Under the pieces are notes generated by a model. That model made no database searches. It was not told the DNA's origin and saw only the letters and a list, made by a program, of their open reading frames with translations. From IMG/VR virus record IMGVR_UViG_3300042558_004148, positions 62,001 through 126,000 of that record: 64,000 bases of DNA; one strand, written 5' to 3'. The stretch is from a virus. The position numbers were made by a program, and so were the translations under genes. Below, one piece after another: positions 1 through 64,000 of the stretch (positions are counted from its first letter, which is position 1; each line of letters starts with the position of its first letter).

Positions 1-1
1 A

Positions 2-256
2 GGTAAAGAAAAATTAACAGCATTTTTCATGTCCGCATTTTCTGATGAACCTATAGGAGCAAAAACTATCTCATCATTAAGCGATAAAGAAAAAGAAGCA
101 TTTAAGGGTGAATTTTTACAAAAAGCTTCTAAAGCTTATCCAACATCGGCTTCTGCAAGAAACATAACTTCTGATAAAAAAGAAAATGGTGGCGGTGGCG
201 TATTGGATACGTTATCTGGAATTTGGGACGGTTTTGTGGCAGGAGCTAAAAAATAA
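2..256 (+). CDS. Hypothetical protein, 5' end outside window
   Basis: The reading frame is open from the first bases of the window, so the true start may lie upstream. The first internal ATG, at 29, would give 75 residues. The product is not recognised. The visible part is Lys/Ser-rich, with a stretch around SSLSDKEKEAFKGEF that looks helical. It then has a Gly-rich hinge (four Gly in a row) and a short amphipathic C-terminal segment, DTLSGIWDGFVAGAKK. No signal peptide or membrane segment is seen. A run of TAAAA repeats follows the stop codon. Function is unknown; the small size and position before other small genes give no further clue. Confidence 0.6.
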   Translation, partial: GKEKLTAFFMSAFSDEPIGAKTISSLSDKEKEAFKGEFLQKASKAYPTSASARNITSDKKENGGGGVLDTLSGIWDGFVAGAKK

Positions 257-283
257 AATAAAATAAAATAAAATAAAATAAAT
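251..283 (+). repeat. TAAAA pentamer tandem repeat
   Basis: About six copies of the 5-base unit TAAAA begin at the stop codon of the first gene and run to the next possible ATG at 285. Similar A-rich pentamer runs lie in the leaders of the genes starting at 33833 (- strand) and 35040. The tract may be a translation-enhancing A-rich leader or a slippage-prone microsatellite. Confidence 0.8.
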
Positions 284-284
284 T

Positions 285-356
285 ATGAAAACTATTTGCA
301 ATTTAATAACCAAAATGACCTTCGGTATTGTTTGTTTCGGTTTATGTAAAAAATAA
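285..356 (+). CDS. Possible 23-residue hydrophobic peptide
   Basis: An ATG directly after the TAAAA repeat opens a 23-codon frame ending in TAA. The peptide has Lys at both ends and a hydrophobic, Cys-containing centre (FGIVCFGLC). That could be a very small membrane peptide, but the length is too short to separate it from chance. The only support is that it has an A-rich leader like the genuine genes here and fills the gap between two of them. No family is recognised. Confidence 0.25.
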   Translation: MKTICNLITKMTFGIVCFGLCKK

Positions 357-367
357 AATTATAGAAT

Positions 368-715
368 ATGAACGTACAGGACGTAGAAAAAAGAGAGGTT
401 CTTGATTATAAACAATTTTTAGGTAAAGTACATGACGATACCTATAAACCTTTCGCAGCGGACAATCAAAAAGATTCCAGTGATAGAACGGGTCTTTCAG
501 TAATAAAAAGAGAACCAGCTTTTGATTTTGTTGGATATGCAGATTCTGTATTTGGTAATAAATCCAAAATAGATGTACCTGCTTATAGAATAGATATGGA
601 CGGAAAGCAAGGTGAAGTAGATGCTCAGCAATTTGGAAATGTTTTTAATATGGATACTAGTGAATCCGCTAACAATTCAGGCTATTCATTTATAAAAAAT
701 CTTAGTGATTTTTAA
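368..715 (+). CDS. Hypothetical protein
   Basis: A 115-residue acidic, soluble protein with no recognised domain, signal peptide or membrane segment. The N-terminus contains an aromatic stretch (LDYKQFLGKV) followed by polar, Asp-rich sequence. The ATG at 368 follows an A/T-rich leader with no Shine-Dalgarno, as for most genes here. The stop lies just before a strong bidirectional terminator, so this gene ends the rightward transcript from the window's left edge. Function unknown. Confidence 0.65.
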   Translation: MNVQDVEKREVLDYKQFLGKVHDDTYKPFAADNQKDSSDRTGLSVIKREPAFDFVGYADSVFGNKSKIDVPAYRIDMDGKQGEVDAQQFGNVFNMDTSESANNSGYSFIKNLSDF

Positions 716-730
716 ATCTAATATAAGTAT

Positions 731-766
731 AAAAAAAAGGCTTCGTTTTTAAACGAAGCCTTTTTT
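731..766. terminator. Bidirectional rho-independent terminator
   Basis: The arms GGCTTCGTTT (739-748) and AAACGAAGCC (751-760) can form a stem of at least eight pairs with a short T/A loop. They are flanked by eight A on the left and six T on the right. A-tract plus T-tract make it functional in both directions. It sits between the + strand gene ending at 715 and the - strand gene ending at 765, exactly where a shared terminator is expected. Confidence 0.9.
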
Positions 767-1490
767 ATGATATTTTTTCTATGAATTTTTCTTTTGCTAA
801 TCTATATATTTCTGAATTTTCCTCAAAATTTTCATATATCTGAATTACATATAGACTCGGAGATGATTTTTTTTCTAGATTAGCCTCAGCCAATATTTCA
901 TGATAGATGTATTCATAATTTAGAGAAAATTTGGAATTCTTTAAATATATTCTTTTTAATATACATATTTCCTTGTCTCCATCATCGGTTTTCATCGTTA
1001 ATGATCCTTGCCAATGATAAGGTATGATTTTATCGTTTATCATGTTTCTAATTATAAGAATTCCTGAATTTGGTTTTTTGGTAGAATTCTTTTCTATTTC
1101 CGTTTCAACCTCAAATATTTTTATCTTTGATTCCTCATCCTTTAGTATATCCATACATATTTCTGAATATTCATATAATGTTTCCAATGAGCTATCTACT
1201 ATATTTAATATCTTCTCCTGAGTTGGTTCGTCAAGGGCATTAAATTTAAAATTGGCTATAATATCTCTATCCTCGGGTTTCCACCCATTGAATGATTTTA
1301 ATTCCACCGAATTTTTTGATTTAAAATTTGTTAATATTCTAAGTAATCTAGAAACCTCCCTTAGCGTGGAGTAGCAATTCCCAGAGTTTAAATTTTTACT
1401 GAGCTCTTTTAGATAATCCAGTAGGATATACTCTTTGTGCTCCTGATCGATCGGTTCTTTTATGAACCAAATTGGACTTATATTTTTCAT
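765..1490 (-). CDS. Hypothetical protein on the - strand
   Basis: A 241-residue protein starting at the ATG whose complement is at 1488-1490. An upstream TTG at 1574 would add 28 hydrophobic residues, but that stretch is AT-rich leader between divergent genes, so the ATG is preferred. The protein begins MKNISPIWFIKEPIDQEHKE and continues with a Leu-rich helical region (YILLDYLKELSKNL). Its C-terminal half is mixed alpha/beta with many Lys and Glu. It has no membrane segment and no recognised catalytic motif. It is one of three - strand genes in the window, convergent with the preceding gene across a shared terminator and divergent from the gene at 1577. Function unknown. Confidence 0.7.
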   Translation of the reverse strand: MKNISPIWFIKEPIDQEHKEYILLDYLKELSKNLNSGNCYSTLREVSRLLRILTNFKSKNSVELKSFNGWKPEDRDIIANFKFNALDEPTQEKILNIVDSSLETLYEYSEICMDILKDEESKIKIFEVETEIEKNSTKKPNSGILIIRNMINDKIIPYHWQGSLTMKTDDGDKEICILKRIYLKNSKFSLNYEYIYHEILAEANLEKKSSPSLYVIQIYENFEENSEIYRLAKEKFIEKIS

Positions 1491-1576
1491 TTCTTTTAAA
1501 TGGAATCTTATTTTATATATTTGACTAGATAAAAAGTTACGAATGATATATACAATAACTAAAATAAAATTCAAAT

Positions 1577-2008
1577 ATGGCTAAAATATATGATTATGCT
1601 GCATTCGCTGGTAGTTCTAAAGGTGCTAAATATAACGATTACTCATTCGGAGTTGAATTAAAGTATATTGACGTGGACATATATGATAGACCGGAGGAGT
1701 ATGCTGATATTTCTGATGCTAAAGTTTTTATTGATTATTCAGTTGATCTTGTTGTTAATAAATCTGGGATAGAGGGAATGAATTTTAGTGTTAGTTCGGT
1801 TGAGCTTGAGTTTATGGTTGACGATCACCCAAACGAAGACAAGGAGTTTGATATAGATCTAATACCTGGTAAAACTATAGACTTTAGTCAGCTTAAAATT
1901 GATGCCAAGGAAAATACAATACCGTCATATCCAACAAATGTATCTATCAATATGAGAAACTCGACGGATCCTAAGAATTTTGAAATAACCGTGGAGTTCG
2001 GAAAATAA
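1577..2008 (+). CDS. Hypothetical acidic protein
   Basis: A 143-residue protein, not recognised. It is acidic and rich in alternating hydrophobic/polar stretches (VELKYIDVDIYD, KVFIDYSVDLVV, FEITVEFG) that suggest an all-beta sandwich, as is common in phage virion or decoration proteins. No signal peptide or membrane segment. It starts a rightward run of closely spaced genes (next start only eight bases after its stop) and is divergent from the - strand gene, so the 1491-1576 gap should hold promoters for both. Structural role is a guess only. Confidence 0.65.
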   Translation: MAKIYDYAAFAGSSKGAKYNDYSFGVELKYIDVDIYDRPEEYADISDAKVFIDYSVDLVVNKSGIEGMNFSVSSVELEFMVDDHPNEDKEFDIDLIPGKTIDFSQLKIDAKENTIPSYPTNVSINMRNSTDPKNFEITVEFGK

Positions 2009-2015
2009 TTTAAAG

Positions 2016-2951
2016 ATGAGACATAGAGTAGTAAAATTTTCACAATTCAATTTATCAGAATCTGATACGAGCCAAGAATATAATGTACCCGGTATAAAAC
2101 CTTATATGACTGATGGGTATGAAATATCTGCATTAGATTGCACCACAGAGGAAGATGAAAATGGTAAGATATTCATTAGGAAAGACTCTGGAACGTCCGT
2201 GTTATTGTCTTTTGGCGACACAGAGTGTGATATTTGGATACCCAAGGATGCAATTGAGATAAAAAAATTGGATGATAACTACATATTAACGATATCACCG
2301 GATTCAAAATGGTTTAATCGACCTGAAAATAGAATTATAGTGGAAGACTTTATAGAGGGATTTGATTCATATAGAATCAATACTTCCTCGGGTGACAAGA
2401 GAGTTATAGATGGGGTTTCCGATGATATATCCACTTTATTGGACATGCTTGGTCTAGATATTAAAATTAACAGTATTGAGAAGATATCAGATAATGAATA
2501 CGAGATAACTTTGGACACCGGTATTTTTATTTCATATAAGAAGAGGAGTAACAGCGATATGATAGGTACAACCAAATTTTACTTGGATACAAACTCACCG
2601 ACACCGGGAATAGAGATAACACCAGCAAATGATGGTATAAATTTGATTTCTGATATTTCCGGCATCTGCAAAAAAGAAATAGAAACGGATTTCAAAAAAA
2701 TTAAGAATGATCCATATCACAGATATCTATTAAAAAGACCTATTGGGTTGGAAAGCAATATGGATAGAGAAAATTTATACTCGCATTACCTTGAAGTTAT
2801 AAATTCTGATTTTAAAAATGACTCTAAATCTGAGGATCCTAATATATCTGACTCCGGGAGAGCAGGTATATCATATGTGAAGGATATAAAGAAATTAATA
2901 GCCGAGTACATTTCTCCCGAAAAAATCCGAGAAATCTCTCCCGATCTATAA
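2016..2951 (+). CDS. Hypothetical protein with FxxF...SE N-terminus
   Basis: A 311-residue protein of unknown function. The N-terminus MRHRVVKFSQFNLSESD contains a basic stretch and an FxxF-x-LSE pattern. This resembles short N-terminal peptides in other proteins of this window (genes at 61740 and 62281) and, loosely, the T4 capsid-targeting peptide. The rest is acidic and beta-rich, with an Asp/Ser-rich C-terminal region ending in a predicted helix (VKDIKKLIAEYISPEKI). No catalytic motif is recognised. It follows the gene at 1577 by seven bases and is probably co-transcribed with it. Confidence 0.65.
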   Translation: MRHRVVKFSQFNLSESDTSQEYNVPGIKPYMTDGYEISALDCTTEEDENGKIFIRKDSGTSVLLSFGDTECDIWIPKDAIEIKKLDDNYILTISPDSKWFNRPENRIIVEDFIEGFDSYRINTSSGDKRVIDGVSDDISTLLDMLGLDIKINSIEKISDNEYEITLDTGIFISYKKRSNSDMIGTTKFYLDTNSPTPGIEITPANDGINLISDISGICKKEIETDFKKIKNDPYHRYLLKRPIGLESNMDRENLYSHYLEVINSDFKNDSKSEDPNISDSGRAGISYVKDIKKLIAEYISPEKIREISPDL

Positions 2952-2989
2952 TACGAAACAAAAAGTATTTACTTCGACTATAATTCCTG

Positions 2990-3265
2990 ATGGACTTAGC
3001 TCTTAATTTTTACCTTGAATACAACCAGGTAATATTTATTAAAAAAATTAAAGGATATAGCATAATAGAGATTCGAAGACATTCTGATCCTATCATGGAT
3101 AATATTATAGAGGTTTGGTATTATGACTCCCGTAAAAAATTAAGGGGTGAATCATCATGGATAACTTTAAATGATCTTATATCGCATATCGCATATTATA
3201 AAACCCTTGGATTTACTGAGCTGACTATAGAAACAAATACCAATAACAGATCTAAAATAAAATAA
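2990..3265 (+). CDS. Small hypothetical protein
   Basis: A 91-residue protein, not recognised. It has aromatic, alternating strands near the N-terminus (LNFYLEYNQVIFIKK, YSIIEIRRH) followed by a tryptophan-containing segment (IIEVWYYDSRKKL) and a probable helix. The composition suggests a small alpha/beta soluble protein. It sits in a tight run: its stop is two bases before the next start. The ATG at 2990 is preceded by mixed sequence without a ribosome-binding site. Confidence 0.6.
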   Translation: MDLALNFYLEYNQVIFIKKIKGYSIIEIRRHSDPIMDNIIEVWYYDSRKKLRGESSWITLNDLISHIAYYKTLGFTELTIETNTNNRSKIK

Positions 3266-3267
3266 AG

Positions 3268-3933
3268 ATGATTAATATTTTAAATCTCTTTTCTAAAAAA
3301 TCTAATAAAAAGAAAAAAATGGAGATAAGTCAGGAAACTTTGGAAGATGCTATTGCAAAGTACTCCGGAATGGAGTTTCAATGGATAAAAGGTGAGGATA
3401 TGTCAGTAACTGAGACATACAAGAACATAAATTCAAATGGTGAAGATGTTTTTATACTTTTTAATAGCGGTAAAAGAATAAATTTGAATTTACTGGATGA
3501 GTATATGGTATGGTTTCCAGCAAATACTAGAATTCCTGAACCACCCACTGTAAATCATGAGTTACCTAGGCCCAAGTCAGAACCGATGGTTACGTCGATC
3601 CAATATTCGGATCAGCCAAATGTATCATTCGACGAATCACCGATATATAAGCTATTAAAAAAGCAGAAAAAAAATGCTGTTGAGGTTTCAATAAAGCTTA
3701 AATTAAATTTACCATCAAAGGATTTATATAGTGTTCTATGTCTTTCATTCGATGATGCTGAGAAGGAAATAGTTGATTTTGTTTTGGATGATGTTAATAT
3801 AGATGACATTAAGAGATCGCTAGGCGAATCAATAAGAAAATCCTATTATACAGCATCAAGCAAATCTAATGATTCAGATAAGGAGCCTATAGTAACAAAT
3901 AGAAGAAGAAATAATAGCACCAATGAAAAATAA
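3268..3933 (+). CDS. Hypothetical protein with Lys-rich N-terminus
   Basis: A 221-residue protein of unknown function. It begins with a hydrophobic/aromatic patch followed by a strongly basic run (FSKKSNKKKKMEIS). The middle (residues about 85-130) is Pro-rich and probably flexible, with PEPPTVNHELPRPKSEP. The C-terminal domain has a KKAEV-like strand pattern with many Asp, then a polar Arg/Asn-rich tail. No enzyme motif is seen. The gene overlaps the following Nudix gene by 11 bases, so the two are translationally linked. Confidence 0.65.
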   Translation: MINILNLFSKKSNKKKKMEISQETLEDAIAKYSGMEFQWIKGEDMSVTETYKNINSNGEDVFILFNSGKRINLNLLDEYMVWFPANTRIPEPPTVNHELPRPKSEPMVTSIQYSDQPNVSFDESPIYKLLKKQKKNAVEVSIKLKLNLPSKDLYSVLCLSFDDAEKEIVDFVLDDVNIDDIKRSLGESIRKSYYTASSKSNDSDKEPIVTNRRRNNSTNEK

Positions 3934-4507
3934 AGATAAAGTTTGCTACGAAGCTCCCAAATTTAAGGTTGTTGAAAGGGAGGGTAAAGCAGGTATAGTT
4001 TCAACAGTCGAAACTGTTATGATTTTACCGTTCATTTCGGATGATCAAGGTTTACCCCTGATGTTAGGGGTTATCAAAGAACCTAATCTTTTTAGAGAAG
4101 GTGGTAATACTACGAGTTTAATTACCGGAACGTGTGATGATGAAGATCCTGATTATTTAGCTACAGCTAAAAGGGAGCTAAAAGAGGAATCCGGATATGA
4201 TGTTGAAGATAGTTCGAAATGGTATTTTCTGGGAACTGTTACATCCAATAAGTTCGTACAAAAAGAATATCCATGCTTTGCTGTTAACGTTACAGATATT
4301 AAAAAAGGAGAAGCTGAAACTGACGGCTCTAAACAGGAAAAAATGGCAGAATTTACTTTTATCCCAGCTAACGATGTTGTTAAATCGCAGGATGTTTTTA
4401 TACCAGCATTATTTCTAAAGCTTTTTAAGTTTGTTGTTGGTATGGACCTATATAATAGGGACGATTCAGTTTTTGGTAAGGATAAAGGATTTTCAGTAGA
4501 TATTTAA
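3923..4507 (+). CDS. Nudix hydrolase
   Basis: A 194-residue protein carrying the core of the Nudix box, REL-KEESGY, at about residues 88-97. This is the REUxEExGU part of the family signature that binds catalytic Mg2+. A GTCDDEDPD stretch lies just upstream, though the Gly-to-Glu spacing is not the strict canonical one. Nudix enzymes hydrolyse nucleoside diphosphates linked to another group (NTPs, ADP-ribose, dinucleoside polyphosphates, RNA caps); the substrate cannot be told from sequence. Phages such as T4 encode Nudix enzymes (NudE). The surrounding beta-strand pattern (VETVMILPFISDD at the start, EFTFIPANDV later) fits the fold. It overlaps the upstream gene by 11 bases. Confidence 0.85.
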   Translation: MKNKDKVCYEAPKFKVVEREGKAGIVSTVETVMILPFISDDQGLPLMLGVIKEPNLFREGGNTTSLITGTCDDEDPDYLATAKRELKEESGYDVEDSSKWYFLGTVTSNKFVQKEYPCFAVNVTDIKKGEAETDGSKQEKMAEFTFIPANDVVKSQDVFIPALFLKLFKFVVGMDLYNRDDSVFGKDKGFSVDI

Positions 4508-4518
4508 TTTTATATATT

Positions 4519-4815
4519 ATGAGCGCTAATAGAAGAGAGAGAAGAAAATTATTGAGACAGTATGGTCTTTTAGATACGATTAAAAAGACATCGGTTGGAT
4601 CAAGAATTGAGGAAGGCCAGAATACACATAGATTAAATTTGCAGAGAATCAAGAATGATCAATTAAAAAAAGATAGAGAAAGGACAGGTAATTCTGACAA
4701 CTCTGAGAATATTAATTTTTATCACGATAGCAAGGATGAATATAATGCATTTACCTCGCTTCTTTCTTCTAAGGACTGGAAAAATTTAGATACAGGAGAA
4801 AAAGATGGAGAGTAA
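4519..4815 (+). CDS. Small basic hypothetical protein
   Basis: A 98-residue, highly charged protein starting MSANRRERRKLLRQYG. Its N-terminus is Arg-rich and likely helical, and the C-terminal half is acidic. No domain is recognised. The basic N-terminus could bind nucleic acid or a partner protein, but nothing specific supports this. It lies eleven bases after the Nudix stop and overlaps the next gene by 11 bases. Confidence 0.6.
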   Translation: MSANRRERRKLLRQYGLLDTIKKTSVGSRIEEGQNTHRLNLQRIKNDQLKKDRERTGNSDNSENINFYHDSKDEYNAFTSLLSSKDWKNLDTGEKDGE

Positions 4816-5134
4816 AATGAAGATAAATTTCTACATATCCAGATATTCTCCCAAGGAAGCTAAAAAAAGATCCACGTATGGCTCTGATTTTTATGTTGTT
4901 GATATAGCAAAGATAATAAGAGAACTTGGATATAGCACAGATGAGCTTTCGGTGGAATCAGAATTTATTATAAATTACACTATTCGCAAGAAAATAATAC
5001 AAGGAATATATAGTACAAAGTGTGACGGTATACTTGTATGCTATAAGAATATATCTCCTAATTTTGTAGAAAATTTGGAGATTCTATTAGAAGAATATTC
5101 AGAAGAATTCGAGTATGCTATCACAGATCTTTAA
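4805..5134 (+). CDS. Small hypothetical protein
   Basis: A 109-residue protein, probably alpha/beta: strand (KINFYISRY), polar loop, helix (DFYVVDIAKIIRELGYS), strand (GILVCYKNIS) and a C-terminal acidic helix. A second ATG at 4817 (MKINFYIS) is an equally plausible start. The first overlaps the upstream stop by 11 bases in the style seen elsewhere in this genome. No catalytic motif or family is recognised. It is the last gene before the structural block. Confidence 0.6.
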   Translation: MESKMKINFYISRYSPKEAKKRSTYGSDFYVVDIAKIIRELGYSTDELSVESEFIINYTIRKKIIQGIYSTKCDGILVCYKNISPNFVENLEILLEEYSEEFEYAITDL

Positions 5135-5153
5135 AAAAAGATTTGTATAATAG

Positions 5154-7019
5154 ATGGGTAGCCCAGCAAATTTAGTAGAAAAACAACAGAGAGGTATATC
5201 AAAGGACCTCATAGAAAAAGCAAGCAATCTTGGATCCAATAATCCTTTCAAGGGTCCAACCGCAAGAAGTTTGTTCTATGAAGCTGCAAAAAGAAATCCA
5301 GGTAAATATGGACAATTTCTTTTTTATTCTTTAGGCAGCAATGAAAACGATTTCATAGATGCATATTACAGATCTGAAAATGCCCAATATAACAGGAGAG
5401 TATCCTCGTTAAAATCAAAAAATCCATCAGCGGGATATCTAATATCACAAACCAATAGTTTGGAGAATTCACTATCTAGTGCTGACTCCACTCTAGCAGG
5501 ATTAAGTTCTAGTTTCGAAAGAGATATAGTAGGTGGATTAGCAGCTCCATATTCATGGAAAGATTTTTTATATGCTAAGCATTATGGTACGATACCTAAT
5601 AACTATATGATAACTCTGAGAAGATTTCCGACTCCGGTACTAGATAATTTCTCAATACCTGCTATTATTAAAGATTCAGATTCGTATAAAAAGGAAGGCG
5701 CAGGAAGGCCTGTTGCACAGGCGGTAACATGGTTTGGTGGTAATACTGGAAATAGTTTAAATGAACTAATATCATTTACTACTGGATTAGAATGGGGACC
5801 AAAAACTCAGGATGAGATTAAATCATCCGATGCTTTTTCTAAGGGATTCTTTGGTGATCTGCCATTCCAATGGTTTTCTTCAGCTGCTAGAACTGCAACA
5901 GGAACTGATATATTATCTCAGGGCGTATCGTCATTCGCAGAGGGTTCTGCCATAGCATTTGATCCTAATAATACTTCCATAGATGATCTTAGAGTTAGAG
6001 GACTGAGAGATAGAGCAAAGGATGGTTCAGCTGGACTTCTGTCCGAATACATCTGGGTACCTATGGATGTTGTCAAACAAACACAGGTAAGGGAGACAGG
6101 TCTTAAATTCACATGGGAATCTCTGGTTGTTAATTTTGAATATGAATTAACTTCGGTAGGTGAGGTTAATACAAAGGCAGCAATGCTTGATATACTAGGT
6201 AACATGTTATCAATAGGAACAAATTATGGTAATTTTTTAACACCCGATATAAGATATAATTCATCATTTCCAGCAATAGGATTTCCTGGTGGTGATGCTG
6301 GTCTTGCTTCATTCTATAGAGATCCTTTACAATTTATACTTGAGTATGGTGATCAGCTGACAAATCCCACAAAAATAGCTACTGAAGCTGCTGGTGGAGC
6401 TTCTGAAACTGGTGGATTTGGACTGAATGGTGCAAACGGAAATGGTATACAGGATCTAAGAGCAGAGTTTGAAAGAATAGTTAGTGAATCCTCTGAAGGT
6501 GGTAAAGGTTTAAGCGTCTCCAAAATAAAAGAACTTTCAGGTAAATTTGGTGAGGGATTTGGTAAATTGCTTAAGCTGACTGTTTTACCCGATTTTATAG
6601 AAAAATGGCAGGCACCTGCTAGTTTACTTACTGGTGCACCCATTGGTGAATGGCATTTAACAATAGGTAATCCCTGTAACCCCATAGCAATGATCGGAAA
6701 TCTTGTTTGTGACAGTGTTGATATATCTTTTGGTGATACATTGGGACCCGATGATTTCCCAACTACATTAAAGGCAAAATTTACGATGTTGCATGGTAGG
6801 GATAGAGAACGCGGTGAAATAGAGAGCATATTCAATAGAGGTGATGGTAGACTTTATCAATCTAGTTTAGAAACATCAGCATCTGCTCAATCTTATAATT
6901 CACAAGCTGATGTTAATGGAAATGTTCTTAGTGAGCAGACAGTAAATAATTATTTGAATATGAATTCATATACTACTGAATTATCTGATCAGCTAGGACC
7001 TAATATACCTCAGCCTTAA
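5154..7019 (+). CDS. Virion structural protein, probable tail/baseplate
   Basis: A 621-residue protein at the head of the baseplate block. The N-terminal third is helical and polar. The central part is rich in Gly/Ser/Phe (SWKDFLYAKHYGTIPNNYM, LKFTWESLVVNFEYELTSVG). The C-terminal domain contains GEWHLTIGNPCNPIAMIGNL followed by a Pro/Asp loop and KAKFTMLHGRDRERGEIESI. That strand-loop-strand layout is compatible with a tail-tube-like or hub-associated beta-sandwich. No signal peptide or membrane segment is present. The downstream neighbours (LysM-like, hub-like and spike-like genes) support a baseplate/tail-tube junction role, analogous to T4 gp48 or gp54, but homology to either was not established here. 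Confidence 0.75.
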   Translation: MGSPANLVEKQQRGISKDLIEKASNLGSNNPFKGPTARSLFYEAAKRNPGKYGQFLFYSLGSNENDFIDAYYRSENAQYNRRVSSLKSKNPSAGYLISQTNSLENSLSSADSTLAGLSSSFERDIVGGLAAPYSWKDFLYAKHYGTIPNNYMITLRRFPTPVLDNFSIPAIIKDSDSYKKEGAGRPVAQAVTWFGGNTGNSLNELISFTTGLEWGPKTQDEIKSSDAFSKGFFGDLPFQWFSSAARTATGTDILSQGVSSFAEGSAIAFDPNNTSIDDLRVRGLRDRAKDGSAGLLSEYIWVPMDVVKQTQVRETGLKFTWESLVVNFEYELTSVGEVNTKAAMLDILGNMLSIGTNYGNFLTPDIRYNSSFPAIGFPGGDAGLASFYRDPLQFILEYGDQLTNPTKIATEAAGGASETGGFGLNGANGNGIQDLRAEFERIVSESSEGGKGLSVSKIKELSGKFGEGFGKLLKLTVLPDFIEKWQAPASLLTGAPIGEWHLTIGNPCNPIAMIGNLVCDSVDISFGDTLGPDDFPTTLKAKFTMLHGRDRERGEIESIFNRGDGRLYQSSLETSASAQSYNSQADVNGNVLSEQTVNNYLNMNSYTTELSDQLGPNIPQP

Positions 7020-7033
7020 AATAATAAATAAAA

Positions 7034-7624
7034 ATGGGACTTCTTCTAATAGATACTATAGCAAAAAATAAATCCATATTTAATCCATCTCCGGATCTAG
7101 ATACAAATAAATATGGTATTTGGGATTTAACTAAAGCGTCAATAACTTATGACAACGTAAATGTTAAGATAAGCGAGGTTTTCATAGTAGGCGATGATTA
7201 TCAGATGAGACCCGATTTAATTGCTGCAATCAAATTTGGTGATCAGGGTAAAATGGGATCACTGTTAAAATTGAATAATATAAGTAATCCATTTGCTATA
7301 GATCAAAATAGAGTTCTGATGCTACCAACAAGTAGCACCATAGATAGCACATTTAATGTTAAGAAAGCTAAAAATCAGGCAGCTGCATCTTCTAATACTA
7401 GTACTAATGCTAATCAGGTATTTAGAAATAATCAGGAACAAAAGAAATTCAAGGTTAGCGATGGCAGGAAAAAGTTTTTGGATGCAAAGATAAAAAATGC
7501 ACCAGAGATGGCTTTGCCTCCTAATGTTATGCAACCTAGTCAGAGAACAATAATTAAGAAGGACGGATTTATAATATTTGCTCCAGATTCCGGAGGTGGC
7601 GGATTAACCCAACCAGCAAATTAA
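7034..7624 (+). CDS. LysM-like baseplate protein, gp53-like candidate
   Basis: A 196-residue protein. Residues about 50-100 have the arrangement RPDLIAAIKFGD, LLKLNNISNPFAI, then NRVLMLP. This is the helix-'N-x-I-xNPF'-'G/NxxLxIP' pattern of LysM-like modules found in gp53-type baseplate wedge proteins. The remainder is low-complexity (Ala/Ser/Asn around 118-135) and a basic C-terminus ending in Gly-rich sequence. T4 gp53 joins adjacent wedges around the hub. The position between a tail protein and a hub-like gene fits this role. The N-terminus does not visibly resemble T4 gp53, so the call is tentative. Confidence 0.55.
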   Translation: MGLLLIDTIAKNKSIFNPSPDLDTNKYGIWDLTKASITYDNVNVKISEVFIVGDDYQMRPDLIAAIKFGDQGKMGSLLKLNNISNPFAIDQNRVLMLPTSSTIDSTFNVKKAKNQAAASSNTSTNANQVFRNNQEQKKFKVSDGRKKFLDAKIKNAPEMALPPNVMQPSQRTIIKKDGFIIFAPDSGGGGLTQPAN

Positions 7625-7636
7625 TATTAACCGATT

Positions 7637-9190
7637 ATGAATATTGACGATATAAAGATAATTTCATTGGCTCTGAATAATATGAAGCTGGATGAGATGC
7701 TTAAAGTTGATAAATCAGGTGGATCGGAGGATGTACAGAAGCTTAGAGATACTGGTGAGACATCACAATATTCGATAGGTTTAGAATCTCCATATATCTT
7801 GATTAATGGATATCCGGTAAGTAAAGGACTTACTAAATTTCATCTTAGCTTGAATGGATTTCTCCCTGTAATAAGATTTTCTTTTGATGTAATAGAACCA
7901 CTATTTATATCTGTTAGTTATCCGAAGGATGGAGATATAGTGTCTGTTTATCTTAGATCCCCTGGGGATCTTTATAATCCAATGAGGATGGACTATAAAA
8001 TATTATCCGTAGATGGTGGAGTATCTAGTAAATATTCTTCGACTGGTTCTGATCCGGATGGTATTAATTTTAAATTTTCAATAGTTGCTGAATGTTACAT
8101 ACCTGGATTATATTCTCCTGTTATAAAATCGTTTAGTAACAAATCATCTTCTGATGTATTATTGGAGGTTTCACAGGAACTTAATTTGGGGTTTGCCACT
8201 AATGAAAATGCTACTGTTGATGAGATGACATGGATTTGTCCTAATTATTCATATTATGATTTCATATCCGATGTGTGTACAAGATCATATAAGGATGACG
8301 AAACCAGTTTTTTCGATTGTTGGGTTGATCAATATTATAATGTAAATTTTGTAAATCTTGGTACACAGTTTGCATTCCAGGATGATCCTAAGCAGGATGT
8401 AATGTTTATTCCTGGCTATACATCTGATGGGATTAAGCCAGATGCAAATATACCTGGTTCTGCCTCAGCGGCTCCTACTGTAACCCCATTTGTTTTAACT
8501 AACATGATGGGAGCAGGTATAACACCATTTTTCATAAATGGTTATACTCTAACCTCGAAATCAGGAAACGTTTCTAATTATTCGGGTTATGTTAATACCA
8601 TTGGATTTTATGATGAGAATACTACCGTGGAGACTCCGCCTGAAAAATACATAAAGTATGATATGGAATCACAAACTCCGGAGAATATAGAAACCGGTAT
8701 GATTTTACAAAAGGGTAGAGCAAGGGATAATGAATACAAGAATGAAACCAGAAGAGAATGGCTAGGTCCAATTAATATTAATGTTGATCCAACATATGGT
8801 GGTGTTCATAAGAATTACTATCACACTAAAATGCAGAATATTATAAATATTTTGGATGTAAATAAGCTAACGCTTGAAATAGAGATGAGCTCATATTTTG
8901 CTGGTGTCATAAAAGGACAAGTCGTTCCGGTTGCGATATATGCATTTGATGGAGGTCCAAGACAACAAAATACAGGTAATCTGCCAAATAAGGAGTCAAA
9001 TAAAACTATGTCACCAACATTAGACCTATTTCTATCTGGAAATTATGTAGTTCTTGGGGTTGAAATATATTGGTCTCCCAGCGGAGGTCTTAGACAAAAG
9101 CTAAATCTAAGCAGAAGAGCATGGACCGCTAACTCATCTGGAGCACTACCTAAAGCTTTCCCGATATCAATACAAAGTGGACAATTCTAA
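7637..9190 (+). CDS. Baseplate hub protein, gp27-like candidate
   Basis: A 517-residue protein with an N-terminal beta-barrel-like domain (LESPYILINGYPVSKGLTKF, VIRFSFDVIEPLF, GDIVSVYLRSPGD). A central helix-rich segment follows: SDVLLEVSQELNLGF, then YYDFISDVCTRSYKDDETSF and a second barrel-like part. This two-barrel arrangement with a 'D-x-I-x-x-V-C-x-R-x-Y/F...FFDCWVDQYYNVNFV' segment is typical of phage hub proteins of the gp27/gpD/VgrG type. These form the trimeric ring between tube and spike. It is followed by one large tail gene and then the OB-fold spike gene, its expected partner. A 17-bp palindrome at 7955-7971 is probably chance. Confidence 0.6.
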   Translation: MNIDDIKIISLALNNMKLDEMLKVDKSGGSEDVQKLRDTGETSQYSIGLESPYILINGYPVSKGLTKFHLSLNGFLPVIRFSFDVIEPLFISVSYPKDGDIVSVYLRSPGDLYNPMRMDYKILSVDGGVSSKYSSTGSDPDGINFKFSIVAECYIPGLYSPVIKSFSNKSSSDVLLEVSQELNLGFATNENATVDEMTWICPNYSYYDFISDVCTRSYKDDETSFFDCWVDQYYNVNFVNLGTQFAFQDDPKQDVMFIPGYTSDGIKPDANIPGSASAAPTVTPFVLTNMMGAGITPFFINGYTLTSKSGNVSNYSGYVNTIGFYDENTTVETPPEKYIKYDMESQTPENIETGMILQKGRARDNEYKNETRREWLGPININVDPTYGGVHKNYYHTKMQNIINILDVNKLTLEIEMSSYFAGVIKGQVVPVAIYAFDGGPRQQNTGNLPNKESNKTMSPTLDLFLSGNYVVLGVEIYWSPSGGLRQKLNLSRRAWTANSSGALPKAFPISIQSGQF

Positions 9191-9223
9191 GGTTGGGATA
9201 AATAGTATAAATAATTTTTTTAA

Positions 9224-11521
9224 ATGTCATTCGGAGCAACAGATCAACAAAGGAGTTTATTTCTAAAAGGTTTTAAATTATCAAAACAGGGTAATTATGA
9301 AGATCCAACATATCTTGGGTTTAAAATAGTATTTGATTTCGGTAATTTACCGGTTGGACCTGATGATGGACTACCTCCTAGCCCATTATTCAGGGATAGA
9401 AGTTATTTCTACGGAGCTGGTGCTAGTAATTTTGCAGAAAATCCATTCGGCCAACCTCAATATGATTCAGTTTCTGGATCTGCTGACGGTAAGGTAGCTT
9501 TTTATTCAGCCACTAGTTATCTCGAGGAAAGAGAAGCTGATTTTGCTTATGGTGGAAAAAGATCCGATATGTTGAGACAGTTTAAATTAATTCTCAATGA
9601 TATAGTAACAAATTCACCTTGGTTTATCCAATCCATACAGGGTCTAGATAAATTAGCACAGGTTGAAAGACCTGGATATGCATCACAGTCCGATGGTGGA
9701 TCATTTAATCCACAGAGAACATCTAATAAGATGCTAGAAATATCAACTCTTGAATCGATAAATCTTAGAATGTCTGCTTTGGCTGATTTATATAATCAAG
9801 CAACATTTGATTATGATAACATGAGAGAATTGCTACCTAGAAACCTTAGAAAATTTAGAATGTATATTTTCGTTTCGGAGGTTAGAAATTTCTTCAAGAC
9901 TTCAAGACTTATAGGATCTTCGGCAGCATTAACAGCTATTGACAATTTATCAACATTACTTGGATCTGGTAATAATCCGGGATCTAATTTAGGAGCTTCT
10001 ACCGGAGTGGATTCACAACAGAACGAGAATTTCAAAGCTCCGAATGCTAATATAAGTCCTTCTAGTTCTTTTAATTCATTTGTTGGTAACGTTGTAAATC
10101 AGTCGGGCCTTGATAATGATCTATCTCTTCTAAAGAATCAGCAAGATCAATCTGGTATAAAACCTGTTATGGTTTTTGAATGTAGAGGCTGTGAATTTGA
10201 TTTTAGCGAAAGTACACCGATTTCGGATGAACTTAATATAGGAACATCAGCTGAAGCAGTTACTCAGAAATTTAAAATCCATATAGATAGGGTCAGAGTT
10301 AGAAGTCAATATCCAAATATTAGACAGGATGGGAAACCTCTTGTACTTGGAGATAGCTGGGACGGTGCTAGATCATCTGTTCAGAAAAATCCTAAGGATC
10401 AGGATGACATATTATCTATAGGAAGCCAATTGCTTACTAATTTTGTTAGTAATTCATTAAATGATTTAATTAATGAAGGTGTTGCAAATTTCATACAACC
10501 AAATTTACAGGGATTGAACAAACTGGCACTTGGTAATGCATATAGTTTTAACCCTGGCGAAATATTAACCAGTCTATCATTTAATAATGCTCAGAAATTC
10601 CTGGATAGCTTGGGTGGAGTTAATGCTGGTATAAGTAAAACTGATTTTCCAACCCCACAATCTACAGGATTAGGTGGTCCGCCACAGAGAGCTTATCCGG
10701 CACCTGGTGGTGACGTTTACGAGAATGTTGCTGGATCTGATTTAGGTGTTCCTGATAGGGTTTATCCTGCTCCTGGTGGTGATGTTTATAATGCTGTTCC
10801 TGGTGCGGATTTAGGTGCTCCTGATAGAGTTTATCCAGCTCCTCAGGGTGACGTGTACTCTGGTGTACCTGGATCTGATTTGGGTGTTCCTGGTAGAGTT
10901 TATCCGGCTCCACAAGGAGATGCGTATTCTGGTGTACCTGGTGAGGATCTAGGTGTTCCTGATAGAGTTTATCCAGCTCCTCAGGGTGATGTGTATGCTA
11001 ATGTTCCTGGATCTGATTTGGGTGCTCCTGATAGGGTTTATCCAGCTCCTGGCGGTGATGCATATGCGAATGTACCTGGATCAGATCTGGGTGTTCCTGA
11101 TAGAATGTATCCTGTATTTAATGATAGTGTTTATCCGGAACCCGGTCCAGACCAAAATCTAGGAAATACCGAGAGAGTTTATAATGATGTTGAGCAATCA
11201 GCATCGCTGGGTGAATCCCAAGTTTATACTGATGTAACTGCTCCACCTAGTAATGCTGAACTTAATCAATCGATATATCCAGCGGAAACCCAGATAACAT
11301 CCAATGGTGAATTAAGAAGCCCTTCCAATACTTTTAATTCAACACCAACACCAGTTTATCCAAGACCGGAAGTAACATACAGAAGAGGTGATATAGGTAA
11401 AGTTTATCCATCGGTTAGCGGGGATTTCGATACATCGGATGAGAATCTAGGAAACTTAAAACCTGACACCAAATATAATATTAGTATAGACGGATTCAAT
11501 CCAAAGAGCTCTGATTTTTAA
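9224..11521 (+). CDS. Large virion protein with six YPAP repeats
   Basis: A 765-residue structural protein. The first 410 residues look folded. They include a helical segment with MRELLPRNLRKFRMYIFVSE and a strand-rich part with CRGCEFDFSESTPIS then VTQKFKIHIDRVRV, a pattern compatible with a tube-like beta-sandwich. Residues 489-626 are six near-perfect 23-residue repeats (R-V-Y-P-A-P-x-G-D-V-Y...DLGVPD). Decaying copies follow to about residue 730, with Tyr-Pro and Val-Tyr motifs. The repeats are Pro/Gly/Asp-rich, probably extended and exposed on the virion. It lies between the hub-like and spike-like genes, so a baseplate-associated role is likely. The exact T4 counterpart is not clear. 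Confidence 0.75.
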   Translation: MSFGATDQQRSLFLKGFKLSKQGNYEDPTYLGFKIVFDFGNLPVGPDDGLPPSPLFRDRSYFYGAGASNFAENPFGQPQYDSVSGSADGKVAFYSATSYLEEREADFAYGGKRSDMLRQFKLILNDIVTNSPWFIQSIQGLDKLAQVERPGYASQSDGGSFNPQRTSNKMLEISTLESINLRMSALADLYNQATFDYDNMRELLPRNLRKFRMYIFVSEVRNFFKTSRLIGSSAALTAIDNLSTLLGSGNNPGSNLGASTGVDSQQNENFKAPNANISPSSSFNSFVGNVVNQSGLDNDLSLLKNQQDQSGIKPVMVFECRGCEFDFSESTPISDELNIGTSAEAVTQKFKIHIDRVRVRSQYPNIRQDGKPLVLGDSWDGARSSVQKNPKDQDDILSIGSQLLTNFVSNSLNDLINEGVANFIQPNLQGLNKLALGNAYSFNPGEILTSLSFNNAQKFLDSLGGVNAGISKTDFPTPQSTGLGGPPQRAYPAPGGDVYENVAGSDLGVPDRVYPAPGGDVYNAVPGADLGAPDRVYPAPQGDVYSGVPGSDLGVPGRVYPAPQGDAYSGVPGEDLGVPDRVYPAPQGDVYANVPGSDLGAPDRVYPAPGGDAYANVPGSDLGVPDRMYPVFNDSVYPEPGPDQNLGNTERVYNDVEQSASLGESQVYTDVTAPPSNAELNQSIYPAETQITSNGELRSPSNTFNSTPTPVYPRPEVTYRRGDIGKVYPSVSGDFDTSDENLGNLKPDTKYNISIDGFNPKSSDF
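10688..11101 (+). repeat. Six tandem 69-bp coding repeats
   Basis: Six consecutive units of 69 bases, each encoding 23 residues of the form RVYPAPxGDVYxxVPGxDLGxPD. The reading frame is kept exactly: 414 bases from 10688 bring the next copy's first codon to 11102. A seventh, degraded unit follows. Synonymous differences between copies show they have diverged, while the Tyr, Pro, Gly and Asp positions are conserved, consistent with selection on the protein rather than a recent expansion. It may still be a site of copy-number variation. Confidence 0.95.
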
Positions 11522-11524
11522 AAG

Positions 11525-12226
11525 ATGGAAAATAGAAAAACCTATTTAGGAAAAATAGTAGATAATAAGGATCCTCTGTACCAGGGTAGAGCAAAAATAA
11601 GTGTTTTTGGGGTATTTGATGAGATTCCAACCGAAGATTTGCCTTGGGCTGAACAGGTACCTGGGGTTTCTTTTGGCGGAGGTGGAGGTGGTGGAAATAT
11701 TTCCATACCGAAGATTGATTCTGTTGTAGCAGTTTATTTTGAGAACGAGAATTATTATAAGCTCTATTATGATTATGTCAAGGAGATGGATCCCGTTCTT
11801 AAGGAGGAGCTGAAGACTGAGAATTCATATGAGGGTACACATTCTCTATTGTATGATAGTGAGTCCGAGTCCGGCGTTCTTAAAATGATTTATACCAGGA
11901 GTAAAGGTTTATTGTTTCAGTTGGGTGAAGCTTCCATACAGATAGATACTCAGAATGCAGGTACGGACAGTGAGAAACTTAGAATAGTTCTGAAAATGAA
12001 TGAGGATGAGATAAGAATGGAGAAGAGCGGAGGTAAACAAAAAGTAATAGTTAAATCCGAAAATATAGAGCTGGGTGACGGAGCTGTAGAAAAGCTAGTT
12101 CTTGGTAATAAATTTTTATCACTATTCAATCAGCACACGCACCCTACTGGTGTTGGACCTTCAGGTGTTCCCATCATTCCCATGGTTGACATACAACATC
12201 TAAGTCAAGTATCTAAAACTAAATAA
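11525..12226 (+). CDS. Baseplate central spike protein, gp5/gpV-like, no lysozyme domain
   Basis: A 233-residue protein with an N-terminal OB-fold-like domain (residues 1-95). It starts with the typical 'Y-x-G-K-I-V-D-N-x-D-P-x-x-x-G-R' strand and continues through a Gly-rich loop at 51-57 to a strand VVAVYFENENYYK. The second half is a beta-rich stalk with repeating I/V-x-I/V patterns (IQIDTQNAG, RIVLKMNEDEIRM, KVIVKSENIELGDGA), like beta-helical spike shafts. Near the end, NQHTHPTGVG supplies His204 and His206, an HxH pair like the metal site at the tip of P2 gpV-type spikes. T4 gp5 carries a lysozyme domain between these parts; here it is absent. The protein would cap the tail and pierce the outer membrane. 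Confidence 0.85.
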   Translation: MENRKTYLGKIVDNKDPLYQGRAKISVFGVFDEIPTEDLPWAEQVPGVSFGGGGGGGNISIPKIDSVVAVYFENENYYKLYYDYVKEMDPVLKEELKTENSYEGTHSLLYDSESESGVLKMIYTRSKGLLFQLGEASIQIDTQNAGTDSEKLRIVLKMNEDEIRMEKSGGKQKVIVKSENIELGDGAVEKLVLGNKFLSLFNQHTHPTGVGPSGVPIIPMVDIQHLSQVSKTK

Positions 12227-12228
12227 TA

Positions 12229-14025
12229 ATGCCAGCAAATTGGGGAACATTCATAACTAATGTTAGTAGCAAATTAACATCCCAGTCTATCGGGTCATAC
12301 GATGAGATGGCAGACTTTCTTAGGAATGAATATATTTCTGCGACTGTTGGTAAAGCAGCATCTCCATTTGGTCAAACCCATGTTAAGGGACAGGATGCAA
12401 TTATGTATGAGGGGTTTAAGAAGGGATTTAAAATGCTCTATGAAGGTGGGGATCTAACATTTGAAGAGAAGAAAACAAATCCAGCATATGCAGATCTGGA
12501 GGTTGAACCACCCACGGTGGATATATCAGGAGCTGCTGATCAGGTTGAGTTAGATTTTAGAGATTGGACCGAGGAGAATAAAGCAACAATACCCGATTTT
12601 ACATATTCACAATTCTTTTCACAATATCCAAATTTTCCCAAGGATAGAAAACAAGCAGTACTTGAGATTGCTAGAAAGATATTACACCAATTTGATGGAA
12701 CTGGAGCATATCTTCAGTGGATGTATTCATTAAGAACAGGTTCATATAGTGATTGGGGTAATCTTATAATGGACGAGGTTATTAGACTTATAAAGATTGA
12801 GACTAAGAGGGATTTCCAACCTGGTGACATCGTTAGAGGATTTGCTAAATATAAGACAATTACCGAGATATGGACAGCTAGCACTGCATCTGATAAAACA
12901 TCATATACAACAACTCCACCTCAGGGATATCAGTATGGGTGGTCAGATTCAACAAAAAAGACCGGTAGTGACATATTTAATTATATAAAGGGTGACACTA
13001 ATATAGATAATATTGCGTCTTTAAATAGCAGTAAGCCTGGTGAAGGTGATTTGATTGAGGGAAAGATAATATCAACAAAGAATTTGGGAGGTACAAGCAG
13101 TATAAAAATATCCTATTACAGTAAAACTTACGAAAAGAATTTTGTAAAAGAATTAATTCCAAGTACGGTAACCAGAAAACTTAATATCTCTGATATAGCA
13201 GGAAAATTACCCTCTATAAATATATCTAGGGAACTTTTTCAGGATCAACACTTAAGTAATCCCGGTAAGATACCAGCTTATCTAACATCAAGTTTTATAA
13301 GACATTTCACATATTCTAAAAGATATGATGCTGGGTACCTTAAACAGTGGCTGAAAGAATTTGGGTTGTCTGATAGTTCTATTGATGACATAAACAGAAG
13401 CTTTGACGATTCGTATAGCTATGCTGATGATATCATCAATATTTTTTCCAAAGATGGATTCAAAAATACCTCATTTTTTCGGAATAATGCTAATATTTTT
13501 GGTAGCAACACCGGATTTCAATTATCATTCATCAAACAGAGACGTGATTTTAATAAGACGGTTGAATATAACGGGGAAGAAAATAGATTTAGAGAACTTA
13601 AAATCCGCTGGATAAATGAGTTGGCTGACGCTGCTAGGAAAAGTTCAGATCCCGATAAACCGGAGGACCCATACAATGTTATGGCTAAGGGTGTTCTAGA
13701 TTATTGGAAATCATGTGGACAACAGCCACTAACAAATGAACCCGGTGCTCCTCCTGCTTTATTCTCACCTCCTCAGGGTGGTCTTTATGTTCCGATTTAT
13801 TACGGTAGTCAAACCATGCTTGGTAACAATATAAAAAGAGCTTTCAATACAGGAAAAAAATTCACTCGGGAGCAGGAAAAGAAGATTGCAGCAAAGCTAG
13901 TTGCATCAGCTCTAGCATATTCATTTGGGATGCATTTATTGGAACTTAAATTTATCTATAGAGGTGGTATACCCGGACCAAATGGACCAATACCTATGAT
14001 AGGATTTATACCTTTAGTTTACTAA
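12229..14025 (+). CDS. Large virion protein, probable baseplate
   Basis: A 598-residue protein immediately after the spike gene (two bases between stop and start). It is not recognised. The N-terminal part is helical. Residues about 180-320 contain a strand-rich section after FQPGDIVRGFAKYKTITEIW. A Gly/Pro-rich C-terminus, GGIPGPNGPIPMIGFIPLVY, forms a hydrophobic tail at the very end that may insert into a partner assembly. No signal peptide. The tight coupling to the spike gene suggests a hub or wedge-initiator component. Codon use matches its neighbours. It is the last gene before an 86-base intergenic gap. Confidence 0.7.
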   Translation: MPANWGTFITNVSSKLTSQSIGSYDEMADFLRNEYISATVGKAASPFGQTHVKGQDAIMYEGFKKGFKMLYEGGDLTFEEKKTNPAYADLEVEPPTVDISGAADQVELDFRDWTEENKATIPDFTYSQFFSQYPNFPKDRKQAVLEIARKILHQFDGTGAYLQWMYSLRTGSYSDWGNLIMDEVIRLIKIETKRDFQPGDIVRGFAKYKTITEIWTASTASDKTSYTTTPPQGYQYGWSDSTKKTGSDIFNYIKGDTNIDNIASLNSSKPGEGDLIEGKIISTKNLGGTSSIKISYYSKTYEKNFVKELIPSTVTRKLNISDIAGKLPSINISRELFQDQHLSNPGKIPAYLTSSFIRHFTYSKRYDAGYLKQWLKEFGLSDSSIDDINRSFDDSYSYADDIINIFSKDGFKNTSFFRNNANIFGSNTGFQLSFIKQRRDFNKTVEYNGEENRFRELKIRWINELADAARKSSDPDKPEDPYNVMAKGVLDYWKSCGQQPLTNEPGAPPALFSPPQGGLYVPIYYGSQTMLGNNIKRAFNTGKKFTREQEKKIAAKLVASALAYSFGMHLLELKFIYRGGIPGPNGPIPMIGFIPLVY

Positions 14026-14111
14026 TAATTTCCAAATATAATAAAGGAACTTAAAGATAGATATATAGTACAATTAATAACATTTTTATCACTTTTTAAA
14101 CTAAAAAAAAC
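14026..14111 (+). promoter_or_regulatory. Probable promoter region before S1-domain gene
   Basis: An 86-base AT-rich gap, the longest in the left structural block, separates the virion genes from the S1/amidoligase pair. It contains TA-rich stretches (agatagatatatagta) and an A-rich leader before the ATG at 14112. There is no clear consensus box and no terminator hairpin. A separate promoter here is likely because the downstream genes are functionally unlike the upstream ones, but the exact elements cannot be assigned. Confidence 0.35.
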
Positions 14112-15272
14112 ATGAAATTAGAAGCATTAGATAATTTCGACTGGGACGTTCCTAACGGGCTATCAATTAATCATAAAGTTAAATCTCCTGATGGTGCAAA
14201 GGTTTATTGCCACGAACCATATGCTCAGGAATTAGCGGATCTTTATCATTCAACTTATCATCTATTGGACGAAGGATCGAAAGATCTTATTGATGGTGCT
14301 GTTTATGGTTGCAAAATTATCTCCGCTAAGGAAGATGAGGCTTTAGCACAAACAGGATCGGGCCAAACAATCTATCTTGATCTAAAGAAAGAAAGAAAAG
14401 ACGCAATTAAGCTTGGTATTGGCGGATTAAATTTCGTACCTGGTGAAACCATTAACGTTAGAGTTAGAAAATCTAACGGTAGTTATATCGGATCAGCTGT
14501 TGAACACTATATACAGAGTCTTAAAGTTGAACTATTTGAACAAATTAAAAAAGAAAGCAGTGCATATCTTGTTAGAATAGAGAGTGTTAATAAGGGTGGA
14601 TATATCGTGGATCTATCAGGAATTAAGTGTTTTCTACCTGGATCATTAGCAGCTGCTAATAAAATAACTAACTTCGAATCATATGTAGGAAAAGAACTAC
14701 ATGTTATGATTGAAGGATACATTGACCAAAAAGACATATTCATAGTTTCTTATAAGAAATATCTAAACAAGATAATGGATTCTAAAATCCAGGAGCTTGA
14801 CTTAACCAAAAAATATAAGGGATATGTTACTGGTACTAGCGATTTCGGTGTGTTTGTTGAATGGGACAGTGTTTATACTGGATTGATACACAAGACAGAA
14901 TTCCAAAATGGCAATTCCTCAACAACATTAGTTCCTGGTAACGAGATCGAATTTTATGTTAAGGAAATAAAAGATAATAATAGGCTTACTCTTACTTTGG
15001 ATCAGCCATTGGAGAAGAATGTAATCATGCAAGATTTGGAGAAGGGAATTTCTGAAGGAAGCTTGGATAATTACGAAGCTAAAGTTAAACACAAAAGAAA
15101 AAACGGAGCATTAGTTGAAATAACTGAACTTGGTTTAATGGCTTTAGTTCCTCAGGATAGACTGGGTAAGAAGGGAAATAACATCAAAGCTGGTGATACC
15201 TTATTGGTATCATTATATGAGGTTGATGTAATTTCCGGAAAAATATTCGCTCAATTAATCGATGTCAGATAA
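14112..15272 (+). CDS. S1-domain RNA-binding protein
   Basis: A 386-residue protein with probably three S1-type OB folds. The first, around residues 151-218, has YLVRIESVNKGGYIVDLSG and a later VMIEGY strand. The clearest, residues 231-300, has KYKGYVTGTSDFGVFVEWD, LIHKTEF and VKEIKDNNRLTLTL. A degenerate one at 318-386 has AKVKHKRKNGALVEITELG and LVPQDRLG. S1 folds bind single-stranded RNA; ribosomal protein S1 has six of them and helps mRNAs onto the ribosome. The phage protein could influence translation or RNA turnover, or compete with host S1; this is inference. It overlaps the next gene by 11 bases and lies between baseplate operons. Confidence 0.85.
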   Translation: MKLEALDNFDWDVPNGLSINHKVKSPDGAKVYCHEPYAQELADLYHSTYHLLDEGSKDLIDGAVYGCKIISAKEDEALAQTGSGQTIYLDLKKERKDAIKLGIGGLNFVPGETINVRVRKSNGSYIGSAVEHYIQSLKVELFEQIKKESSAYLVRIESVNKGGYIVDLSGIKCFLPGSLAAANKITNFESYVGKELHVMIEGYIDQKDIFIVSYKKYLNKIMDSKIQELDLTKKYKGYVTGTSDFGVFVEWDSVYTGLIHKTEFQNGNSSTTLVPGNEIEFYVKEIKDNNRLTLTLDQPLEKNVIMQDLEKGISEGSLDNYEAKVKHKRKNGALVEITELGLMALVPQDRLGKKGNNIKAGDTLLVSLYEVDVISGKIFAQLIDVR

Positions 15273-16668
15273 TAGAACACATCTTGATAGAATTAATGCA
15301 CTTGAATCTTCCGTTATAGGATTCGAATTTGAATTCTATACAAATCTACTAAAGGGTAAAGCAGCGGAATCGCTTGCTTCACTCCTTAAGAAAAAAGTAG
15401 TAGTTTCAGAAAAATATCATTCAAATATACCTGTGGATGGCTCTAATTTTAAATTAGAGCCAGACTACTCAGGTGGAAGTAAAATGATGGAGTTCATAAC
15501 AGGACCTTTACCTTATAATGAAGCTATAACAATATTAATAAAGGTGTTAAAATGGATAGATGAAAATGGATGGACCACTGATAGATGTGCATTCCAATTT
15601 TCTATAAGTTTTGATAAATTTAGAAGAGACATAAAAGATAAAATAGAAAACATAGACAAACTTAAATTTATACTTGGTCTTGATGAAGGACTGATATATT
15701 CAAAATTTGGTAACAGAGAAAAAAATGTCTATGCTAAATCAATAAAAAAAATCGTCCCAGTTAATAGATTTTCTATACTAGAAAATATAACTTCGATCGA
15801 TCCTAAAATGTATAAGGTTCCTAATGACAAGTATTATGGTGTTAATTTCACTAAGATACCTCAGGGTTATATAGAATTTAGATATCTTGGTAATCGTGAT
15901 TATCAGAAAAAGATAAAGGATATTAGAGAAATTATAGATTATATAATTCTCTATATGTACGATCTATTAAGCAGAAGAATAACTGGATATACCCAGGATG
16001 ATCTTGTTTCTTTACAAAAGATGATGAGTAAATATTCTAAGGTTGTTAGATCTTTTAGTAATCCAGATTTCTTCTTTAAAAATTATCCGGACTTCCACGT
16101 ATTCGTTGATCTGAAGGGATGGGACGAAAATATAAAAACATATTTCCCTATAATAAGAGATAAAATATTCGATCTAATTGTTGAAGGCGATATAACTTCA
16201 TGTTATTTTAATTATGATACCACTAATGGTAGATATCAAGTTAAGGAAGCAAGAAGCAGGGGAGCATTTGGGATAAATGATATTGACCTTATAATGTGCG
16301 ATATTAAAAATGCAGTTATAAAAAATTGCAATATTTATAACTGCGATATCAAGAAGTCCTCCATAGAGGATTCTTATATTTTTAGTGGAACCAAAGTTAT
16401 TTCGTCCAAAGTTAAATCAACCATAGTGGACTATACGAACACCCTAAATGATTGTTTTATTGATTGCGAGGGTAAGAATATAAATTGCAAAATAGACGGT
16501 GGAGTTCTTAGAGCTGGTATAATAGGTGAAAATGCTGAGATAAGCAAGGAGACAATGAAGGTTAAAAATCCTAGTGATCAGAGAATGCTTAGATTTGTAT
16601 CTGATAAGAGGCTTAAAGATTCTAATGATACATACAATAAGCCTAGATTTGGTAATATGAATTACTAA
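15262..16668 (+). CDS. Amidoligase-like protein with C-terminal beta-helix
   Basis: A 468-residue protein. The N-terminal part begins SSVIGFEFEFY (residues about 16-26), the first signature of the amidoligase branch of the glutamine-synthetase/GCS superfamily. The acidic residues there bind Mg-ATP. Around 62-82 comes KLEPDYSGGSKMMEFITGPL, matching the second 'E...EF.S.P' element. Amidoligases join an amine to a carboxylate, for example in peptide modification. From about residue 334 to 425 the sequence changes to short repeats such as CDIKNAVIKNCNIYNCDIKK. These are hydrophobic at every fifth to sixth position, as in a right-handed beta-helix or pentapeptide-like coil. Substrate unknown; the overlap with the S1 gene links their expression. 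A 25-bp palindrome lies at 15438-15462. Confidence 0.7.
   Translation: MSDNRTHLDRINALESSVIGFEFEFYTNLLKGKAAESLASLLKKKVVVSEKYHSNIPVDGSNFKLEPDYSGGSKMMEFITGPLPYNEAITILIKVLKWIDENGWTTDRCAFQFSISFDKFRRDIKDKIENIDKLKFILGLDEGLIYSKFGNREKNVYAKSIKKIVPVNRFSILENITSIDPKMYKVPNDKYYGVNFTKIPQGYIEFRYLGNRDYQKKIKDIREIIDYIILYMYDLLSRRITGYTQDDLVSLQKMMSKYSKVVRSFSNPDFFFKNYPDFHVFVDLKGWDENIKTYFPIIRDKIFDLIVEGDITSCYFNYDTTNGRYQVKEARSRGAFGINDIDLIMCDIKNAVIKNCNIYNCDIKKSSIEDSYIFSGTKVISSKVKSTIVDYTNTLNDCFIDCEGKNINCKIDGGVLRAGIIGENAEISKETMKVKNPSDQRMLRFVSDKRLKDSNDTYNKPRFGNMNY
15438..15462. repeat. Perfect 12-bp-arm palindrome inside amidoligase gene
   Basis: The arms TGGCTCTAATTT (15438-15449) and AAATTAGAGCCA (15451-15462) are exact reverse complements around a single base. 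The DNA could extrude a cruciform, or the mRNA a hairpin with a reduced stem. It encodes ordinary residues (DGSNFKLEP) near the predicted second active-site element. Confidence 0.9.
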
Positions 16669-16685
16669 AAAATCAATTTTTTAAA

Positions 16686-17462
16686 ATGACACAAGAGGAA
16701 TTAGTACAGGAGATACAGGATGCATTATCATTTAGTTGTGCATTACCCTATAATTTGAATGCTGCAGAAACTGAAAGAATTATAAAAAGAGCTAAAGCTT
16801 GGTTTTATGATAATTATCAATATGCTGTGGAGGATAGAGTTTTTGTTCTTGCTAATTCTCTATTTCAGCACCCTGAATTTAAAAAAACCAGACAGATAAA
16901 ATTACCACAGCCGATCATATCGGTATATGAGGTTAGAGAATTGGGAGGATCTGGGATTTCTGGTAATCCTGATAGAGATTTTAGCGATTCAAAGCTTCTT
17001 GGTTCTGAACTATTACTTTCCCCTTTTGTCGGGGATAATCTTGTTTATAGAACGGTGATGTATTCATATTTTGATTTAGCCCAGGCCTATCTATTAAATA
17101 CGTACGCTTTTAAGTTTAATAAGAATACAAAATTTCTAACCATAATGGGTAGGGATCCAAATAGATCAGGTAAAGGTCAAACCGCACAGGGATTTGGAGT
17201 AGGCGGAATAGATGTATCAGTTAGAGCATATGTTGCAATCCCGGATGAATATCTTTTTGATGACGAACTTTTCGTTAGATACTGTATAGCTAAATGTAAA
17301 ATTGCATTAGCTAATATGCTATCAGTTTTCAATTATAACCTGCCTGGTGGGATACAAGTTAACACATCGGACATAAGATCTACCGGTGAAGCTGAGCTTC
17401 AGGAGGTCATGGATATGATCAATGGTGAGAACACTCCTTCGTATTTCCTTCAATGGAATTAA
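16686..17462 (+). CDS. Probable virion protein upstream of gp25
   Basis: A 258-residue protein, not recognised. It begins with helices (TQEELVQEIQDALSFSCALP, ERIIKRAKAWFYDNYQYAV) and has a strand-rich centre (KKTRQIKLPQPIISVYEVRE). A Gly-rich loop around 160-172 precedes an Ala/Leu-rich C-terminal helix (CIAKCKIALANMLSVFNY). It contains no enzyme motif or membrane segment. Lying directly before the gp25-like and gp6-like genes, it is probably structural; a neck/tail-completion or wedge function is possible but not shown. Confidence 0.65.
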   Translation: MTQEELVQEIQDALSFSCALPYNLNAAETERIIKRAKAWFYDNYQYAVEDRVFVLANSLFQHPEFKKTRQIKLPQPIISVYEVRELGGSGISGNPDRDFSDSKLLGSELLLSPFVGDNLVYRTVMYSYFDLAQAYLLNTYAFKFNKNTKFLTIMGRDPNRSGKGQTAQGFGVGGIDVSVRAYVAIPDEYLFDDELFVRYCIAKCKIALANMLSVFNYNLPGGIQVNTSDIRSTGEAELQEVMDMINGENTPSYFLQWN

Positions 17463-17474
17463 TCTAGATATATA

Positions 17475-17496
17475 ATGGGAAATAAAAAATTCCCAT
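17475..17496 (+). promoter_or_regulatory. Hairpin overlapping the gp25 start codon
   Basis: ATGGGAA (17475-17481) and TTCCCAT (17490-17496) are exact reverse complements with an eight-base A-rich loop. The right arm includes the first two bases of the gp25 ATG at 17495. In mRNA the stem would partly occlude the start codon, so it could tune translation of the wedge protein. It lacks a following T run, so it is not a convincing terminator. Confidence 0.45.
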
Positions 17497-17866
17497 GAGA
17501 GAGATTTACAATAGAGATCCGCTTGATCCCAACTACAATCCTTATCAAATAGAGGTCACAGATCCAATAGAGATTTGTATAGGCCAACTTAAAATGATGC
17601 TACTTACTAATAAGGGCGAAGTTTTAGGTGATCCTAAATTTGGATTAAACCTTGAAGATCTTATATTTAATCTGGAACTTTCGGAATCTAGTATTAGGAA
17701 GGAATTAGATCTTTTCCTTAAGGTCTATGTTCCATTATTTTCAGTGCTTGGCGGTAGCTATGATCTTAGATTCTATGTTGGTACATTAAGGGATATAGCA
17801 ACACTAGACTTTAAATTACCTCAGGATGGAAAATTAAGCCCATTGGTTACATTAAGATTAACATAA
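17495..17866 (+). CDS. gp25: Baseplate wedge subunit, gp25-like
   Basis: A 123-residue protein of the gp25/gpW family, which has a lysozyme-like fold without lytic function and forms part of the wedge core that anchors the tail sheath. Diagnostic parts are the central IEICIGQLKMMLLTNKGEVL, the GDPKFGLNLEDLIFNLEL motif (the 'G.P.fG..l...lf' signature) and a C-terminal beta-hairpin with LRDIATLDFKL. Its length matches the family (T4 gp25 is 132 residues). It is followed eight bases later by the gp6-like gene, the same neighbouring pair of functions seen in contractile tail loci. A hairpin overlaps its start. Confidence 0.93.
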   Translation: MREIYNRDPLDPNYNPYQIEVTDPIEICIGQLKMMLLTNKGEVLGDPKFGLNLEDLIFNLELSESSIRKELDLFLKVYVPLFSVLGGSYDLRFYVGTLRDIATLDFKLPQDGKLSPLVTLRLT

Positions 17867-17874
17867 TAATAGAT

Positions 17875-19599
17875 ATGAACATTTTTAAGAAAAATAACAT
17901 TTTAATAAACGGTCTTCTTGGTGATACGTTTAATTTTTTGCAGGCAACATATAATCAGACAGCAAACGTATTTACTGTTGCTTCAGCTTGGGGACAGATA
18001 TTATTTGTGCTACAAAATCTATCGCAGATGATCCTATATTTTATAGAGGATTCCATAACTGAATTAAACATAGACCAAGCAACTAGGGATTATTCAGTTA
18101 GAAGCTTAGCCAGAATAGCTGGATATGACTCTGGTAGAGCTAGTGCTGCTCAGGGTGAAGTTTCTCTTAAATGGAATACAAGAGAAGGTGGAGTAGGTGG
18201 AGGAGCAGTTATAATAAAAAACAATACACAGATTAGATGTCAGGAAAATGGAAAAACGTATTCTCTTAGGTTTAGTAGTCCTGAAGTAACTATACCTCTT
18301 ACCAGAGGAAATAATCTTAGAGTAAAGCTAGTACAGGGAACTTTTGAAACTGCACTTTTAACTGGGACCGGACAATCACTACAAAGCTATAATTTACCTT
18401 CAACATCAGGAGCTTTCTTGGATCAGTTTTATGTTGATGTTTATGTTAATGAGGAAAAATGGAGAAGATATGATTCGTTATATGACATTCCACTCAACGG
18501 GAAGGGATATCTAGTTAGAACAGGTATACAAGAAGGGCTTGATGTTTATTTTGGTAACTCTAATTTCGGTATGGCTCCACCGAGAGGATCCAGAATAAGA
18601 GTCGAATACCTTAAAACAAATGGAATAAGTGGTAATGCTAATTCAACTAAGGATAATCAGTTAACGTATAGGTTTTCTAATCAGGGTACAGATCTATTCG
18701 GAGCATCAGTTGATCTTAATCTCTATATAGATGTTAATAATGAAATAGATCCAGCATTTGGTAATAATCCTGAATCTCTTAATTTAATAAGACTAGTTGC
18801 ACCTAAAACTTCAAGATCTTTTGTTTTTGCAAATCCTGATAACTACGAGGTATTTTTAAATAAATTAGGAATATTTTCTCAGATACAGGCATTTTCAACA
18901 TTTGATGATGATTACCTTGACGACGATAACGTGGTTTACATATATTTAGTCCCTGACGTTACATTAAATATATCATCTAATGAGGATTATTTTAGTGTTC
19001 CTGTTTCTGACTTCTTTCTAAGTAATGCACAAAAGGCAAGAGTACTTAATCTTATAGAGGATTCTGGTTCTATGATAGCAACAACTGTTGTTAAAATTGT
19101 ACAACCAGTAATAACTAAATTTGTTGGAAATGCTATATTAAGTATATTTGAAGGCTCAGATCCGGAGACAATAAGACAGGCAGTGAGAAAGAAAATTTCA
19201 GATTATATGTTAAATCTGAAAAGAAGAGATAAAATACCAAAATCTGACATAATAGCATTAATAGAATCTGTACCTGGCGTTGATTCGGTTTCTTTCTACT
19301 TTATTGGGCAGGCTAATGAACAGAATCAAATAAACATCCAGGATCTGGATAATGTCTCGCAGGCACAACTGGACGAGGTTATTGGGATGGATCAATTTGG
19401 TGATATAATTATAGGCAGAAATCAATTGATTCTTTTGAGAGGTGGTTGGACAGATAGAAACGGAACATCGTACACAGAGGATTTTGTTGACGGAAAACCA
19501 GGTCCACTCAATGTAACAATAGCATCCATAGTTCCTAAATCTTTTAGAATGGATTTAAACACCTCTATGAAGAGCCAAATAATTAATCAGGGAAGCTAA
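17875..19599 (+). CDS. gp6: Baseplate wedge protein, gp6-like (baseplate J family)
   Basis: A 574-residue protein immediately downstream of gp25. The N-terminal helices (QATYNQTANVFTVASAWGQI) are followed by RDYSVRSLARIAGYDSGRAS and a beta-rich core (GEVSLKWNTREGG, VIIKNNTQIRCQ). The C-terminal part has the baseplate-J-like 'R-x-x-V-R-K-K-I-S-D-Y' helix with LNLKRRDKIPKSDIIALIES, then VPGVDSVSFYFIG. T4 gp6 (660 residues) forms the ring of dimers linking the wedges. The slightly shorter length is within the range of gp6 homologues. The assignment rests on order and the J-like C-terminus. Confidence 0.88.
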   Translation: MNIFKKNNILINGLLGDTFNFLQATYNQTANVFTVASAWGQILFVLQNLSQMILYFIEDSITELNIDQATRDYSVRSLARIAGYDSGRASAAQGEVSLKWNTREGGVGGGAVIIKNNTQIRCQENGKTYSLRFSSPEVTIPLTRGNNLRVKLVQGTFETALLTGTGQSLQSYNLPSTSGAFLDQFYVDVYVNEEKWRRYDSLYDIPLNGKGYLVRTGIQEGLDVYFGNSNFGMAPPRGSRIRVEYLKTNGISGNANSTKDNQLTYRFSNQGTDLFGASVDLNLYIDVNNEIDPAFGNNPESLNLIRLVAPKTSRSFVFANPDNYEVFLNKLGIFSQIQAFSTFDDDYLDDDNVVYIYLVPDVTLNISSNEDYFSVPVSDFFLSNAQKARVLNLIEDSGSMIATTVVKIVQPVITKFVGNAILSIFEGSDPETIRQAVRKKISDYMLNLKRRDKIPKSDIIALIESVPGVDSVSFYFIGQANEQNQINIQDLDNVSQAQLDEVIGMDQFGDIIIGRNQLILLRGGWTDRNGTSYTEDFVDGKPGPLNVTIASIVPKSFRMDLNTSMKSQIINQGS

Positions 19600-19614
19600 A
19601 AATTTTAAGAAATA

Positions 19615-20145
19615 ATGCAAAATTACACTCCATTTTTCGAGGGCGAGGATAAAAGTATAAATTATACCGTTGCTGGAATAAAACCAAAAACGTCTAATAC
19701 AACTTTCTATAATAATAGAGACGTGTACCAATCTTCGGATCTTGCTCTAATCAGAGCAAATAACATAGGGTGTTCTGGTTACAGAGCAACAATCACCAAT
19801 GCAAATGGGGAATATAAATATGCTCCTTGTTCGAATGTACAGGAATATAAAAAAATAATGAAAGAATTATCCAAAGTTACAGTAGAAAGAAGATACTATG
19901 ATTTCGATCCGGATAAAAATATTTATGATGTAATGAATAGCTTCAACGATAATCTATATAATGGGTTTGCATACGAGGATCAAATACTCAGAAGAAGTTT
20001 ATCTAATGTTATATACAAGGACCCGGTGAAGGAGGGGATATTGAATTATTTTCAGAGAGTGGTTTATGGATTGATTGAATCAACGAAGGAGATTAAAAAT
20101 TTCTTCAATTATACAGTAAATAGAAATAATAAAAGAGTTTTTTAA
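19615..20145 (+). CDS. Probable baseplate-associated protein
   Basis: A 176-residue protein, not recognised. The N-terminal half is polar and aromatic with two Cys (CSGYRATI, APCSNVQ). The C-terminal half is helical, with a repeated Tyr/Phe/Asn pattern (YDVMNSFNDNLYNGFAYEDQ, then LNYFQRVVYGLIESTKEIK) and a basic tail. It lies between the gp6-like gene (15 bases before) and the giant wedge-like gene (six bases after). It is most likely a structural or assembly component of the wedge. No signal peptide or membrane segment. Confidence 0.6.
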   Translation: MQNYTPFFEGEDKSINYTVAGIKPKTSNTTFYNNRDVYQSSDLALIRANNIGCSGYRATITNANGEYKYAPCSNVQEYKKIMKELSKVTVERRYYDFDPDKNIYDVMNSFNDNLYNGFAYEDQILRRSLSNVIYKDPVKEGILNYFQRVVYGLIESTKEIKNFFNYTVNRNNKRVF

Positions 20146-20151
20146 TTTAAG

Positions 20152-23100
20152 ATGGCAGATATAAGACTTAAGTTTTTCAATAAGGAGGGTAATCCATTAA
20201 ATTTCGATTATATTGGACCAACCGGAGCTAATCCTTTAGATTCCAAATTTACATACCGTACATCCATATCGGGTGCTAGTAATCCTGGTGATCTTGATAT
20301 CACAGAATTTCCAACATATTATAATTTCTTATTCAATGCTGAGGATCTTAATGCATTTGATATGACCTCATGGTATACTGAAGCTGTTTATTGCTTAGAT
20401 AGAGGTACCGAAATATATCTTGAAGGATCTGTTGCTGGTCAGAATGACTTCAGAGGAAAAATATCAGCTGTTAATCTGTTAGGTAACCAATTAACGATAA
20501 CTATACCTAGTGACTATTATTCTGGACAAAGTATAATCAGTCCAGATAATCAGATATACTTTACCACACCTTATAAAAATAGACCCGGTGGATATTTTAA
20601 GGGAAATATTTATTTTGATCCGGTATCTGCTAATCTATACGAGAACGAGCAAATATTTGTTGTACAGGAATTTTATAACGTAACTACATCACAAATTACA
20701 TATGGACTTCCTCATACCGGCGCAACAGGAGCTACTGCTTCACCACAATGGAGAAGTAGATGGTACAATGATAATTATGGCGAAACTGACGTTTCGGAAA
20801 TAATATTCACTTATTCAATATCTGATCAATTGGATGGTGGTGATGGTGAGCCATTAATAGTTAGCTACCCTAACATGATTTTTGATGTTGATGTTGATCC
20901 TAACGATTTCTATTCTAATGGATACGTCAATACAACAACTTCATCCATTGATTCCAGTGCACTCCCAATAAATGTTGCCTTAAATGGACCAGAGGGTGCG
21001 GAAAATATTTATGAGAGAAAACTTATAATTGATGATATATCAACTGGAACACCAGAGAAAATATTGGAGGTTGATTACTATGGACAAATAATAGGTGAGG
21101 ACGAGAGATTTAAAGTGCTTTTAGCAAATCTGGGGAGATCTTTTTATAATAGTGATTCAGTTATACTTAGAGATCATGATCCTGCAGAACCTTTACCTAA
21201 TTACTTAGAGATAAACGAGAAGAGAAAAGAGCTTATGGTAGCTGGTGAGGAAATATTTCCTTATATTGGTAGTTATAAGGGTCTTATTAATGCTCTTAAG
21301 TTTTTTGGTTATCAGGATCTTAGAATAAAAGAATACTGGTTAAATCTTAAATATAATGGACTAAGAGTAGAATCGCCTATTCAGCAGAATAAGAATTTTT
21401 TAAATGCTATTAATAAACAGCAATCGCAGGGATATAATATGTCATATCAGATTGGTGATATATTGGACAACCCTAATTCTGGTAAATATAAGCTTACTCA
21501 AACCTACGGACCTAATAAAAATGGAGAATATGTTCTGGATGTTACATCGGAGGATACATTAGTACCAAGTAGAACATACAAAAAAACGTCACTATTTGGA
21601 CTTTATTATGATCTTAATAAAGTAACCGGTGAGGAAGACGAATTTAATTTACCGATAGTAGAGGACGCTTTTAAATTCACACAAGAGGAAGTACTTATTA
21701 AAATATTTGCTCTGAAGGAAAGATTGAAGAGGGATTATCTACCATTAAACGCCAGAATTATAGATATAACTGGTGAGGGTATTTATTTTGGTGTATATAA
21801 TACCAAATCCTGGACTGATATAATGGGAAGATCCGATTTTGATTCAGGCTTCGAGTTTGATTTCTATCCTAATCCGGATTTCGGTTTTTTAGAAGATCTA
21901 AGAAACTTTTCCACACGACCATTAGCTGGTGCTATACAAAGTCCTAGTTCATATAATAACAATTATTCTTCAACTGTTCAGTTTCTAGGTGGTACTGGAA
22001 GTGCCATTTATTTTAGTGGAAATCTACCGAATGGATCTACTGGACCTAATCCTATATTAAACCTATACATAGGTCAAACATACGAATTTAGCGTTTCCGA
22101 TACTTCCACCTATGGTTATGATCTTATAATTACAACCGATCCGAATTTAACACAGATAGATCCACTCGGAATAATTAATAATGGTGCAACCGGAGGTAAT
22201 TCAATTACATGGTACGTAGAACCTAGCCAAACTTCACCAGTATATTATTATTCTTCGGTAAATCCTTCATTATTGCTGGGTACTATTAATATACTACCCC
22301 CTATATTATCTGATTTAGGAAACATAGTGAATCCGCTAGATTCACAACAAATTTATAATAGCCAACAGAATCAATCGATGTTAAGTGCTATAGATAATTT
22401 CTATAAGCTTAAGCAGGAGGGGAAAATAATAGAATTGGGTGACGATAAATACGATCCTGTTGCATACATAGATCCAAATACTGGACAGCAGTACGACGTT
22501 CCTATTGGAATGCCAGTAATACTTGAACTATTTCCTGATATTTGGACATGGAACGAACTTAATACTAGCTGGGATTCCATAATGATACCTGCATATCGGG
22601 TAGGCGATAGAGTTGAGGTTCCATCTGTCCCATCATTCGGTACAGTTGTTGGAGTTAGTTACTCGACGGGCCAATATAATGTCCTTCTAGATCCACCTTA
22701 CAACATAACGACACAGTTTGGTGAGATGGAACTATTTGCAACAACCCAGGTATTTTTATTATTAACTTGGAGTAATATAGATTTTTCGAATGCGATGGAG
22801 ATAGAGTGGATAGTCGATAAAACCACCACTCAGTCAGGATCGCCTTATAATTTCAATTTTAGAGGTCCTATAGCGGACTTTTATAAAATGGCACACTTCT
22901 TACCATACAGCGGAGATTATAAGATTACGTGCAATGTATATGATGCCTTTAATGCTAAAAGCACTGTCATTAAGAATTCTATAATCAAGGTTCAACCAAA
23001 AACCATAGATATCGATTCTTGGACTAGATACAGAGAGGTTGAAAATTATATATGGGATAATGTTGATCGAGGATGGGACTCATATAAATCAATATGGGAA

Positions 23101-24912
23101 TATCCTGCAGAGGGAGATAGTATAGAGGTTCTAGAAAAAACAATACCTTCTGAGATTCTGAAATTTGCTACGTATGGGAATAAAGCCGAAGAGGGTCAGA
23201 GTTTATATGTTAAAACTAATCTAGATCCTGTCGGAGCAACCGGTGAGATATTATTATCTCAGAATGTTGTAGCGATAGATGAGATATATTCACTTCAGAT
23301 ATTTACTGGTCAATACGGATCAGCCACGGTATCTACCATAACACCTCATGGACTAAATGATGGTGATGAATTAACAATAATAGGAAGTATACCTGAAATA
23401 GATGGTAGATGGACAGCAAATATAGTTTCCCCTACTGTATTTACTATACCTTCCGTAATTTCAAATTCATGGAACGGTGTTGTTCTCGAGACAACCCCGG
23501 TAAATAGATATGTTATAGATCCAACTATATACACGACACAAAAAATTACTGGAGCTGGTTTAATAAAGGTCTATGTAAATAATAGAGAAATTGGAAGTGC
23601 TGATGCAGGTGACACATTATATCACACTGCAAATGCAATAACTTCTTCGATAAACTCACTAAGAACATACCCGGACTATTTTGCATCTTGTCTGAATCCT
23701 AGTACGGATCCTGTCTCTATTATAATATATGCTCCTGATGAATTAGGAGCCGATCAGAATGGTGTTCCGCTATCTGCTACTGTAACGGGAACATTATCAC
23801 TAAGTTCCATATCTGGAACTCTGGAGAATGGAGTAAGTCCTTCCGAAACATATGTTTATTGGTCTGAAAATTCAGAAATCTACCCCAATGATAATCTAAG
23901 ATTTTGGGGAACTAAAAATCTGGACTGGCAAATATTTAATGAGACTAGCTGGAATGATGGATATGCACATAGCTGGTATGATTTCGAATTTAATAACGAT
24001 TGGTTAGGTGGATATGAATTACATACAATATTACCCGGTGACCACGTCAAAGTAAGTACTGGTAATTCAACATACCCGTTCCCAGTTGGTGTTACATTAA
24101 CCAGTCCTGGAAGTTCGATGACTGTACAAGAAGTTGCTGATCAATTAAATAGTTCTGGCGAAACGCATATAACTAATTTTTACTATAGACCTATACCTAG
24201 CGATACCGGATCATTAAGCACAATAACCGGTCCTATTAATCTGGATCTTACTAATGCGTCGGTCCCTGTTAGTACATACCCAGCTCCGCCTTCACTAATA
24301 GGAGGTAGTAATGTATTGATACCTAATTTCGGTTACACTGGAGGTACTCCTATAACAACAACGTCTACGACAACGACGACAACAATAGCTCCTACCACTA
24401 CGACAACCACGACTACGACAACCACGACGTCGACAACAACAACGACCACAGCGGCACCTACAACGACTACAACAACGACCATAGATCCTTGTTTACTTGC
24501 TGGTAATGCTGTAATGATTTATCCGACTACGACAACCACGACGTCGACAACAACAACAACAACGGTACCCATAGGACAAGTTATTATGAATAATCTAGAT
24601 AATACCGGAACTATTGAGGATGTGCAGGTGAATTCGAATTCTATTCTGGTAAGTCCAGGAACATTCCCGGTATTACCAAACACAACCGGTGTAGGCAGTT
24701 ACGGATACGGGATACCAGGACTTTCCCAGATAGAAGTAAGTGTTGGTGCGGTGACAATGTATACGGCCGTAAATCTATCATTAAGTACTGGATATACAGA
24801 TTGTCTTTTACTTGATCCGTTTGCAGGGTTCGTAGTATTCTCGATGGTAGATTTATCAACAGCACCAACTATAACAATAACACTAGAACAGCAAGGAACC
24901 GCGTGTGCATAA
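20152..24912 (+). CDS. Giant baseplate wedge-like protein with poly-Thr tail
   Basis: A 1586-residue protein, downstream of gp6 as gp7 is in T4 (gp7 is about 1030 residues). Residues about 365-395 contain IFPYIGSYKGLINALKFFGY and a following DLRIKEYW. This resembles the conserved core of large wedge proteins, but the gp7 match is inferred. Around 820-850 is an SH3/KOW-like strand set (GDRVEVPSVPSFGTVVGVSY). An Ig/PKD-like part follows near 860-950. The C-terminal region carries threonine tracts at residues 1402-1443 (42 residues, broken by IAP and AAP) and 1459-1471, then a final beta domain. Such tracts suggest an O-glycosylated, extended linker exposing the tip domain. No signal peptide. 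Confidence 0.75.
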   Translation: MADIRLKFFNKEGNPLNFDYIGPTGANPLDSKFTYRTSISGASNPGDLDITEFPTYYNFLFNAEDLNAFDMTSWYTEAVYCLDRGTEIYLEGSVAGQNDFRGKISAVNLLGNQLTITIPSDYYSGQSIISPDNQIYFTTPYKNRPGGYFKGNIYFDPVSANLYENEQIFVVQEFYNVTTSQITYGLPHTGATGATASPQWRSRWYNDNYGETDVSEIIFTYSISDQLDGGDGEPLIVSYPNMIFDVDVDPNDFYSNGYVNTTTSSIDSSALPINVALNGPEGAENIYERKLIIDDISTGTPEKILEVDYYGQIIGEDERFKVLLANLGRSFYNSDSVILRDHDPAEPLPNYLEINEKRKELMVAGEEIFPYIGSYKGLINALKFFGYQDLRIKEYWLNLKYNGLRVESPIQQNKNFLNAINKQQSQGYNMSYQIGDILDNPNSGKYKLTQTYGPNKNGEYVLDVTSEDTLVPSRTYKKTSLFGLYYDLNKVTGEEDEFNLPIVEDAFKFTQEEVLIKIFALKERLKRDYLPLNARIIDITGEGIYFGVYNTKSWTDIMGRSDFDSGFEFDFYPNPDFGFLEDLRNFSTRPLAGAIQSPSSYNNNYSSTVQFLGGTGSAIYFSGNLPNGSTGPNPILNLYIGQTYEFSVSDTSTYGYDLIITTDPNLTQIDPLGIINNGATGGNSITWYVEPSQTSPVYYYSSVNPSLLLGTINILPPILSDLGNIVNPLDSQQIYNSQQNQSMLSAIDNFYKLKQEGKIIELGDDKYDPVAYIDPNTGQQYDVPIGMPVILELFPDIWTWNELNTSWDSIMIPAYRVGDRVEVPSVPSFGTVVGVSYSTGQYNVLLDPPYNITTQFGEMELFATTQVFLLLTWSNIDFSNAMEIEWIVDKTTTQSGSPYNFNFRGPIADFYKMAHFLPYSGDYKITCNVYDAFNAKSTVIKNSIIKVQPKTIDIDSWTRYREVENYIWDNVDRGWDSYKSIWEYPAEGDSIEVLEKTIPSEILKFATYGNKAEEGQSLYVKTNLDPVGATGEILLSQNVVAIDEIYSLQIFTGQYGSATVSTITPHGLNDGDELTIIGSIPEIDGRWTANIVSPTVFTIPSVISNSWNGVVLETTPVNRYVIDPTIYTTQKITGAGLIKVYVNNREIGSADAGDTLYHTANAITSSINSLRTYPDYFASCLNPSTDPVSIIIYAPDELGADQNGVPLSATVTGTLSLSSISGTLENGVSPSETYVYWSENSEIYPNDNLRFWGTKNLDWQIFNETSWNDGYAHSWYDFEFNNDWLGGYELHTILPGDHVKVSTGNSTYPFPVGVTLTSPGSSMTVQEVADQLNSSGETHITNFYYRPIPSDTGSLSTITGPINLDLTNASVPVSTYPAPPSLIGGSNVLIPNFGYTGGTPITTTSTTTTTTIAPTTTTTTTTTTTTSTTTTTTAAPTTTTTTTIDPCLLAGNAVMIYPTTTTTTSTTTTTTVPIGQVIMNNLDNTGTIEDVQVNSNSILVSPGTFPVLPNTTGVGSYGYGIPGLSQIEVSVGAVTMYTAVNLSLSTGYTDCLLLDPFAGFVVFSMVDLSTAPTITITLEQQGTACA
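24352..24567 (+). repeat. ACN-codon (poly-Thr) low-complexity DNA with 34-bp direct repeat
   Basis: Threonine codons (ACA, ACG, ACT, ACC mixed) run from 24355 to 24480 and from 24526 to 24564. Within them, the same 34 bases occur at 24410-24443 and 24524-24557. The mixed codons argue for selection at the protein level. The exact 34-base copy argues for a recent duplication or recombination that created the second tract. Confidence 0.85.
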
Positions 24913-24940
24913 TAATGTTGCTAATGATCCAATGATATTA

Positions 24941-24966
24941 AAAAATATAAAATATAAAATATAAAA
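24941..24966 (+). repeat. AATATAA-type short tandem leader
   Basis: Three near-identical 7-base units (aatataa) precede the start codon of the Hint-domain gene. The tract is AT-only and may act as an A-rich translation leader or AT-rich promoter element. Nothing more specific is visible. Confidence 0.5.
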
Positions 24967-26166
24967 ATGGCTACAGCTACTATAACTTTAACCACTGCGG
25001 GAACTGGAACAGGACCATTTGATCTGTATTCCGATTTTGATGGATATGTTACCCCATTTGAAACTGGTGTTGATAAATCATTATTGGTTTCTGGATATAC
25101 AACATCATTGGTTTATAATGGAACAACTATAATTAGGGTTCAGTCCACAAGTATACAGTGTACAAATTATATAGATTTGTCAGTATCAGGTATAACTACC
25201 ACAACCACGACATCAACATCAACAACAACAACGACAACAACTCCTCCGGTGCTATGTGTATGTTATACAGTGGTTTATACTGGACCCCCTCCACCTCCAC
25301 AATTTTATACTGGTACAACGGATTACTCATATATTGATTGTTCGGGACTTACCGTGAATACAATAGTATCAGAAGGTTACCCCGTTGATGTTTGTGCTCA
25401 AGAAAACAGTATTATAATAACCGGTGGTGACGAACTCGCTGGCTGGGACGTGTCACTGTTTAATTGCTGTACTAGTAATCCAATGGATCTTAGTTATGGT
25501 GTAAATATTAGCACAGTTTGTAACAATCCGCAGCTTGTGTCTGTTTGTGCTGATACAAATGATATATGTACCGCAACAGTATTGACAGATTCTGATTTTA
25601 ACCAGAATTGTCTTACTACACCTGCATCTGCAGGATATTATGGAGATGGAACAAACTATAGATATTGGGATGGATCAACATTTACTACCGGATGTACTCT
25701 TTGTACTGGATGTTTAGTTGCTGACACATTAATAACATTATCTAACGGGACAACTAAATTGATACAGGATATACAGGTTGGCGATGTATTGAAATCCCTT
25801 GATGTGGCAGGAATGCCTCTGGCACCGGATCAATGGTATCATTGGAGCAGTGATATATTGGATTACATAAATTCCACATCAACTGTGATCGGTGTATCAA
25901 TCCATGAATTTGATTCCGTAATAAACATTAATAACGGTAAATTAATTGCAACCTACACCCATAACCACGTAGTTAAGCAAAATGACGTATGGTACATTAG
26001 AACAACATTCGAATTGAATGTTGGTGATGTGTTATTGGATATAGATAACAACGAATTTGAAATTACCTCATTGGTTGTTGTAAATGCACCAATAACTGTA
26101 TATGATATTGATGTGAATAACAGTAATTTATATTTTGCAAATGATACATTAACTCATAACAAATAA
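24967..26166 (+). CDS. Thr-rich tail protein with C-terminal Hint (intein-like) domain
   Basis: A 399-residue protein. Residues 1-76 are an Ala/Thr/Gly-rich beta domain. Residues 77-92 are a Thr tract (T6-S-T-S-T7), followed by a Pro/Cys-rich segment and a Cys-rich domain to about 248. A Hint domain fills 249-399. It has Cys249 opening CLVADTLITLSNG (block A), QDIQVGDVL, THNH at 331-334 (block B, T-x-x-H), and VYDIDV...NLYFANDTLTHNK at the end (blocks F/G with His397-Asn398). The residue after Asn is Lys, then stop, so canonical splicing to a C-extein is impossible. N-terminal thioester formation or Asn cleavage may still act. Preceded by an AATATAA-type A-rich leader. Confidence 0.85.
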   Translation: MATATITLTTAGTGTGPFDLYSDFDGYVTPFETGVDKSLLVSGYTTSLVYNGTTIIRVQSTSIQCTNYIDLSVSGITTTTTTSTSTTTTTTTPPVLCVCYTVVYTGPPPPPQFYTGTTDYSYIDCSGLTVNTIVSEGYPVDVCAQENSIIITGGDELAGWDVSLFNCCTSNPMDLSYGVNISTVCNNPQLVSVCADTNDICTATVLTDSDFNQNCLTTPASAGYYGDGTNYRYWDGSTFTTGCTLCTGCLVADTLITLSNGTTKLIQDIQVGDVLKSLDVAGMPLAPDQWYHWSSDILDYINSTSTVIGVSIHEFDSVININNGKLIATYTHNHVVKQNDVWYIRTTFELNVGDVLLDIDNNEFEITSLVVVNAPITVYDIDVNNSNLYFANDTLTHNK

Positions 26167-26223
26167 TAAATTACATGATGGAATTTATTACTATTAGGAG
26201 AGTATAATTATAAAAATTTGGGT

Positions 26224-27192
26224 ATGATAAACAAAAAAATAACCTTTATTTGCGCACAGCCGGATGTGCCTTATTTTCATTGGCAAGTGGAGGTACTAAT
26301 CCATAATTTTATGAAAAGTGGAATAAATCCCAATTGGATAGAAATTCTATTTGCCTATGATGAGTCAATATCACCAGAGGGATCTGAGTTGGCTAAAAAA
26401 TACCCATACGTTAGATTTTTTTTCTACAAGAAAACTCCGGTTGAAAACTACGGATATATTCCAATTTTAAGACCGGATATATTGGAACAGCATTTTCTTA
26501 AATATCCTGGTCTTTCAGATGATAATATATTCTATCATGATTCTGATATCATCTTTAGAGAACTTCCTGACTTTAATTCATTGATTAATGATGATGTCTG
26601 GTATCTAAGTGACACGGTTTCCTATATAGGATCAGATTATATTAAAAGTAAATCCGAGCAAATTTTGGAAGATATGTGTGACATAGCTGGAGTTTCCAGG
26701 GATCTTGTTGAAGCTAACAATCCAAATTCAGGAGGTGCGCAATATCTTATGAAAAATATAGATCACCTATTCTGGAGGGACGTTAAATACGTTGCTCTCA
26801 ATCTGTATAAATATATGCTTGATGCTGAGGTGGAGGAGAGGAAAACTCTATCTGAAGAGCAGTTATCTTCTTACAACCCAATACAGAAATGGTGCGCAGA
26901 TATGTGGGCGGTATTATGGTGTGGACTTAAAAGGGGAAGTCAGGTTAGATTATCTGATGAACTTGGATTTAGCTGGGGATCTAGCTGGGGGCAAACAGAA
27001 TGGAATAAACATAAAATATTACACAATGCCGGAGTTACAGATAATGGGAACGGGAAGATGTTTTATAAAGGAGATTATATAAATAATTCTCCTTGGGAAG
27101 CTGATCTATCCACAATAAGTCCCGATGCCAATTCTTATAATTATGTACAGGCCATATTATATGCTAAAGAAATGAGATCTAAACTGCATTGA
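26224..27192 (+). CDS. Glycosyltransferase-like protein (GT-A fold candidate)
   Basis: A 322-residue protein. I start it at the ATG 26224 (MINKKITFICAQPD) rather than the TTG two codons upstream. The N-terminus is a Rossmann-like strand ITFICAQPD followed by a helix and WIEILFAYDES. A DxD motif is at residues 106-108 within FYHDSDIIFRE, the metal/nucleotide-sugar-binding signature of GT-A enzymes. Later segments (SGGAQYLMKN, WCADMWAVLWCGLKRG) resemble the acceptor-side part of such enzymes. It would transfer a sugar from a nucleotide donor; donor and acceptor are unknown. Its place between poly-Thr-bearing tail proteins suggests it glycosylates them, though the host surface is also possible. 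No membrane segment. Confidence 0.7.
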   Translation: MINKKITFICAQPDVPYFHWQVEVLIHNFMKSGINPNWIEILFAYDESISPEGSELAKKYPYVRFFFYKKTPVENYGYIPILRPDILEQHFLKYPGLSDDNIFYHDSDIIFRELPDFNSLINDDVWYLSDTVSYIGSDYIKSKSEQILEDMCDIAGVSRDLVEANNPNSGGAQYLMKNIDHLFWRDVKYVALNLYKYMLDAEVEERKTLSEEQLSSYNPIQKWCADMWAVLWCGLKRGSQVRLSDELGFSWGSSWGQTEWNKHKILHNAGVTDNGNGKMFYKGDYINNSPWEADLSTISPDANSYNYVQAILYAKEMRSKLH

Positions 27193-27218
27193 TATATACA
27201 TTAATCAGATATTAGAAA

Positions 27219-28970
27219 ATGGCAGACGTAATACTAGGTATAGAACAGGGGGACATCATTTATTACTATGATACGAGCATAGGTGATGTTGTGCAAAGAG
27301 ATTGGAGTTTCCAAGGTGGAACACCAACCGGTGCTACATCCTATGGACCCGCAGTAACTTATAATGGTGTCAATACAAATGGATATTCCACATCTTTAAC
27401 TGTGACCGACGCAGCAACCGTTGTTGCTACAACTACCAAGAATAATATAATCGTTGTAACTCCGGAAAATATATCTGCCGCAGTAACCGCATCTAATGTT
27501 AATGTTTTAATGGACGATACAGTTTATTATGGTTCTTCAGCTACAGCGGGAAGTGGATTGACCGGATACGTGTGGAGCATACCTGGTCTTGGTGCAACAT
27601 CGGGAATATATTTAAGTAATGTAACATATGCAAACTTGGATTGGTATAATCTGGCTAATACTTACGTAGGCTCTGTTAATTCAGCATATGTTGCTACCGC
27701 TACTTTAACTGTTACTAGTAATGTGGGTAACGTGGTAAACTCAAGTACGAATGTTACATTCTATAAAATGGGACCTGCTGAGGGATTCTATTATAATGAC
27801 TTATATGGGGCAACTGCTAGTGGACCTTATTATACACCATCAGTAACAGCATACACTTCTAATGATATAGGTCTTGGTGGATCTGGTTTAGTTATAAAGA
27901 TTGATCAAGCATCCAGTTTATATGCACCTATAAATAATTTATATTCACATTCAACTGACGAGGTTGCATATTATTTGCCAAATAGTTCCGATGTATATAC
28001 TAGTATGGATCCGATTAGACTTAGATTAATAATAAACAAGAACGCGTTTATTATTATGGGAGCTGGCGTTAATCCTAATTCACAATTTAGTACAGGTAGC
28101 TATATATTAGCTGGAGGTATAAACACCACCCTGCAAGATAATTTATATCTAACTGATTATACGACAACGGGAACATCCTTAACTTTCTATAATTTAAAAA
28201 CATCAAGGGGATGGACAAACGGGGCCATTAATAAATTTTTGGAGAATAAGTATTATTTATCTGCATCATCCAAGCATGCTGATGGTATATCGTATCTTGT
28301 AGCAAATACTGAGATGTACTTATCATCATATTATAGCATAGATTGGACTGGTGGATATACAATAACCCTTGGTACTAGGCCTGGTGTAGCTATACCTTCA
28401 TCCAGGTTATTTTTCACTAAGTTCGGCGTTGTAATAAATGTTAATGTTAATGTTAATGTTTATAGAGAAGGAAGTGATAACCTAATAGGCTCATATAACG
28501 TTGTGATAAGTTCCGGTGGCGGTGGAGGTATTGGAAATAGTCCCGATACTCTTTTAATAACAGCGAATGATGCAGGATATGGATCTGGTTCAGGTTTAGC
28601 CAGTATATTTAATTCAACAACATCTTCAACAACATTTGCCAATAATATATTATTCGAGGCATCAAGATTCTATTGTCCATTCGAGAATGTAACGGATACT
28701 CCCATCTTTCAGGGAATTGCAGTTCATATAACTGATCCTTTACATTCGGCAACCGGACTTTATATAGGCAGAGTGGAAATAGTATGGGATGCTTCATATC
28801 TATCTGACGTAAATGGTCTAGGACTAACGTCCGGCCCATTAACATACCCATTTGCAAGTGACACCGGTAGTTCATTTACCGGTATGAGGTTAAAAGTTGG
28901 ATATCCCAATAATGCAGTAAATCATACTAATTATAAAAAGGGATGGGAAATAGGCGGATCAATAGCATAA
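27219..28970 (+). CDS. Tail fibre-like protein with PKD-like repeats
   Basis: A 583-residue protein, rich in Gly, Thr, Ser, Tyr and Asn. Residues about 27-67 fit a PKD/Ig-like fold: DWSFQGGTPTGATSYGP, VTYNGV and STSLTVTDAAT. A second, weaker copy at about 110-180 contains GYVWSIPGLGATSG and VATATLTVTSN. The C-terminal half is beta-rich with a Gly-run (SSGGGGGIGNSP) and ends near a conserved-looking Trp/Gly stretch. PKD domains are common in surface adhesins and tail fibres. There is no signal peptide, as expected for virion parts. The gene lies among Hint and propeller-like tail genes and follows the glycosyltransferase by 26 bases. Confidence 0.7.
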   Translation: MADVILGIEQGDIIYYYDTSIGDVVQRDWSFQGGTPTGATSYGPAVTYNGVNTNGYSTSLTVTDAATVVATTTKNNIIVVTPENISAAVTASNVNVLMDDTVYYGSSATAGSGLTGYVWSIPGLGATSGIYLSNVTYANLDWYNLANTYVGSVNSAYVATATLTVTSNVGNVVNSSTNVTFYKMGPAEGFYYNDLYGATASGPYYTPSVTAYTSNDIGLGGSGLVIKIDQASSLYAPINNLYSHSTDEVAYYLPNSSDVYTSMDPIRLRLIINKNAFIIMGAGVNPNSQFSTGSYILAGGINTTLQDNLYLTDYTTTGTSLTFYNLKTSRGWTNGAINKFLENKYYLSASSKHADGISYLVANTEMYLSSYYSIDWTGGYTITLGTRPGVAIPSSRLFFTKFGVVINVNVNVNVYREGSDNLIGSYNVVISSGGGGGIGNSPDTLLITANDAGYGSGSGLASIFNSTTSSTTFANNILFEASRFYCPFENVTDTPIFQGIAVHITDPLHSATGLYIGRVEIVWDASYLSDVNGLGLTSGPLTYPFASDTGSSFTGMRLKVGYPNNAVNHTNYKKGWEIGGSIA

Positions 28971-28984
28971 TTAAAAAGATATAA

Positions 28985-31900
28985 ATGGCAAGTTACGGAA
29001 TTAGCATAAATCAAATAGATACGGACAGCGATTTCTTCGTATGGGCATCTGGGCAGGATCTTAGAAGATTCAATGGATCATCTTGGGAGTATTACAATTA
29101 CCAAAATTCTGCTGTTCCTAGTTCAATACCATATTTTCTAGATACTAGATCTATATCTATAGATCCTTATGATAAAGTATGGACTGGTGTTGCGGAAGGG
29201 CCTATTCCTGGATTAAATGAGGTTGCTGTATTCTATATAAATTCGGATAATATCGAAATTGGCGAAAACTGGAATTTTTCTGATCTTGGTACTTTTAACG
29301 AGCCACAGGAAATATCAACCATATGTGCTTGTAGATATGGCGATTATGTACATGCTTTTTCAACCCCGCTTAATGGTATAGGCGGTACAGGAGCTACTGG
29401 ATATACTGAGATTAATGGGGTTACTGGAGGTAGACTTTTCTGTTATCAGACTAAGATCGATAATTGGTTTGAAGTTGTACCTGGATACACCTGGCCTCAT
29501 GTATATGACGTAAAGTCCAAGGGAATTGATGGTAAGGATTATTTTTATTATATCGCCACAGCGGAAGGACTATTTGCTGTTCCCCAGGGTGAATTGGAAG
29601 CAACTGAATTAATTGGGGGAGAGCTTATAATAGAACAGGCTAGGGTTTATAATACAAAAACCAGCGGCATTATATCTGATTATGTATATTCATTGGATAG
29701 GGATGAGAATGATAATATCTGGATTGGTACATCTCTGGGATTATCTTTCTTTGATGGTGATCAATTTTGGAATTATCCTACTCCCGGCCCGGTTACGAGA
29801 GTTATATCAAGACCAAATGGGCATGTATTCTATTCGCTTGGTGATGGTGAACTTGGACAGGGAAGTGGTCTATGGCATTTTAATGGTACCGTACACACAC
29901 AATTCGATTCTAGCAATTCAAATATACCAAATGATAATGTACTTGATATTAAATTAGTTGGTAAAAACGTAACCCAAGAGGACCTAACAATATATGATAA
30001 CTCATTATGGGTTTTATGCTTAAACGAGATTGTTTCGTTTAATTATGATATTCCTCATGTATATGGATCTTCTAAATATGAGGGAGCAACTGGATGGAAT
30101 TTTACATATTTTACAGCTACTGGTGGAACTGCACCTTTGGCTAAGGTTGATAAGTACACATGGGTTTATCCGGAATGGAGAATATATGATGATTATTATA
30201 CATCATTGAAATTTCCTGGTATGGATCCTAGAAATCTATTTCTTACAACTAAGCTAAGCGACATAGCTAATGGTAAAGCTGGTGAGCAGAAATATTGGGA
30301 CAATTATCCAATACCGACTTATGAGGATTCAGTATTGAGTGAATCAATATCCGCTCCATCGTGGATATCTGATATTCAGCTTAATCAATTAGGGGTTACT
30401 GCTGGAACTGTCCAGATAACATCATCAACCACGATAAAAACGGAGGATGGTATAAAATATTATATTGGAGGATATCTGAAGGGAAATGTTAGTGTGGACC
30501 TTGGTTATTACGACGAAACAGAACTAGCAACTTTAACCAATCAAAACCCTACGATAGGTGGGATTTCAGATACTTCATTGATAGGGGGTTCTTCTTTAGA
30601 TAACGGAGAGATGGGTTTTATAGCATCGTATAACGAGTCTGGATTTGTCGATTCAGTATTACCATTTAGAGGATACCGAACAAGAATACAGGACATAAAG
30701 GCATCTGAGGATGGTGATTATATAGTTGCTTCCGGAATTTTTAATAGATTCATTGAAAGTGGACCATATGTATGGGATTCACTAGAGACGGAGAATTCTT
30801 ATAGAAATGGTCCAATTGGTGCACCAGCGGGTGTTACTAATATAAATGTTCCTGGTGTTACTGGTGGAGACTATCCCTGGATATATGGATCAACCGGAGA
30901 TATTTTTAATAGCACATGGAATTATACATATGGAGCAAATCCCCCTGGATCTGGAATTTTTTCGGTAGATGTTGAGAGTGGGAGTTCTTATTCCTGGGAG
31001 AATATAACCAAGATAAGAATAAATTACGTTGATACGGTCCCATCTTCCCGACCATTAGGAGATATTATGACATCGAATACCATACGTTTGAGACCATCCG
31101 GATCCGCTGCCAACTATAGAGTTAATTCGGTTACTGTGCTAAATCTAAATTCGATAGAATTCAACGTTACCTATGATTATAATGCATCCGGTACTACGGG
31201 TCTTTTCCTTTTCACTAATTCAACGCCATTCAGAATATATTTTTATGAATATACCGACACCTCATATCCATTGGTACAAAATGTTAATTCTAGAGGGACC
31301 TATTGGAATAATAATGACGTTTCTGCAAATTCGATATTCGTTGCTAAAATTGGCAGGGATTTGGGTAACACATCAACCTTTACTGATCTTGGTATAAATG
31401 GTACATTTTCTCGTGACGTTAGAACCTCTTATAGGGGATTGGATTTCAGAAATTTTCCAGCTAAATATGAACAAAATATAAATTCAGGTGATATTAAGAA
31501 CTCCAATGTATCGTTGAGTAGATATTCCATAAATCTTGGTCTTGAATCAGGAATATACTTTACTCCAAATTCATCGACTGGAGATCTATCGACTCTTAAA
31601 AATGCATGGAATAGAACTAATGATTACCCGGAAACATCAGATATTATATTAGGGTCTACACAGGAGATATCACAGAATTGGCTTAGCGATTCTGTGATAT
31701 CTTATGTGAGATTATCGTCTGATAATCTTTCCCTATTGACTACATCCACCTCCAACAGCATATACCCTGGTGTAGGTCCAACCTCGGCGAATAGAAAAAT
31801 ATCTGATATAAAATCTCTTCCGGATAACAATACTGTTTTAATAACTGGTAACTCAGATCAGAATTTTAATTTTGGTGGAATTGGACTTACTGGAATAAAT

Positions 31901-33052
31901 TCTGTGTATATCCCATATTATATAATATTAAATAGCGACGGTACCGGGGTAACTGGTGGATTCATAGGTGGAGCCACTGGATATAGACAATATCCTAAAG
32001 CATCAAATGACGAATCTACGTATTACGTAACAACTAATTTTGGTGGATCTGGTAGCTATTTTGGTAATGATTATGTAGCAGGTACGACGGGTAATTATTT
32101 ACTAACTGCTAGAATAACTGAGCAGGGGGTTCCAATTTCAACCGATGTAGTTTATAGTGGATTTGAATCTAACTTCATACAGCTGCTAAATTCGGAGAAT
32201 CTTTCGAATGGTCAGTATTTTATAGCTTATTCCGAACTCTCATTTGCATCTGATGATAATATCTTTATGATAAAAAGTAACGGAAAGAATAAGATCCTTG
32301 ATAGTGTTTCGATGGATGCTGATTATAAAAACAATTTAATACCCGTTAATCAAAAAAGCGATAGCATATCATTTTCTGTGGACCAGTCAGATAATATATT
32401 TCTTACCGGATTTAATTACGGAGCAACTGGAGCTAGCGGATATTATAATATAGGATCTACATCAGGGGTTTCGTTATTATCACCACAATATAATCCTAAT
32501 CTGGGTATAAATCTTGGTAATATTATATCGAGAGCTGGTTCTGGAGCTTGGACCTGGTGTGATGTACATTCGACAGATAAGGGAATGCAAATACCACTTC
32601 TTTCGACAGTTATATTTAGCAACTATGCATCTAATATTTACGGAAAACAAAACAATAACTGGATACTTAGCGATGCAATAACAGGAAATGAATTGCTTAA
32701 TGTTAAAGCAACTCCATATTTCATATACACATTTAGCGAAGTTGGTAAATATACCATATACAATAGCGTAGAAGATTCAGCAGGTAATGTTTATTTTGTA
32801 ACCAAACCTGGATATATTGAAATTATAGATCATAAGGCGAAAAGACCTGATGATAATAATCCAGATATAGTTGATTCTTTTGATTATGGTGAACCTGAAC
32901 CTTTTGCTGGTAGAGACTATGAGGCTGCTAAATTAGCCAAGGATATGGAGAAACAGCAACAGGAAATTTTCGATGTTAATAATTCTAACCAAAGTTTTGG
33001 TACTGGTATCGTTATAGAGAATAATCCGGATGCGACATTTAGAAATGAATAA
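28985..33052 (+). CDS. Giant beta-propeller-like tail protein
   Basis: A 1355-residue protein whose N-terminal 300 residues contain repeated blades of the two-component-regulator-propeller type. Examples are SDFFVWASGQDLRRFNGSSW, SIDPYDKVWTGVAEG and RDENDNIWIGTSLGLSFFDG, each with the D-x-x-x-x-W/V-W-x-G-T pattern. The middle is beta-rich with repeated Thr/Gly turns, and the C-terminal tail is acidic (MEKQQQEIFDVNNSN). Propellers in phage tails act as receptor-binding modules, so a host-adhesion role is inferred. It carries a perfect 14-bp inverted repeat inside its coding sequence at 31665-31702. The stop codon overlaps the left arm of a strong terminator. Confidence 0.7.
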   Translation: MASYGISINQIDTDSDFFVWASGQDLRRFNGSSWEYYNYQNSAVPSSIPYFLDTRSISIDPYDKVWTGVAEGPIPGLNEVAVFYINSDNIEIGENWNFSDLGTFNEPQEISTICACRYGDYVHAFSTPLNGIGGTGATGYTEINGVTGGRLFCYQTKIDNWFEVVPGYTWPHVYDVKSKGIDGKDYFYYIATAEGLFAVPQGELEATELIGGELIIEQARVYNTKTSGIISDYVYSLDRDENDNIWIGTSLGLSFFDGDQFWNYPTPGPVTRVISRPNGHVFYSLGDGELGQGSGLWHFNGTVHTQFDSSNSNIPNDNVLDIKLVGKNVTQEDLTIYDNSLWVLCLNEIVSFNYDIPHVYGSSKYEGATGWNFTYFTATGGTAPLAKVDKYTWVYPEWRIYDDYYTSLKFPGMDPRNLFLTTKLSDIANGKAGEQKYWDNYPIPTYEDSVLSESISAPSWISDIQLNQLGVTAGTVQITSSTTIKTEDGIKYYIGGYLKGNVSVDLGYYDETELATLTNQNPTIGGISDTSLIGGSSLDNGEMGFIASYNESGFVDSVLPFRGYRTRIQDIKASEDGDYIVASGIFNRFIESGPYVWDSLETENSYRNGPIGAPAGVTNINVPGVTGGDYPWIYGSTGDIFNSTWNYTYGANPPGSGIFSVDVESGSSYSWENITKIRINYVDTVPSSRPLGDIMTSNTIRLRPSGSAANYRVNSVTVLNLNSIEFNVTYDYNASGTTGLFLFTNSTPFRIYFYEYTDTSYPLVQNVNSRGTYWNNNDVSANSIFVAKIGRDLGNTSTFTDLGINGTFSRDVRTSYRGLDFRNFPAKYEQNINSGDIKNSNVSLSRYSINLGLESGIYFTPNSSTGDLSTLKNAWNRTNDYPETSDIILGSTQEISQNWLSDSVISYVRLSSDNLSLLTTSTSNSIYPGVGPTSANRKISDIKSLPDNNTVLITGNSDQNFNFGGIGLTGINSVYIPYYIILNSDGTGVTGGFIGGATGYRQYPKASNDESTYYVTTNFGGSGSYFGNDYVAGTTGNYLLTARITEQGVPISTDVVYSGFESNFIQLLNSENLSNGQYFIAYSELSFASDDNIFMIKSNGKNKILDSVSMDADYKNNLIPVNQKSDSISFSVDQSDNIFLTGFNYGATGASGYYNIGSTSGVSLLSPQYNPNLGINLGNIISRAGSGAWTWCDVHSTDKGMQIPLLSTVIFSNYASNIYGKQNNNWILSDAITGNELLNVKATPYFIYTFSEVGKYTIYNSVEDSAGNVYFVTKPGYIEIIDHKAKRPDDNNPDIVDSFDYGEPEPFAGRDYEAAKLAKDMEKQQQEIFDVNNSNQSFGTGIVIENNPDATFRNE
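31665..31702 (+). repeat. Perfect 14-bp inverted repeat inside coding sequence
   Basis: The arms AGATATCACAGAAT (31665-31678) and ATTCTGTGATATCT (31689-31702) are exact reverse complements with a ten-base loop. They encode EISQN and DSVIS within the propeller-like protein. A stem this long is not expected by chance in a window of this size. It has no following T tract, so it is not a standard terminator. It could be an RNA hairpin (processing or pausing site) or a protein-binding operator. Confidence 0.9.
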
Positions 33053-33072
33053 CACCCTTAGGTGTTATTCAT
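33045..33072. terminator. Bidirectional terminator between converging genes
   Basis: ATGAATAACACC (33045-33056) and GGTGTTATTCAT (33061-33072) form a perfect 12-bp stem with the four-base loop CTTA. The left arm includes the stop codon of the propeller-like gene (taa at 33050-33052). The - strand phoH-like gene ends at 33084. AT-rich stretches on both sides supply weak U tracts, so it should end transcripts from both directions. Confidence 0.88.
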
Positions 33073-33083
33073 CCATTTTATCA

Positions 33084-33833
33084 TTATCCGTTATTTTCGT
33101 CCCATTCATCGAACGTTTCCTCTATAATTTTTACTATAGGATCTCTAACAATATCATTTACTCCAAAGCTCATTGTTCCTATATCGGGTTTCCCGTCAAA
33201 TAACTTAACCACGAGATCAAGAGACGAAAGCTTGGGGTTTTTCATATCAATTTGTTTAGTGTCTCCCGTAATGATCATTTTAGTATCCGTACCGATACGA
33301 GTCATCGTGGACCTCATATTCTTCTTGGTTATGTTTTGAGCTTCGTCTACGATGATTATAGCATTGTCTATGGACCTCCCTCTAATAAAAGCCAATGGTA
33401 GAACCTCTATTAATTTTTGATCTAGCATAATGTTAGTTAAACCCTCACCGATTAACTTATGGAAGTTGTCCAGGAATGATATTGTAAAGGGTAACATTTT
33501 TTCTTTTAAATCTCCTTTAAGAAATCCAACTTCCTCTCCTTCTAATACCGTTACACTTTTTACTAAAATAATTTTTTTAAATCTCTGCTCGGTCTTTAAT
33601 AATTTTAATGCTTGAGCACATGCTAAATAAGTCTTTCCCGTTCCTGCTGGTCCAGCTGCTATGGTTATTTTATTGTCGCTTATCAGGCTTATTAGTTTTT
33701 TCTGACTTTCGTTTTTATGCTTGTAATCCAATCTTAGTTTTTGTAGATCAAATTTTAATGGATTTGCCACCTGTGTCGGCGGAAACACGTCGTAAAATTC
33801 TTCATCCGAAATTCTCTTCTTTCTGTTAGCCAT
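33084..33833 (-). CDS. phoH: PhoH-like ATPase
   Basis: A 249-residue P-loop ATPase on the - strand. The Walker A motif GPAGTGKT is at residues 61-68, and the Walker B AIIIVDEAQN spans 158-167. The MIITGDTKQIDMKNPK segment (sensor-like GDxxQ) is typical of PhoH proteins. Full-length PhoH-like ATPases of this size are frequent phage auxiliary genes, especially in T4-like and marine phages. Their role is thought to be RNA metabolism or phosphate-starvation response, but it is unproven. Start: ATG at 33833, preceded on its strand by an A-rich TAAAA-type leader. It is one of only three - strand genes and is convergent with the fibre block across a terminator. Confidence 0.93.
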   Translation of the reverse strand: MANRKKRISDEEFYDVFPPTQVANPLKFDLQKLRLDYKHKNESQKKLISLISDNKITIAAGPAGTGKTYLACAQALKLLKTEQRFKKIILVKSVTVLEGEEVGFLKGDLKEKMLPFTISFLDNFHKLIGEGLTNIMLDQKLIEVLPLAFIRGRSIDNAIIIVDEAQNITKKNMRSTMTRIGTDTKMIITGDTKQIDMKNPKLSSLDLVVKLFDGKPDIGTMSFGVNDIVRDPIVKIIEETFDEWDENNG

Positions 33834-33868
33834 AGAGTTTATTTTATTTTATTTTTATTTTCCATAAA
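33834..33868 (-). promoter_or_regulatory. A-rich pentamer leader of phoH
   Basis: Read on the - strand, the bases before the phoH start contain repeated AAAAT/TAAAA units, like those at 251-283 and 35020-35034 on the + strand. They contain no Shine-Dalgarno sequence. The tract probably aids translation initiation in the A-rich-leader manner described for Bacteroidota; this is an inference. Confidence 0.5.
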
Positions 33869-34051
33869 TTAATAAATATTACAATAATGACTTCTATTAA
33901 CAGCTAAAAGGCTGGAAATAGAAGTCATTATCTGTGCATCTATAAATTTTAATGGATTTTGCTTTAATTGGGTGGAATAATTTATGGATTTTGCGCTTAA
34001 AGATATATCTTTAAAATCCTTTTTATTGAGTTTAATTTTTTGTCCTCCCAT
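33869..34051 (-). CDS. Small basic protein upstream of phoH
   Basis: A 60-residue protein in line with phoH on the - strand, ending 35 bases upstream of it, so the two probably share a transcript. It begins MGGQKIKLNKKDFKDISLSA and is Lys/Ser/Asn-rich, with a possible helix (FIDAQIMTSISSLLAV). No domain is recognised. The composition and the start with MGGQK look protein-like rather than random, and the frame fills the space between phoH and the divergent gene. A promoter for both directions should lie in 34052-34111. Confidence 0.55.
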   Translation of the reverse strand: MGGQKIKLNKKDFKDISLSAKSINYSTQLKQNPLKFIDAQIMTSISSLLAVNRSHYCNIY

Positions 34052-34111
34052 ATTTAAGTGTTGTCTGTGACAATGATATATATTCAGTTCAAAAACAAAT
34101 AAAAAAAGAAA

Positions 34112-35017
34112 ATGGCAACTGTAAACATCAACGAAATTTTAGGTTCTGATTCAATATCGGGCTCAAGAATAACCATAAATTCCAATTTTTTAATATTACA
34201 AAACTGGATAAATGGTTATGTTAATGTGTTTGGTATCGACACTATAAACGGGATACTAGATCTTTCAGCAGCATCTACTGGAAGAGTTCAAGCTAAAATT
34301 GGTAGATTTGATACCATATCATTACCAGCGTTAGGGACTGCAACTGCATCCGTTAATAGCTCTGGACAAGCATCATTTGCTAGTGTAACCACAACGACAT
34401 TCACTGCATCTGGAGCTATAACTGCAGCATCAAATATTACATTTGGTGGTTTATCTACTTTTGTTTCTAACGGAACATCGGAGTTTAACGGTAGATTAAC
34501 TGCAAACTCTGCAGTATATCTAGGAACACAAGGTCATGTGGTAAGTCAGAACACTACATATGCTAGTGGTGCTACTGCAGGAACAGCATTTCCAGCAAAT
34601 ACCTCTGGCGGTGGTGGTAGAACATCCACTGTAAATTCACCATATGCTATAACTGGACTGGAGGATGTTATTTATGCTGAGTGTGGCCCAACCGGATTTT
34701 ATATTAAAGTGGTTGATGGGGTTTCACCAGTAGGTGGAACACTACCTTCATTACCTCAAGGTTCAAGAGTAACCATAGTTAATACAACATCGGCTACTGG
34801 TTATATACATACAGGTGTAACCGGATCCACCCAATATTATACCGGATTTAATACTGCTGCATTATATGGCGGATACCCTTCAGGAGGTATAGTAATGAAT
34901 CAAAATTCAGCATACAGATCATCGGTTACTCTTCAGTGGGAACCTAGAGTTGGACAGGGACAAGCAACACAAAATGGATCTTGGATAGTTATAAGTGGTA
35001 CCAACGTTACATTATAA
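34112..35017 (+). CDS. Tail fibre/baseplate-associated protein
   Basis: A 301-residue protein starting a second rightward structural block. The N-terminus (VNINEILGSDSISGSRITIN, NFLILQNWINGYVNVF) has an 'I-N-x-N-F-x-x-I' element like the N-termini of the collagen-like paralogues at 46385-51753. Residues 70-150 are Ala/Ser/Thr/Gly-rich repeats of the kind found in fibre shafts. The C-terminal domain contains TSATGYIHTGVTGSTQYYTG and a Trp-Glu-rich end. No membrane segment. A fibre or fibre-attachment role is likely; no specific homologue is named. Confidence 0.65.
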   Translation: MATVNINEILGSDSISGSRITINSNFLILQNWINGYVNVFGIDTINGILDLSAASTGRVQAKIGRFDTISLPALGTATASVNSSGQASFASVTTTTFTASGAITAASNITFGGLSTFVSNGTSEFNGRLTANSAVYLGTQGHVVSQNTTYASGATAGTAFPANTSGGGGRTSTVNSPYAITGLEDVIYAECGPTGFYIKVVDGVSPVGGTLPSLPQGSRVTIVNTTSATGYIHTGVTGSTQYYTGFNTAALYGGYPSGGIVMNQNSAYRSSVTLQWEPRVGQGQATQNGSWIVISGTNVTL

Positions 35018-35019
35018 TT

Positions 35020-35034
35020 AAATAAAATAAAATA
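35020..35034 (+). repeat. AAATA leader repeat
   Basis: Short tandem AAATA units between the stop at 35017 and the ATG at 35040, of the same type as those at 251-283 and before phoH. Probably an A-rich translation leader. Confidence 0.5.
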
Positions 35035-35039
35035 GAACA

Positions 35040-37241
35040 ATGGCAAAAACCCCATTTATAAGACCCCTACAAATACAGGGTGGTACTTTCTATACTTTTT
35101 CATCATCTGCTGAGGATTTATCTTTTACTTTCAATAATTCAGTTAATAAATTTAGATTCTCTAAATTTGCCTTATTGAATATACCTGATATAGACAATAG
35201 CTCAAATTCCGAAACTAACTATGTAAGACTTAATGGTCCCGATGGTGCATTCTTGGATTGGGCAAATAATACACAGCAAATAATAACGGGTAATGCTAAT
35301 ATAGACTTTTCTCAAAGTTTTCAGAGTTATTGTTTAAATCTGGAGTCAACTATAACTGGCACCGATGAGTATAACTCAGATCTTAAGCAGAATATATCCG
35401 AAAGAATTTTCTTTAAATGGCTTAGAGAAATAGGAGCCATTAGATTTAGACCCTCCACATCTACTGAAGTTTCGGCTTCATTGGATCAAAATTCCGTTGT
35501 TACTGTTAATGATTTACCGGTAACACAAAAAAGATATACCGAGGGTAATGCATCTCCTGGAACAACCGGAGCATATGGTATGACTGGTGCTGCATATAAT
35601 AGGGTCGTTCAATATATTGGTAATTTAGATATAGTAAATTCAGTAAAGAATTCAACAAACACTTATTCTGAAGTTTATGTATATGTTCCCACTAAGGACG
35701 GTAATACACCATATGTTTTATTTAAAAATTTAGTTGATCAGAATTATTACCCTGATTACCAATGGTCTAATGATCCAGCTAATCCACTTAATGATGAATA
35801 TTTATTTGGACGAAACTATGATGAAACCAATCCTAGTGGTTTAACAAATTTAGCAATCTTTGATGACGATGTTTTAGGGTCACCTTCAGCTAGCTATATA
35901 GACACTGGATTATCAACATCGAGCGTTGCTGGAAATTGGTACTCACCAAGAGATACTGCTAATACATATTTTACTGATTCCTCTTTTGTTGATCCATCCA
36001 ATTACATACTAACAAAGACCGATAATTCTCAGTCACTTACATATGTTAGAAGTAAACTTGATTCAATAGGTATAGATTTCGATCCAAATTCATATCAGGA
36101 AATATTAACAAACCCAAATATAAGTACGCTGGAGGAATTTAATTCAACTGCTGATGCTGCTGATTTTGAATTTAATGCGGTTCTGCTATATTATGATGTT
36201 TATGATCCAGCTAATCTAGCTGATTCAGCTACCAATTTATATGGTGTTTTATTCCTGGATGACGTTAATACTTCGAGTGGTGATATATTTATTCCTAGAT
36301 TACAGAAATATAGACCGAATCCAGTTACCAAATTAAATGGTAACTCCTATGGATTTAAAATAAACGTTAAATTTGATACCGATATAGACCAAACTGGTGT
36401 GGAACAGGCAATAAATGATTATTCGCCATTTTCATTATCTATGTTTATGGATGCTATGAATGTGTTACAGGATGCAAGTTCAACATTGAATAACGCATCT
36501 TCACAATTTATAGATTTAAGTAACCGAGTTACTAACTTGGAAAATATAACTTTATCTTCCCAAACTTCTATAGATTTAGGTTTAAAGATAGCCAATTTGG
36601 AACAATCTTTTGCTGCCAATCAGGCTCTTTTTAATAATACACAATCGATAATGGGACTAATCAATCAAAACTATGACCTGGTTAGATCAATTATAAATAA
36701 TAATACAAGTGTTGAAATTTCATATAATCTTGATTTATTAAAACAAGGTAATGGTATACTACTGGATAGAAGTGTCCCGAATGAGGTTACTGTAAAAAAT
36801 TCAAATCAGACTTTTAATGTCGGAGATAATCTGGGTAAGGGCACTTTAACACAAAGTGGTCTTAATGAATTAGTCTTAATTGATTTTTCAAATTACTTTA
36901 AACATGTAAATAACGGTAATCCATTAACATTAACCGGCGATTTAACTATAAGATTGAAAGATTCGGTAATAAACTGGAAAACTGGACAAAGATATAGAAT
37001 ATCATTTGGTGATGAGGTTTATCCTGGAGTATTTAATATAAACATATTAACTAACTCACTAGGAAAATATCCGCTAGCAAACCCAACTAATGTTGACTAT
37101 TCAACAAATATAATTACCCTCGATGATGCAATATTTGCATCTCAGGATTATTTACCAGTTTTTGATATAGTTTGCATTGACGAGAAAACATTAAAATTCC
37201 AAGTTGATTTAGTTGGCAAAAGCTTAACTAACAACGTATAA
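35040..37241 (+). CDS. Large virion protein with coiled-coil segment
   Basis: A 733-residue protein, not recognised. The N-terminal part is beta-rich (TPFIRPLQIQGGTFYTFSSS). The middle has Asn/Asp/Tyr-rich sequences (EVYVYVPTKDGN, LVDQNYYPDYQWSNDP). At about residues 466-560 there is a helical heptad-like region (FMDAMNVLQDASSTLNNASS, then LSNRVTNLENITLSSQ and LGLKIANLEQSF), probably a trimeric coiled coil. The end is a beta domain. Its leader contains AAATA repeats. Most likely a baseplate-to-fibre connector. Confidence 0.65.
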   Translation: MAKTPFIRPLQIQGGTFYTFSSSAEDLSFTFNNSVNKFRFSKFALLNIPDIDNSSNSETNYVRLNGPDGAFLDWANNTQQIITGNANIDFSQSFQSYCLNLESTITGTDEYNSDLKQNISERIFFKWLREIGAIRFRPSTSTEVSASLDQNSVVTVNDLPVTQKRYTEGNASPGTTGAYGMTGAAYNRVVQYIGNLDIVNSVKNSTNTYSEVYVYVPTKDGNTPYVLFKNLVDQNYYPDYQWSNDPANPLNDEYLFGRNYDETNPSGLTNLAIFDDDVLGSPSASYIDTGLSTSSVAGNWYSPRDTANTYFTDSSFVDPSNYILTKTDNSQSLTYVRSKLDSIGIDFDPNSYQEILTNPNISTLEEFNSTADAADFEFNAVLLYYDVYDPANLADSATNLYGVLFLDDVNTSSGDIFIPRLQKYRPNPVTKLNGNSYGFKINVKFDTDIDQTGVEQAINDYSPFSLSMFMDAMNVLQDASSTLNNASSQFIDLSNRVTNLENITLSSQTSIDLGLKIANLEQSFAANQALFNNTQSIMGLINQNYDLVRSIINNNTSVEISYNLDLLKQGNGILLDRSVPNEVTVKNSNQTFNVGDNLGKGTLTQSGLNELVLIDFSNYFKHVNNGNPLTLTGDLTIRLKDSVINWKTGQRYRISFGDEVYPGVFNINILTNSLGKYPLANPTNVDYSTNIITLDDAIFASQDYLPVFDIVCIDEKTLKFQVDLVGKSLTNNV

Positions 37242-37257
37242 ATAATAACTTAAAGAA

Positions 37258-40200
37258 ATGGCAGGAACACAAAATAGTATAAGTTCTTTATTAGCTCAGT
37301 TTCTGAGACTACAAAAAAATTCATTAGAGATTTTAAATGGTCTTAATGAGGCAGCAGTTTCAACAAATGATACTGTAAGCATAGAGGTACTTGACGAGGC
37401 TGGATTACCAAAGAATGCTAATATACCATCATATGGTTATTTAAGAGGTGAGATACAAAGAATAGACAATAATATAAAATCACTTGCCGGCATAGGAGAA
37501 AATTCATCGACGGTAAGAAATCCTGATGGAACATATTCGCAGGTATTTAAGGTCAATACACTAAAGGAACCATCCAGATTGGTCAATCTTACTGTTCCTA
37601 GCACATTTGCTGTTAAGGACAATTGGTTTTTTGAAAGTTTTCTAAGTCCATTACTTTATATAAACATAAATGTAACCGGCCAAATATCAGATAATGCTGA
37701 TAGAATAATGGTAAAGCGAATAATTGCTAATACGACTACCGATGCTCAGAAGGAATATTTTGATCTACAGCTTAAAGGTAGAAATGATTTATCGTATGAA
37801 TCATTTATACAACTATTAGATGATAATGGTATCGGATATTTCGTTGATGAGGATATTGTACAATTACCATTAAGAACAATAAGATACATTGGTGATTTTG
37901 GAGTTCTTAGTTACTATGACGATACTACGACAAGGAACGATCAATTTGGAAATCCGGTACAGCAAATAAGAAGAAATTATAAATTAGATAAGCTAAACTA
38001 TACTGACACCGTTACTAATGTTATAGACGGTAAAACATTAAATGTTAAGGATAAGGTTGCTACTCAGGACGGAAGTTTATATGAGATAACTTCAATAGAT
38101 AACGATCAGGCATCAATACAAGCTAAAAGAGTTTCTGGATATCAGCCAATTCAAATAGGCGCAAAATCGCTATCTATATCATCCACCGATTTTGGTGCTA
38201 GATTGGTACAGGTTAATGTGGGTTATAATGAGAGACAGGGAATTTTCTTTAAGACTATAGATGATAACTTTAATATAGTTAGTGCAACTTGGTCAACCGG
38301 TGTTGTTTTTTGGAGTAGCGAGCTACAAACTAAAAATTCTGATGGCGAAATAGTAACACTTGAGAATTATTATTTGAATGAGGTAGCTGATCTTGGAAAA
38401 GTTTTTCTTGGAGCTGCTAAAGAAAATAAAATAACTGCCATTCAGGGACTAAAACCTGATGCACCATTAGTTACTACGGATAGCTTTAAAGTTGTACAAA
38501 TAAATAGACAAGTAACACAATCAACCTCGATAAAGGTTGTTGATGATAAATTAAACCTTAAAACTTCTCTTAAGAGTGAGATTGACTCTCTAGATTCGGC
38601 TATTAATGATGCTAGACTTGAATTAAATACAGGATTAGCTGGTAATAACTCTGTTTCAGGAAGAAATTTCATAACAGCAGCAGATGATGCTGGTGATTTT
38701 GGTAGACGATCTGGTATATTTGGAAGCAATATTAGCACTTCTCCTAGAGGTGTAAATATACAATCCATAAGAGCAAATCTTAATAGTTTAATCGATGAGA
38801 GAACAAAAAAGGTTCAATTATATGCTTCTTTAGTTGATGAGGTAAGCGTGCTTGTTAAGGATGTGCCGCAGATAGTAACCCCACCAAAATATAGAGTAAG
38901 AGGATTTTGGCCAATACCTGCTCCAAAGGAAGATCCGCAGACTGGTAAACAACAGGTTATACAATTCTCAGTAAGATACAGATATCTTAGTGATTCCGGT
39001 GCTGCACAACCATCAGATCAGATAGAATTTGTTGATAATGATGGTCTAAGAAAAAATGCAGCTTTCTCCAACTGGACGGAATATAAGACTGAAATTAGAA
39101 AAAAAGTTTATGATTCTAATAAGGGAGTTTATGTTTGGGCTGATGAGATAACATCCGATTCTGATGTACAGAATATAAACCAATTGGATATAGCGATAAC
39201 CAAAGGCGAGAGGGTGGAAATACAAATATCCTCAATCTCGGAAGCTGGCTGGCCAGAAAATCCGCAAATATCCGATTATTCGGAATCAGTTACTGTAACA
39301 TTTCCTGATGATCTTAGTGTTAATGGAATTGCCGATACCTTGGTAACAAATAACGAGGATGCTGCTGTCGTTAAGGTTCAAAGAAATCTTGATGCACAGG
39401 GTTTACCTAGTCATCTATCCCAACAGTTTACTTCCGGAGATAAAACTTATTATCACGATGCAGTAGGAATTTCCAGTGGTTTTTATAATACAGCAGGGGG
39501 CGTTATAAATCTCTTTGACAAGCTGGTCGAATTACAGAATCAAGTTTCTCTATTGTCTGCACAGATAACTCAGGCAAAAGGAACATTGGAGGTTTATGTA
39601 GTGGATTCATCTAATAATAAAATAAAAGTCTCTAGAGGATCAGTTGTAAAAATAACTGCTGGATTCTTTAATGATATTTATAGTAATCCTTTAACAACTG
39701 ACGCTGGTAAAATAGCATCCTCTACGTATAGTATACAATTATTTAATGCTAAGGCTTCTGCCGTGGAACTTGCCTCGATTATACCTGGTGGTTTATCACA
39801 GAAGGCTCCTGCAACTATAGCACCTCAAACATATCCTACTGGATATGACGATAACCTTAGATATGGTGACTGTCCTATTTCCATAACATCTCTAACAATA
39901 GCTGATTCATCAATAGTTAATAATGCTTATTTTAGACAGGCTCCGCCTTTTGCTTCTGCTAATTCATATGCACAATACATATATCCTAGATATAAATCGG
40001 TTGGTTACGATCAGCAGCTATACAATGGTGGATCATTAGGATCATCTTTCTCCAGTAACTTCAGTGCTTCGTATGCTTATGATGGAGGTTTAAGTACAAC
40101 TAACTTCGGTATATCCGGTACTTATCCGCAAAATGGAACTTTGATGATTCCATACTCACCTTCCGTTACCCCAAGTACAGTTGCTGGTGCTACTGCATCC

Positions 40201-40893
40201 AATATATGGAACGGAACATTCTCAGCTGTTACAGGAGGAACCCCTAACGGAGGTGGTAATATATCGGAATTCTGTATATCTACCGCTCATCCATATTTAA
40301 TATCAATAGGTGCACAGTCTGCTTTTGATACGTACGAGAATCTCGTTAAGCCATATTCGGCTACGAACAAGATATATCCACCTTTTAGACATACGCAAAC
40401 TTTCTGGGGAGATACCAGTCTGGATTTCTATTGGGTTCAACAAACATATAGAGAACCTATAACATTTGCAGCGGGTGCTACCGCTTCCAGAGACGATAGA
40501 ATGTACCCTGATAAATTAGGATTTAATTCGAATGATGAATTCCTTATAGGTAAATATTCATGTGGCGCATATTTATATCTGGGACCAACAAATTCATCAT
40601 CTCTTCAGGTGGAGGGTACAACTTCGATATCTGTTAAGCCGCTATTAAATGGTGATTCCAATGCAATAAATGTTCCTCTAATTTTCCAATTCAGACCGGT
40701 AGATAAAGCAGGTTATATCGGAGGATGGAGAAAATCAGGTAATCTTTCAAATATAACATACACTAAAAAGATTGGTGTTGATATACAAGTTAAGAATGAG
40801 GATCAATTCTCATTTGATGTACAAATTACGGGATCGTATAAAAATGACACGTTGGTTGCTCCAAATTTTGATAGCGGTTTAACCTCAGTATAA
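37258..40893 (+). CDS. Large virion protein with FNIII-like module
   Basis: A 1211-residue protein. The N-terminus is helical (SISSLLAQFLRLQKNSLEIL), like a trimerisation or attachment helix. Residues about 541-684 resemble a fibronectin-III/Ig-like module of tail tip proteins: PKYRVRGFWPIPAPKED, IQFSVRYRYLSDSG, GERVEIQISSISEAGWP and YSESVTVTFP. The C-terminal part is Ser/Asn/Tyr/Gly-rich with a long run of beta strands and a hydrophobic final domain. There is no signal peptide. It is separated from its neighbours by 16 and 20 bases, so it is co-transcribed. It is probably a central baseplate or fibre component; the precise role is unknown. Confidence 0.65.
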   Translation: MAGTQNSISSLLAQFLRLQKNSLEILNGLNEAAVSTNDTVSIEVLDEAGLPKNANIPSYGYLRGEIQRIDNNIKSLAGIGENSSTVRNPDGTYSQVFKVNTLKEPSRLVNLTVPSTFAVKDNWFFESFLSPLLYININVTGQISDNADRIMVKRIIANTTTDAQKEYFDLQLKGRNDLSYESFIQLLDDNGIGYFVDEDIVQLPLRTIRYIGDFGVLSYYDDTTTRNDQFGNPVQQIRRNYKLDKLNYTDTVTNVIDGKTLNVKDKVATQDGSLYEITSIDNDQASIQAKRVSGYQPIQIGAKSLSISSTDFGARLVQVNVGYNERQGIFFKTIDDNFNIVSATWSTGVVFWSSELQTKNSDGEIVTLENYYLNEVADLGKVFLGAAKENKITAIQGLKPDAPLVTTDSFKVVQINRQVTQSTSIKVVDDKLNLKTSLKSEIDSLDSAINDARLELNTGLAGNNSVSGRNFITAADDAGDFGRRSGIFGSNISTSPRGVNIQSIRANLNSLIDERTKKVQLYASLVDEVSVLVKDVPQIVTPPKYRVRGFWPIPAPKEDPQTGKQQVIQFSVRYRYLSDSGAAQPSDQIEFVDNDGLRKNAAFSNWTEYKTEIRKKVYDSNKGVYVWADEITSDSDVQNINQLDIAITKGERVEIQISSISEAGWPENPQISDYSESVTVTFPDDLSVNGIADTLVTNNEDAAVVKVQRNLDAQGLPSHLSQQFTSGDKTYYHDAVGISSGFYNTAGGVINLFDKLVELQNQVSLLSAQITQAKGTLEVYVVDSSNNKIKVSRGSVVKITAGFFNDIYSNPLTTDAGKIASSTYSIQLFNAKASAVELASIIPGGLSQKAPATIAPQTYPTGYDDNLRYGDCPISITSLTIADSSIVNNAYFRQAPPFASANSYAQYIYPRYKSVGYDQQLYNGGSLGSSFSSNFSASYAYDGGLSTTNFGISGTYPQNGTLMIPYSPSVTPSTVAGATASNIWNGTFSAVTGGTPNGGGNISEFCISTAHPYLISIGAQSAFDTYENLVKPYSATNKIYPPFRHTQTFWGDTSLDFYWVQQTYREPITFAAGATASRDDRMYPDKLGFNSNDEFLIGKYSCGAYLYLGPTNSSSLQVEGTTSISVKPLLNGDSNAINVPLIFQFRPVDKAGYIGGWRKSGNLSNITYTKKIGVDIQVKNEDQFSFDVQITGSYKNDTLVAPNFDSGLTSV

Positions 40894-40913
40894 TAATAAA
40901 TTATAAATAGAAT

Positions 40914-43900
40914 ATGGCCGAGGCTAAACTTTTTGATTACAATTCATCATTCTCAGTTGTAAGAACTAACCCAAAATTAACTGGTAATCTAAGAATAACA
41001 GTTGGTTCTAATGGTTCAGTTTCTTTTAACTCGATGGACGCTAATAGGATATTAAGTAATGACAGATTTAAGAACTTTAATATAACCGGCGAAAATCCGT
41101 TCGCGCTGGATGTCTATAACTTTTTTGATAAAGGCCAATTGGCAAGTGATATAATTTTTCAGACCGCTAGGTTTACTAGAGGTGAATTTCAGGCAGTGAA
41201 TCAATTTTCTGAGCAATATGATTTTTTCTATGGATCCGGTGCTTCTGCTTTGGCTGATAAGAATTATAATGAATCTTTTAGTTATTTTGCACCTCTGTGG
41301 ATAAACAGCGAGATACCAGACTATTTTGTTATATTTAAAGTTCCTGGACCATTAAGTTATTCATATTCTGATAATCAAACGATAATATCGGATGGTATTA
41401 AATATAAACTGGTTCAGAATTATGACAGTGAAGTATCCTTTAGAATATCTTATGGTAACGACGCTTCAGGTAACCCCGTTTATTATAGCGCCGGTGAAAT
41501 ATTTAATGGTTCTAGTTTATATTCAAATTATACTATAATAGAAGGTAGCGGTATAGTTGTAGTATTTGACGAGCTTGCAAATATAGATCTTGTGGATGAT
41601 GTGGAGACTTTATTTAAGAATAAGATATTACCTAATGCTACTGCAATAAAAACATTTGATCTTACGGAGAATAGCAAGATTGGTAAATATATTAGATCTA
41701 TTTTCAATGATAAGAAATTCAAAAAATCACCTGTTGATGTTAGCTGGGGTCCGAGTTCATATACGTATTTCAACGGGGTTTCTATAAAAGATGGAATATA
41801 TTCAAGAAAGGGTGAGATATTATCCGATTATTTTGCTAGTGATAGTTCTGATTCGATGATAGATTTTGAGTCTTATATAACTTCGGGATTTTCTAGAAAT
41901 GGAATTATATCACCAAATTTATTAAATCTTGAATTTCTATTTGATGATGATGATTCCGACATCTATACAATAAATAGATATATGGGATTTTATGTTTCCC
42001 GAAATGATCTAGCCTCTCTTAGACTTAATGGAGATTTCTTCTATAAATATAGAAACATCGAAGGAAATGACGATCTACCAAAACCGAGCAGAAATAGTTT
42101 TGGTTATTATTATGATAGCACAACATATCCAATAACGGCAGAATCAGGTATAATGCTATTCTATGAGAATGGTAGCGGATTTTTACCAGGTTCGAATGAT
42201 ACAAATATATTGGATAGTAATAAGTTATATTATATTACTGATAAGGATAGCAATTTCTATAGCTTAAGCAGGTCCGAATTCTATGGAGGATCAACCGGTC
42301 CTAATTATGGTCCATATGATTATTCGACTGGTTTATTCTCAGCAACTGGATCAACTGGATCAACATCTGGAAATGTAGTGATACAGAATAAAAAAACGGA
42401 TCTGCACAATTTCACAGGAACTAGTAATAAGGTGGCAAGTATACCTGCAAAGAATGCAGATTCTCCAGGTAGAGCATATTGTGAGGTTGAGTTCTTGAAA
42501 AAATCGGATCTAGTGAATCCAATATATTTTAAATTATATTGGCCAAATGGATCACTTTATGATGGATCCGAAAAATATGATCTGGTAGAGTCCGCTGATC
42601 TATCAGCAATTATACCCTGGGTTGATGGATCTTTTTATAGTACTGGTAATACGCATTATTTTAATGCTTATGGTGATGACTTATCCAAAATTGCTAGTTC
42701 ATTCTCCAATATAATAAAGAATATAGATCAGGTTACTGTTGAAAGCGGGGTAAATCTTAATTCTTCAGTTATACGACTTAGAGATTCCGGTACCTTTGGT
42801 AATGACTTATATTCGATTAGTATATTTGGTAATTATAGCGATTTTGAATCTAGATACAAGGGGATATGGGACAATACTAGTTCCTATTCGGTTAATGATA
42901 TAGTTAAATATGATGGATATTATTACACAACAGCTTCAATTATAAATGCTCCATCATCAGGTAACTTTAATCTCAATCCAATATCTGCGGGATGGAATAA
43001 ATACGACACCTTCACTTATCCCGGATATGTTAAAATTAATGGCATTGATGCATACGAGATATCAGGAACTATTAACTTTACTGGGGGTACCAGATATAGC
43101 GGAAATAGGCTTATTTTCGGCTCATCGTACGAGGGATTTGTTAACGTAAATGATTTTGTAGTAACCAAAACCGGTAAAAGTAGAGTTATGGAGGTTTCAA
43201 AGTATACCGACGAGCCAGTAAGGGATACTCAAACTAATATAGTTACTGGTTTTGATAACTTTACGTATAGCAGAGTGGCTATATTAGAGGATGAATTTGC
43301 GGAGGTTGATCTCGGTTCTTCTAACTCGTTCAATTCATATAAATCAGTGGACCTAAATATAGGGGTATTCAGCTTCTTTGATATGAAGGAATTCGATTTT
43401 GATTTTTTTACTTCGAATTATTCATACACGCCAACTGCAGAAACTTATAAGTACTATCAAATACAGCCAGGAGTAACCGGATCTATAAATAATGGTATAC
43501 CTTACTTGGTAAAGAGAGGACAAATAATATATAATAATGTACAATATGATCAGGGTTCAATATTTTATGGAACTGGTGGAATTACATTGTTTACTAGTGC
43601 AAATCCTGATCAGAAGGATCTCATAGTATTTCCAGCCCAATATTCAACAGTTACATATAATAGTTCAACAACCAACTATGGATCGGACATAGGTTATAAC
43701 GTCGATTTAGATGCGTTTAATGGATTTATTGGAATCCAATCATTAACACCATCATCTTTGAATTCTAGTGCCTCTAAACTTGAAGTATTTAACAGGGGAA
43801 AACTTAGTAGTGAATATGATTACCTGGAGGAAAACTATACAACATCGAGAGCTAATATTTCCAGAATAGTTCCTTATATAAATAAATGGGCATACACATC

Positions 43901-46382
43901 AGGAACGGACTCTAGAGGAAATTTATATAGATTAAATTCAACACCAGCCTTTTCACCAACTAACTTTTCGCCTAGTTTAGATAGGAACGAATCTGATTCC
44001 CGATACCTTACCCATGAGTGGCTAATATTAGAGAAGCCACCTAGAGATTTTCCGATAAGTGAGATGAAAAATCAGAATAGCTATTTACCAGGTATGGTTG
44101 ATCTAGATATGGCTAGAAGCTCTGATCCAGCGGATGCTCTGTATCTGTCGTCCGTATTTACTGTGGATCCTTCTGACTATTCACCAGAATATAGGGATCT
44201 AAGTTCATATACTAAGGAATTATTTACACCTTTTAGTTTTAATGAATCTAGTGGATATTATGAAACATTATTTAGGGGAATAAAAGTTGTATTGAAGAAA
44301 AGATCAAATTTATCAAATTCAAATGCCGATTCTCTTGATAAATATATTAGATTATACAGAGGTTATGAAGATTATAAATTCTCTGCTATTATTAGGGTTG
44401 TAGATGAGAATTCAACATCAATACAATCACCGGTATCTTATGAAATAATAGAGAATGAACAACAGAAATTTGTTTTGTTCGTATGTTACGTTCTTATTAA
44501 CGATTATAAGTCACAGGAGCTTGGTTATTCGGGATTGACCGGTGGAGATCCTATATTGGATTATACACTTTTATATTCCCTTAGTAATAAGGAGAAGTTA
44601 AATTATCCTCTTGTTAATAACGAACCATTTTATAAAATAGGTGACATCAAATTAAGTGCTGCATTGGACTTATCGCTATCATCTGGTAGTGTGGTAAATA
44701 CGACCGCTGTACCTGGCATAATTAATTCGATATTAAATCCTGATTATGATACTGACCTTAGAGAGGAAATAAACACAATATTCTCTCCCAATACTGCAGG
44801 TGCAACAGCTGGACCAAGTCCTATAGGTGCCGGTAGTTTCTATGTAAATTCCATAAATTCAACATATCCCTGGCCGATTGGCGTTGGACCTAGCTATATA
44901 GAATTTGGTAAAATTGCAACGGGTGGCGCGGAATATACATTTGATATACAATTCTCTGCATCTGATCCAGTCACAGTGCCAGTGGGGCCTTCTTCGGTTT
45001 ATAAAAATCAGCCGGTCTTTCAAGTTGAAGGAGGTGAGGAGTATTATAATTTCATATTAAAAAGAACATCAGCTGCTGATATATTAAGCAGAATAAACGG
45101 AAGTTCTCCCTATATAAAATATAAAACTTATTACTGGGATCCTGTTTTACTAACAACAAAAGAATCATTAAATTCATTTGAGTTGTATATGGAAAAACCA
45201 TCCAGGCTATATAAGGGTAATGGATCAAGAACAACCAAATTTTATGGTGGGCCTCAGACAATAGGTGAATCTGTTCCGACATCATATATAATACAACCTA
45301 ACCAGGACCTTCCGTCCTCCTTACTGAGATACTCTGGTGGATATTCACCTTTATTCAGAAAGGTTGTGTATTTTGATTATGATAAGACCGATACCATAAG
45401 CGGTGATAATAGTATAGATTTATCATTCAGAAACTGCAATTTCGCTCCTAATAAAGAATATTTTGGAATTCTTAGAAATCTTCCATTTACTAAGGTTGAT
45501 AAGGGCAATAATATATTAAGTCTGAGTAAAGATCTGCCTGAGGGTCCGGTATATCCATTGGTTGGCCAATCTCCAATATGGAAAAAGAATTTCAATATAT
45601 TCTCTTCAAGTTGGGATCCTGGATACTATGACCAATTCAATGGCCCAACCACATATAATCAGGTTGCTGGAACAAGAAGCATGAAGGAAAATAAATCTTT
45701 CCTTGCTTCCAAAATTATGAAAACCCCGGGTAACTTTGATTTCAGTAACTATATAACATTAGAGATATCGAGAACTTCCGGATCAACAAATATAAATGAT
45801 ATAAATAACGCAATACTTGGATATAGTAAACCAGTCCAGAATATATCTCCATCTGATTCAGGTATTGGTATAGGAAATGTTGGACCTTACCTATCTGGTG
45901 TTGATTATAATAAATTGGATATATCTATATTTCCGAATGCTGAAATTATATGGCAATATTTTCCATTGGTTAATAAAATAAGCGGTATAATTAGACTTGA
46001 TAGGATGTTGAGAAGATATCTTCTTAATTCTGGTATAAAACAAACGTTCATAGACAATATAATATCAGATTTTGGAGTGGGTAATCCTGATTCAATAGAC
46101 GATGATGTTAATGACTATATAGATCTTAACGTTTCCCCTCTATTTCAGGGAAATGTATTTGATCTTTTTGTTAATAAAACTTCTCAATCGTCCGGATCAC
46201 AAATAGTTGATTATGAGGTTAGAGGTGATATAAATCAATCGGAAAGATTTAAAATGGGATACTATCCCGATAGTAATTATAAATTAACTAGAAATACGGA
46301 TTTAATTTATAATTTTGAGTATAATCTGGAGAAAAGCTATAACTATTCAATATTATTTAACCTAGGAATTATTAAAATTTAA
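40914..46382 (+). CDS. Giant virion protein of 1822 residues
   Basis: The longest gene in the window. Not recognised. It is rich in Tyr, Ser, Asn, Asp and Gly throughout, with beta-strand/turn patterns such as FSVVRTNPKLTGNLRITVGS, LWINSEIPDYFVIFKVPGP and IWDNTSSYSVNDIVKYDGYY. The last resembles the carbohydrate-binding 'W-x-x-x-x-x-Y-x-x-G-D-x-V-x-Y-x-G-x-x-Y' module seen in chitinases and tail tips (about residues 648-680). No membrane segment or enzyme motif. A TATAAATA sequence at 40902-40909 lies too close to the ATG to be a convincing late promoter. Probably a tail-tip or fibre-associated protein spanning much of the baseplate. Confidence 0.65.
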   Translation: MAEAKLFDYNSSFSVVRTNPKLTGNLRITVGSNGSVSFNSMDANRILSNDRFKNFNITGENPFALDVYNFFDKGQLASDIIFQTARFTRGEFQAVNQFSEQYDFFYGSGASALADKNYNESFSYFAPLWINSEIPDYFVIFKVPGPLSYSYSDNQTIISDGIKYKLVQNYDSEVSFRISYGNDASGNPVYYSAGEIFNGSSLYSNYTIIEGSGIVVVFDELANIDLVDDVETLFKNKILPNATAIKTFDLTENSKIGKYIRSIFNDKKFKKSPVDVSWGPSSYTYFNGVSIKDGIYSRKGEILSDYFASDSSDSMIDFESYITSGFSRNGIISPNLLNLEFLFDDDDSDIYTINRYMGFYVSRNDLASLRLNGDFFYKYRNIEGNDDLPKPSRNSFGYYYDSTTYPITAESGIMLFYENGSGFLPGSNDTNILDSNKLYYITDKDSNFYSLSRSEFYGGSTGPNYGPYDYSTGLFSATGSTGSTSGNVVIQNKKTDLHNFTGTSNKVASIPAKNADSPGRAYCEVEFLKKSDLVNPIYFKLYWPNGSLYDGSEKYDLVESADLSAIIPWVDGSFYSTGNTHYFNAYGDDLSKIASSFSNIIKNIDQVTVESGVNLNSSVIRLRDSGTFGNDLYSISIFGNYSDFESRYKGIWDNTSSYSVNDIVKYDGYYYTTASIINAPSSGNFNLNPISAGWNKYDTFTYPGYVKINGIDAYEISGTINFTGGTRYSGNRLIFGSSYEGFVNVNDFVVTKTGKSRVMEVSKYTDEPVRDTQTNIVTGFDNFTYSRVAILEDEFAEVDLGSSNSFNSYKSVDLNIGVFSFFDMKEFDFDFFTSNYSYTPTAETYKYYQIQPGVTGSINNGIPYLVKRGQIIYNNVQYDQGSIFYGTGGITLFTSANPDQKDLIVFPAQYSTVTYNSSTTNYGSDIGYNVDLDAFNGFIGIQSLTPSSLNSSASKLEVFNRGKLSSEYDYLEENYTTSRANISRIVPYINKWAYTSGTDSRGNLYRLNSTPAFSPTNFSPSLDRNESDSRYLTHEWLILEKPPRDFPISEMKNQNSYLPGMVDLDMARSSDPADALYLSSVFTVDPSDYSPEYRDLSSYTKELFTPFSFNESSGYYETLFRGIKVVLKKRSNLSNSNADSLDKYIRLYRGYEDYKFSAIIRVVDENSTSIQSPVSYEIIENEQQKFVLFVCYVLINDYKSQELGYSGLTGGDPILDYTLLYSLSNKEKLNYPLVNNEPFYKIGDIKLSAALDLSLSSGSVVNTTAVPGIINSILNPDYDTDLREEINTIFSPNTAGATAGPSPIGAGSFYVNSINSTYPWPIGVGPSYIEFGKIATGGAEYTFDIQFSASDPVTVPVGPSSVYKNQPVFQVEGGEEYYNFILKRTSAADILSRINGSSPYIKYKTYYWDPVLLTTKESLNSFELYMEKPSRLYKGNGSRTTKFYGGPQTIGESVPTSYIIQPNQDLPSSLLRYSGGYSPLFRKVVYFDYDKTDTISGDNSIDLSFRNCNFAPNKEYFGILRNLPFTKVDKGNNILSLSKDLPEGPVYPLVGQSPIWKKNFNIFSSSWDPGYYDQFNGPTTYNQVAGTRSMKENKSFLASKIMKTPGNFDFSNYITLEISRTSGSTNINDINNAILGYSKPVQNISPSDSGIGIGNVGPYLSGVDYNKLDISIFPNAEIIWQYFPLVNKISGIIRLDRMLRRYLLNSGIKQTFIDNIISDFGVGNPDSIDDDVNDYIDLNVSPLFQGNVFDLFVNKTSQSSGSQIVDYEVRGDINQSERFKMGYYPDSNYKLTRNTDLIYNFEYNLEKSYNYSILFNLGIIKI

Positions 46383-46384
46383 TT

Positions 46385-47941
46385 ATGCCAAATATAAATA
46401 TACAATCTTTAGAATATTCGGACTCCCAATCGGAAATGTTCGATAAGGTAAATCTTAATTTTGATGAGATTATCGAAATACATGGGGGATCGCAAGGTAG
46501 GATAGGACCTACTGGTGGTGATGGAGCCATCGGTGATAGAGGTAAGCCTGGACCTACTGGAAATACAGGAGTCAGAGGAAATAGATGGTTTATTGATATT
46601 TCTCAGCCTTCCGGGCCAGGTGACACTGTTATTTATGGTGATTATTGGGTTAATAGAGATTCTGGTATTATTAATATATTTACTTCATTGGGATGGCAAC
46701 CTACTGGATATAGCTTATCCGACGGAGATTCCATATTTAAAAATTCGGGGTCCATATTCTCCACTGGTATTACCGGATCAGCAATATCATTAAATCAGAT
46801 AACACCATCCGATTATCTGGTCATAGTAGCCGATAAAACACCAGGTTCTGGGGTTTTAAATCAGAATCTAGCTAAATTTTTATTATCGACTGATACCACA
46901 GTAAATGATTCGCCAATATTGGAATTCTCAAAAACTAATATTGAGGATGGAAATATAGCTGACTATTCACAACATCCAATATTTAGATGGAATAATTTTA
47001 CTCCGACCGACGATGGCTTGGTATTAGAAATACCAGGGGGATCATTTATAATAGGAGCATCTGGTGGATCTGATATAAAATTCAATGAATTTATAATGAA
47101 TTCACCAGGTACAATATCATTTAATTATGGTACTACCTCCGGATCAGGAATATACTCCACTGGTGGATTTGAGATTAATGCTCCCAGCGGACAATTTAGT
47201 ATACTGAGTTCAAATATAAGCATTACCGGGGGTACATCCTCAATATCAGCTCCGGTTCAATTAAATCCAAGCTTACCTGATGGTGTTTTTAGTACTTATT
47301 TATATAGCGGTGGAACCGCACCAGCACTAAGAACTACCAGATCTGGAGATACCTTTTCTACTCTATCCCATTCCGTTTATAATATTAGTTTGGAGTCATC
47401 AAATGGAGGACAAAGAGACTTCTTTATAGATACAAGGGGTAAAATTAGAACCAAGAAAACTGAAACAGGTATATCATATGCTAATACTACCACTGATGTA
47501 ACGAGTGCTATAACATCTCCATATACAGCAAATACTAACTGGTATATGTTAACCAGGACAGGAACTCCGATAGATTCATCGGTCCTACAGGATGGTAACA
47601 CTATGGTCATAAACCCAGTTGTTCCTACCAGTGGATTTATAGGGATTGGTATTTATACAGGATCCGATTATTCATTAGGTACTACTGGTGGTATTAATAG
47701 AGGTGAATCTATAGATATAAATGTTCTTGTAAGTCCCAATGATCTGGTATATCCCAGTAACGGAATAACATTTATAGGAAAGGGAACTACCTCCGGTAAC
47801 ATTACTAGCTTGGTTGAACTTTCTAATATAGCATCCTCATTGGATCTAACCATAGCTAGAGGTGTTACCGGAGATTATATAACGGTTTTTTATAGATCAT
47901 ATGGAATTAATGGCGGATCTGGAGGATCTTTTACTATTTGA
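46385..47941 (+). CDS. Collagen-like fibre paralogue 1
   Basis: A 518-residue protein, first of three consecutive paralogues. Residues 1-34 form the shared N-terminal module (SEMFDKVNLNFDEIIEIHGG). Residues 38-66 are Gly-X-Y collagen-like triplets (GRIGPTGGDGAIGDRGKPG). Residues 67-95 carry the shared W...QPxG...DYW motif. A conserved 'LLSTD...ILEFSKT...HPIFRWN' block follows. The C-terminal part is Gly/Ser/Thr-rich and diverges from its siblings. Collagen-like stretches in phage fibres trimerise. It starts two bases after the preceding gene's stop. Predicted short tail fibre or adhesin. Confidence 0.75.
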   Translation: MPNINIQSLEYSDSQSEMFDKVNLNFDEIIEIHGGSQGRIGPTGGDGAIGDRGKPGPTGNTGVRGNRWFIDISQPSGPGDTVIYGDYWVNRDSGIINIFTSLGWQPTGYSLSDGDSIFKNSGSIFSTGITGSAISLNQITPSDYLVIVADKTPGSGVLNQNLAKFLLSTDTTVNDSPILEFSKTNIEDGNIADYSQHPIFRWNNFTPTDDGLVLEIPGGSFIIGASGGSDIKFNEFIMNSPGTISFNYGTTSGSGIYSTGGFEINAPSGQFSILSSNISITGGTSSISAPVQLNPSLPDGVFSTYLYSGGTAPALRTTRSGDTFSTLSHSVYNISLESSNGGQRDFFIDTRGKIRTKKTETGISYANTTTDVTSAITSPYTANTNWYMLTRTGTPIDSSVLQDGNTMVINPVVPTSGFIGIGIYTGSDYSLGTTGGINRGESIDINVLVSPNDLVYPSNGITFIGKGTTSGNITSLVELSNIASSLDLTIARGVTGDYITVFYRSYGINGGSGGSFTI

Positions 47942-47968
47942 TATATAGTGTAATTACCATTTAATAAT

Positions 47969-49639
47969 ATGACAGAGTTACAGTTACTTAGAATAGAAGA
48001 AGGGGATTCTCAGAATAATATAATTGATAAAATTAATTATAATTTTACCGGTATAATTGACTTCGGTGGAGGCCCTTATGGAAAGATAGGTAAAATTGGA
48101 CCTGATGGAAATAAGGGAGCTACTGGCCCGGTGGGTTCATACGGGGATCTCGGAAGGAGAGGTAGTATATGGAACATTGGTCCGACACAACCCCAAGGAA
48201 ATAACGTATATTTATCAGATTATTGGATGAACACTGATGAATTTAATAATATATACGAGTTCAACGGAAATTCTTGGGCATTGAGTGGCATAAACGTAAG
48301 ATCCAGGGATTTATTTTATGTTGATGGTCCAGTAATAACATCATCGGGCAACAGTACTAAAAGGGGTTATTACATATCATCTTCTCTTCCCTTAAGTTAT
48401 ACAACAGTAATTAGTGACGTCCAGATAACAAGTGGATCAAGCACCAGTTCCCCTAATGCGATACCAAATCCGCAGTATAGTAAATTCGTTATATCCACCG
48501 ATGGACTTAATCCGAATAAGAATATACTGGAGTTTAGTAAACACCAGTATTCTTCGAATTTAGCATTTACACAAAAAACACCCAGATTTTATTGGACTCA
48601 GGGAGCGACATCAGCAAGAGGAAATTATGGACTTAGCTTGCTTAGTGGATATAGATTCGATATAAACACTTCTTCCGATTTATATATTGCTTCCATTTCG
48701 TCAGGTATTAATTTAACCTCAACTGGAATCAATATGACAACGCCTAGTACTTTACCATTCGGTATAAATGCAACATCGAGAATTACATTTAATTTTTCGA
48801 CAGGTTCAGCCATATTCTCGACCAGTAATATAAGTTTCTCAGGTGGATTATTTTCTTTTAAAACCCCGATATATTCTTCTACCCAAAGTAATAGTGTTAT
48901 TCCAACGATGAGGTTGGCTTCAGCGTCGGCTAATACTGGAAATATTAGATATGTTTATCCATCCACTGGAACTAAGCTAATAAATCTATTTAGAAGTGTT
49001 CAATCTGGATCTATTATAAACTATGTAGATGGGTCTGGATTATTTTATTTTAATAAAAGAGTTAATTCCATACAGAATGCACAATCTGTAACTGCAACAA
49101 CGACATCGGTAGTTGCAGGAACACAGATAGATTGGGTTACAGTTCTTCCCTCTATCTCATTAACGTCAACCGGCAATTATGTATGGTCGAATAATGGAAT
49201 GGATTTAGTTGTAACAAAACCAACATCTACTGCAAACCAGAGAGGATTATGTTTATGGACTCCTGCCACTGGTGGAGCACCTGGTGGAAATGGTGGGTGG
49301 CTAAAATTATTGGAAAATGGTGAATCGATAAACTTTAGAGTTCATAGTGGCAATTCAGGAACTTCTAGTACCGATAATTTTAAATTCATTGGACTAAATA
49401 CTTCAAATAATCAGGGAGATGCACCTAATAATACACCATCTTCAAACTATTCATTTATTAATTTATCTGCATCTAATGGGGTTGGAGCATCTACAATAGA
49501 CATAACAATAGTTAATATACAAGGAACCGGATCAACTGCGGGTAACAGAAGATGGTTCAAAGTATATTATTCAGCATGGGGAGGTGGATTAACAACAAAC
49601 CAATGTGGTGTACTAACAACATATAATGCAACAGCCTAA
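47969..49639 (+). CDS. Collagen-like fibre paralogue 2
   Basis: A 556-residue paralogue of its neighbours on both sides. The N-terminal module (NNIIDKINYNFTGIIDFGGG) is followed by collagen-like triplets at 38-66 (GKIGKIGPDGNKGATGPVG) and the QPQGNN...DYW motif. The shared 'FVISTDGLNPNKNILEFSKH...PRFYWTQ' block follows. The C-terminal half is Ser/Thr/Asn-rich beta sequence of its own type, with a Gly-rich stretch (PATGGAPGGNGGWLKLL). The three copies differ most at their tips, as expected for adhesins under diversifying pressure. Confidence 0.75.
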   Translation: MTELQLLRIEEGDSQNNIIDKINYNFTGIIDFGGGPYGKIGKIGPDGNKGATGPVGSYGDLGRRGSIWNIGPTQPQGNNVYLSDYWMNTDEFNNIYEFNGNSWALSGINVRSRDLFYVDGPVITSSGNSTKRGYYISSSLPLSYTTVISDVQITSGSSTSSPNAIPNPQYSKFVISTDGLNPNKNILEFSKHQYSSNLAFTQKTPRFYWTQGATSARGNYGLSLLSGYRFDINTSSDLYIASISSGINLTSTGINMTTPSTLPFGINATSRITFNFSTGSAIFSTSNISFSGGLFSFKTPIYSSTQSNSVIPTMRLASASANTGNIRYVYPSTGTKLINLFRSVQSGSIINYVDGSGLFYFNKRVNSIQNAQSVTATTTSVVAGTQIDWVTVLPSISLTSTGNYVWSNNGMDLVVTKPTSTANQRGLCLWTPATGGAPGGNGGWLKLLENGESINFRVHSGNSGTSSTDNFKFIGLNTSNNQGDAPNNTPSSNYSFINLSASNGVGASTIDITIVNIQGTGSTAGNRRWFKVYYSAWGGGLTTNQCGVLTTYNATA

Positions 49640-49641
49640 AT

Positions 49642-51753
49642 ATGCACTTCAATACTAAATATATTTTTCAAGGTGACTCAAAAAGTGAAGCCTTAGCTAA
49701 GATTAATTACAACTTTGATCAGATAGTTTCTTTTGGTGTTGGTCCTAATGGTCACCAGGGTGCTAAAGGAGCTACCGGAATATATGGGCCAGCTGGATTC
49801 AAGGGAATTAGCGGAACTACTGGTAATAGAGCAAGTAAATGGTATAGCCAATCAGCTCAACCTGCCGGAAGTCAACAATATGATTTATGGATAGATTCCA
49901 ATACTGCGGACGGAGTTGTTAATCAGAAGGGCTCAACCGGTTCTTGGACCGATACTGGATATAGACTTTTTAGTTCACTATACTTTAAATCTTATGAGTT
50001 TATACAGGGACCGGCCGGGGTAACAGATAAATATGTCATTGGTCTAAATAATGTCGGTGCATCAGCAGCATATACCAACCTGGTAATAAGTGATTCTGAT
50101 ATGAGTATATCTGATATAAATCCAAACAACTCCAAGGTATTAATTTCTACTGATGATCAGATAAATTTGCCAGTGATGGGATTTTCTAAGTCCGGTGCTA
50201 TATCGAACTCGAGACCATCTTTCTATTGGAAAAATACTGGAATTCTGGGTGATTTAGAATTCAGATCAGGTGGAATATTTAGGATAAGCTCGTATCTTGA
50301 TACTTCTATAAATACCGGCACTTCAAGATTAAATATATCAGGTAACAGAATAAATTCAACCTCCCTTAATTATAGCTTATCTGGTGTAGGTGATTTTACT
50401 ATAGCATCGAATAACACGATTGGTGCAGGAACTTTCTTTAATGTTAATGCATCAAATTTGGTCTTCAATCAGCTAGCTTATGATCATCTTGGTTCAATTG
50501 TAATATCCGCTGCAACTGGATCTTATTTATTAAATAATACACCTACAACGGCATTTGCGGGAAGTAATATCGAGCTGGAAGTAAGTAGCTTAAATAACTC
50601 GATATTTGAATTTACCGGTATAGGTGGAGGTAATATACTTTCTGCTAAACCTCAGGGAACAGTTTCAAGTGGTAATTTTTCGCAAACTATATTTGGGTCA
50701 ACGGGAGGAGCCACTGGTGGAACTGGTGGTCCATATTCATATCATGTCAGAAGACTACAGCAAATAAGACAAAACACCATAAATGTAAATAATGTTACCT
50801 TATATCGTGCTACCTTTGGCTCAACGGCAAATCTAACAAATGTTTTTGATATAAGAAATCTCACATTTTGGGAATCTGATGTTATAGTGGTTACTCCGCT
50901 TTCCTATACTTCGGCCGGCGGTGTTTATTTATATGTTCCAGCCGATTATACGCAGAGCATATATCCAATATATTCCTATAATAGATCCAGAACATTTAGA
51001 GTGATGCTAGATAATACTGAAACCAATCCAACGGGTAGAAATATACTTGGTCTTATTGTAGACTTTAGTCAATTTATTTCCAGTATAGGTACGGTGGTAA
51101 AAGTTTACGTCCAATTCCCTTCGACAACATGTCAATATGTTGATCTTACCTGGTTAGCATACGCTAATGCAAATAACGCTAATACCAGGTTATTCTGGAA
51201 AACATGCGATGGCAGGGGAGGATATTTAGATCTGACTAATCTATATTCAGTTGGTGTAGAACCACCTCCATCTAGTGGAACTGCTGGGGGTACCGTTCCT
51301 ACTAGCGGTGGATCTTCTCCGGGTGGAGGTGGATGTCCGACTCCTGATATGCCTATTATGATAAGTCCGGAATTAAGTATATTTGCTGGTGATCTTCAAA
51401 TCGGGGATGAAATATATACCATACATGAAATTAGTAACGAATGGGGTTATTATAAAGTCTCATATATAGAAACTACGATACAGCCTATAGTTTCTGTAAA
51501 TATAGGAGGAAAAATATTAACTGTTTCTGATACGCATAAATTTTTATTAAGTTCGGGAGATTATGTTTCTGTTAGTGAAATTGAAATAGGATCCGAAATA
51601 AAAACGATGAACGGAACTTCAATACTTGAATCAGTGCATGCTATTGGAAATGGTGAGGTACTAAAAATAGAAATAGAAGATGCTCATACATATGTTATTG
51701 ATAGTATCATATCTCATAACAAGATAGTAAGATCATTAACAATTGAACCATAA
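49642..51753 (+). CDS. Collagen-like fibre paralogue 3 with Hint domain
   Basis: A 703-residue third paralogue: shared N-terminal module (EALAKINYNFDQIVSFGVG), Gly-X-Y triplets at 37-62, QPAGS...DLW motif and 'VLISTD...PVMGFSK...PSFYW' block. After its own beta-rich middle, a Gly/Ser/Pro linker (residues about 540-564) leads to a Hint domain from Cys565 (CPTPDMPIMISPEL) through LQIGDEIYT, SDTHKFLLSS (His632) and HTYVIDSIISHNK (His692-Asn693). The Thr of the usual T-x-x-H is Ser here. Ten residues (KIVRSLTIEP) follow Asn693. The first is Lys, not Cys/Ser/Thr, so full splicing is not expected; cleavage is possible. Confidence 0.8.
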   Translation: MHFNTKYIFQGDSKSEALAKINYNFDQIVSFGVGPNGHQGAKGATGIYGPAGFKGISGTTGNRASKWYSQSAQPAGSQQYDLWIDSNTADGVVNQKGSTGSWTDTGYRLFSSLYFKSYEFIQGPAGVTDKYVIGLNNVGASAAYTNLVISDSDMSISDINPNNSKVLISTDDQINLPVMGFSKSGAISNSRPSFYWKNTGILGDLEFRSGGIFRISSYLDTSINTGTSRLNISGNRINSTSLNYSLSGVGDFTIASNNTIGAGTFFNVNASNLVFNQLAYDHLGSIVISAATGSYLLNNTPTTAFAGSNIELEVSSLNNSIFEFTGIGGGNILSAKPQGTVSSGNFSQTIFGSTGGATGGTGGPYSYHVRRLQQIRQNTINVNNVTLYRATFGSTANLTNVFDIRNLTFWESDVIVVTPLSYTSAGGVYLYVPADYTQSIYPIYSYNRSRTFRVMLDNTETNPTGRNILGLIVDFSQFISSIGTVVKVYVQFPSTTCQYVDLTWLAYANANNANTRLFWKTCDGRGGYLDLTNLYSVGVEPPPSSGTAGGTVPTSGGSSPGGGGCPTPDMPIMISPELSIFAGDLQIGDEIYTIHEISNEWGYYKVSYIETTIQPIVSVNIGGKILTVSDTHKFLLSSGDYVSVSEIEIGSEIKTMNGTSILESVHAIGNGEVLKIEIEDAHTYVIDSIISHNKIVRSLTIEP

Positions 51754-51771
51754 ATATAAATGTAATATAAT

Positions 51772-52035
51772 ATGATAAGCTTAACAACAGAAGAAAAATC
51801 AGAAATACTCAATCTATCCAGAAATTTCGTTGAAATTCACCAGGAGATAGTGGGAGTAGAAAAAGAGATTAAAAGATTGGAGGAGTTATCTTCCGAATTA
51901 ATTGCCAAATTGGAAGATTGCAGGGAAAGAGAATGTGATTTCACACAGTCACTTTCTTCTAAATATGGCGAGGGTTCATTGGACGCTATTAATTTAGCAT
52001 GGAAAAAAGAAGAATTAGTAAATGAAGTACTTTAG
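51772..52035 (+). CDS. Small coiled-coil protein
   Basis: An 87-residue, acidic, almost wholly helical protein. Heptad-like runs (VEIHQEIVGVEKEIKRLEEL, ELIAKLEDCRERECDFTQSL) suggest a coiled coil. It ends KKEELVNEVL. It overlaps the following membrane protein by 14 bases, so the two are translationally coupled and may act together. It has no signal peptide and no recognised family. A structural or lysis-accessory role is possible. Confidence 0.65.
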   Translation: MISLTTEEKSEILNLSRNFVEIHQEIVGVEKEIKRLEELSSELIAKLEDCRERECDFTQSLSSKYGEGSLDAINLAWKKEELVNEVL

Positions 52036-52867
52036 CAAGGAGACGGTTTCAAAAGTTGGTAATATAGTTACCAGCAGATTTTTTATGCTAGCTATGCTGG
52101 TTGTATTGGTTCTGTTATTACTTAGACAATGTGGCGAAGCAGATAATGCTAAAGCTGAAGCATTGAGAGAGCATAATAATTATCTAGCATCACTGGATAG
52201 TGTAAGAACAATCAAAAATGACATGGGTCATTTAATACAGGAGAAAGCAACATATGAATTAAAAGCTTCTGAGCTTTCTGCGGAGCAAAAGAATTTAATT
52301 CAGCAACTAGGACTTAAATCAAATGGTAGGGGTGATACTCCAAACTCAGTAATCAATATGATAGCCGAGATTAGAGATAGCATTAATGTAGCATCCACTA
52401 TTGTAAAGGACCCAAATGGAGCAGAATCAATAACATTTGTACATAATCCGCAGATGCCAGGGAATAATAAATTAAAAATCGATGGTAAGACTCCATATGT
52501 TGTGGAAATACGTGTAGATCCAACAGATTCTACCAAGTATATAGCATCCGTTATACCAGGTCTTACCTCATTAATAATGGAGCAGAATATAGATATAACA
52601 ACTGGAATCTATAGAGACCCAAAAACTAAAAGAATGATGACGAGGGTTAGTACAACATATCCGGGTCTTACTTTTAATGATATAAATTCATTTGACATAA
52701 CGGATAGTCCAGATACCAGAAAAGCGCTAAAAGCTGCTAGAAAGGAATTTGGGTTTGGTGCTCAATTGGGATACGGTCTTTCTGGATCAAATTCCGGTAT
52801 AACACCTGGGTTTTATATAGGTATCGGTTTACAATATTCACCTAAGTTCTTACAATTCGGAAAATAA
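52022..52867 (+). CDS. Membrane-anchored protein with coiled coil and beta C-terminus
   Basis: A 281-residue protein with one transmembrane segment at residues 19-35 (FFMLAMLVVLVLLLLRQ). A long helical coiled-coil-like region (residues 41-96, AEALREHNNYLASLDSVRT and onwards) follows. After that come a soluble beta domain and a C-terminal end, FGAQLGYGLSGSNSGITPGF then YIGIGLQYSPKFLQFG, typical of outer-membrane-like beta strands. One hydrophobic anchor, a long helix and a terminal beta element would let it span the periplasm. This suggests a spanin-like lysis protein, inferred only. Its Cys37 lies after the membrane segment without a clear lipobox. Confidence 0.6.
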   Translation: MKYFSKETVSKVGNIVTSRFFMLAMLVVLVLLLLRQCGEADNAKAEALREHNNYLASLDSVRTIKNDMGHLIQEKATYELKASELSAEQKNLIQQLGLKSNGRGDTPNSVINMIAEIRDSINVASTIVKDPNGAESITFVHNPQMPGNNKLKIDGKTPYVVEIRVDPTDSTKYIASVIPGLTSLIMEQNIDITTGIYRDPKTKRMMTRVSTTYPGLTFNDINSFDITDSPDTRKALKAARKEFGFGAQLGYGLSGSNSGITPGFYIGIGLQYSPKFLQFGK

Positions 52868-52875
52868 TATAAAAA

Positions 52876-55191
52876 ATGGCATTTACAACTACATCTAAAT
52901 TTGTTCAGATAACACCATACCTCCTAATGGAGTATATGTACGCTGATGAACCAACCCCGGAGACATATTTTGTTAATAACGGACCTGTTACTGTGGGGTA
53001 CGATAAGTTGGTAAATGACTACATGAATAATAACGTGCAGGTATTTAATAGCGAATCTGATTATTCAATAACACATAATACCACGGAGAATAGTGTGGTG
53101 AGAATAGGGGAAAGCTCATTTGTTACTTTAGATTCGAATCTGATAATACCTTTTAATGACTATAGTGATGAATTAACTAATACTGTTGATCTACCTATAA
53201 CATTTCCATCGAACATACAGGTTGTTTACGATACTGTTAGATATCACATTAGGGCCGGTTATAACCTAAATAATATAGATGGTATTATAATGGGAATAGA
53301 ATACCAGGATCAGAACTTGGAGTTTGTTACGGTTTCACAAATCCTTATAAAAAAAGGAACGGAGCAGGACTATTATTTGAATCCTAGCCCAGTTACCATA
53401 GGATCTAATATCTATGATAAGTATTTTGAAATAAAAGTACCAAATTTAAAAGATATGGGTGATAAGTATTTAACTGCATCAAATGTTTTTAAACCACAGA
53501 CACTCGCATCACTAATAAGCTCCAGTGGAGAAGGATTTATATACGGTTCCCCCATCAGAATAAGCGCTTGGCAAATTCAGAATACCGTTGATTTTAATGG
53601 ATATCAAAGGTATAATTCTTCCCTGATATCTATTTTATCATTAGAGCAGGAGGATCCATTTTCTAATATAGGAGCAACAATAAAAGAATCTGACCAGGGT
53701 CAATTCTTTGAATATTATGCAACCGATAATGAGGGATTTATAGAGGACTTTGTTCTTTTCCAGAATTCAATTGGTAATTCATACTATATAAGTCATGAAA
53801 TAGAAGTTCTTGAACAAATTGGGGCAGCTTTTATACAGACGTCACAATTTCAATCAATACAAACTACCGCATACGATCTACCTAATTATTATAGACCCAT
53901 AGTTAGAAATGCTGGTGTTGCTGCTAGTTTTACGTTGAGATATACCATGTCGCTGGTTAACAATGTTAATCAAAATAGAACAATAAGAATATCAACATAT
54001 ACATCATCCAATCCTTCACAATGGGGAACTAATATAACACCAATATCACTTAGTAATTTTCCACAGGTTCAGAAGATCTATAATAGGATATATTCGCAGG
54101 CTGATATTAAATTGGGTAATAATAATCAGAATAAGATAAGGGAAATAATTAAATACAGCAATGTTTTTATAGATCAAAATTATGTTACTGCAACTATAAA
54201 TAATCTAAATTTCGTTGATAATACTTTGAGTAATATTGATGGGGCAGGAAATAGTACAGCATATGGTACGGGAAAACTAACCATAGCGATATCTCCTTTT
54301 GATAATTTCTATAAATTTAAGTTCATTAAAAGTGGTCCATCTGGAGATCCAGTTGCAATAGATCTTAGTAGCTCCGGTAAATTTAATTTATCTTTTGTTA
54401 ATCCAAAGGGTAATAAAATACAGATACCATCATTGGACGATAAAGGTATAGCTAATCCATTATCTGGAGAATTAGCATTTAAGATAGATGAATCTATATC
54501 CATGCAGATATTACAGATAACCGATAGAAGATTTTTTATAACTAATGGTACCACAGTAAGTCCAGCAACAGGTTCTGTTACTGGAAGTGAGACAATAAAG
54601 GTTTCATCAGGGGTAAGCAGTAATGTTCTGGAGAAGAGAATAGAAAGCGTAGTCGCAACAAGGAGAGACGAGAATCAATCGATATCAAGTGTGGGTAATA
54701 GCGTAAGTATAGGAGGATCTACCTTAGCCAGTACCGTTGGTAATACCAGCTCCGTTATGTATTGGGGTTATTGGAAAAAAGATGGGGAAGCTGACTTTGT
54801 AACGGGTCCAACTGCTGCTCCTGCTCCTATCATAACAACGTCAGGAAGCGGAACAAGTGGAACTGGAATAATAGGTACCTTGGCCCCTGCCAGATCAATA
54901 GTTAAATCCATACCTCCTGCATTTATTACATCCGGACAGGCCTCGGCTATAACAACTCCGAGAGCAAATACATCGCAGTCATTGAGGGGTAATATTTTGA
55001 TCTCTGCTTTAAGCGCTGAAATGGCTGGATATAAAGCAATAGGTTGGGCTGATTCGACAGTAATGCAATATTTCTTAAATCCAGGTAAACCCGGATATAT
55101 CAAATATCCTAATTTAACTAAGTCTGATTTTGTTAAAGCTGCTGATGGTATACTTTCACCAGCTAGCATATCTTCAATTTCAGGGCAATAA
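52876..55191 (+). CDS. Large virion protein
   Basis: A 771-residue protein not recognised by sequence. The start (AFTTTSKFVQITPYLLMEYM) and many Tyr/Asn/Ser-rich strands mark it as a virion protein. Internal features include VDFNGYQRYNSSLISILSLE, then QEDPFSNIGATIKESDQ, and a Gly/Ser/Thr-rich section around residues 570-640. The Ala/Gly/Thr/Pro-rich linker near 655-680 (ITTSGSGTSGTGIIGTLAPA) is probably flexible. No membrane segment or enzyme motif. It sits right after the membrane protein and before the tube-like gene, so a tail or head-tail role is plausible but not shown. Confidence 0.65.
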   Translation: MAFTTTSKFVQITPYLLMEYMYADEPTPETYFVNNGPVTVGYDKLVNDYMNNNVQVFNSESDYSITHNTTENSVVRIGESSFVTLDSNLIIPFNDYSDELTNTVDLPITFPSNIQVVYDTVRYHIRAGYNLNNIDGIIMGIEYQDQNLEFVTVSQILIKKGTEQDYYLNPSPVTIGSNIYDKYFEIKVPNLKDMGDKYLTASNVFKPQTLASLISSSGEGFIYGSPIRISAWQIQNTVDFNGYQRYNSSLISILSLEQEDPFSNIGATIKESDQGQFFEYYATDNEGFIEDFVLFQNSIGNSYYISHEIEVLEQIGAAFIQTSQFQSIQTTAYDLPNYYRPIVRNAGVAASFTLRYTMSLVNNVNQNRTIRISTYTSSNPSQWGTNITPISLSNFPQVQKIYNRIYSQADIKLGNNNQNKIREIIKYSNVFIDQNYVTATINNLNFVDNTLSNIDGAGNSTAYGTGKLTIAISPFDNFYKFKFIKSGPSGDPVAIDLSSSGKFNLSFVNPKGNKIQIPSLDDKGIANPLSGELAFKIDESISMQILQITDRRFFITNGTTVSPATGSVTGSETIKVSSGVSSNVLEKRIESVVATRRDENQSISSVGNSVSIGGSTLASTVGNTSSVMYWGYWKKDGEADFVTGPTAAPAPIITTSGSGTSGTGIIGTLAPARSIVKSIPPAFITSGQASAITTPRANTSQSLRGNILISALSAEMAGYKAIGWADSTVMQYFLNPGKPGYIKYPNLTKSDFVKAADGILSPASISSISGQ

Positions 55192-55209
55192 TAAAAATAT
55201 AGATTAGAA

Positions 55210-55758
55210 ATGTTATTAAATTCAAAGCAGAATAGTTTTTATTTCGTATTTCCTAAGGGCTTCTTTCCGGAGAAGGTTATTAATAAATATCTTCCCTATA
55301 TAAAGAAACAACCTATTCCTTATGATACTATACAAAATTATGTAAATAGTACGATACAATCAATAGGATTCCCTGGAATGTCAATAGATTCAGTTGAACA
55401 AGTTAGACCATTAGGTAAAAAAATAACATATAAAAGTTCAACCCCAGTTCAGGAACTATTTTCAAAGGATTTCAGTGTTCAGTTTAGATTGGTTGATGGG
55501 TTCATTAATTATTTTATAATGATGGACACGATTCTGCATTTTTTAAATTTTGCAAACGAACAAATATTTATACAGAATTTACCAATAAGGATCATGGACA
55601 GCGATGGAAACATAGTGGTCTCAGTTACTTTTAAGGAGGTTACGCTTACCTCATTTTCCGAATTTGAATTAAACTATACATCAAATGCTGCACAGGATGC
55701 AACATTTAATGTTGGATTCAAAGCTAACTATATAGATATAGTTTTTGAATCGAATTAA
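55210..55758 (+). CDS. Tail tube-like virion protein candidate
   Basis: A 182-residue protein. The middle has FSVQFRLVDGFINYFIMMDT, followed by ILHFLNFANEQIFIQNLPIR and a final strand set (VSVTFKEVTLTSFSEFELNY, then ATFNVGFKANYIDIVF). Such 'strand-helix-strand...' sequence with Asp-Gly-Asn turns is compatible with the tube or tube-junction fold of T4 gp19/gp54. The length (gp19 is 163 residues) is similar. Homology was not demonstrated; it could also be another small tail protein. It lies after the 771-residue structural gene and before the replication-type genes. Confidence 0.5.
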   Translation: MLLNSKQNSFYFVFPKGFFPEKVINKYLPYIKKQPIPYDTIQNYVNSTIQSIGFPGMSIDSVEQVRPLGKKITYKSSTPVQELFSKDFSVQFRLVDGFINYFIMMDTILHFLNFANEQIFIQNLPIRIMDSDGNIVVSVTFKEVTLTSFSEFELNYTSNAAQDATFNVGFKANYIDIVFESN

Positions 55759-55784
55759 GATATATACATAAATAAAAACAAGAT

Positions 55785-56021
55785 ATGAAGACATTCACAG
55801 ATCTAAAAAAGATTAACGAAATGAAATACGGTCAGCCACTTTACAGTGAAAAAGACCACATGAAGAACTTATTAGTTGCAGCTTCTGGTAACGACCAGAG
55901 AGTTTTAAACGATATTGTTGATTGTTTAACAGAGGATCAGATGAAGAAGTGCTTCGATAAACTTTCCAAAGTTTATAATTATACAGGTAGCACTGGACAG
56001 AAGATCGCTCCTAGTATATAA
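55785..56021 (+). CDS. Small hypothetical protein
   Basis: A 78-residue protein beginning MKTFTDLKKINEMKYG, followed by KDHMKNLLVAASGNDQRVLN and a predicted helical C-terminal half. The start recalls the 'M-K-x-F' N-termini of other proteins in the window, but no real CTS-type cleavage pattern is clear. No enzyme motif or membrane segment. It precedes the RuvC-like gene by three bases and is probably co-transcribed with it. Confidence 0.6.
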   Translation: MKTFTDLKKINEMKYGQPLYSEKDHMKNLLVAASGNDQRVLNDIVDCLTEDQMKKCFDKLSKVYNYTGSTGQKIAPSI

Positions 56022-56024
56022 TAT

Positions 56025-56732
56025 ATGAATTTAGTCGGAATAGACTTTTCTATAAACTCCCCCGCTTTCTGTTGTTTGGTTGATGGCAAATACACCTGGG
56101 GATCTATAACAAGATCAGATAGAAGTGAGGAATCCCTTTCTAAGAACATCAAGAAACCATATCACATATTAAGTTGTGATGATGCTTTCAAATTGATATT
56201 CTTAGAAAAAAAGGATCTTCCCGAAAATTATTCGGAAAGAGAAAGAATTAAGATAACCTATTTCTTAGATATAGTTGATACCCTATGGAAATCTATAATA
56301 TCTATAATGGGAAAAGAACCATTCCATGTTGCAATGGAGGGTTTAAGTTTTTCGTCTAATGGTAATTCGCTAATTGATATTTCAATGGCAACTGCACTGT
56401 TAAGGGAAAGAATAATTAATGATATTGGCGTTGATAACTTTCATGTATTCTCACCAACATCAATTAAAAAATATGCGGTAAAGGGAAATGCTAAGAAGGA
56501 CGAACTTTACCATGCGTTATGTAATTATATCGAGGATGAAACAAATTTATTCATCTTCTCTAGAATACTAGAAAGCAATAAGGAAGAATGGATAACCGGT
56601 AAAAAGGTTGTTAATAAACCAATCGACGATATTGTTGACGCAACTTGGATTAATTTATATTTAAAGGAAGAATTAAAGGAATTTTATGGAATTAAAGGAA
56701 ATATTAAAAACGCATCTACAGGAAGCCTCTAG
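56025..56732 (+). CDS. RuvC-like Holliday junction nuclease
   Basis: A 235-residue protein with the RNase H-like fold of RuvC-type resolvases. It has Asp7 in NLVGIDFSINSP, Glu105 in HVAMEGLSFS, an Ala/Leu helix ATALLRERI, and the acidic C-terminal motif DDIVDATW (residues 201-208, Asp201/202 and Asp205). These are the catalytic acidic residues expected for metal-dependent cutting. T4 uses endonuclease VII (gp49) for this task; a RuvC-type enzyme is an alternative solution in many other phages. It would resolve branched DNA before packaging. Its last 47 bases overlap the next gene. Confidence 0.8.
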   Translation: MNLVGIDFSINSPAFCCLVDGKYTWGSITRSDRSEESLSKNIKKPYHILSCDDAFKLIFLEKKDLPENYSERERIKITYFLDIVDTLWKSIISIMGKEPFHVAMEGLSFSSNGNSLIDISMATALLRERIINDIGVDNFHVFSPTSIKKYAVKGNAKKDELYHALCNYIEDETNLFIFSRILESNKEEWITGKKVVNKPIDDIVDATWINLYLKEELKEFYGIKGNIKNASTGSL

Positions 56733-57285
56733 CATTCTAAATGACTTCATTAATAACGACGAGTATCTAAACTCCGTAACAGAGGCAGCCGAAACAATCA
56801 TCACATCATTAAGTAACGGTAATAAAATAATTTCTGCAGGAAATGGCGGGTCCATGTGCGATGCTATGCATTTTGCAGAGGAACTTAGCGGGAGGTATCG
56901 TGAGAACAGGGAAGCTTTAGCCGCTGTTTCCATATCTGATCCTAGTCACATAACTTGTGTTGGAAATGATTATGGCTTCGACCAGATTTTTTCTAGATAT
57001 ATTGAAGCTGTTGGAAACGAAGGCGACGTATTTTTCGGTATAACAACTTCAGGAAATTCTAATAATATCACTCGTGCTCTGGTTACTGCCAAGAGAATGG
57101 GGATGAAGGTTGTCATACTCACATCAGACCGCCCAGAAAGCGACGTAAGAATGCTTTTTAGCCACCTTATCGATAATATCATACTAACACCAGTAAATAA
57201 ATATGCGGATCGTACGCAAGAACTACATATCAAAATAATACATTCCCTGATTGATATGATAGAGCGCCAATTGGGAATGAAATAA
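56686..57285 (+). CDS. gmhA: Phosphoheptose isomerase-like SIS-domain protein
   Basis: A 199-residue SIS-fold protein of the sedoheptulose-7-phosphate isomerase (GmhA) type, which makes D-glycero-D-manno-heptose 7-phosphate for LPS core or other heptose sugars. Family features are AGNGGSMCDAMHFAEELSGR (residues 51-70), with His62 and Glu65/66; ITTSGNSNNITRAL; and a C-terminal TQELHIKIIHSLIDMIE with Gln178 and His181. These match the zinc-binding and catalytic set of GmhA. The length is standard (about 190-200). The gene starts inside the RuvC-like gene. Why a phage carries it is open: modifying surface sugar, or supplying heptose to a glycosyltransferase such as the one at 26224. Confidence 0.9.
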   Translation: MELKEILKTHLQEASSILNDFINNDEYLNSVTEAAETIITSLSNGNKIISAGNGGSMCDAMHFAEELSGRYRENREALAAVSISDPSHITCVGNDYGFDQIFSRYIEAVGNEGDVFFGITTSGNSNNITRALVTAKRMGMKVVILTSDRPESDVRMLFSHLIDNIILTPVNKYADRTQELHIKIIHSLIDMIERQLGMK

Positions 57286-57346
57286 AATCAATAAAGAGAA
57301 ACAAAAAGTAAACAAAAAAGTAAAATTTAAAATTAAAAGAAAAATT
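57286..57346 (+). promoter_or_regulatory. Unstructured A-rich leader of gp32
   Basis: The 61 bases before the gp32 start have only about eight G or C, with repeated AAAAAGTAAA-like units and no Shine-Dalgarno. In T4, gp32 represses its own translation by binding an unstructured AT-rich leader. This tract has the properties such a target would need, so autoregulation is a reasonable inference. Confidence 0.5.
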
Positions 57347-58324
57347 ATGAGTAATTTAGACATTTTCAATTTGGACGCAGAGGCGTTCGTAACGAAAGCA
57401 AACGCAGTAGAATCAAAAGATTCGGAATTTTATAAGCCATATCCTGAAAACGGTAAGGATGGAGTTTATAAATCTTTAATTAGATTTGTGCCTAATCCAG
57501 CAGATCCAGCGGTATCTAAGGTTCACAAATATTATGTGTATTTGAATGATCCAGTATCAGGAGACGGATTTTCAGCCGATTGTCCATCAACTGTTGGTAA
57601 GAAATCAATTCTTAAAGACATGTTCTGGAAGTTAAAGAATTCACATTCTGCTGCAGACCAGGAATTAGCTAAGAGCTTCTCAAGAAAAGAGGATTTCTAT
57701 TCGTTAGTTCAAATCGTTCAGGATAAAAACAAACCTGAATTGGAAGGAAAGATCATGATCTTCAAATTTGGTAAAAAATTGAATGATATGATCGAGGCAC
57801 AACTTAAACCAGAATACGGTGATTCTTGTAATCCTTTCGATCTTTTCGAAGGTAGAGAATTCGCATTAAGTGTTAGAAAAGTTGGTGAATGGAATAACTA
57901 CGATCTTTGCTCATTCGTGGGTGAAAAAAATGCAATTAAGATCGATGGGGTTTCTATGAAAAAATCTCAGGAGGATATGGCAAAAATTCTCGATTATTTA
58001 AACGATGGACCTAAAAACTTATCAAGTTTTGATTATAAGGACTGGGATGATGATATGACTGAGAAAGTTATGAGTGTAATCAGAAACACAGTTCCTGATC
58101 AAAGATTGGTTAACGAGATCGTTGGTGGTGTTGCTTCTGCTCCTGCAAGAACTGCGCCAGCTCAATCAGCTCCAGCTCCAGTAATGGAACAAGAGTCTAC
58201 ATCTGGTGATTTATACGCTGAGGTATCTCAAACTAAAGTTGCTGGACATGTTGAAAGAACTGAATCTTCCGCTCCTTCAAGCAATAGTAGTTCTTCATTA
58301 GAAGATCTTTACGCAGACCTTTAA
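57347..58324 (+). CDS. gp32: Single-stranded DNA-binding protein, gp32-like
   Basis: A 325-residue protein. The basic/aromatic N-terminal region and OB-type core (YKSLIRFVPNPAD, VHKYYVYLNDP) are followed by the T4-like segment GKIMIFKFGKKLNDMI and EFALSVRKVGEWNNYDLCSF. The C-terminal part is Ser/Pro/Glu-rich and ends in an acidic tail (SSLEDLYADL), the protein-protein interaction tail of gp32. T4 gp32 binds a zinc ion through His and three Cys. Here the matching stretch has only Cys99 or so, so the zinc site seems absent. It coats ssDNA in replication and recombination and would interact with the primase and the UvsY-like protein encoded next to it. It is followed by a terminator. Confidence 0.93.
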   Translation: MSNLDIFNLDAEAFVTKANAVESKDSEFYKPYPENGKDGVYKSLIRFVPNPADPAVSKVHKYYVYLNDPVSGDGFSADCPSTVGKKSILKDMFWKLKNSHSAADQELAKSFSRKEDFYSLVQIVQDKNKPELEGKIMIFKFGKKLNDMIEAQLKPEYGDSCNPFDLFEGREFALSVRKVGEWNNYDLCSFVGEKNAIKIDGVSMKKSQEDMAKILDYLNDGPKNLSSFDYKDWDDDMTEKVMSVIRNTVPDQRLVNEIVGGVASAPARTAPAQSAPAPVMEQESTSGDLYAEVSQTKVAGHVERTESSAPSSNSSSSLEDLYADL

Positions 58325-58340
58325 TAAATTAAAAACTAAA

Positions 58341-58376
58341 AGGGAACATCCTTCTTGGGTTGTTCCCTTCTTTTTA
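58341..58376 (+). terminator. Rho-independent terminator after gp32
   Basis: AGGGAACA (58341-58348) and TGTTCCCT (58361-58368) form an eight-base-pair stem with a 12-base loop, followed by a T-rich tail (ttctttttatt). It lies between the gp32 stop at 58324 and the primase ATG at 58379. It probably limits read-through so that gp32 is made in excess over the primase. Confidence 0.8.
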
Positions 58377-58378
58377 TT

Positions 58379-59443
58379 ATGCAACAAGGAAAAATAGAAG
58401 ATTTAGTAAGATCGGTATTGGCAAAGGAATTTGCCAGAGACCCAAATAAACAAATAGTTTATAAGGCGGGTAACCGACTTAATTTCTCTTGTCCGTATTG
58501 TGGTGATTCACACGACTCTAAGAAAAAAAGGGGAAACTTCTATTTAGATACCCTTGGGTATAAATGCTATAATGGTGGATGTGGAATATTCAAGGATGCT
58601 ATCAGCTTCTTTAAGGATTTTGCTGTACATGGTAAATTAAATGGTACTGAAAGGGATGAAATAAGAAGCGTATTAGAGGAAGTTAGGGGAACAAGAAGAA
58701 CCGTATATGGTAAAGTTGATATAAGCTACTTCTTTGATAATGACATCACTGATCTATTAATTCCGAGGGAAACATTTATGTCCAAAATGAAATTGGTTGA
58801 AGTGTACGGATCTAGTATACAAAGATACGTTACAAGGAGACACCAGAAGCTAGATAAAAAGTTTGCATGGGATAGTAAATGGGAAAGACTATTTCTTTTT
58901 AATTTAACACCCGATGATAAAATATTAGGTCTCCAAGTTAGAAATATGAATTCTATTAAGGGATCAGCCAAATATCTTACATATAAACTAAGTGGAATAT
59001 ATGAAAAATTACTTAAGGTAACGGACCAGGATTTCATAGATAAGGTACGAGCTGTAGATCCAATATCCCATGTTTTTGGGATAGGTAATTTGGATTTTTC
59101 CTCAGATATAACAGTATTTGAAGGACCAATGGATTCTTTCTTTTGGAATAATTCGGTTGGCTTATGTTCTTTAGAAAACAAATTTCCATTTGAGGTTGAC
59201 AATGTTAGGTATTGGTATGATTGGGATAAATCAGGTATAGAAAAAACAATGGATCTACTAAGCAAGGGACACACTGTTTTCAACTGGGGTAAATTTCTGG
59301 AGGAGAATAATATAAATAAAAATAAAAAATGGGATCTTAATGATTTAGTTATACATTTAAGAACCACCGGTAAGAAAATTAAAAGGCTTGATAACTATTT
59401 TACCAATGACATTTTAGATCTTGGATATTTTATAAATGGATAA
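58379..59443 (+). CDS. gp61: DNA primase, gp61-like
   Basis: A 354-residue protein. I start it at ATG 58379; the upstream TTG at 58355 lies inside the terminator. The N-terminus carries a zinc-finger-type motif (Cys38, Cys41, then Cys63 and Cys68: CPYCGDSH, YKCYNGGCGIF) as in DnaG-type primases, and a TOPRIM-like C-terminal part with FEGPMDSFFW and YDWDKSGIEKTMDLL. It would synthesise RNA primers for lagging-strand replication and work with a helicase and with gp32, whose gene precedes it. Length is close to T4 gp61 (342 residues). It overlaps the next gene by eight bases. Confidence 0.87.
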   Translation: MQQGKIEDLVRSVLAKEFARDPNKQIVYKAGNRLNFSCPYCGDSHDSKKKRGNFYLDTLGYKCYNGGCGIFKDAISFFKDFAVHGKLNGTERDEIRSVLEEVRGTRRTVYGKVDISYFFDNDITDLLIPRETFMSKMKLVEVYGSSIQRYVTRRHQKLDKKFAWDSKWERLFLFNLTPDDKILGLQVRNMNSIKGSAKYLTYKLSGIYEKLLKVTDQDFIDKVRAVDPISHVFGIGNLDFSSDITVFEGPMDSFFWNNSVGLCSLENKFPFEVDNVRYWYDWDKSGIEKTMDLLSKGHTVFNWGKFLEENNINKNKKWDLNDLVIHLRTTGKKIKRLDNYFTNDILDLGYFING

Positions 59444-59684
59444 TTCTAATATACATATAGATCTCACCGATGATTGGGAAAAAGAGGTTACTCGAAGATC
59501 GACTAGCAAGATAAAATTTCCAATAAAGGTCATAGAGTCCGATTTATATGAAGTAAATACAGAATTCTCTGAACCTAAAATAGCAGACCCTAAAACTGAA
59601 GGTAAAAACGAGATATCAAAAAACGTAAGAGTTGTTGATTTATCTGGCAAGAAAAAACAAAAAACAAAAACAAATCTATTCTAA
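59436..59684 (+). CDS. Small hypothetical protein
   Basis: An 82-residue, charged protein (MDNSNIHIDLTDDWEKEV at the start, a Lys-rich end GKKKQKTKTNLF) with no recognised domain. It overlaps the primase gene by eight bases and ends one base before the UvsY-like ATG, so it is translationally coupled to both. It could be an accessory of the replication machinery, but nothing in the sequence shows it. Its acidic middle and basic tail suggest it is disordered. Confidence 0.6.
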   Translation: MDNSNIHIDLTDDWEKEVTRRSTSKIKFPIKVIESDLYEVNTEFSEPKIADPKTEGKNEISKNVRVVDLSGKKKQKTKTNLF

Positions 59685-59685
59685 T

Positions 59686-60132
59686 ATGTCTACAGAGCAA
59701 AAAAGCGACTTTAATAAAATCTTCGAAACAGAGAGAAACGAATGGAGAGAAAAGGTCCAAGTAATAGCAATACAAATGAAGGATATACAGACTCTAGCTA
59801 AGGCTCAGATTGATCTATTTAGTCAGAGACAGGTACTGCTTGAATATAGTTATAAACTGGCATCAATTGTATCCAAACTTAATTCTAAATACAGAACTGA
59901 AAAATCCAGAAAGATGAAGGATTATTCTGAAAGAAGTGATGTTAGATACGGATCTAATGAGAAAACAGTGTTGATCGAGGGAGATTTAAGCGAGATATCA
60001 GAAAAGATAGAATTGGTTGAAGGACATAGAAAATTCATAGACCAAACAATACAAACCACCGATCACATGCTATACGGGGTTCGCCAAAGAATATCGTTGG
60101 AGGATTATCTAAGAGGATCTACGGTGAAATAG
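59686..60132 (+). CDS. uvsY: Recombination mediator, UvsY-like candidate
   Basis: A 148-residue protein. The ATG at 59686 (MSTEQKSDFNKIF) is chosen over an upstream in-frame codon at 59632 that lies inside the preceding gene. It is almost wholly helical and basic with coiled-coil character: EWREKVQVIAIQMKDIQTLA, then LASIVSKLNSKYRTEKSRKM and a C-terminal IDQTIQTTDHMLYGVRQRIS. T4 UvsY is 137 residues, helical, and promotes loading of the UvsX recombinase on gp32-coated ssDNA. Matching size, helical make-up, the 'E...R' pattern and the position next to uvsW support the call; sequence identity is low. Confidence 0.6.
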   Translation: MSTEQKSDFNKIFETERNEWREKVQVIAIQMKDIQTLAKAQIDLFSQRQVLLEYSYKLASIVSKLNSKYRTEKSRKMKDYSERSDVRYGSNEKTVLIEGDLSEISEKIELVEGHRKFIDQTIQTTDHMLYGVRQRISLEDYLRGSTVK

Positions 60133-60147
60133 AAATAACTAATTTAT

Positions 60148-61704
60148 ATGTTAAAATTTCAAGTTTCAGAAGACCAACAATGGATGATATTAATTGAATC
60201 CCTGGACGAGGTCGAGAAAAAACAACTAGATATATCACTAACGCAAAAGATCCATAACTTCTATTTCCATCCACTGGTTAAGAAGAAGATATGGGACGGA
60301 AACATATGCTTTATAGAGAAGAAAGGAAATATGTGGAAGGTTCCTATTGGATTATGGAGAGAGGTTCTTGAGATAGGTGAGAAGTATAAAATCGAGATGC
60401 AAATAAAAGGCATAGAGGAGATTATTATAAGGGACATAACACTAGAGGATTTTACTACATGGGTGAATGAATTTTTTGAGGATGGTATAGGTGGTGATCC
60501 CGATAAGAAACCCAGAGATTATCAGATAGAAACGGCTTGGAAGATTATAAGATACAGATATTCTATTTCTGAGGTAGCCACTTCGTCAGGTAAGACATTA
60601 ATATCATTTATGATATTTGCTTATTTGAAATCCAAGGGACTCATTAAAAAATATATGATGATAGTTCCCAATAATAATCTTGTTTTTCAAGGGAGCGACG
60701 ATTTCGAGGATTATGGAATAGAAAAATTAGGAGTTAAGATTCAGCAAATCGGTGGAGGAAGTAAGCTCAGGGAAGGCTGTGATGTCATTATGGGTACTTT
60801 CCAATCACTGGTGAAGAAGGAACCAGAATTTTTTGCTGATGTTGATGTTGTTTTTGTTGATGAAGCACACCATACGAATTCCATGTCCATAAAGAAGATA
60901 GTTGCAAATTGCATGCACTCTAGATGGAGATTTGGTCTAACCGGAACATTGACAAAGAAAGGAACCGCTGATTATATGACAATACAGCAATTTTTAGGTC
61001 CACTTGTTGTTGAAATCCCGCCAAGCTATCTTTTTGATAATAACTATGCAACACCTGTTTCGATAAAGGTTGTTATTATGGATTGGCTTGAAGATAGCTA
61101 TAAACAAAAACTTGCTGACATAAAACTTAACAATTCGAATAAATCATCGGATAAAAAAATAGAAGGAAATGAGTTTTATAACATAGAAAGAAAGTTAGTT
61201 ATAGAAAGCAGAAAAAGACTTAATTACATAGTTGATTTCATTAGTAAAAGTTCTAAGAATTCACTAGTACTATTTCAATCAGTTAAGGATGAATACGGAA
61301 AGCAGATATGGAATTTACTAAGAGAGAAAAACTCGGACAAGGAGGTTTTCTACGTCGAAGGTGGAACAAATGAAGCTCTAAGAGAGGAATATAAAACAAG
61401 AATGAGCTCGGGTGAAAATAAGGTCCTTATAGCAACTTATGGAACATTCTCTACCGGTATTTCGATCAATAATCTGCATAATATATTTCTTGTTGAATCA
61501 TATAAGAGTGAAGTTCTAATTAAGCAGAGTTTAGGTAGGGGTATGCGTAAAATGGAAGGAAAGGACAAAGTAAATATTATAGATTTCGTTGACGATTTTA
61601 GTACCAAAAATTATTTGAATTATTTAATGAAACATAGTCTGGAGAGAATGGAGATATACAAGAAGGAATCTTTCGATTATAAAATATACAAAGTTAAACT
61701 TTAG
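60148..61704 (+). CDS. uvsW: UvsW-like SF2 helicase
   Basis: A 518-residue superfamily-2 helicase. It has an N-terminal substrate-binding domain, then RDYQIETAWKIIRYRYS (123-139), Walker A ATSSGKT at 144-150, the DEAH box VFVDEAHHT (residues 236-242), motif III LTGTLTKKG, and motif VI QSLGRGMRKMEGKD. T4 UvsW (587 residues in its full form) unwinds branched DNA, R-loops and recombination intermediates, and switches replication from origin to recombination mode. It is encoded directly after the UvsY-like gene. All helicase motifs are intact. Confidence 0.93.
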   Translation: MLKFQVSEDQQWMILIESLDEVEKKQLDISLTQKIHNFYFHPLVKKKIWDGNICFIEKKGNMWKVPIGLWREVLEIGEKYKIEMQIKGIEEIIIRDITLEDFTTWVNEFFEDGIGGDPDKKPRDYQIETAWKIIRYRYSISEVATSSGKTLISFMIFAYLKSKGLIKKYMMIVPNNNLVFQGSDDFEDYGIEKLGVKIQQIGGGSKLREGCDVIMGTFQSLVKKEPEFFADVDVVFVDEAHHTNSMSIKKIVANCMHSRWRFGLTGTLTKKGTADYMTIQQFLGPLVVEIPPSYLFDNNYATPVSIKVVIMDWLEDSYKQKLADIKLNNSNKSSDKKIEGNEFYNIERKLVIESRKRLNYIVDFISKSSKNSLVLFQSVKDEYGKQIWNLLREKNSDKEVFYVEGGTNEALREEYKTRMSSGENKVLIATYGTFSTGISINNLHNIFLVESYKSEVLIKQSLGRGMRKMEGKDKVNIIDFVDDFSTKNYLNYLMKHSLERMEIYKKESFDYKIYKVKL

Positions 61705-61739
61705 TTTTCATTGGGATATATACAGAAAACATTTTAATT

Positions 61740-62291
61740 ATGATAATGAAATCATTTACTGAATTTACTAACAATGTATCCGAAGCTAGCTCCGAGGGCA
61801 GCACAGGGAAGACTACATTTAGTAGATGGCTTAGAGATATGAACACGAGAGTTGGTGATGATATGAAGGATTCTAATTACTATTCTAGTTATTATGATTC
61901 TGATGACAAATATCAAGCTGCAAGAAGAGCAACCAACCTAATTCCTAATGTATTTAGATTAATTACCGGAGCTGGAGCTGCTGTTGCAGATTTCTTAACA
62001 CCTAAAGGATCAAGTAAAGAGGAGAAAAGTTCAAATAAGTTTACTAAGGACGAACTAAAAGCTAAAAAGACTGAAATCCTTAATAAATGGGAAAGGGATA
62101 ATATTGGTGATAAAAAAGTTACCGATGCTGATGCTGAAAAGTTCTATAAATCTGGAGTGATCAAGGGTAAAAAATACTTCGGGAAGGATTTTGATCCAGC
62201 AAACCCTAAGAATAAGGAAGAGGAAATGTACGCCGATTATATGAATGGTATAATGGAGAGGTATTATAAAAAGACAAGCAATGCACAATAA
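61740..62291 (+). CDS. Small protein with FxxF...VSEA N-terminus
   Basis: A 183-residue protein starting MIMKSFTEFTNNVSEASSEG (a second ATG two codons in, at 61746, is equally plausible). The N-terminus has Lys-x-F-x-x-F and a VSEA site. The rest is Lys/Asp/Ser-rich and mostly helical, with a hydrophobic stretch around FRLITGAGAAVADFL (about residues 77-91) that might be a weak membrane segment. It is not recognised. The N-terminal pattern resembles the T4 capsid-targeting sequence (MKTYQEFIAEA), which directs internal proteins to the prohead and is cut after Glu. It overlaps the next gene by 11 bases. Confidence 0.6.
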   Translation: MIMKSFTEFTNNVSEASSEGSTGKTTFSRWLRDMNTRVGDDMKDSNYYSSYYDSDDKYQAARRATNLIPNVFRLITGAGAAVADFLTPKGSSKEEKSSNKFTKDELKAKKTEILNKWERDNIGDKKVTDADAEKFYKSGVIKGKKYFGKDFDPANPKNKEEEMYADYMNGIMERYYKKTSNAQ

Positions 62292-63204
62292 AACGCTATC
62301 ATTTAATAACTTTGTAATTTTATTAGAGGGTGGTGCCGCTATTAAAACATCTAGAAGAATAAGGGAGGATGAGTTTGAAGAAACACTAGCCTCAATAAAG
62401 AGCATATTGTTGCCGATTATTGGTGTAAATCCCAATTCATCTGCTGGTGAATACATCGTTATTGGAAGCATAGGGAAAAAGAAAAATCCAGATGATACAT
62501 CGGGTGATCTTGATCTTGGACTTGATTCTAATTTATTCAATGTGCCACTAAAGGAGGTATCTGGATATATTTATTCGATATTAAGTGGATCGGAAGAGCT
62601 AACAAGCAAATTGGGATTCGAACCTGAAATAAATTATTTGAAGGGACTAAATATAGTAAGTATAGGATGGCCTATAAACGGTGATCAAACTAACGGAATT
62701 GTACAGCTTGATTTAATACCCGTTGCTGATATGGAATGGGCAAAGTTTATCTACTATTCACCTGACTACAAAACATCTGAAAGTAAATATAAATCAGCTC
62801 ATAGAAACTGGTTACTTGCTGCTATATTAGCAATACGTAGAATGGTATTGGATGTTAACGATGCTGGAGAAGTTATGGATTATGATTCACCTGTGCTGAT
62901 ATTAAGCGATGGTTTATATTGGCATACTAAATCATACAGAGGCAAACTAAAACCTAGATTAAAGAATGCTGCCAAGATAAGCGGAAGCGAGAGATTTATA
63001 ACTAGAGATCCTCAGGAATTTATAGACTTTGCATTGGGTACAGGTTATTCAATCAATGACGTTAAAACATTCGAAAAGTTATACCAGATTATAGATTCAC
63101 CTAGTTTTGAACTTTATGATAAGGTTGGCGAAATAGAGGAAAAGTTCCTCGAATATATTACTAGAGCAAATTTAGAGAGGCCCTCCGAAATAAAAAGAGC
63201 TTAA
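62281..63204 (+). CDS. Nucleotidyltransferase-fold protein
   Basis: A 307-residue protein with the polymerase-beta-type nucleotidyltransferase signature. GS at 62-63 (VIGSIGKKKNP) is followed by two Asp in GDLDLGLD (Asp76 and Asp78) and a third acidic residue in VQLDLIPV (Asp144). These bind the catalytic metals. The C-terminal half is helical (RNWLLAAILAIRRMVLDV, IDFALGTGYSINDV). It would transfer an NMP to a substrate that cannot be named. The N-terminus (MHNKTLSFNNFVILLEGGAA) has FxxF-V-x-LLEG, reminiscent of a capsid-targeting peptide. It is next to a ligase-family gene. Confidence 0.75.
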   Translation: MHNKTLSFNNFVILLEGGAAIKTSRRIREDEFEETLASIKSILLPIIGVNPNSSAGEYIVIGSIGKKKNPDDTSGDLDLGLDSNLFNVPLKEVSGYIYSILSGSEELTSKLGFEPEINYLKGLNIVSIGWPINGDQTNGIVQLDLIPVADMEWAKFIYYSPDYKTSESKYKSAHRNWLLAAILAIRRMVLDVNDAGEVMDYDSPVLILSDGLYWHTKSYRGKLKPRLKNAAKISGSERFITRDPQEFIDFALGTGYSINDVKTFEKLYQIIDSPSFELYDKVGEIEEKFLEYITRANLERPSEIKRA

Positions 63205-63240
63205 TCTTATATAAATATAAAGATAAAATTAAAATTAAAT

Positions 63241-64000
63241 ATGTCTGGAATTAGCCACTTATATGATATTTACCATAAGAAAGGAAAAGAGTTTATTGAT
63301 AATCTCTTTAGTACTTATGTAACTGTTAATGAAAAAATGGATGGATCTGCTTTTGTTTTCGAAAGAGATGCTAACGATGGTAAATTTGTATTCTATAAGA
63401 GAGATCAGAGAAATCCGATAACAATGGTTGATAGAACCCTTATGAAATATTATGAGAAGCCTATCCAGTATATAGAATCTTTGAGTCCACACACAATAAG
63501 TAAAATCCCAAGAGGATGGAAATTTGGATTGGAATATTTTGCTAATAATAAGCCAGTCGAGATTGCTTACGATAGAATGCCAAAGAATAATCTTATATTG
63601 TCTTACGTTAGTCCTAAGGACTCTAAGCCTTCCAATAATTTTATAAATGACAAGGAGAAATTAGATACCTGGGCAGATCTTTTAGGAGTTGAGAGACCCC
63701 CGATTATTTTTCAAGGATATCTTAGTGAGGATCAGAAAGAAAAAATATCAGATTTTCTACGAACACCATTCGATGATTTGGTATCTGAGTATAAGACTAA
63801 GAGTTTTGTTAGGTATATCATAGGTGTACTAAATCCGGAAGCCAAGGAAAGCGCATTAAACGACGACCTTGATAAGGCCATAGAAGGAATAGTTTTTAAG
63901 TTTGGTGACGAGAAAGGTGAAGGTGAGACTGTTGTGTCAAAGATGGTAGATCCAGTATTTACCGAAATGGCAAAAAATAAAACCAAATTAAAGATTGAAA
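63241..64000 (+). CDS. RNA/DNA ligase-family nucleotidyltransferase, 3' end outside window
   Basis: An open frame from ATG 63241 to the window edge (at least 253 residues). Motif I is EKMDG at 31-35 with the nucleophilic Lys32. RGWKFGLEYF (91-100) fits motif III, and EGIVFKFG (215-222) fits motif IV; the remaining C-terminal sequence cannot be assigned. Together these define the covalent nucleotidyltransferase superfamily (ATP-dependent ligases and capping enzymes). RNA ligase is the best guess because the catalytic domain is short and no DNA-ligase extensions are visible. A TATAAATA sequence at 63210-63217 lies 24 bases before the start. The pairing with a nucleotidyltransferase suggests end repair. 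Confidence 0.75.
   Translation, partial: MSGISHLYDIYHKKGKEFIDNLFSTYVTVNEKMDGSAFVFERDANDGKFVFYKRDQRNPITMVDRTLMKYYEKPIQYIESLSPHTISKIPRGWKFGLEYFANNKPVEIAYDRMPKNNLILSYVSPKDSKPSNNFINDKEKLDTWADLLGVERPPIIFQGYLSEDQKEKISDFLRTPFDDLVSEYKTKSFVRYIIGVLNPEAKESALNDDLDKAIEGIVFKFGDEKGEGETVVSKMVDPVFTEMAKNKTKLKIE

Follow-up and report, generated by a model that had tools for sequence, protein, structure and literature searches.

Background

A-type bacterial intein-like (BIL) domains were reportedly described by Amitai in 2003 and Dassa in 2004. They are mostly seen to cleave, although their thioester can also be ligated to a free amine (PMC4031507, PMC7664689); the residue that follows their His-Asn has been called diverse in a review, as we understand it (PMC7765530). 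PT-HINT domains normally sit directly before a toxin domain (PMC3482391), and the fibres of phages K1F and T5 carry C-terminal intramolecular chaperones that remove themselves (PMC10579305). Terminal Hints on phage proteins were known before as annotation lines, i.e., "large intein domain protein" in phage NCTB and "putative phage tail protein, contains intein domain" in Erwinia phage Y3, and among the papers we searched none describes a terminal Hint on a structural protein of a phage. Here we describe such proteins in a 64,000-nucleotide window (positions 62,001 to 126,000) of IMGVR_UViG_3300042558_004148, the record (373,485 bases, 373 kb) of a giant environmental phage, and place the arrangement as a variant of BIL domains.

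Two phage proteins with a terminal Hint domain

The protein encoded at 24967-26166 consists of an N-terminal 76 aa followed by a Thr/Ser tract, a Cys-rich region, Cys249-Asn398 and a last residue, Lys399 (Table 1), the translated ORF ending in NLYFANDTLTHNK ahead of tandem TAATAA stops. Translation confirmed the positions given in the initial annotation for the block A Cys249, the terminal HN and the protein end at His-Asn-Lys. It had also listed THNH; the conserved block B motif is T329-Y-T-H332, the second His of THNH not being conserved outside the clade to which this protein belongs (hereafter the window clade). A tail or virion role is likely, because a baseplate wedge homologue lies upstream (17875-19599) and tail-fibre homologues lie downstream (46385-51753); the name "tail protein" can thus be drawn from gene context only, and no fibre homologue was found for the 399-aa protein itself.

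The terminal Hint is not a solitary case. A profile search of the phage's own genome found a second, different one at the end of a fibre (49642-51753) that does have fibre homologues. Its borders read ...SSPGGGG|CPTPDMPIM...IISHN|KIVRSLTIEP, the core of its model has a pLDDT above 90 and its best structural match is BIL2. We refer to the Hint of 24967-26166 as family 1, and to that of 49642-51753 and its numerous relatives as family 2.

Two neighbours of the 399-aa protein deserve mention. The 1586-aa protein at 20152-24912 also has long Thr tracts and is without a Hint. Directly after the Thr-tract gene, 26218-27192 encodes a 324-aa protein (phrog_4417, unknown function), for which a sequence search of the PDB gave no match and in which the stretch FYHDSDIIF resembles the DxD of GT-A glycosyltransferases; that it might O-glycosylate the Thr tracts is a thought.

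Table 1 Features of the terminal Hint proteins and their Hint-less counterparts in the window
Feature	Position	Strand	Basis
Virion-type protein with terminal Hint, 399 aa	24967..26166	+	ORF and relatives
Thr/Ser tract, aa 77-92	25195..25242	+	Translation
Cys-rich fast-evolving domain, aa 94-242, RYWDG motif just before the Hint	25246..25692	+	Co-conserved with the Hint; omega about 0.56
CxxC motif C243-x-x-C246, before Cys249	25693..25704	+	CxxCx(1-3)Cys1 in 19/19 clade members
Hint domain 1, Cys249-Asn398, 150 aa, without homing endonuclease	25711..26160	+	Sequence, profile, model, Foldseek
Block B T329-Y-T-H332	25951..25962	+	T and H invariant in alignment A3
Asn387 at the block F His position	26125..26127	+	N in 18/18 clade members
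His397-Asn398-Lys399, protein end	26155..26163	+	LTHNK and stop identical in all complete clade members
Collagen-like tail fibre, 703 aa, with second terminal Hint	49642..51753	+	phrog tail fibre matches
Gly561-564 linker before Cys565	51322..51333	+	Sequence
Hint domain 2, Cys565-Asn693, S629-x-x-H632, block F His682	51334..51720	+	Sequence, profile, model
10-residue tail KIVRSLTIEP after HN	51721..51750	+	Sequence
Hint-less orthologue, 771 aa, of virion proteins with terminal Hint in other phages	52876..55191	+	Alignment
Hint-less homologue, phrog_29329, 1211 aa, of Hint-ending L135/L142 proteins	37258..40893	+	Homology
Hint-less fibre paralogue	46385..47941	+	Homology
Hint-less fibre paralogue	47969..49639	+	Homology

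Assignment to A-type BIL domains

By profile, Foldseek and motifs, Hint domain 1 is closest to A-type BIL domains. With phmmer it matched the Tetrahymena BIL 6tmm/6y75 (BIL2) at E 6e-6 and the C. thermocellum BIL 2lwy at E 1.6e-3, and a profile built from relatives lifted the BIL match to E 4.4e-12. An AlphaFold model of 306 aa has a moderate mean pLDDT of 68.5 (about 70-92 in the Hint part); with this model Foldseek returned 6y75 (E 1.9e-10) and 2lwy (E 4.8e-9), ranking BILs ahead of inteins and of Hedgehog (E 1.3e-5). These matches are well above chance and bear out the intein-like domain that had been proposed from the sequence. Pfam was less decisive: Hint, PT-HINT and Intein_splicing all matched, but all under their curated cut-offs (e.g., PF07591, PT-HINT, with 18.5 vs 27.7 bits), so that Pfam alone would miss the domain. 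Hint domain 1 shares with A-type BILs the fold, Cys1, TxxH, the C-terminal His-Asn and a +1 residue (Lys399) other than Cys/Ser/Thr; an alignment of 19 sequences, with identities as low as 28%, shows no variation at Cys1, TxxH or HN, and a wider set shows almost none.

Other Hint classes were considered and rejected. A class 1 intein is excluded since only one Lys and then a stop follow the HN, i.e., there is neither a C-extein nor a +1 Cys/Ser/Thr, and normal splicing is, as first claimed, impossible even with the block A Cys, TxxH and HN present. The block F His, common in class 1 inteins if not absolute, is missing in the window clade (Asn387, in 18/18 complete members scored); the same position holds Asp in most of the Erwinia/NCTB group and His in 60/61 of family 2. 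A Hedgehog reading fails because the single residue after Asn398 leaves no sterol-recognition region, and a PT-HINT polymorphic toxin because the protein stops at Lys399 with no toxin domain and the PF07591 score is too low.

Relatives and placement of the Hint

About 90 distinct relatives were gathered. The family 1 module (aa 95-399) was found in many environmental phage contigs in which N-termini and neighbours vary, the Cys-rich domain and the Hint being kept as a pair across phages in which both are unrelated; no gene was found to travel with the module. Also within family 1, a Hint at 25-33% identity forms the end of structural proteins in NCTB, Erwinia, Dickeya and Yersinia phages. Two scans of genome contigs gave no bacterial relatives, and searches of plasmids yielded 2 records and 1 record. 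These phage Hints are as a rule terminal: among 88 distinct complete ORFs of both families, at most 25 residues follow the HN in 60, 26-100 in 5 and more in 23, and many of the internal Hints are flanked by Gly- or Pro-rich linkers. In the window clade, HNK closes every protein whose end is complete.

Several individual arrangements were also seen. Phage NCTB encodes, directly after a fibre with its own terminal Hint, a stand-alone 153-aa Hint-like ORF (BN7874_135, L080:9698-10159) that is without Cys1 and ends in HNKVD. In L096, one of the internal cases, and in L097 (around 6000-6620), the Hint leads into a Gly-rich linker and the stretch KSDLRLKKNI, which looks like the beginning of an S74 intramolecular chaperone. 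L006-L009 and L018 have, ahead of the Cys-rich/Hint module, Thr-Pro repeats (TPTNTPT..) whose length is very variable in close relatives. Long structural proteins (L175, with a DUF4815, and L141/L144/L145/L157/L161) have an internal Hint, often between Pro-rich linkers, and these Hints also show a Lys after HN.

Judged by alignment, the Hint is an optional add-on that related phages carry or lack at the same place. The 52876-55191 protein is 57-73% identical, over its length, to the L114, L116, L118, L119 and L143 proteins, which run on with a Gly-rich linker, a Cys and a Hint where it stops; 37258-40893 shares 31-33% identity with the Hint-ending L135/L142. The same is seen in cultured phages, i.e., Dickeya phages JA11/JA29 end in ...ITARNPK, whereas the proteins of AD1, of Y3 and of related Erwinia phages run on from this point as ...ARNP..GC-Hint. 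The Hint-less orthologues end only a few residues away from the Cys1 junction, and because they stop where the Hint starts, the optional cassette appears to begin where a protein that is complete without it ends. These are orthologues of related Hint proteins; for the 399-aa protein itself, none without a Hint was found. Dickeya phage AD1 is a "hairy" myovirus (PMC6143709), and hairy phage CBB is reportedly without Hint domains (PMC5259590); in AD1 (L045) and its relatives, the Hint-bearing collagen-like fibres might be the hairs.

Selection and inheritance

The Hint of the window clade is under strong purifying selection and the Cys-rich part changes fast. Across 12 members the median pairwise omega is 0.10 for the Hint vs 0.56 for the Cys-rich region before it, and in the pair closest to the window protein 0.12 vs 0.81, figures that are rough as synonymous divergence is high in many pairs. 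Since Cys1, TxxH and HN are conserved in all close relatives and omega is low, the activity of the Hint appears to be kept. We find it very improbable that the Hint stays on the protein uncleaved and serves as a knob for structure or binding, or that its processing is switched by the CxxC beside Cys1 and normally off: the spacing CxxCx(1-3)Cys1 does recur throughout the clade, and disulfides at the catalytic Cys switch inteins (PMC4031507, PMC6195587), but if the domain were not catalytic, it would be difficult to see why every catalytic position is under pressure.

The cassette could also be a self-removing add-on, near-neutral or selfish, that persists because it is harmless; this would agree with the varying presence of the cassette between orthologues, and an endonuclease would be unnecessary if spread were by recombination among fibre genes. 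We regard this as extremely improbable in view of the low Hint omega and of the family 2 tree, where Hints group mostly by host protein and not by phage. This grouping points mainly to old inheritance with loss or gain, not to recent hopping; active hopping of the cassette within one genome was set aside on the same grounds.

Proposed self-processing of the cassette

We consider it fairly probable that the Hint is an optional, self-processing C-terminal A-type BIL cassette, which forms a thioester at Gly248-Cys249 and is shed. Cys249 would attack the Gly248 carbonyl, an N-S acyl shift aided by T329/H332, and the thioester would be resolved by water, a thiol or an amine; without a C-extein nucleophile and a block F His it would not be passed to a +1 Cys/Ser/Thr. 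The 17-kDa Hint would thus be released, leaving a fibre protein with Thr tract and Cys-rich domain that ends at Gly248, and Asn398 cyclisation, freeing one Lys at most, would be secondary. Having neither the usual +1 nucleophile nor the block F His, the domain should be unable to splice canonically and probably cyclises only slowly, and to little effect, at its C terminus; shedding by thioester resolution is favoured over transfer and Lys-resolved splicing. What we infer is cleavage itself and the bond that would be cut; the papers searched contained no virion proteomics covering these proteins. For the phage, the Hint might be a cap that assists folding or trimerisation and is then removed, or a means of timing activation within the virion. 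Against shedding, the conserved HN and Lys end exceeds the needs of N-terminal cleavage alone, and the Hint-less orthologues mean that the cassette is dispensable in some phages, which leaves its benefit unexplained.

The initial annotation had proposed that a thioester-activated N-terminal part could be attached to a nucleophile on another protein or on the host surface. The thioester chemistry in this proposal is expected from BIL-A precedent (PMC4031507). The transfer itself is possible though not probable; in it, an amine or thiol on a different protein, of the virion or of the host surface, would take over the Gly248 thioester, and the Hint would act as a built-in ligase crosslinking the display part. 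Gly is the commonest residue at -1, which agrees with shedding as well, Gly-rich flexible tethers precede Cys1, and the closest solved relative of these Hints is BIL2 of the Tetrahymena BUBL1 locus, which pairs BIL with ubiquitin-like domains. BIL-A can also ligate by amine attack on the thioester (PMC4031507). However, the Hint is followed by one Lys only, with no region that could recognise an acceptor, no accompanying partner gene was found (neighbours differ), and Hint-less orthologues exist for three different host proteins; because the N-terminal part manages without the Hint in these phages, simple shedding fits at least as well.

The residue after His-Asn is a further feature to be accounted for. 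In family 2, one of the first two residues after HN (+1 or +2) is Lys in 49/51 clusters formed at 90% identity, 40/42 at 70% and 10/12 at 50%, vs a Lys background of about 4.6% overall and 0-6% at +3 to +8 (70% and 90% sets); the binomial figure is tiny and assumes an independence that is absent among related sequences. Orthologues alternate K+1 and xK+2 (L113 vs L117; L114 vs L116), which suggests selection for a Lys within reach after HN. HNK-type ends occur in bacterial PT-HINT proteins too, and we do not claim that this Lys is exclusive to phages.

Such a Lys would suit amine-resolved splicing, in which Asn cyclisation frees the short tail and its Lys amine attacks the thioester, the mature protein gaining a Lys or short tail in place of the Hint. 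This has been proposed for BIL-A (PMC4031507) and is in line with the 40/42 family 2 clusters and with the invariant HN and Lys at the window-clade end. We nevertheless think it quite unlikely here, as the missing block F His of the window clade should weaken C-terminal cleavage and a one-residue product has no obvious use. Unlikely, too, is a phage Hint class in which the conserved Lys stands in for the +1 Cys/Ser/Thr, its amine resolving the Cys1 thioester so that an amide or isopeptide joins virion proteins to their tail or a partner, instead of ester-based splicing. The Lys preference could reveal new thioester-resolving chemistry, useful in protein ligation.

Returning to shedding, the tail of some fibre proteins of this phage is probably removable or activated as a thioester. 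Phage virions would then make recurring use of intein-like chemistry, known so far from annotations only, in the form of a C-terminal cassette that fibres and other structural proteins can remove or activate, and cultured phages with (AD1) and without it (JA11/JA29) make its purpose directly testable.

Comparison with known systems

With the K1F and T5 chaperones the phage Hints would share self-removal of a C-terminal domain on fibres, an analogy of use only, as the chaperones have another fold and are cleaved after a Ser. PT-HINT domains of polymorphic toxins likewise lie near the C terminus of filamentous proteins. The Hedgehog C-terminal autoprocessing domain (1at0) is likewise a terminal Hint, one that acts through a thioester on an N-terminal secreted or display part, but it has a sterol-recognition region where 24967-26166 has one Lys. 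Class 1 phage inteins (gp41-1, the best sequence match of family 2, and terminase inteins) have the same fold and blocks A, B and G, whereas the phage Hints are without a +1 Cys/Ser/Thr or a C-extein and are not at a conserved active site; the terminase intein met in this analysis has HN-Cys. Closest are the A-type BIL domains (2lwy, 6tmm/6y75), which have the same Hint fold, Cys1, TxxH, terminal His-Asn and non-Cys/Ser/Thr +1, are likewise without an endonuclease and occur in variable proteins. In contrast to these, the phage Hints sit on proteins of virion type and, in most, form the extreme C terminus, the HN being followed by 1-25 residues; family 1 has Asn/Asp for the block F His, and family 2 strongly prefers a Lys at +1/+2.

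Follow-up and report, generated by a model that had tools for sequence, protein, structure and literature searches.

A Hint domain capping a collagen-like phage fibre belongs to a family with a lysine kept just past its terminal asparagine

The closest described systems to the domain analysed here are the type A BILs, which carry no nucleophile at +1, form a thioester, cyclise their terminal Asn, mostly cleave, and can also ligate through the freed amine (PMC4031507). They are found in variable, surface-type host proteins (PMC4031507; PMC7765530). In Tetrahymena, BIL2 forms an isopeptide bond to the side-chain (epsilon) amine of a Lys (PMC8616854). Hint domains reported from phages, as far as a search of the open-access literature returned them, belong to terminase, RNR or other inteins; the same search gave no description of the Hint family treated below or of its Lys, which is no proof of absence. 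Here we compare with these systems a Hint domain at the end of a phage fibre.

The window is a stretch of 64,000 nucleotides (positions 62,001 to 126,000 of IMG/VR record IMGVR_UViG_3300042558_004148) from a 373 kb tailed phage. Its ORF 49642-51753 on the plus strand encodes a fibre protein of 703 aa (Table 1), in which a weak collagen match (E 0.012) covers residues ~33-62. Towards the C-terminus, SPGGGG is followed by C565PTPDMPIM, block B reads SDTH, block F reads EDAHTY, and SHN693 leads into K694IVRSLTIEP. A preliminary description of this DNA had placed the Hint start at Cys565 and its end at Asn693, with Lys at +1 and ten residues following, all of which is right on the sequence. It had also assigned the domain to only one of three fibre paralogues, and the N-termini of the three are indeed paralogous (31% over ~210 aa), with the Hint on the third only. 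The surrounding region (window 45300-57700) is syntenic with locus L005, and the fibre genes are its most diverged stretch, with identity down to 71% against 90-97% beyond.

Table 1. Features of the window related to the two Hint proteins (window coordinates)
Feature	Position	Strand	Basis or remark
Second, distantly related Hint protein, 399 aa	24967..26166	+	Hint C249-N398 (25711-26160), then K399 and stop; Thr-rich linkers
Structural protein, 1211 aa, without Hint here	37258..40893	+	Homologues in two other viral contigs have a C-terminal core Hint
Fibre paralogue 1, without Hint	46385..47941	+	
Fibre paralogue 2, without Hint	47969..49639	+	
Fibre body, residues 1-530, which includes the collagen-like Gly-X-Y stretch	49642..51231	+	Collagen match, tail fibre PHROGs, 39 body relatives
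Pro/Ser/Gly-rich linker, residues 531-564, GGGG at end	51232..51333	+	Sequence; like linkers flank Hint in relatives
Hint domain Cys565-Asn693, 129 aa, core family	51334..51720	+	Alignment, AF2 model, structure and profile searches, Pfam on relatives
Lys694, +1 after Asn693	51721..51723	+	Every family member has Lys at +1, +2 or +3
Short fast-changing tail IVRSLTIEP past Lys694	51724..51750	+	dN/dS ~0.5 on 10 codons

By its modelled fold, the C-terminal domain is unambiguously a member of the Hint superfamily. An AF2 model from a 30-sequence alignment of relatives reached a pLDDT of 90, and comparison with the PDB by Foldseek and VIA-align gave Z scores of 15-20 to inteins and BILs, so that the fold and boundaries read earlier from the letters hold. 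The top structural neighbour, with Z 20.0 over 138 residues at an rmsd of 2.0, is BIL2 of Tetrahymena BUBL1; the neighbours also include mini-inteins and the C. thermocellum BIL (PDB 2lwy, Z 19.3), which is the best PDB match by sequence profile as well (E 1.1e-10). Pfam, NCBIfam and PHROGs did not detect the Hint when run on the single 703-aa fibre. In the 30 relatives, Intein_splicing (PF14890) matches 27 (best E 2.6e-10) and PT-HINT (PF07591) matches 21, both at E<=0.1. A chance resemblance is excluded, no row of the 30-sequence family alignment departing from Cys1, the block B His, AHTY or SHN, and the dN/dS values of the Hint (0.06 and 0.11) indicate purifying selection. Position 4 of block F, an Asp in class 1 inteins, is Lys, Arg, His, Ser, Val or another residue in the motifs of the family. 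The Ser for Thr in block B that had been remarked upon is present, but it is the family norm (S69 in at least 90% of the alignment rows) and hence not unusual. Between blocks A and B lies a family-specific His-Glu pair (H35-E36 in the window row of alignment A2), the His invariant and the Glu in at least 90% of rows.

According to the alignments, what marks the family throughout is a conserved Lys following the terminal Asn, a feature that the preliminary description overlooked. Scans of viral contigs yielded 39 non-redundant core Hint members that differ by more than ~15%. Counted from the terminal Asn, the first Lys stands at +1 in 23 of them, at +2 in 15 and at +3 in one, and thus in all 39, although these sequences share ancestry and are not independent events, which makes repeated shifts between +1 and +2 the better argument. 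Cys, Ser or Thr is found at +1 in none of the 39, which makes splicing as a class 1 intein unlikely; the earlier remark that a Lys after Asn693 favours cleavage over splicing is supported to that extent. Past the Lys the sequence is unconserved, and from +3 on Lys accounts for 2.8% of residues. Since the profile includes the +1 column, its bias was checked with a DNA pattern (E-D/N-A-H-T-Y...H-N) that fixes nothing after HN. This pattern found Lys at +1/+2 in 28 of 29 core Hints and in 4 of 46 other Hints or inteins, against Cys, Ser or Thr in 0/29 and 35/46, respectively (core versus others, Fisher p 3e-15); the four non-core sequences with Lys (L039, L040, L107 and L119) are themselves mini-Hints from viral contigs. 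A conserved DNA motif in place of a conserved residue was considered and ruled out, since the Lys codons are mixed and both AAA and AAG are in use.

The Hint tree implies some nine moves of the Lys from +1 to +2 or back, four of which well-supported branches force, and no loss of it. For example, the sisters L044 and L049 read HN-IKANTSDG and HN-KGPSPNDP. A first scan of genome contigs gave no match, and a second led to myxobacterial, Enterococcus and Streptomyces loci. Myxobacterial (pro)phage members retrieved with the same profile read HN-VKQ, HN-LKPRD, HN-ATKL and the like, always with Lys by +3, and bacterial CF-type or pretoxin-like Hints from that profile have I, E, Q, N, G, T or S there, L271 with its Lys being the exception. 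The Lys is allowed at +1, +2 and even +3, often behind a hydrophobic residue, which points to conservation of its side chain and not of its backbone amine.

Measured against the described systems, this family, known from sequence, shares with type A BILs such as that of C. thermocellum the Hint fold, Cys1, the block B His, a C-terminal His-Asn and the lack of a +1 Cys, Ser or Thr, and the C-terminal slot of the fibre is variable, like the hosts of those domains. Unlike them, it has Lys at +1 to +3, the near-invariant H35-E36 pair and hosts that are phage virion proteins. BIL2 of T. thermophila BUBL1 (6y75/6tmm) also lacks Asp at position 4 of block F, but its acceptor Lys lies in a flanking domain, whereas the Lys of the fibre family abuts the terminal Asn with a C-flank as short as one residue; moreover, the BUBL flanks are ubiquitin-like domains, where the window Hint has a collagen-like fibre before it and a tail of ten residues behind. 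Class 1 mini-inteins (gp41-1, DnaB) have the same fold and blocks A, B, F and G, but the fibre Hint differs from them in the absence of a +1 Cys, Ser or Thr and of the block F Asp at position 4, in its short C-flank and in its non-conserved host. Two functional exteins, as in class 1, are not seen in the fibre, where ten residues follow the Hint and Hint-less orthologues end before it. The sterol-recognition region of Hedgehog Hog domains is likewise absent, the fibre ending ten residues past Asn693, and the ORF has no PT-HINT toxin domain downstream of the Hint.

Judged from its distribution, the core Hint family is mobile. Its hosts are virion proteins without other similarity to each other, including the fibre, homologues of the structural ORF 37258-40893, large cyanophage-like structural proteins, a tape-measure-like protein and others; these host types (fibre, baseplate-like, tape-measure-like, cyanophage-like structural) are what we take them to be from reading the sequences. 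L010 and L012, for example, are 31-33% identical to the window's structural protein over its full length and carry a C-terminal Hint in addition. In relatives, the domain stands at the N-terminus (MA before the Cys in L198), within Pro/Gly linkers or at the C-terminus, and in L042 it lies within a seemingly continuous Pro-rich linker, between PPRPDPPRP and KRPPRPDPPP. The acquisition by one fibre claimed at the outset is supported by the C-terminal slot of 27 distinct fibre-body orthologues, which holds the core Hint in 6, a CF-type Hint in 5 (with HNK in four of these five), a KIIC-type domain in 1 and neither in 15, and the fibre-body tree requires at least seven changes of this slot. The sisters L288 and L314 differ in the slot only. 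Where L288 has the Hint, the L314 orthologue ends in a different domain (GKIICNLLYRQGYLPKEIWEADEKFG...). Between the window and L005, dS is 0.37 for the Hint and 1.06 for the fibre body, and this smaller number of silent changes in the Hint suggests that the module was recently exchanged or converted between the two. Two further arrangements were observed among relatives. In L014 and L196 the Hint is followed by a short C-terminal stretch that looks like the beginning of an intramolecular chaperone (SDLRLKKNIRPI; SDFQLKTNIMII), and L183:4510-6873 has a tandem Hint-like pair, in which the second member, past HNKYTTGGGGG, begins CVALESF and ends LHHNVPINEQNEMEKK.

Our reading of the C-terminal 139 residues, which we regard as an evenly balanced call, is that of a type-A-BIL-like Hint cap, predicted to be catalytically intact and to remove itself, with the Lys as a possible acyl acceptor. 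Some self-processing of the fibre is, in our estimate, slightly on the probable side, and the use of Lys as the acyl acceptor is doubtful. Cys565 would attack the carbonyl of Gly564 (N-S acyl shift) and place the fibre body on a thioester; this would be resolved by the side-chain amine of Lys694 or by water, and cyclisation of Asn693 would let the Hint leave. The mature fibre would then comprise residues 1-564, either alone or with the 10-residue tail held by an isopeptide bond through Lys694. A truncated product that stops near residue 564 is plausible, given that most Hint-less orthologues are 560-605 aa long and the window fibre minus its Hint would stop at 564. Such a cap may serve the timing of fibre assembly, the masking of the tip or the cross-linking of chains. 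In favour of self-removal, the residues for the first steps are all present in the window Hint. Against it, 3 of the 39 core members have Pro at -1, a residue that usually hinders the N-S acyl shift, and the block F His has been lost in a subgroup of the myxobacterial sequences, which suggests that core members are not all equally active. Moreover, where the C-extein is a single residue (HNK-stop) or the N-extein only two (L198), splicing would bring no obvious gain.

A self-removing cap has to be weighed against several other readings. The domain might cleave itself at both its N- and its C-terminus in the ordinary manner of type A BILs, using Cys565 and Asn693, with the thioester hydrolysed and the Lys kept for another reason such as its charge near the scissile bond or the anchoring of the C-terminal strand; we think this possible rather than probable. 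Published type A BILs mostly cleave and do so without a +1 nucleophile (PMC4031507; PMC7765530), the fold and motifs of the fibre Hint fit, and the Lys could act by charge and not as a nucleophile. However, ordinary cleavage does not predict a Lys kept at +1, +2 or +3 amid varying downstream residues, and the bacterial CF-type and PT-HINT-like Hints found with the same profile are mostly without it. Quite unlikely, in our judgement, is a stable plug at the fibre tip that processes nothing, an exchangeable ornament comparable to Ig-like domains that perhaps binds a receptor or partner. The swapping of the orthologue slot among two Hint types, the unrelated KIIC-type domain, other extensions and nothing at all would suit such a plug, as would the N-terminal, internal or C-terminal placement on virion proteins, but the invariance of Cys1, the block B His and SHN in so diverse a family is unexpected if catalysis has been lost.

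Splicing would be the third possibility: the fibre Hint might be a mini-intein that, once its Asn has cyclised, splices through the free alpha-amine and that moves as a selfish element from one structural gene to another. Its position within an apparently single Pro-rich linker in several relatives (such as L042), its patchy distribution and the low dS relative to the body in the comparison with L005 are all as expected for such an element. We nevertheless consider it very improbable, given that there is neither a +1 nucleophile nor an endonuclease, that 18 of the 39 members have no more than 18 residues after the Asn and hence little to splice to, and that the Lys is often at +2, so its alpha-amine is not the common feature.

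A wider extension of the self-removing cap, to a phage-wide class of Hints in which the Lys side chain just past the terminal Asn would act as acyl acceptor and form isopeptide bonds on virion proteins independently of ATP, is unlikely. On this reading, the Lys of one chain in a trimeric fibre might take the thioester of another, so that the tip would be covalently locked. If the Lys were catalytic, these domains would be the phage equivalent of the ATP-independent, isopeptide-forming Hints that have so far been described at a polyubiquitin locus of a ciliate, and their substrates would be fibre tips, baseplates and tape-measure-like proteins. This would explain the frequent occurrence of intein-like domains on phage particle proteins that are unable to splice classically; the annotated fibre C-termini of such phages would be wrong, and a new ligation tool might be gained.

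The same phage encodes a second Hint protein, for which the Hint call rests on weak Pfam matches (E 0.0025 and 0.004), motifs and profile comparison; AF2, run on 14 near-identical sequences only, gave a pLDDT of 38. All complete close copies of this Hint end in HNK-stop, on proteins of 288-1442 aa, and the HNK-stop cassette recurs at the C-terminus in many viral contigs (L205-L231) besides the window. A BLAST-style search with one window Hint did not retrieve the other, and a profile alignment of the two has 22% identity. A recent common origin, which had been raised earlier, is thereby ruled out, and the comparison places the two in different subfamilies, as independent domains and not recent duplicates; the feature common to both is the HN-Lys ending. 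The claim that two Hint proteins in one phage are independent thus stands, but the combination is not unusual, being found in at least three other phage or prophage loci (L158/L117, L044 and a Pyxidicoccus prophage). Phage NCTB also has proteins annotated 'intein domain' and 'large intein domain' near each other. Alexandraviruses (Dickeya AD1, Erwinia Alexandra) resemble the fibre in that a tail gene of theirs has a Hint close to its C-terminal end; unlike the fibre Hint, theirs are kin to the window's other Hint, with Thr at +1 and an 11-residue Lys-rich tail.

The second Hint protein and the adjacent structural protein (20152-24912) both contain long Thr runs (TTTTTT). The ORF after them, 26218-27192, has a TTG start and an HDSD motif and is glycosyltransferase-like, with no Pfam match; together with the Thr runs it possibly suggests glycosylation of the virion. 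At the far side of the fibre genes, ORF 56686-57285 looks by eye like a sugar isomerase of the GmhA/SIS type and adjoins DNA-replication-like genes.

What the first reader, a model, noticed from the sequence alone, without database searches (positions are those of the whole stretch)
61740..63204. N-terminal peptides resembling capsid-targeting sequences on a nucleotidyltransferase and neighbours
The proteins at 61740 (MKSFTEFTNNVSEA), 62281 (LSFNNFVILLEGG) and 2016 (VKFSQFNLSESD) share F-x-x-F followed by a V/L-x-E or L-S-E stop, as in T4 internal proteins, whose targeting peptide MKTYQEFIAEA is cut after Glu. If correct, the nucleotidyltransferase and its partner would be packaged in the head and injected with the DNA, like T4 Alt. 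That would make it an early host-modifying effector.
Basis: inference. Interest (0 to 1): 0.75.

Follow-up and report, generated by a model that had tools for sequence, protein, structure and literature searches.

The report
Removable head-packaging tags on phage enzymes
A 373-kb phage and its relatives carry a short, apparently removable N-terminal address tag, like the one phage T4 uses to load proteins into its head, on a nucleotidyltransferase, its neighbour and many other proteins, suggesting these enzymes travel inside the virus particle into the next cell.

Summary
Proteins at 61746, 62281 and 2016 begin with F-x-x-F, then hydrophobic-x-E: the residues mapped for targeting and cleavage in the T4 capsid-targeting sequence (CTS). 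The pattern is kept in 22/22 distinct orthologues of the 61740 protein (median 44% identity) and 22/22 of the nucleotidyltransferase, against 5/186 orthologues of ten neighbouring genes. The predicted gp21-type (S77) prohead protease lies just outside the window (G000:50884-52854), next to a gp23-type capsid protein with a fully conserved HSLNE|SAG site. The same tag sits on unrelated proteins elsewhere in the genome: a second NTase, adenylate kinase, an SLT transglycosylase and head-core proteins. Four remote NTase homologues (Lak, Atu_ph07, Phosso, PA5oct) start exactly where ours would be cut (E16|GGAAI), so the tag is an add-on and cleavage would restore the family's usual N-terminus. The PA5oct homologue is recorded as a virion protein by mass spectrometry. 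'Alt-like host-modifying effector' is not supported: pol-beta fold, intact catalytic residues and a conserved RNA-ligase neighbour point to RNA repair. Packaging and injection remain inferred; no virion of this clade was examined.

The parts
61746..61784 (+). tag MKSFTEFTNNVSE, predicted cut VSE|A (ORF opens at 61740 with MIM)
   Evidence: F4 and F7 invariant in 18 aligned orthologues; resembles T4 IPI MKTFKEFT...ITE|A
61785..62291 (+). predicted mature part of the 61740 protein, 168 aa, 19 kDa, pI 9.1, function unknown
62281..62328 (+). tag MHNKTLSFNNFVILLE, predicted cut LLE|GG
   Evidence: F8, F11, E16, G17, G18 invariant in 18 orthologues although spacing varies (L023); AF2 pLDDT about 50 for residues 1-20; absent from Lak, Atu_ph07, Phosso and PA5oct homologues
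62329..63204 (+). predicted mature nucleotidyltransferase, 291 aa, 32.7 kDa, N-terminus GGAAIK
   Evidence: G62 S63, D76 x D78 and D144 invariant; pol-beta/PolX-type fold, VIA-align Z 9.6; BFVD match to Atu_ph07 protein E 3.5e-15
63241..64000 (+). untagged RNA ligase next to the NTase (continues to G000:127322, 693 aa)
   Evidence: PF09414 E 7e-6, just below cut-off; KMDGS motif; neighbour of this NTase family also in Atu_ph07, Phosso and PA5oct
2016..2060 (+). tag MRHRVVKFSQFNLSE, predicted cut LSE|S
   Evidence: 9 of 9 orthologues at about 30-37% identity keep F-x-x-[FY]..[IL]xE
2061..2951 (+). predicted mature part of the 2016 protein, 296 aa, pI 4.5, function unknown
55785..55820 (+). degenerate tag-like N-terminus MKTFTDLKKINE|M of a 78-aa protein
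   Evidence: orthologues keep MK[TK][FY]xxLxx[LIVM]NE; second aromatic is Leu and P1' is Met, so less certain
1..256 (+). 3' part of a gene starting at G000:61594 whose tag (LDQFKSNAISLDE) lies before the window

Best explanation
These N-terminal peptides are T4-type capsid-targeting sequences. The two aromatic residues three apart bind the prohead core, so the tagged protein is enclosed when the shell forms. The phage's S77 (gp21-type) prohead protease then cuts after the Glu of [LIVMF]-x-E, together with the capsid protein and core proteins that carry the same site. The mature NTase, starting GGAAIK, stays with the DNA in the head and is probably injected at infection. Its most likely task there is repair of RNA ends together with the neighbouring RNA ligase, for example of tRNAs cut by host defence nucleases. 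Shown: conservation and modularity of the tag, presence of the protease, the conserved capsid-protein site, and the exact match of the tag boundary with the N-termini of untagged relatives. Inferred: packaging, cleavage, injection and RNA repair. My estimates: the tag is a prohead propeptide/CTS 0.85; this NTase is inside the head 0.8; injected 0.65; RNA repair 0.45.
For: T4 CTS determinants are residues 4 and 7 (targeting) and 8 and 10 (processing) of MKTYQEFIAE (Mullaney and Black, via PMC9026906), the same pattern as here. Orthologue conservation 22/22, 22/22, 18/19 against 5/186. S77 protease in G000 (PHROG head maturation protease E 5e-37) and 11/12 relatives. gp23-type capsid protein (PF07068 E 2e-40) with HSLNE|SAG identical in every relative read; head-locus protein 54668 keeps [VI]NE|G in diverged surroundings, and 55817 keeps F-x-x-W-x-x-[LI]NE|A. 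The tag is on unrelated folds: SLT transglycosylase, CHAP hydrolases in three relatives, adenylate kinase with a 26-residue extension before the Pfam domain, second NTase. Lak, Atu_ph07, Phosso and PA5oct homologues start M-[GS]-G-x-A-[FI], exactly after our E16. PA5oct homologue QCG76112.1 is annotated 'structural protein, ESI-MS/MS', in a stretch where most CDS carry that label, against 5 of 67 at 20-60 kb. Atu_ph07 homologue is gp65 by count, inside the CDS 31-76 cluster in which 29 proteins were found in virions (PMC6102473; numbering).
Against: No proteomics exists for this uncultured clade. The untagged PA5oct homologue is in virions without any such tag, so the tag is not the only route and the PA5oct data do not test it. 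Residues after the cut are not always small (R in adenylate kinase, M in 55785), unlike the T4 sites seen here. Enrichment is not significant in G000:190-210/290-310 kb (4 against 2.4) or in LR756504 (4 against 2.2). The RNA ligase neighbour is untagged, so the two repair partners would not travel together. Foldseek gave no PDB match with E<=0.001, so the enzyme's substrate is open.
Confidence: 0.76

Rival explanations
1. The peptides are propeptides of prohead core (scaffold) proteins: tagged proteins serve head assembly and are degraded or retained, and are not cargo delivered to the host.
For: Tagged proteins 55817, 56700 and 54668 lie in the head locus beside protease and capsid protein. 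T4 core proteins gp22, gp67 and gp68 are cut up by gp21 (PMC5694885; PMC9026906).
Against: Adenylate kinase, SLT, CHAP and two NTases with recognisable enzyme domains are not plausible scaffolds. The cut would leave the NTase domain whole with the N-terminus of its free-standing relatives.
Confidence: 0.12
2. The tag directs proteins somewhere other than the head, for example an infection compartment, membrane or tail, and is not cleaved.
For: No direct localisation data; some tagged proteins are peptidoglycan hydrolases that could act from the tail.
Against: The tag ends in the same hydrophobic-x-E seen at the capsid-protein site, an S77 protease is present in 11 of 12 relatives, and the peptide matches both mapped halves of the T4 CTS.
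Confidence: 0.06
3. Chance or generic N-terminal composition.
For: A loose regex with free start choice is not significant, and T4 false positives are about half of rule hits.
Against: Orthologue conservation 62/63 against 5/186, kept at about 30-37% identity for the 2016 family.
Confidence: 0.02
4. The NTase is an Alt-like host-modifying effector or a toxin (for example a MenT-like NTase) rather than an RNA-repair enzyme.
For: MenT3/TglT toxins are among weak Foldseek matches; injected phage enzymes can modify host targets (Alt, PMC9026906).
Against: MenT matches have prob 0.15-0.47 and TM at or below 0.2, whereas PolX/pol-beta chains give Z 9.6. Recurrent RNA-ligase neighbour in four phage groups and the RlaP precedent (PMC7824862).
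Confidence: 0.2

Closest known systems
T4 internal proteins IPI, IPII, IPIII and Alt with their capsid-targeting sequences, and protease gp21
   Same: Aromatic i,i+3 plus hydrophobic-x-E at the very N-terminus; S77 protease and gp23-type capsid protein; basic 19-kDa cargo (61740) like the basic IPs; MKSFTEFT against IPI MKTFKEFT.
   Different: Many more tagged proteins, including metabolic and repair enzymes; the protease domain is in a 656-aa protein, not 212 aa; cargo unrelated to the IPs or Alt; no experiment.
phiKZ / 201phi2-1 / SPN3US inner-body and ejection proteins
   Same: Giant phages whose prohead protease cuts many head proteins after Glu; cargo is ejected (PMC9026906; PMC5694885).
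   Different: Propeptides there are mostly much longer (several over 100 residues) with A-X-E or S-X-E sites; here 9-20 residues with an aromatic pair and hydrophobic-x-E.
PA5oct EST35_0231 (QCG76112.1) and Atu_ph07 gp65 (AUZ94877.1)
   Same: Remote homologues of the NTase domain near RNA ligases; PA5oct protein detected in virions.
   Different: No tag; they start at the residue after our predicted cut.
RlaP, RNA-ligase-associated pol-beta NTases of jumbo phages
   Same: Pol-beta NTase beside an RNA ligase; proposed to restore lost nucleotides before ligation (PMC7824862).
   Different: No Pfam family matched our NTase; membership not shown. RlaP was not described as a packaged protein in the passages read.

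Membership tests
T4-type capsid-targeting sequence (CTS) | N-terminal position with two aromatic residues three apart (T4 residues 4 and 7) | tested here: met
T4-type capsid-targeting sequence (CTS) | hydrophobic-x-Glu processing site ending the tag | tested here: met
   E invariant in the NTase family
T4-type capsid-targeting sequence (CTS) | gp21-type S77 prohead protease in the same genome | tested here: met
T4-type capsid-targeting sequence (CTS) | tag modular, found on unrelated proteins | tested here: met
T4-type capsid-targeting sequence (CTS) | small residue (A/G/S) after the cut | tested here: inconclusive
   A, G, S in 61740, NTase, 2016, 127285, 55817; R in adenylate kinase and NTase2, M in 55785
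T4-type capsid-targeting sequence (CTS) | tagged protein is packaged and cleaved in the head | not testable with these tools
   needs virion mass spectrometry of a cultured relative
T4 Alt-like injected effector | ADP-ribosyltransferase fold | tested here: not met
   NTase is pol-beta type with GS..DxD..D; 61740 has no reliable fold
Pol-beta superfamily nucleotidyltransferase | GS plus DxD plus third Asp on the palm fold | tested here: met
   all invariant; Z 9.6 to PolX/pol beta
RlaP | sequence match to the family | tested here: inconclusive
   no Pfam-A family at E<=0.1; no dedicated RlaP profile was compared
RlaP | genomic association with RNA ligase | tested here: met
   G000 clade, Atu_ph07, Phosso; PA5oct within three genes

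The most novel reading that the evidence does not exclude
Several lineages of huge phages, including the 735-kb LR756501 record, use a short interchangeable, protease-removed N-terminal tag to load dozens of enzymes (nucleotidyltransferases, adenylate kinase, peptidoglycan hydrolases and more) into the head, so a pre-made RNA-repair, nucleotide and wall-penetration kit enters the cell with the DNA.
Probability: 0.5. Interest if true: 0.82.

Novelty: new variant of a known kind. Interest (0 to 1): 0.66.

Why it matters
Most proteins of huge phages have no known role. A readable address tag would list, from sequence alone, which of them travel in the head and are probably injected before any phage gene is expressed, which is where early counter-defence acts. 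It also gives exact predicted mature N-termini that a single proteomics run on any cultured relative could confirm or reject.

Tried and rejected
(1) Loose N-terminal regex with every possible start codon: no excess; replaced by one start per gene and by orthologue tests. (2) 61740 as a CdiA-type tRNase: Pfam hit at E 0.014, below cut-off and seen in only 3 of 18 orthologues; rejected. (3) Structure of the 61740 protein: mean pLDDT 58.6, not searched. (4) NTase against PHROGs and PDB sequences: no usable hit. (5) Dense DNA pattern for MKxFxxF over the whole genome: 4 matches against 2 control matches, too insensitive. (6) Pfam on 309038, 207720 and LR756501 tagged proteins: mostly no family. 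(8) The published virion tables of Atu_ph07 are in a supplement that could not be read, so detection of gp65 itself is not known. (9) Papers: nothing found that describes CTS-like tags in huge phages, but most subscription journals are missing from the library.

Full report
The window is G000:62001-126000 of a 373,485-base virus record. The three N-termini named in the finding are present as described. The 61740 ORF starts MIMKSFTEFTNNVSEASS, with MKSF at 61746 a likely start. The NTase reads MHNKTLSFNNFVILLEGGAAIK and the 2016 protein reads MRHRVVKFSQFNLSESDTS.

Is it more than chance? The T4 CTS was mapped by mutation: residues 4 and 7 (Tyr, Phe) of MKTYQEFIAE target, residues 8 and 10 (Ile, Glu) are needed for processing (PMC9026906). 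I turned that into a rule (aromatic, two residues, aromatic, up to ten residues, hydrophobic-x-Glu near the start). With free choice of start codons a looser form shows no excess. With one start per gene the excess is clear in G000:16-143 kb (12 against 3.2, p=9e-5), in T4 62-112 kb (7 against 1.1; IPI, IPII and IPIII recovered) and in 150 kb of the 735-kb phage LR756501 (23 against 6.9, p=5e-7). Lambda and T7 show 0/60 and 2/35. About half of the T4 hits are probably false, so a single hit proves little.

Orthologues settle it. In relatives fetched by the NTase (mostly 55-91% identity), a slightly wider form of the rule holds for 22/22 distinct orthologues of the 61740 protein (median 44% identity), 22/22 of the NTase and 18/19 of the protein at G000:127285 (FGQFVSNMNE|SDGFGTSPF), but for only 5/186 orthologues of ten neighbouring genes. 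In the NTase alignment F8, F11, E16, G17 and G18 are invariant while the residues between vary and one relative has a two-residue deletion. The 2016 protein keeps the pattern in 9/9 orthologues at about 30-37% identity; the second NTase (G47401), adenylate kinase (G142406) and SLT protein (G206988) keep it too.

The machinery is there. An S77 (gp21-type) protease, above the Pfam cut-off, lies at G000:50884-52854, outside the window, and in 11 of 12 relatives. Beside it is a gp23-type capsid protein (PF07068, E 2e-40) with the site HSLNE|SAG identical in every relative read. The next two proteins carry [VI]NE|G and F-x-x-W-x-x-[LI]NE|A. So the site at the end of the tags is the site at the head proteins.

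The tag is modular. It sits on an SLT transglycosylase, CHAP hydrolases found only in some relatives, adenylate kinase, whose Pfam domain starts only at residue 27, two different NTases, and head-locus proteins. The NTase gives the sharpest evidence. Its remote homologues in Lak, Agrobacterium phage Atu_ph07, Sinorhizobium phage Phosso and Pseudomonas phage PA5oct begin M-[GS]-G-x-A-[FI], exactly at the residue after our predicted cut E16|GGAAI. Cleavage would therefore give back the family's normal N-terminus. The AlphaFold2 model has pLDDT about 50 for residues 1-20 and 81 overall.

There is independent, partial evidence that this NTase family rides in virions. The PA5oct homologue is annotated 'structural protein', note 'ESI-MS/MS', in a stretch where 10 of 13 CDS bear that note against 5 of 67 in another 40 kb. 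The Atu_ph07 homologue is gp65 by count, inside the CDS 31-76 cluster where 29 proteins were found in virions (PMC6102473); whether gp65 is one of them could not be read. These homologues are untagged, so they support the location of the family, not the working of the tag. The PA5oct match itself is remote (E 5e-10 with a profile extended by the intermediate homologues).

What the NTase does: it has the pol-beta superfamily residues GS...DxD...D, all invariant, and a PolX/pol-beta-like palm (VIA-align Z 9.6; Foldseek against PDB gives nothing below E 0.001; against viral models it finds Atu_ph07 at E 3.5e-15). An RNA ligase is its neighbour here (63241), in Atu_ph07 and Phosso, and within three genes in PA5oct (ligase assigned there by its K-x-DG motif only). 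Jumbo phages are known to pair RNA ligases with pol-beta NTases (RlaP) proposed to restore lost nucleotides before ligation (PMC7824862). Repair of RNA cut by host defence is therefore my leading reading, at moderate confidence; Alt-like modification of the host is not supported. The function of the 61740 protein is unknown (poor model; a weak tRNase hit rejected), but it is small and basic (pI 9.1) like the T4 internal proteins.

Placed against what is known: the mechanism is T4's. What is new is the breadth of enzymes that carry the tag, its presence in a clade of phages with records up to 434 kb and apparently in the 735-kb phage, and the exact regeneration of an N-terminus. I found no paper describing this, within a library lacking most subscription journals. 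I score it a new variant of a known kind.

Noticed in passing
L119-L138 (Lak-B6 MK250025, Lak-A1 MK250016): Lak megaphages share a different N-terminal peptide, KKxLYESIMKSVSKxVKKKLNE, on several otherwise different ORFs per genome (7-12 places), also ending [LI]NE: a possible second type of prohead propeptide. A 36-kb Lak stretch has no F-x-x-F type tags.
   Followed up: partly
L053-L055 and L050 (LR756501): The 735-kb phage has 23 of 185 first-ATG genes with the F-x-x-F..E tag against 6.9 expected, including several proteins with similar sequence after the tag and an NTase fusion of 544 aa.
   Followed up: partly
L145 41844-50592 of Atu_ph07: An array of about nine proteins, most with a 'YRGM' motif (ADP-ribosyltransferase-like by eye, not tested), starting M[RK]WxQL[TN]E: possibly Alt-like packaged enzymes with a very short tag.
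   Followed up: no
G000:134423-134872 (L035:9424-9873): A 149-aa protein contains a segment resembling the capsid protein's cleavage region and N-arm; relatives show 37-58% identity over about 50 residues.
   Followed up: no
L013:1623-4412, L026:1625-4392, L021:2067-2852, L022:2078-2848: The helicase gene upstream of the tagged pair is interrupted in some relatives by an intein-like or homing-endonuclease-like insertion.
   Followed up: no
G000:50884-52854: The S77 protease domain occupies only about residues 30-145 of a 656-aa protein; the remainder may be a fused scaffold region.
   Followed up: no
window 56686-57285: A SIS-domain protein (PF13580 E 2e-21) matching a PHROG family of unknown function; its N-terminus MELKEILKTHLQEASS also ends in LQE|A.
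   Followed up: no
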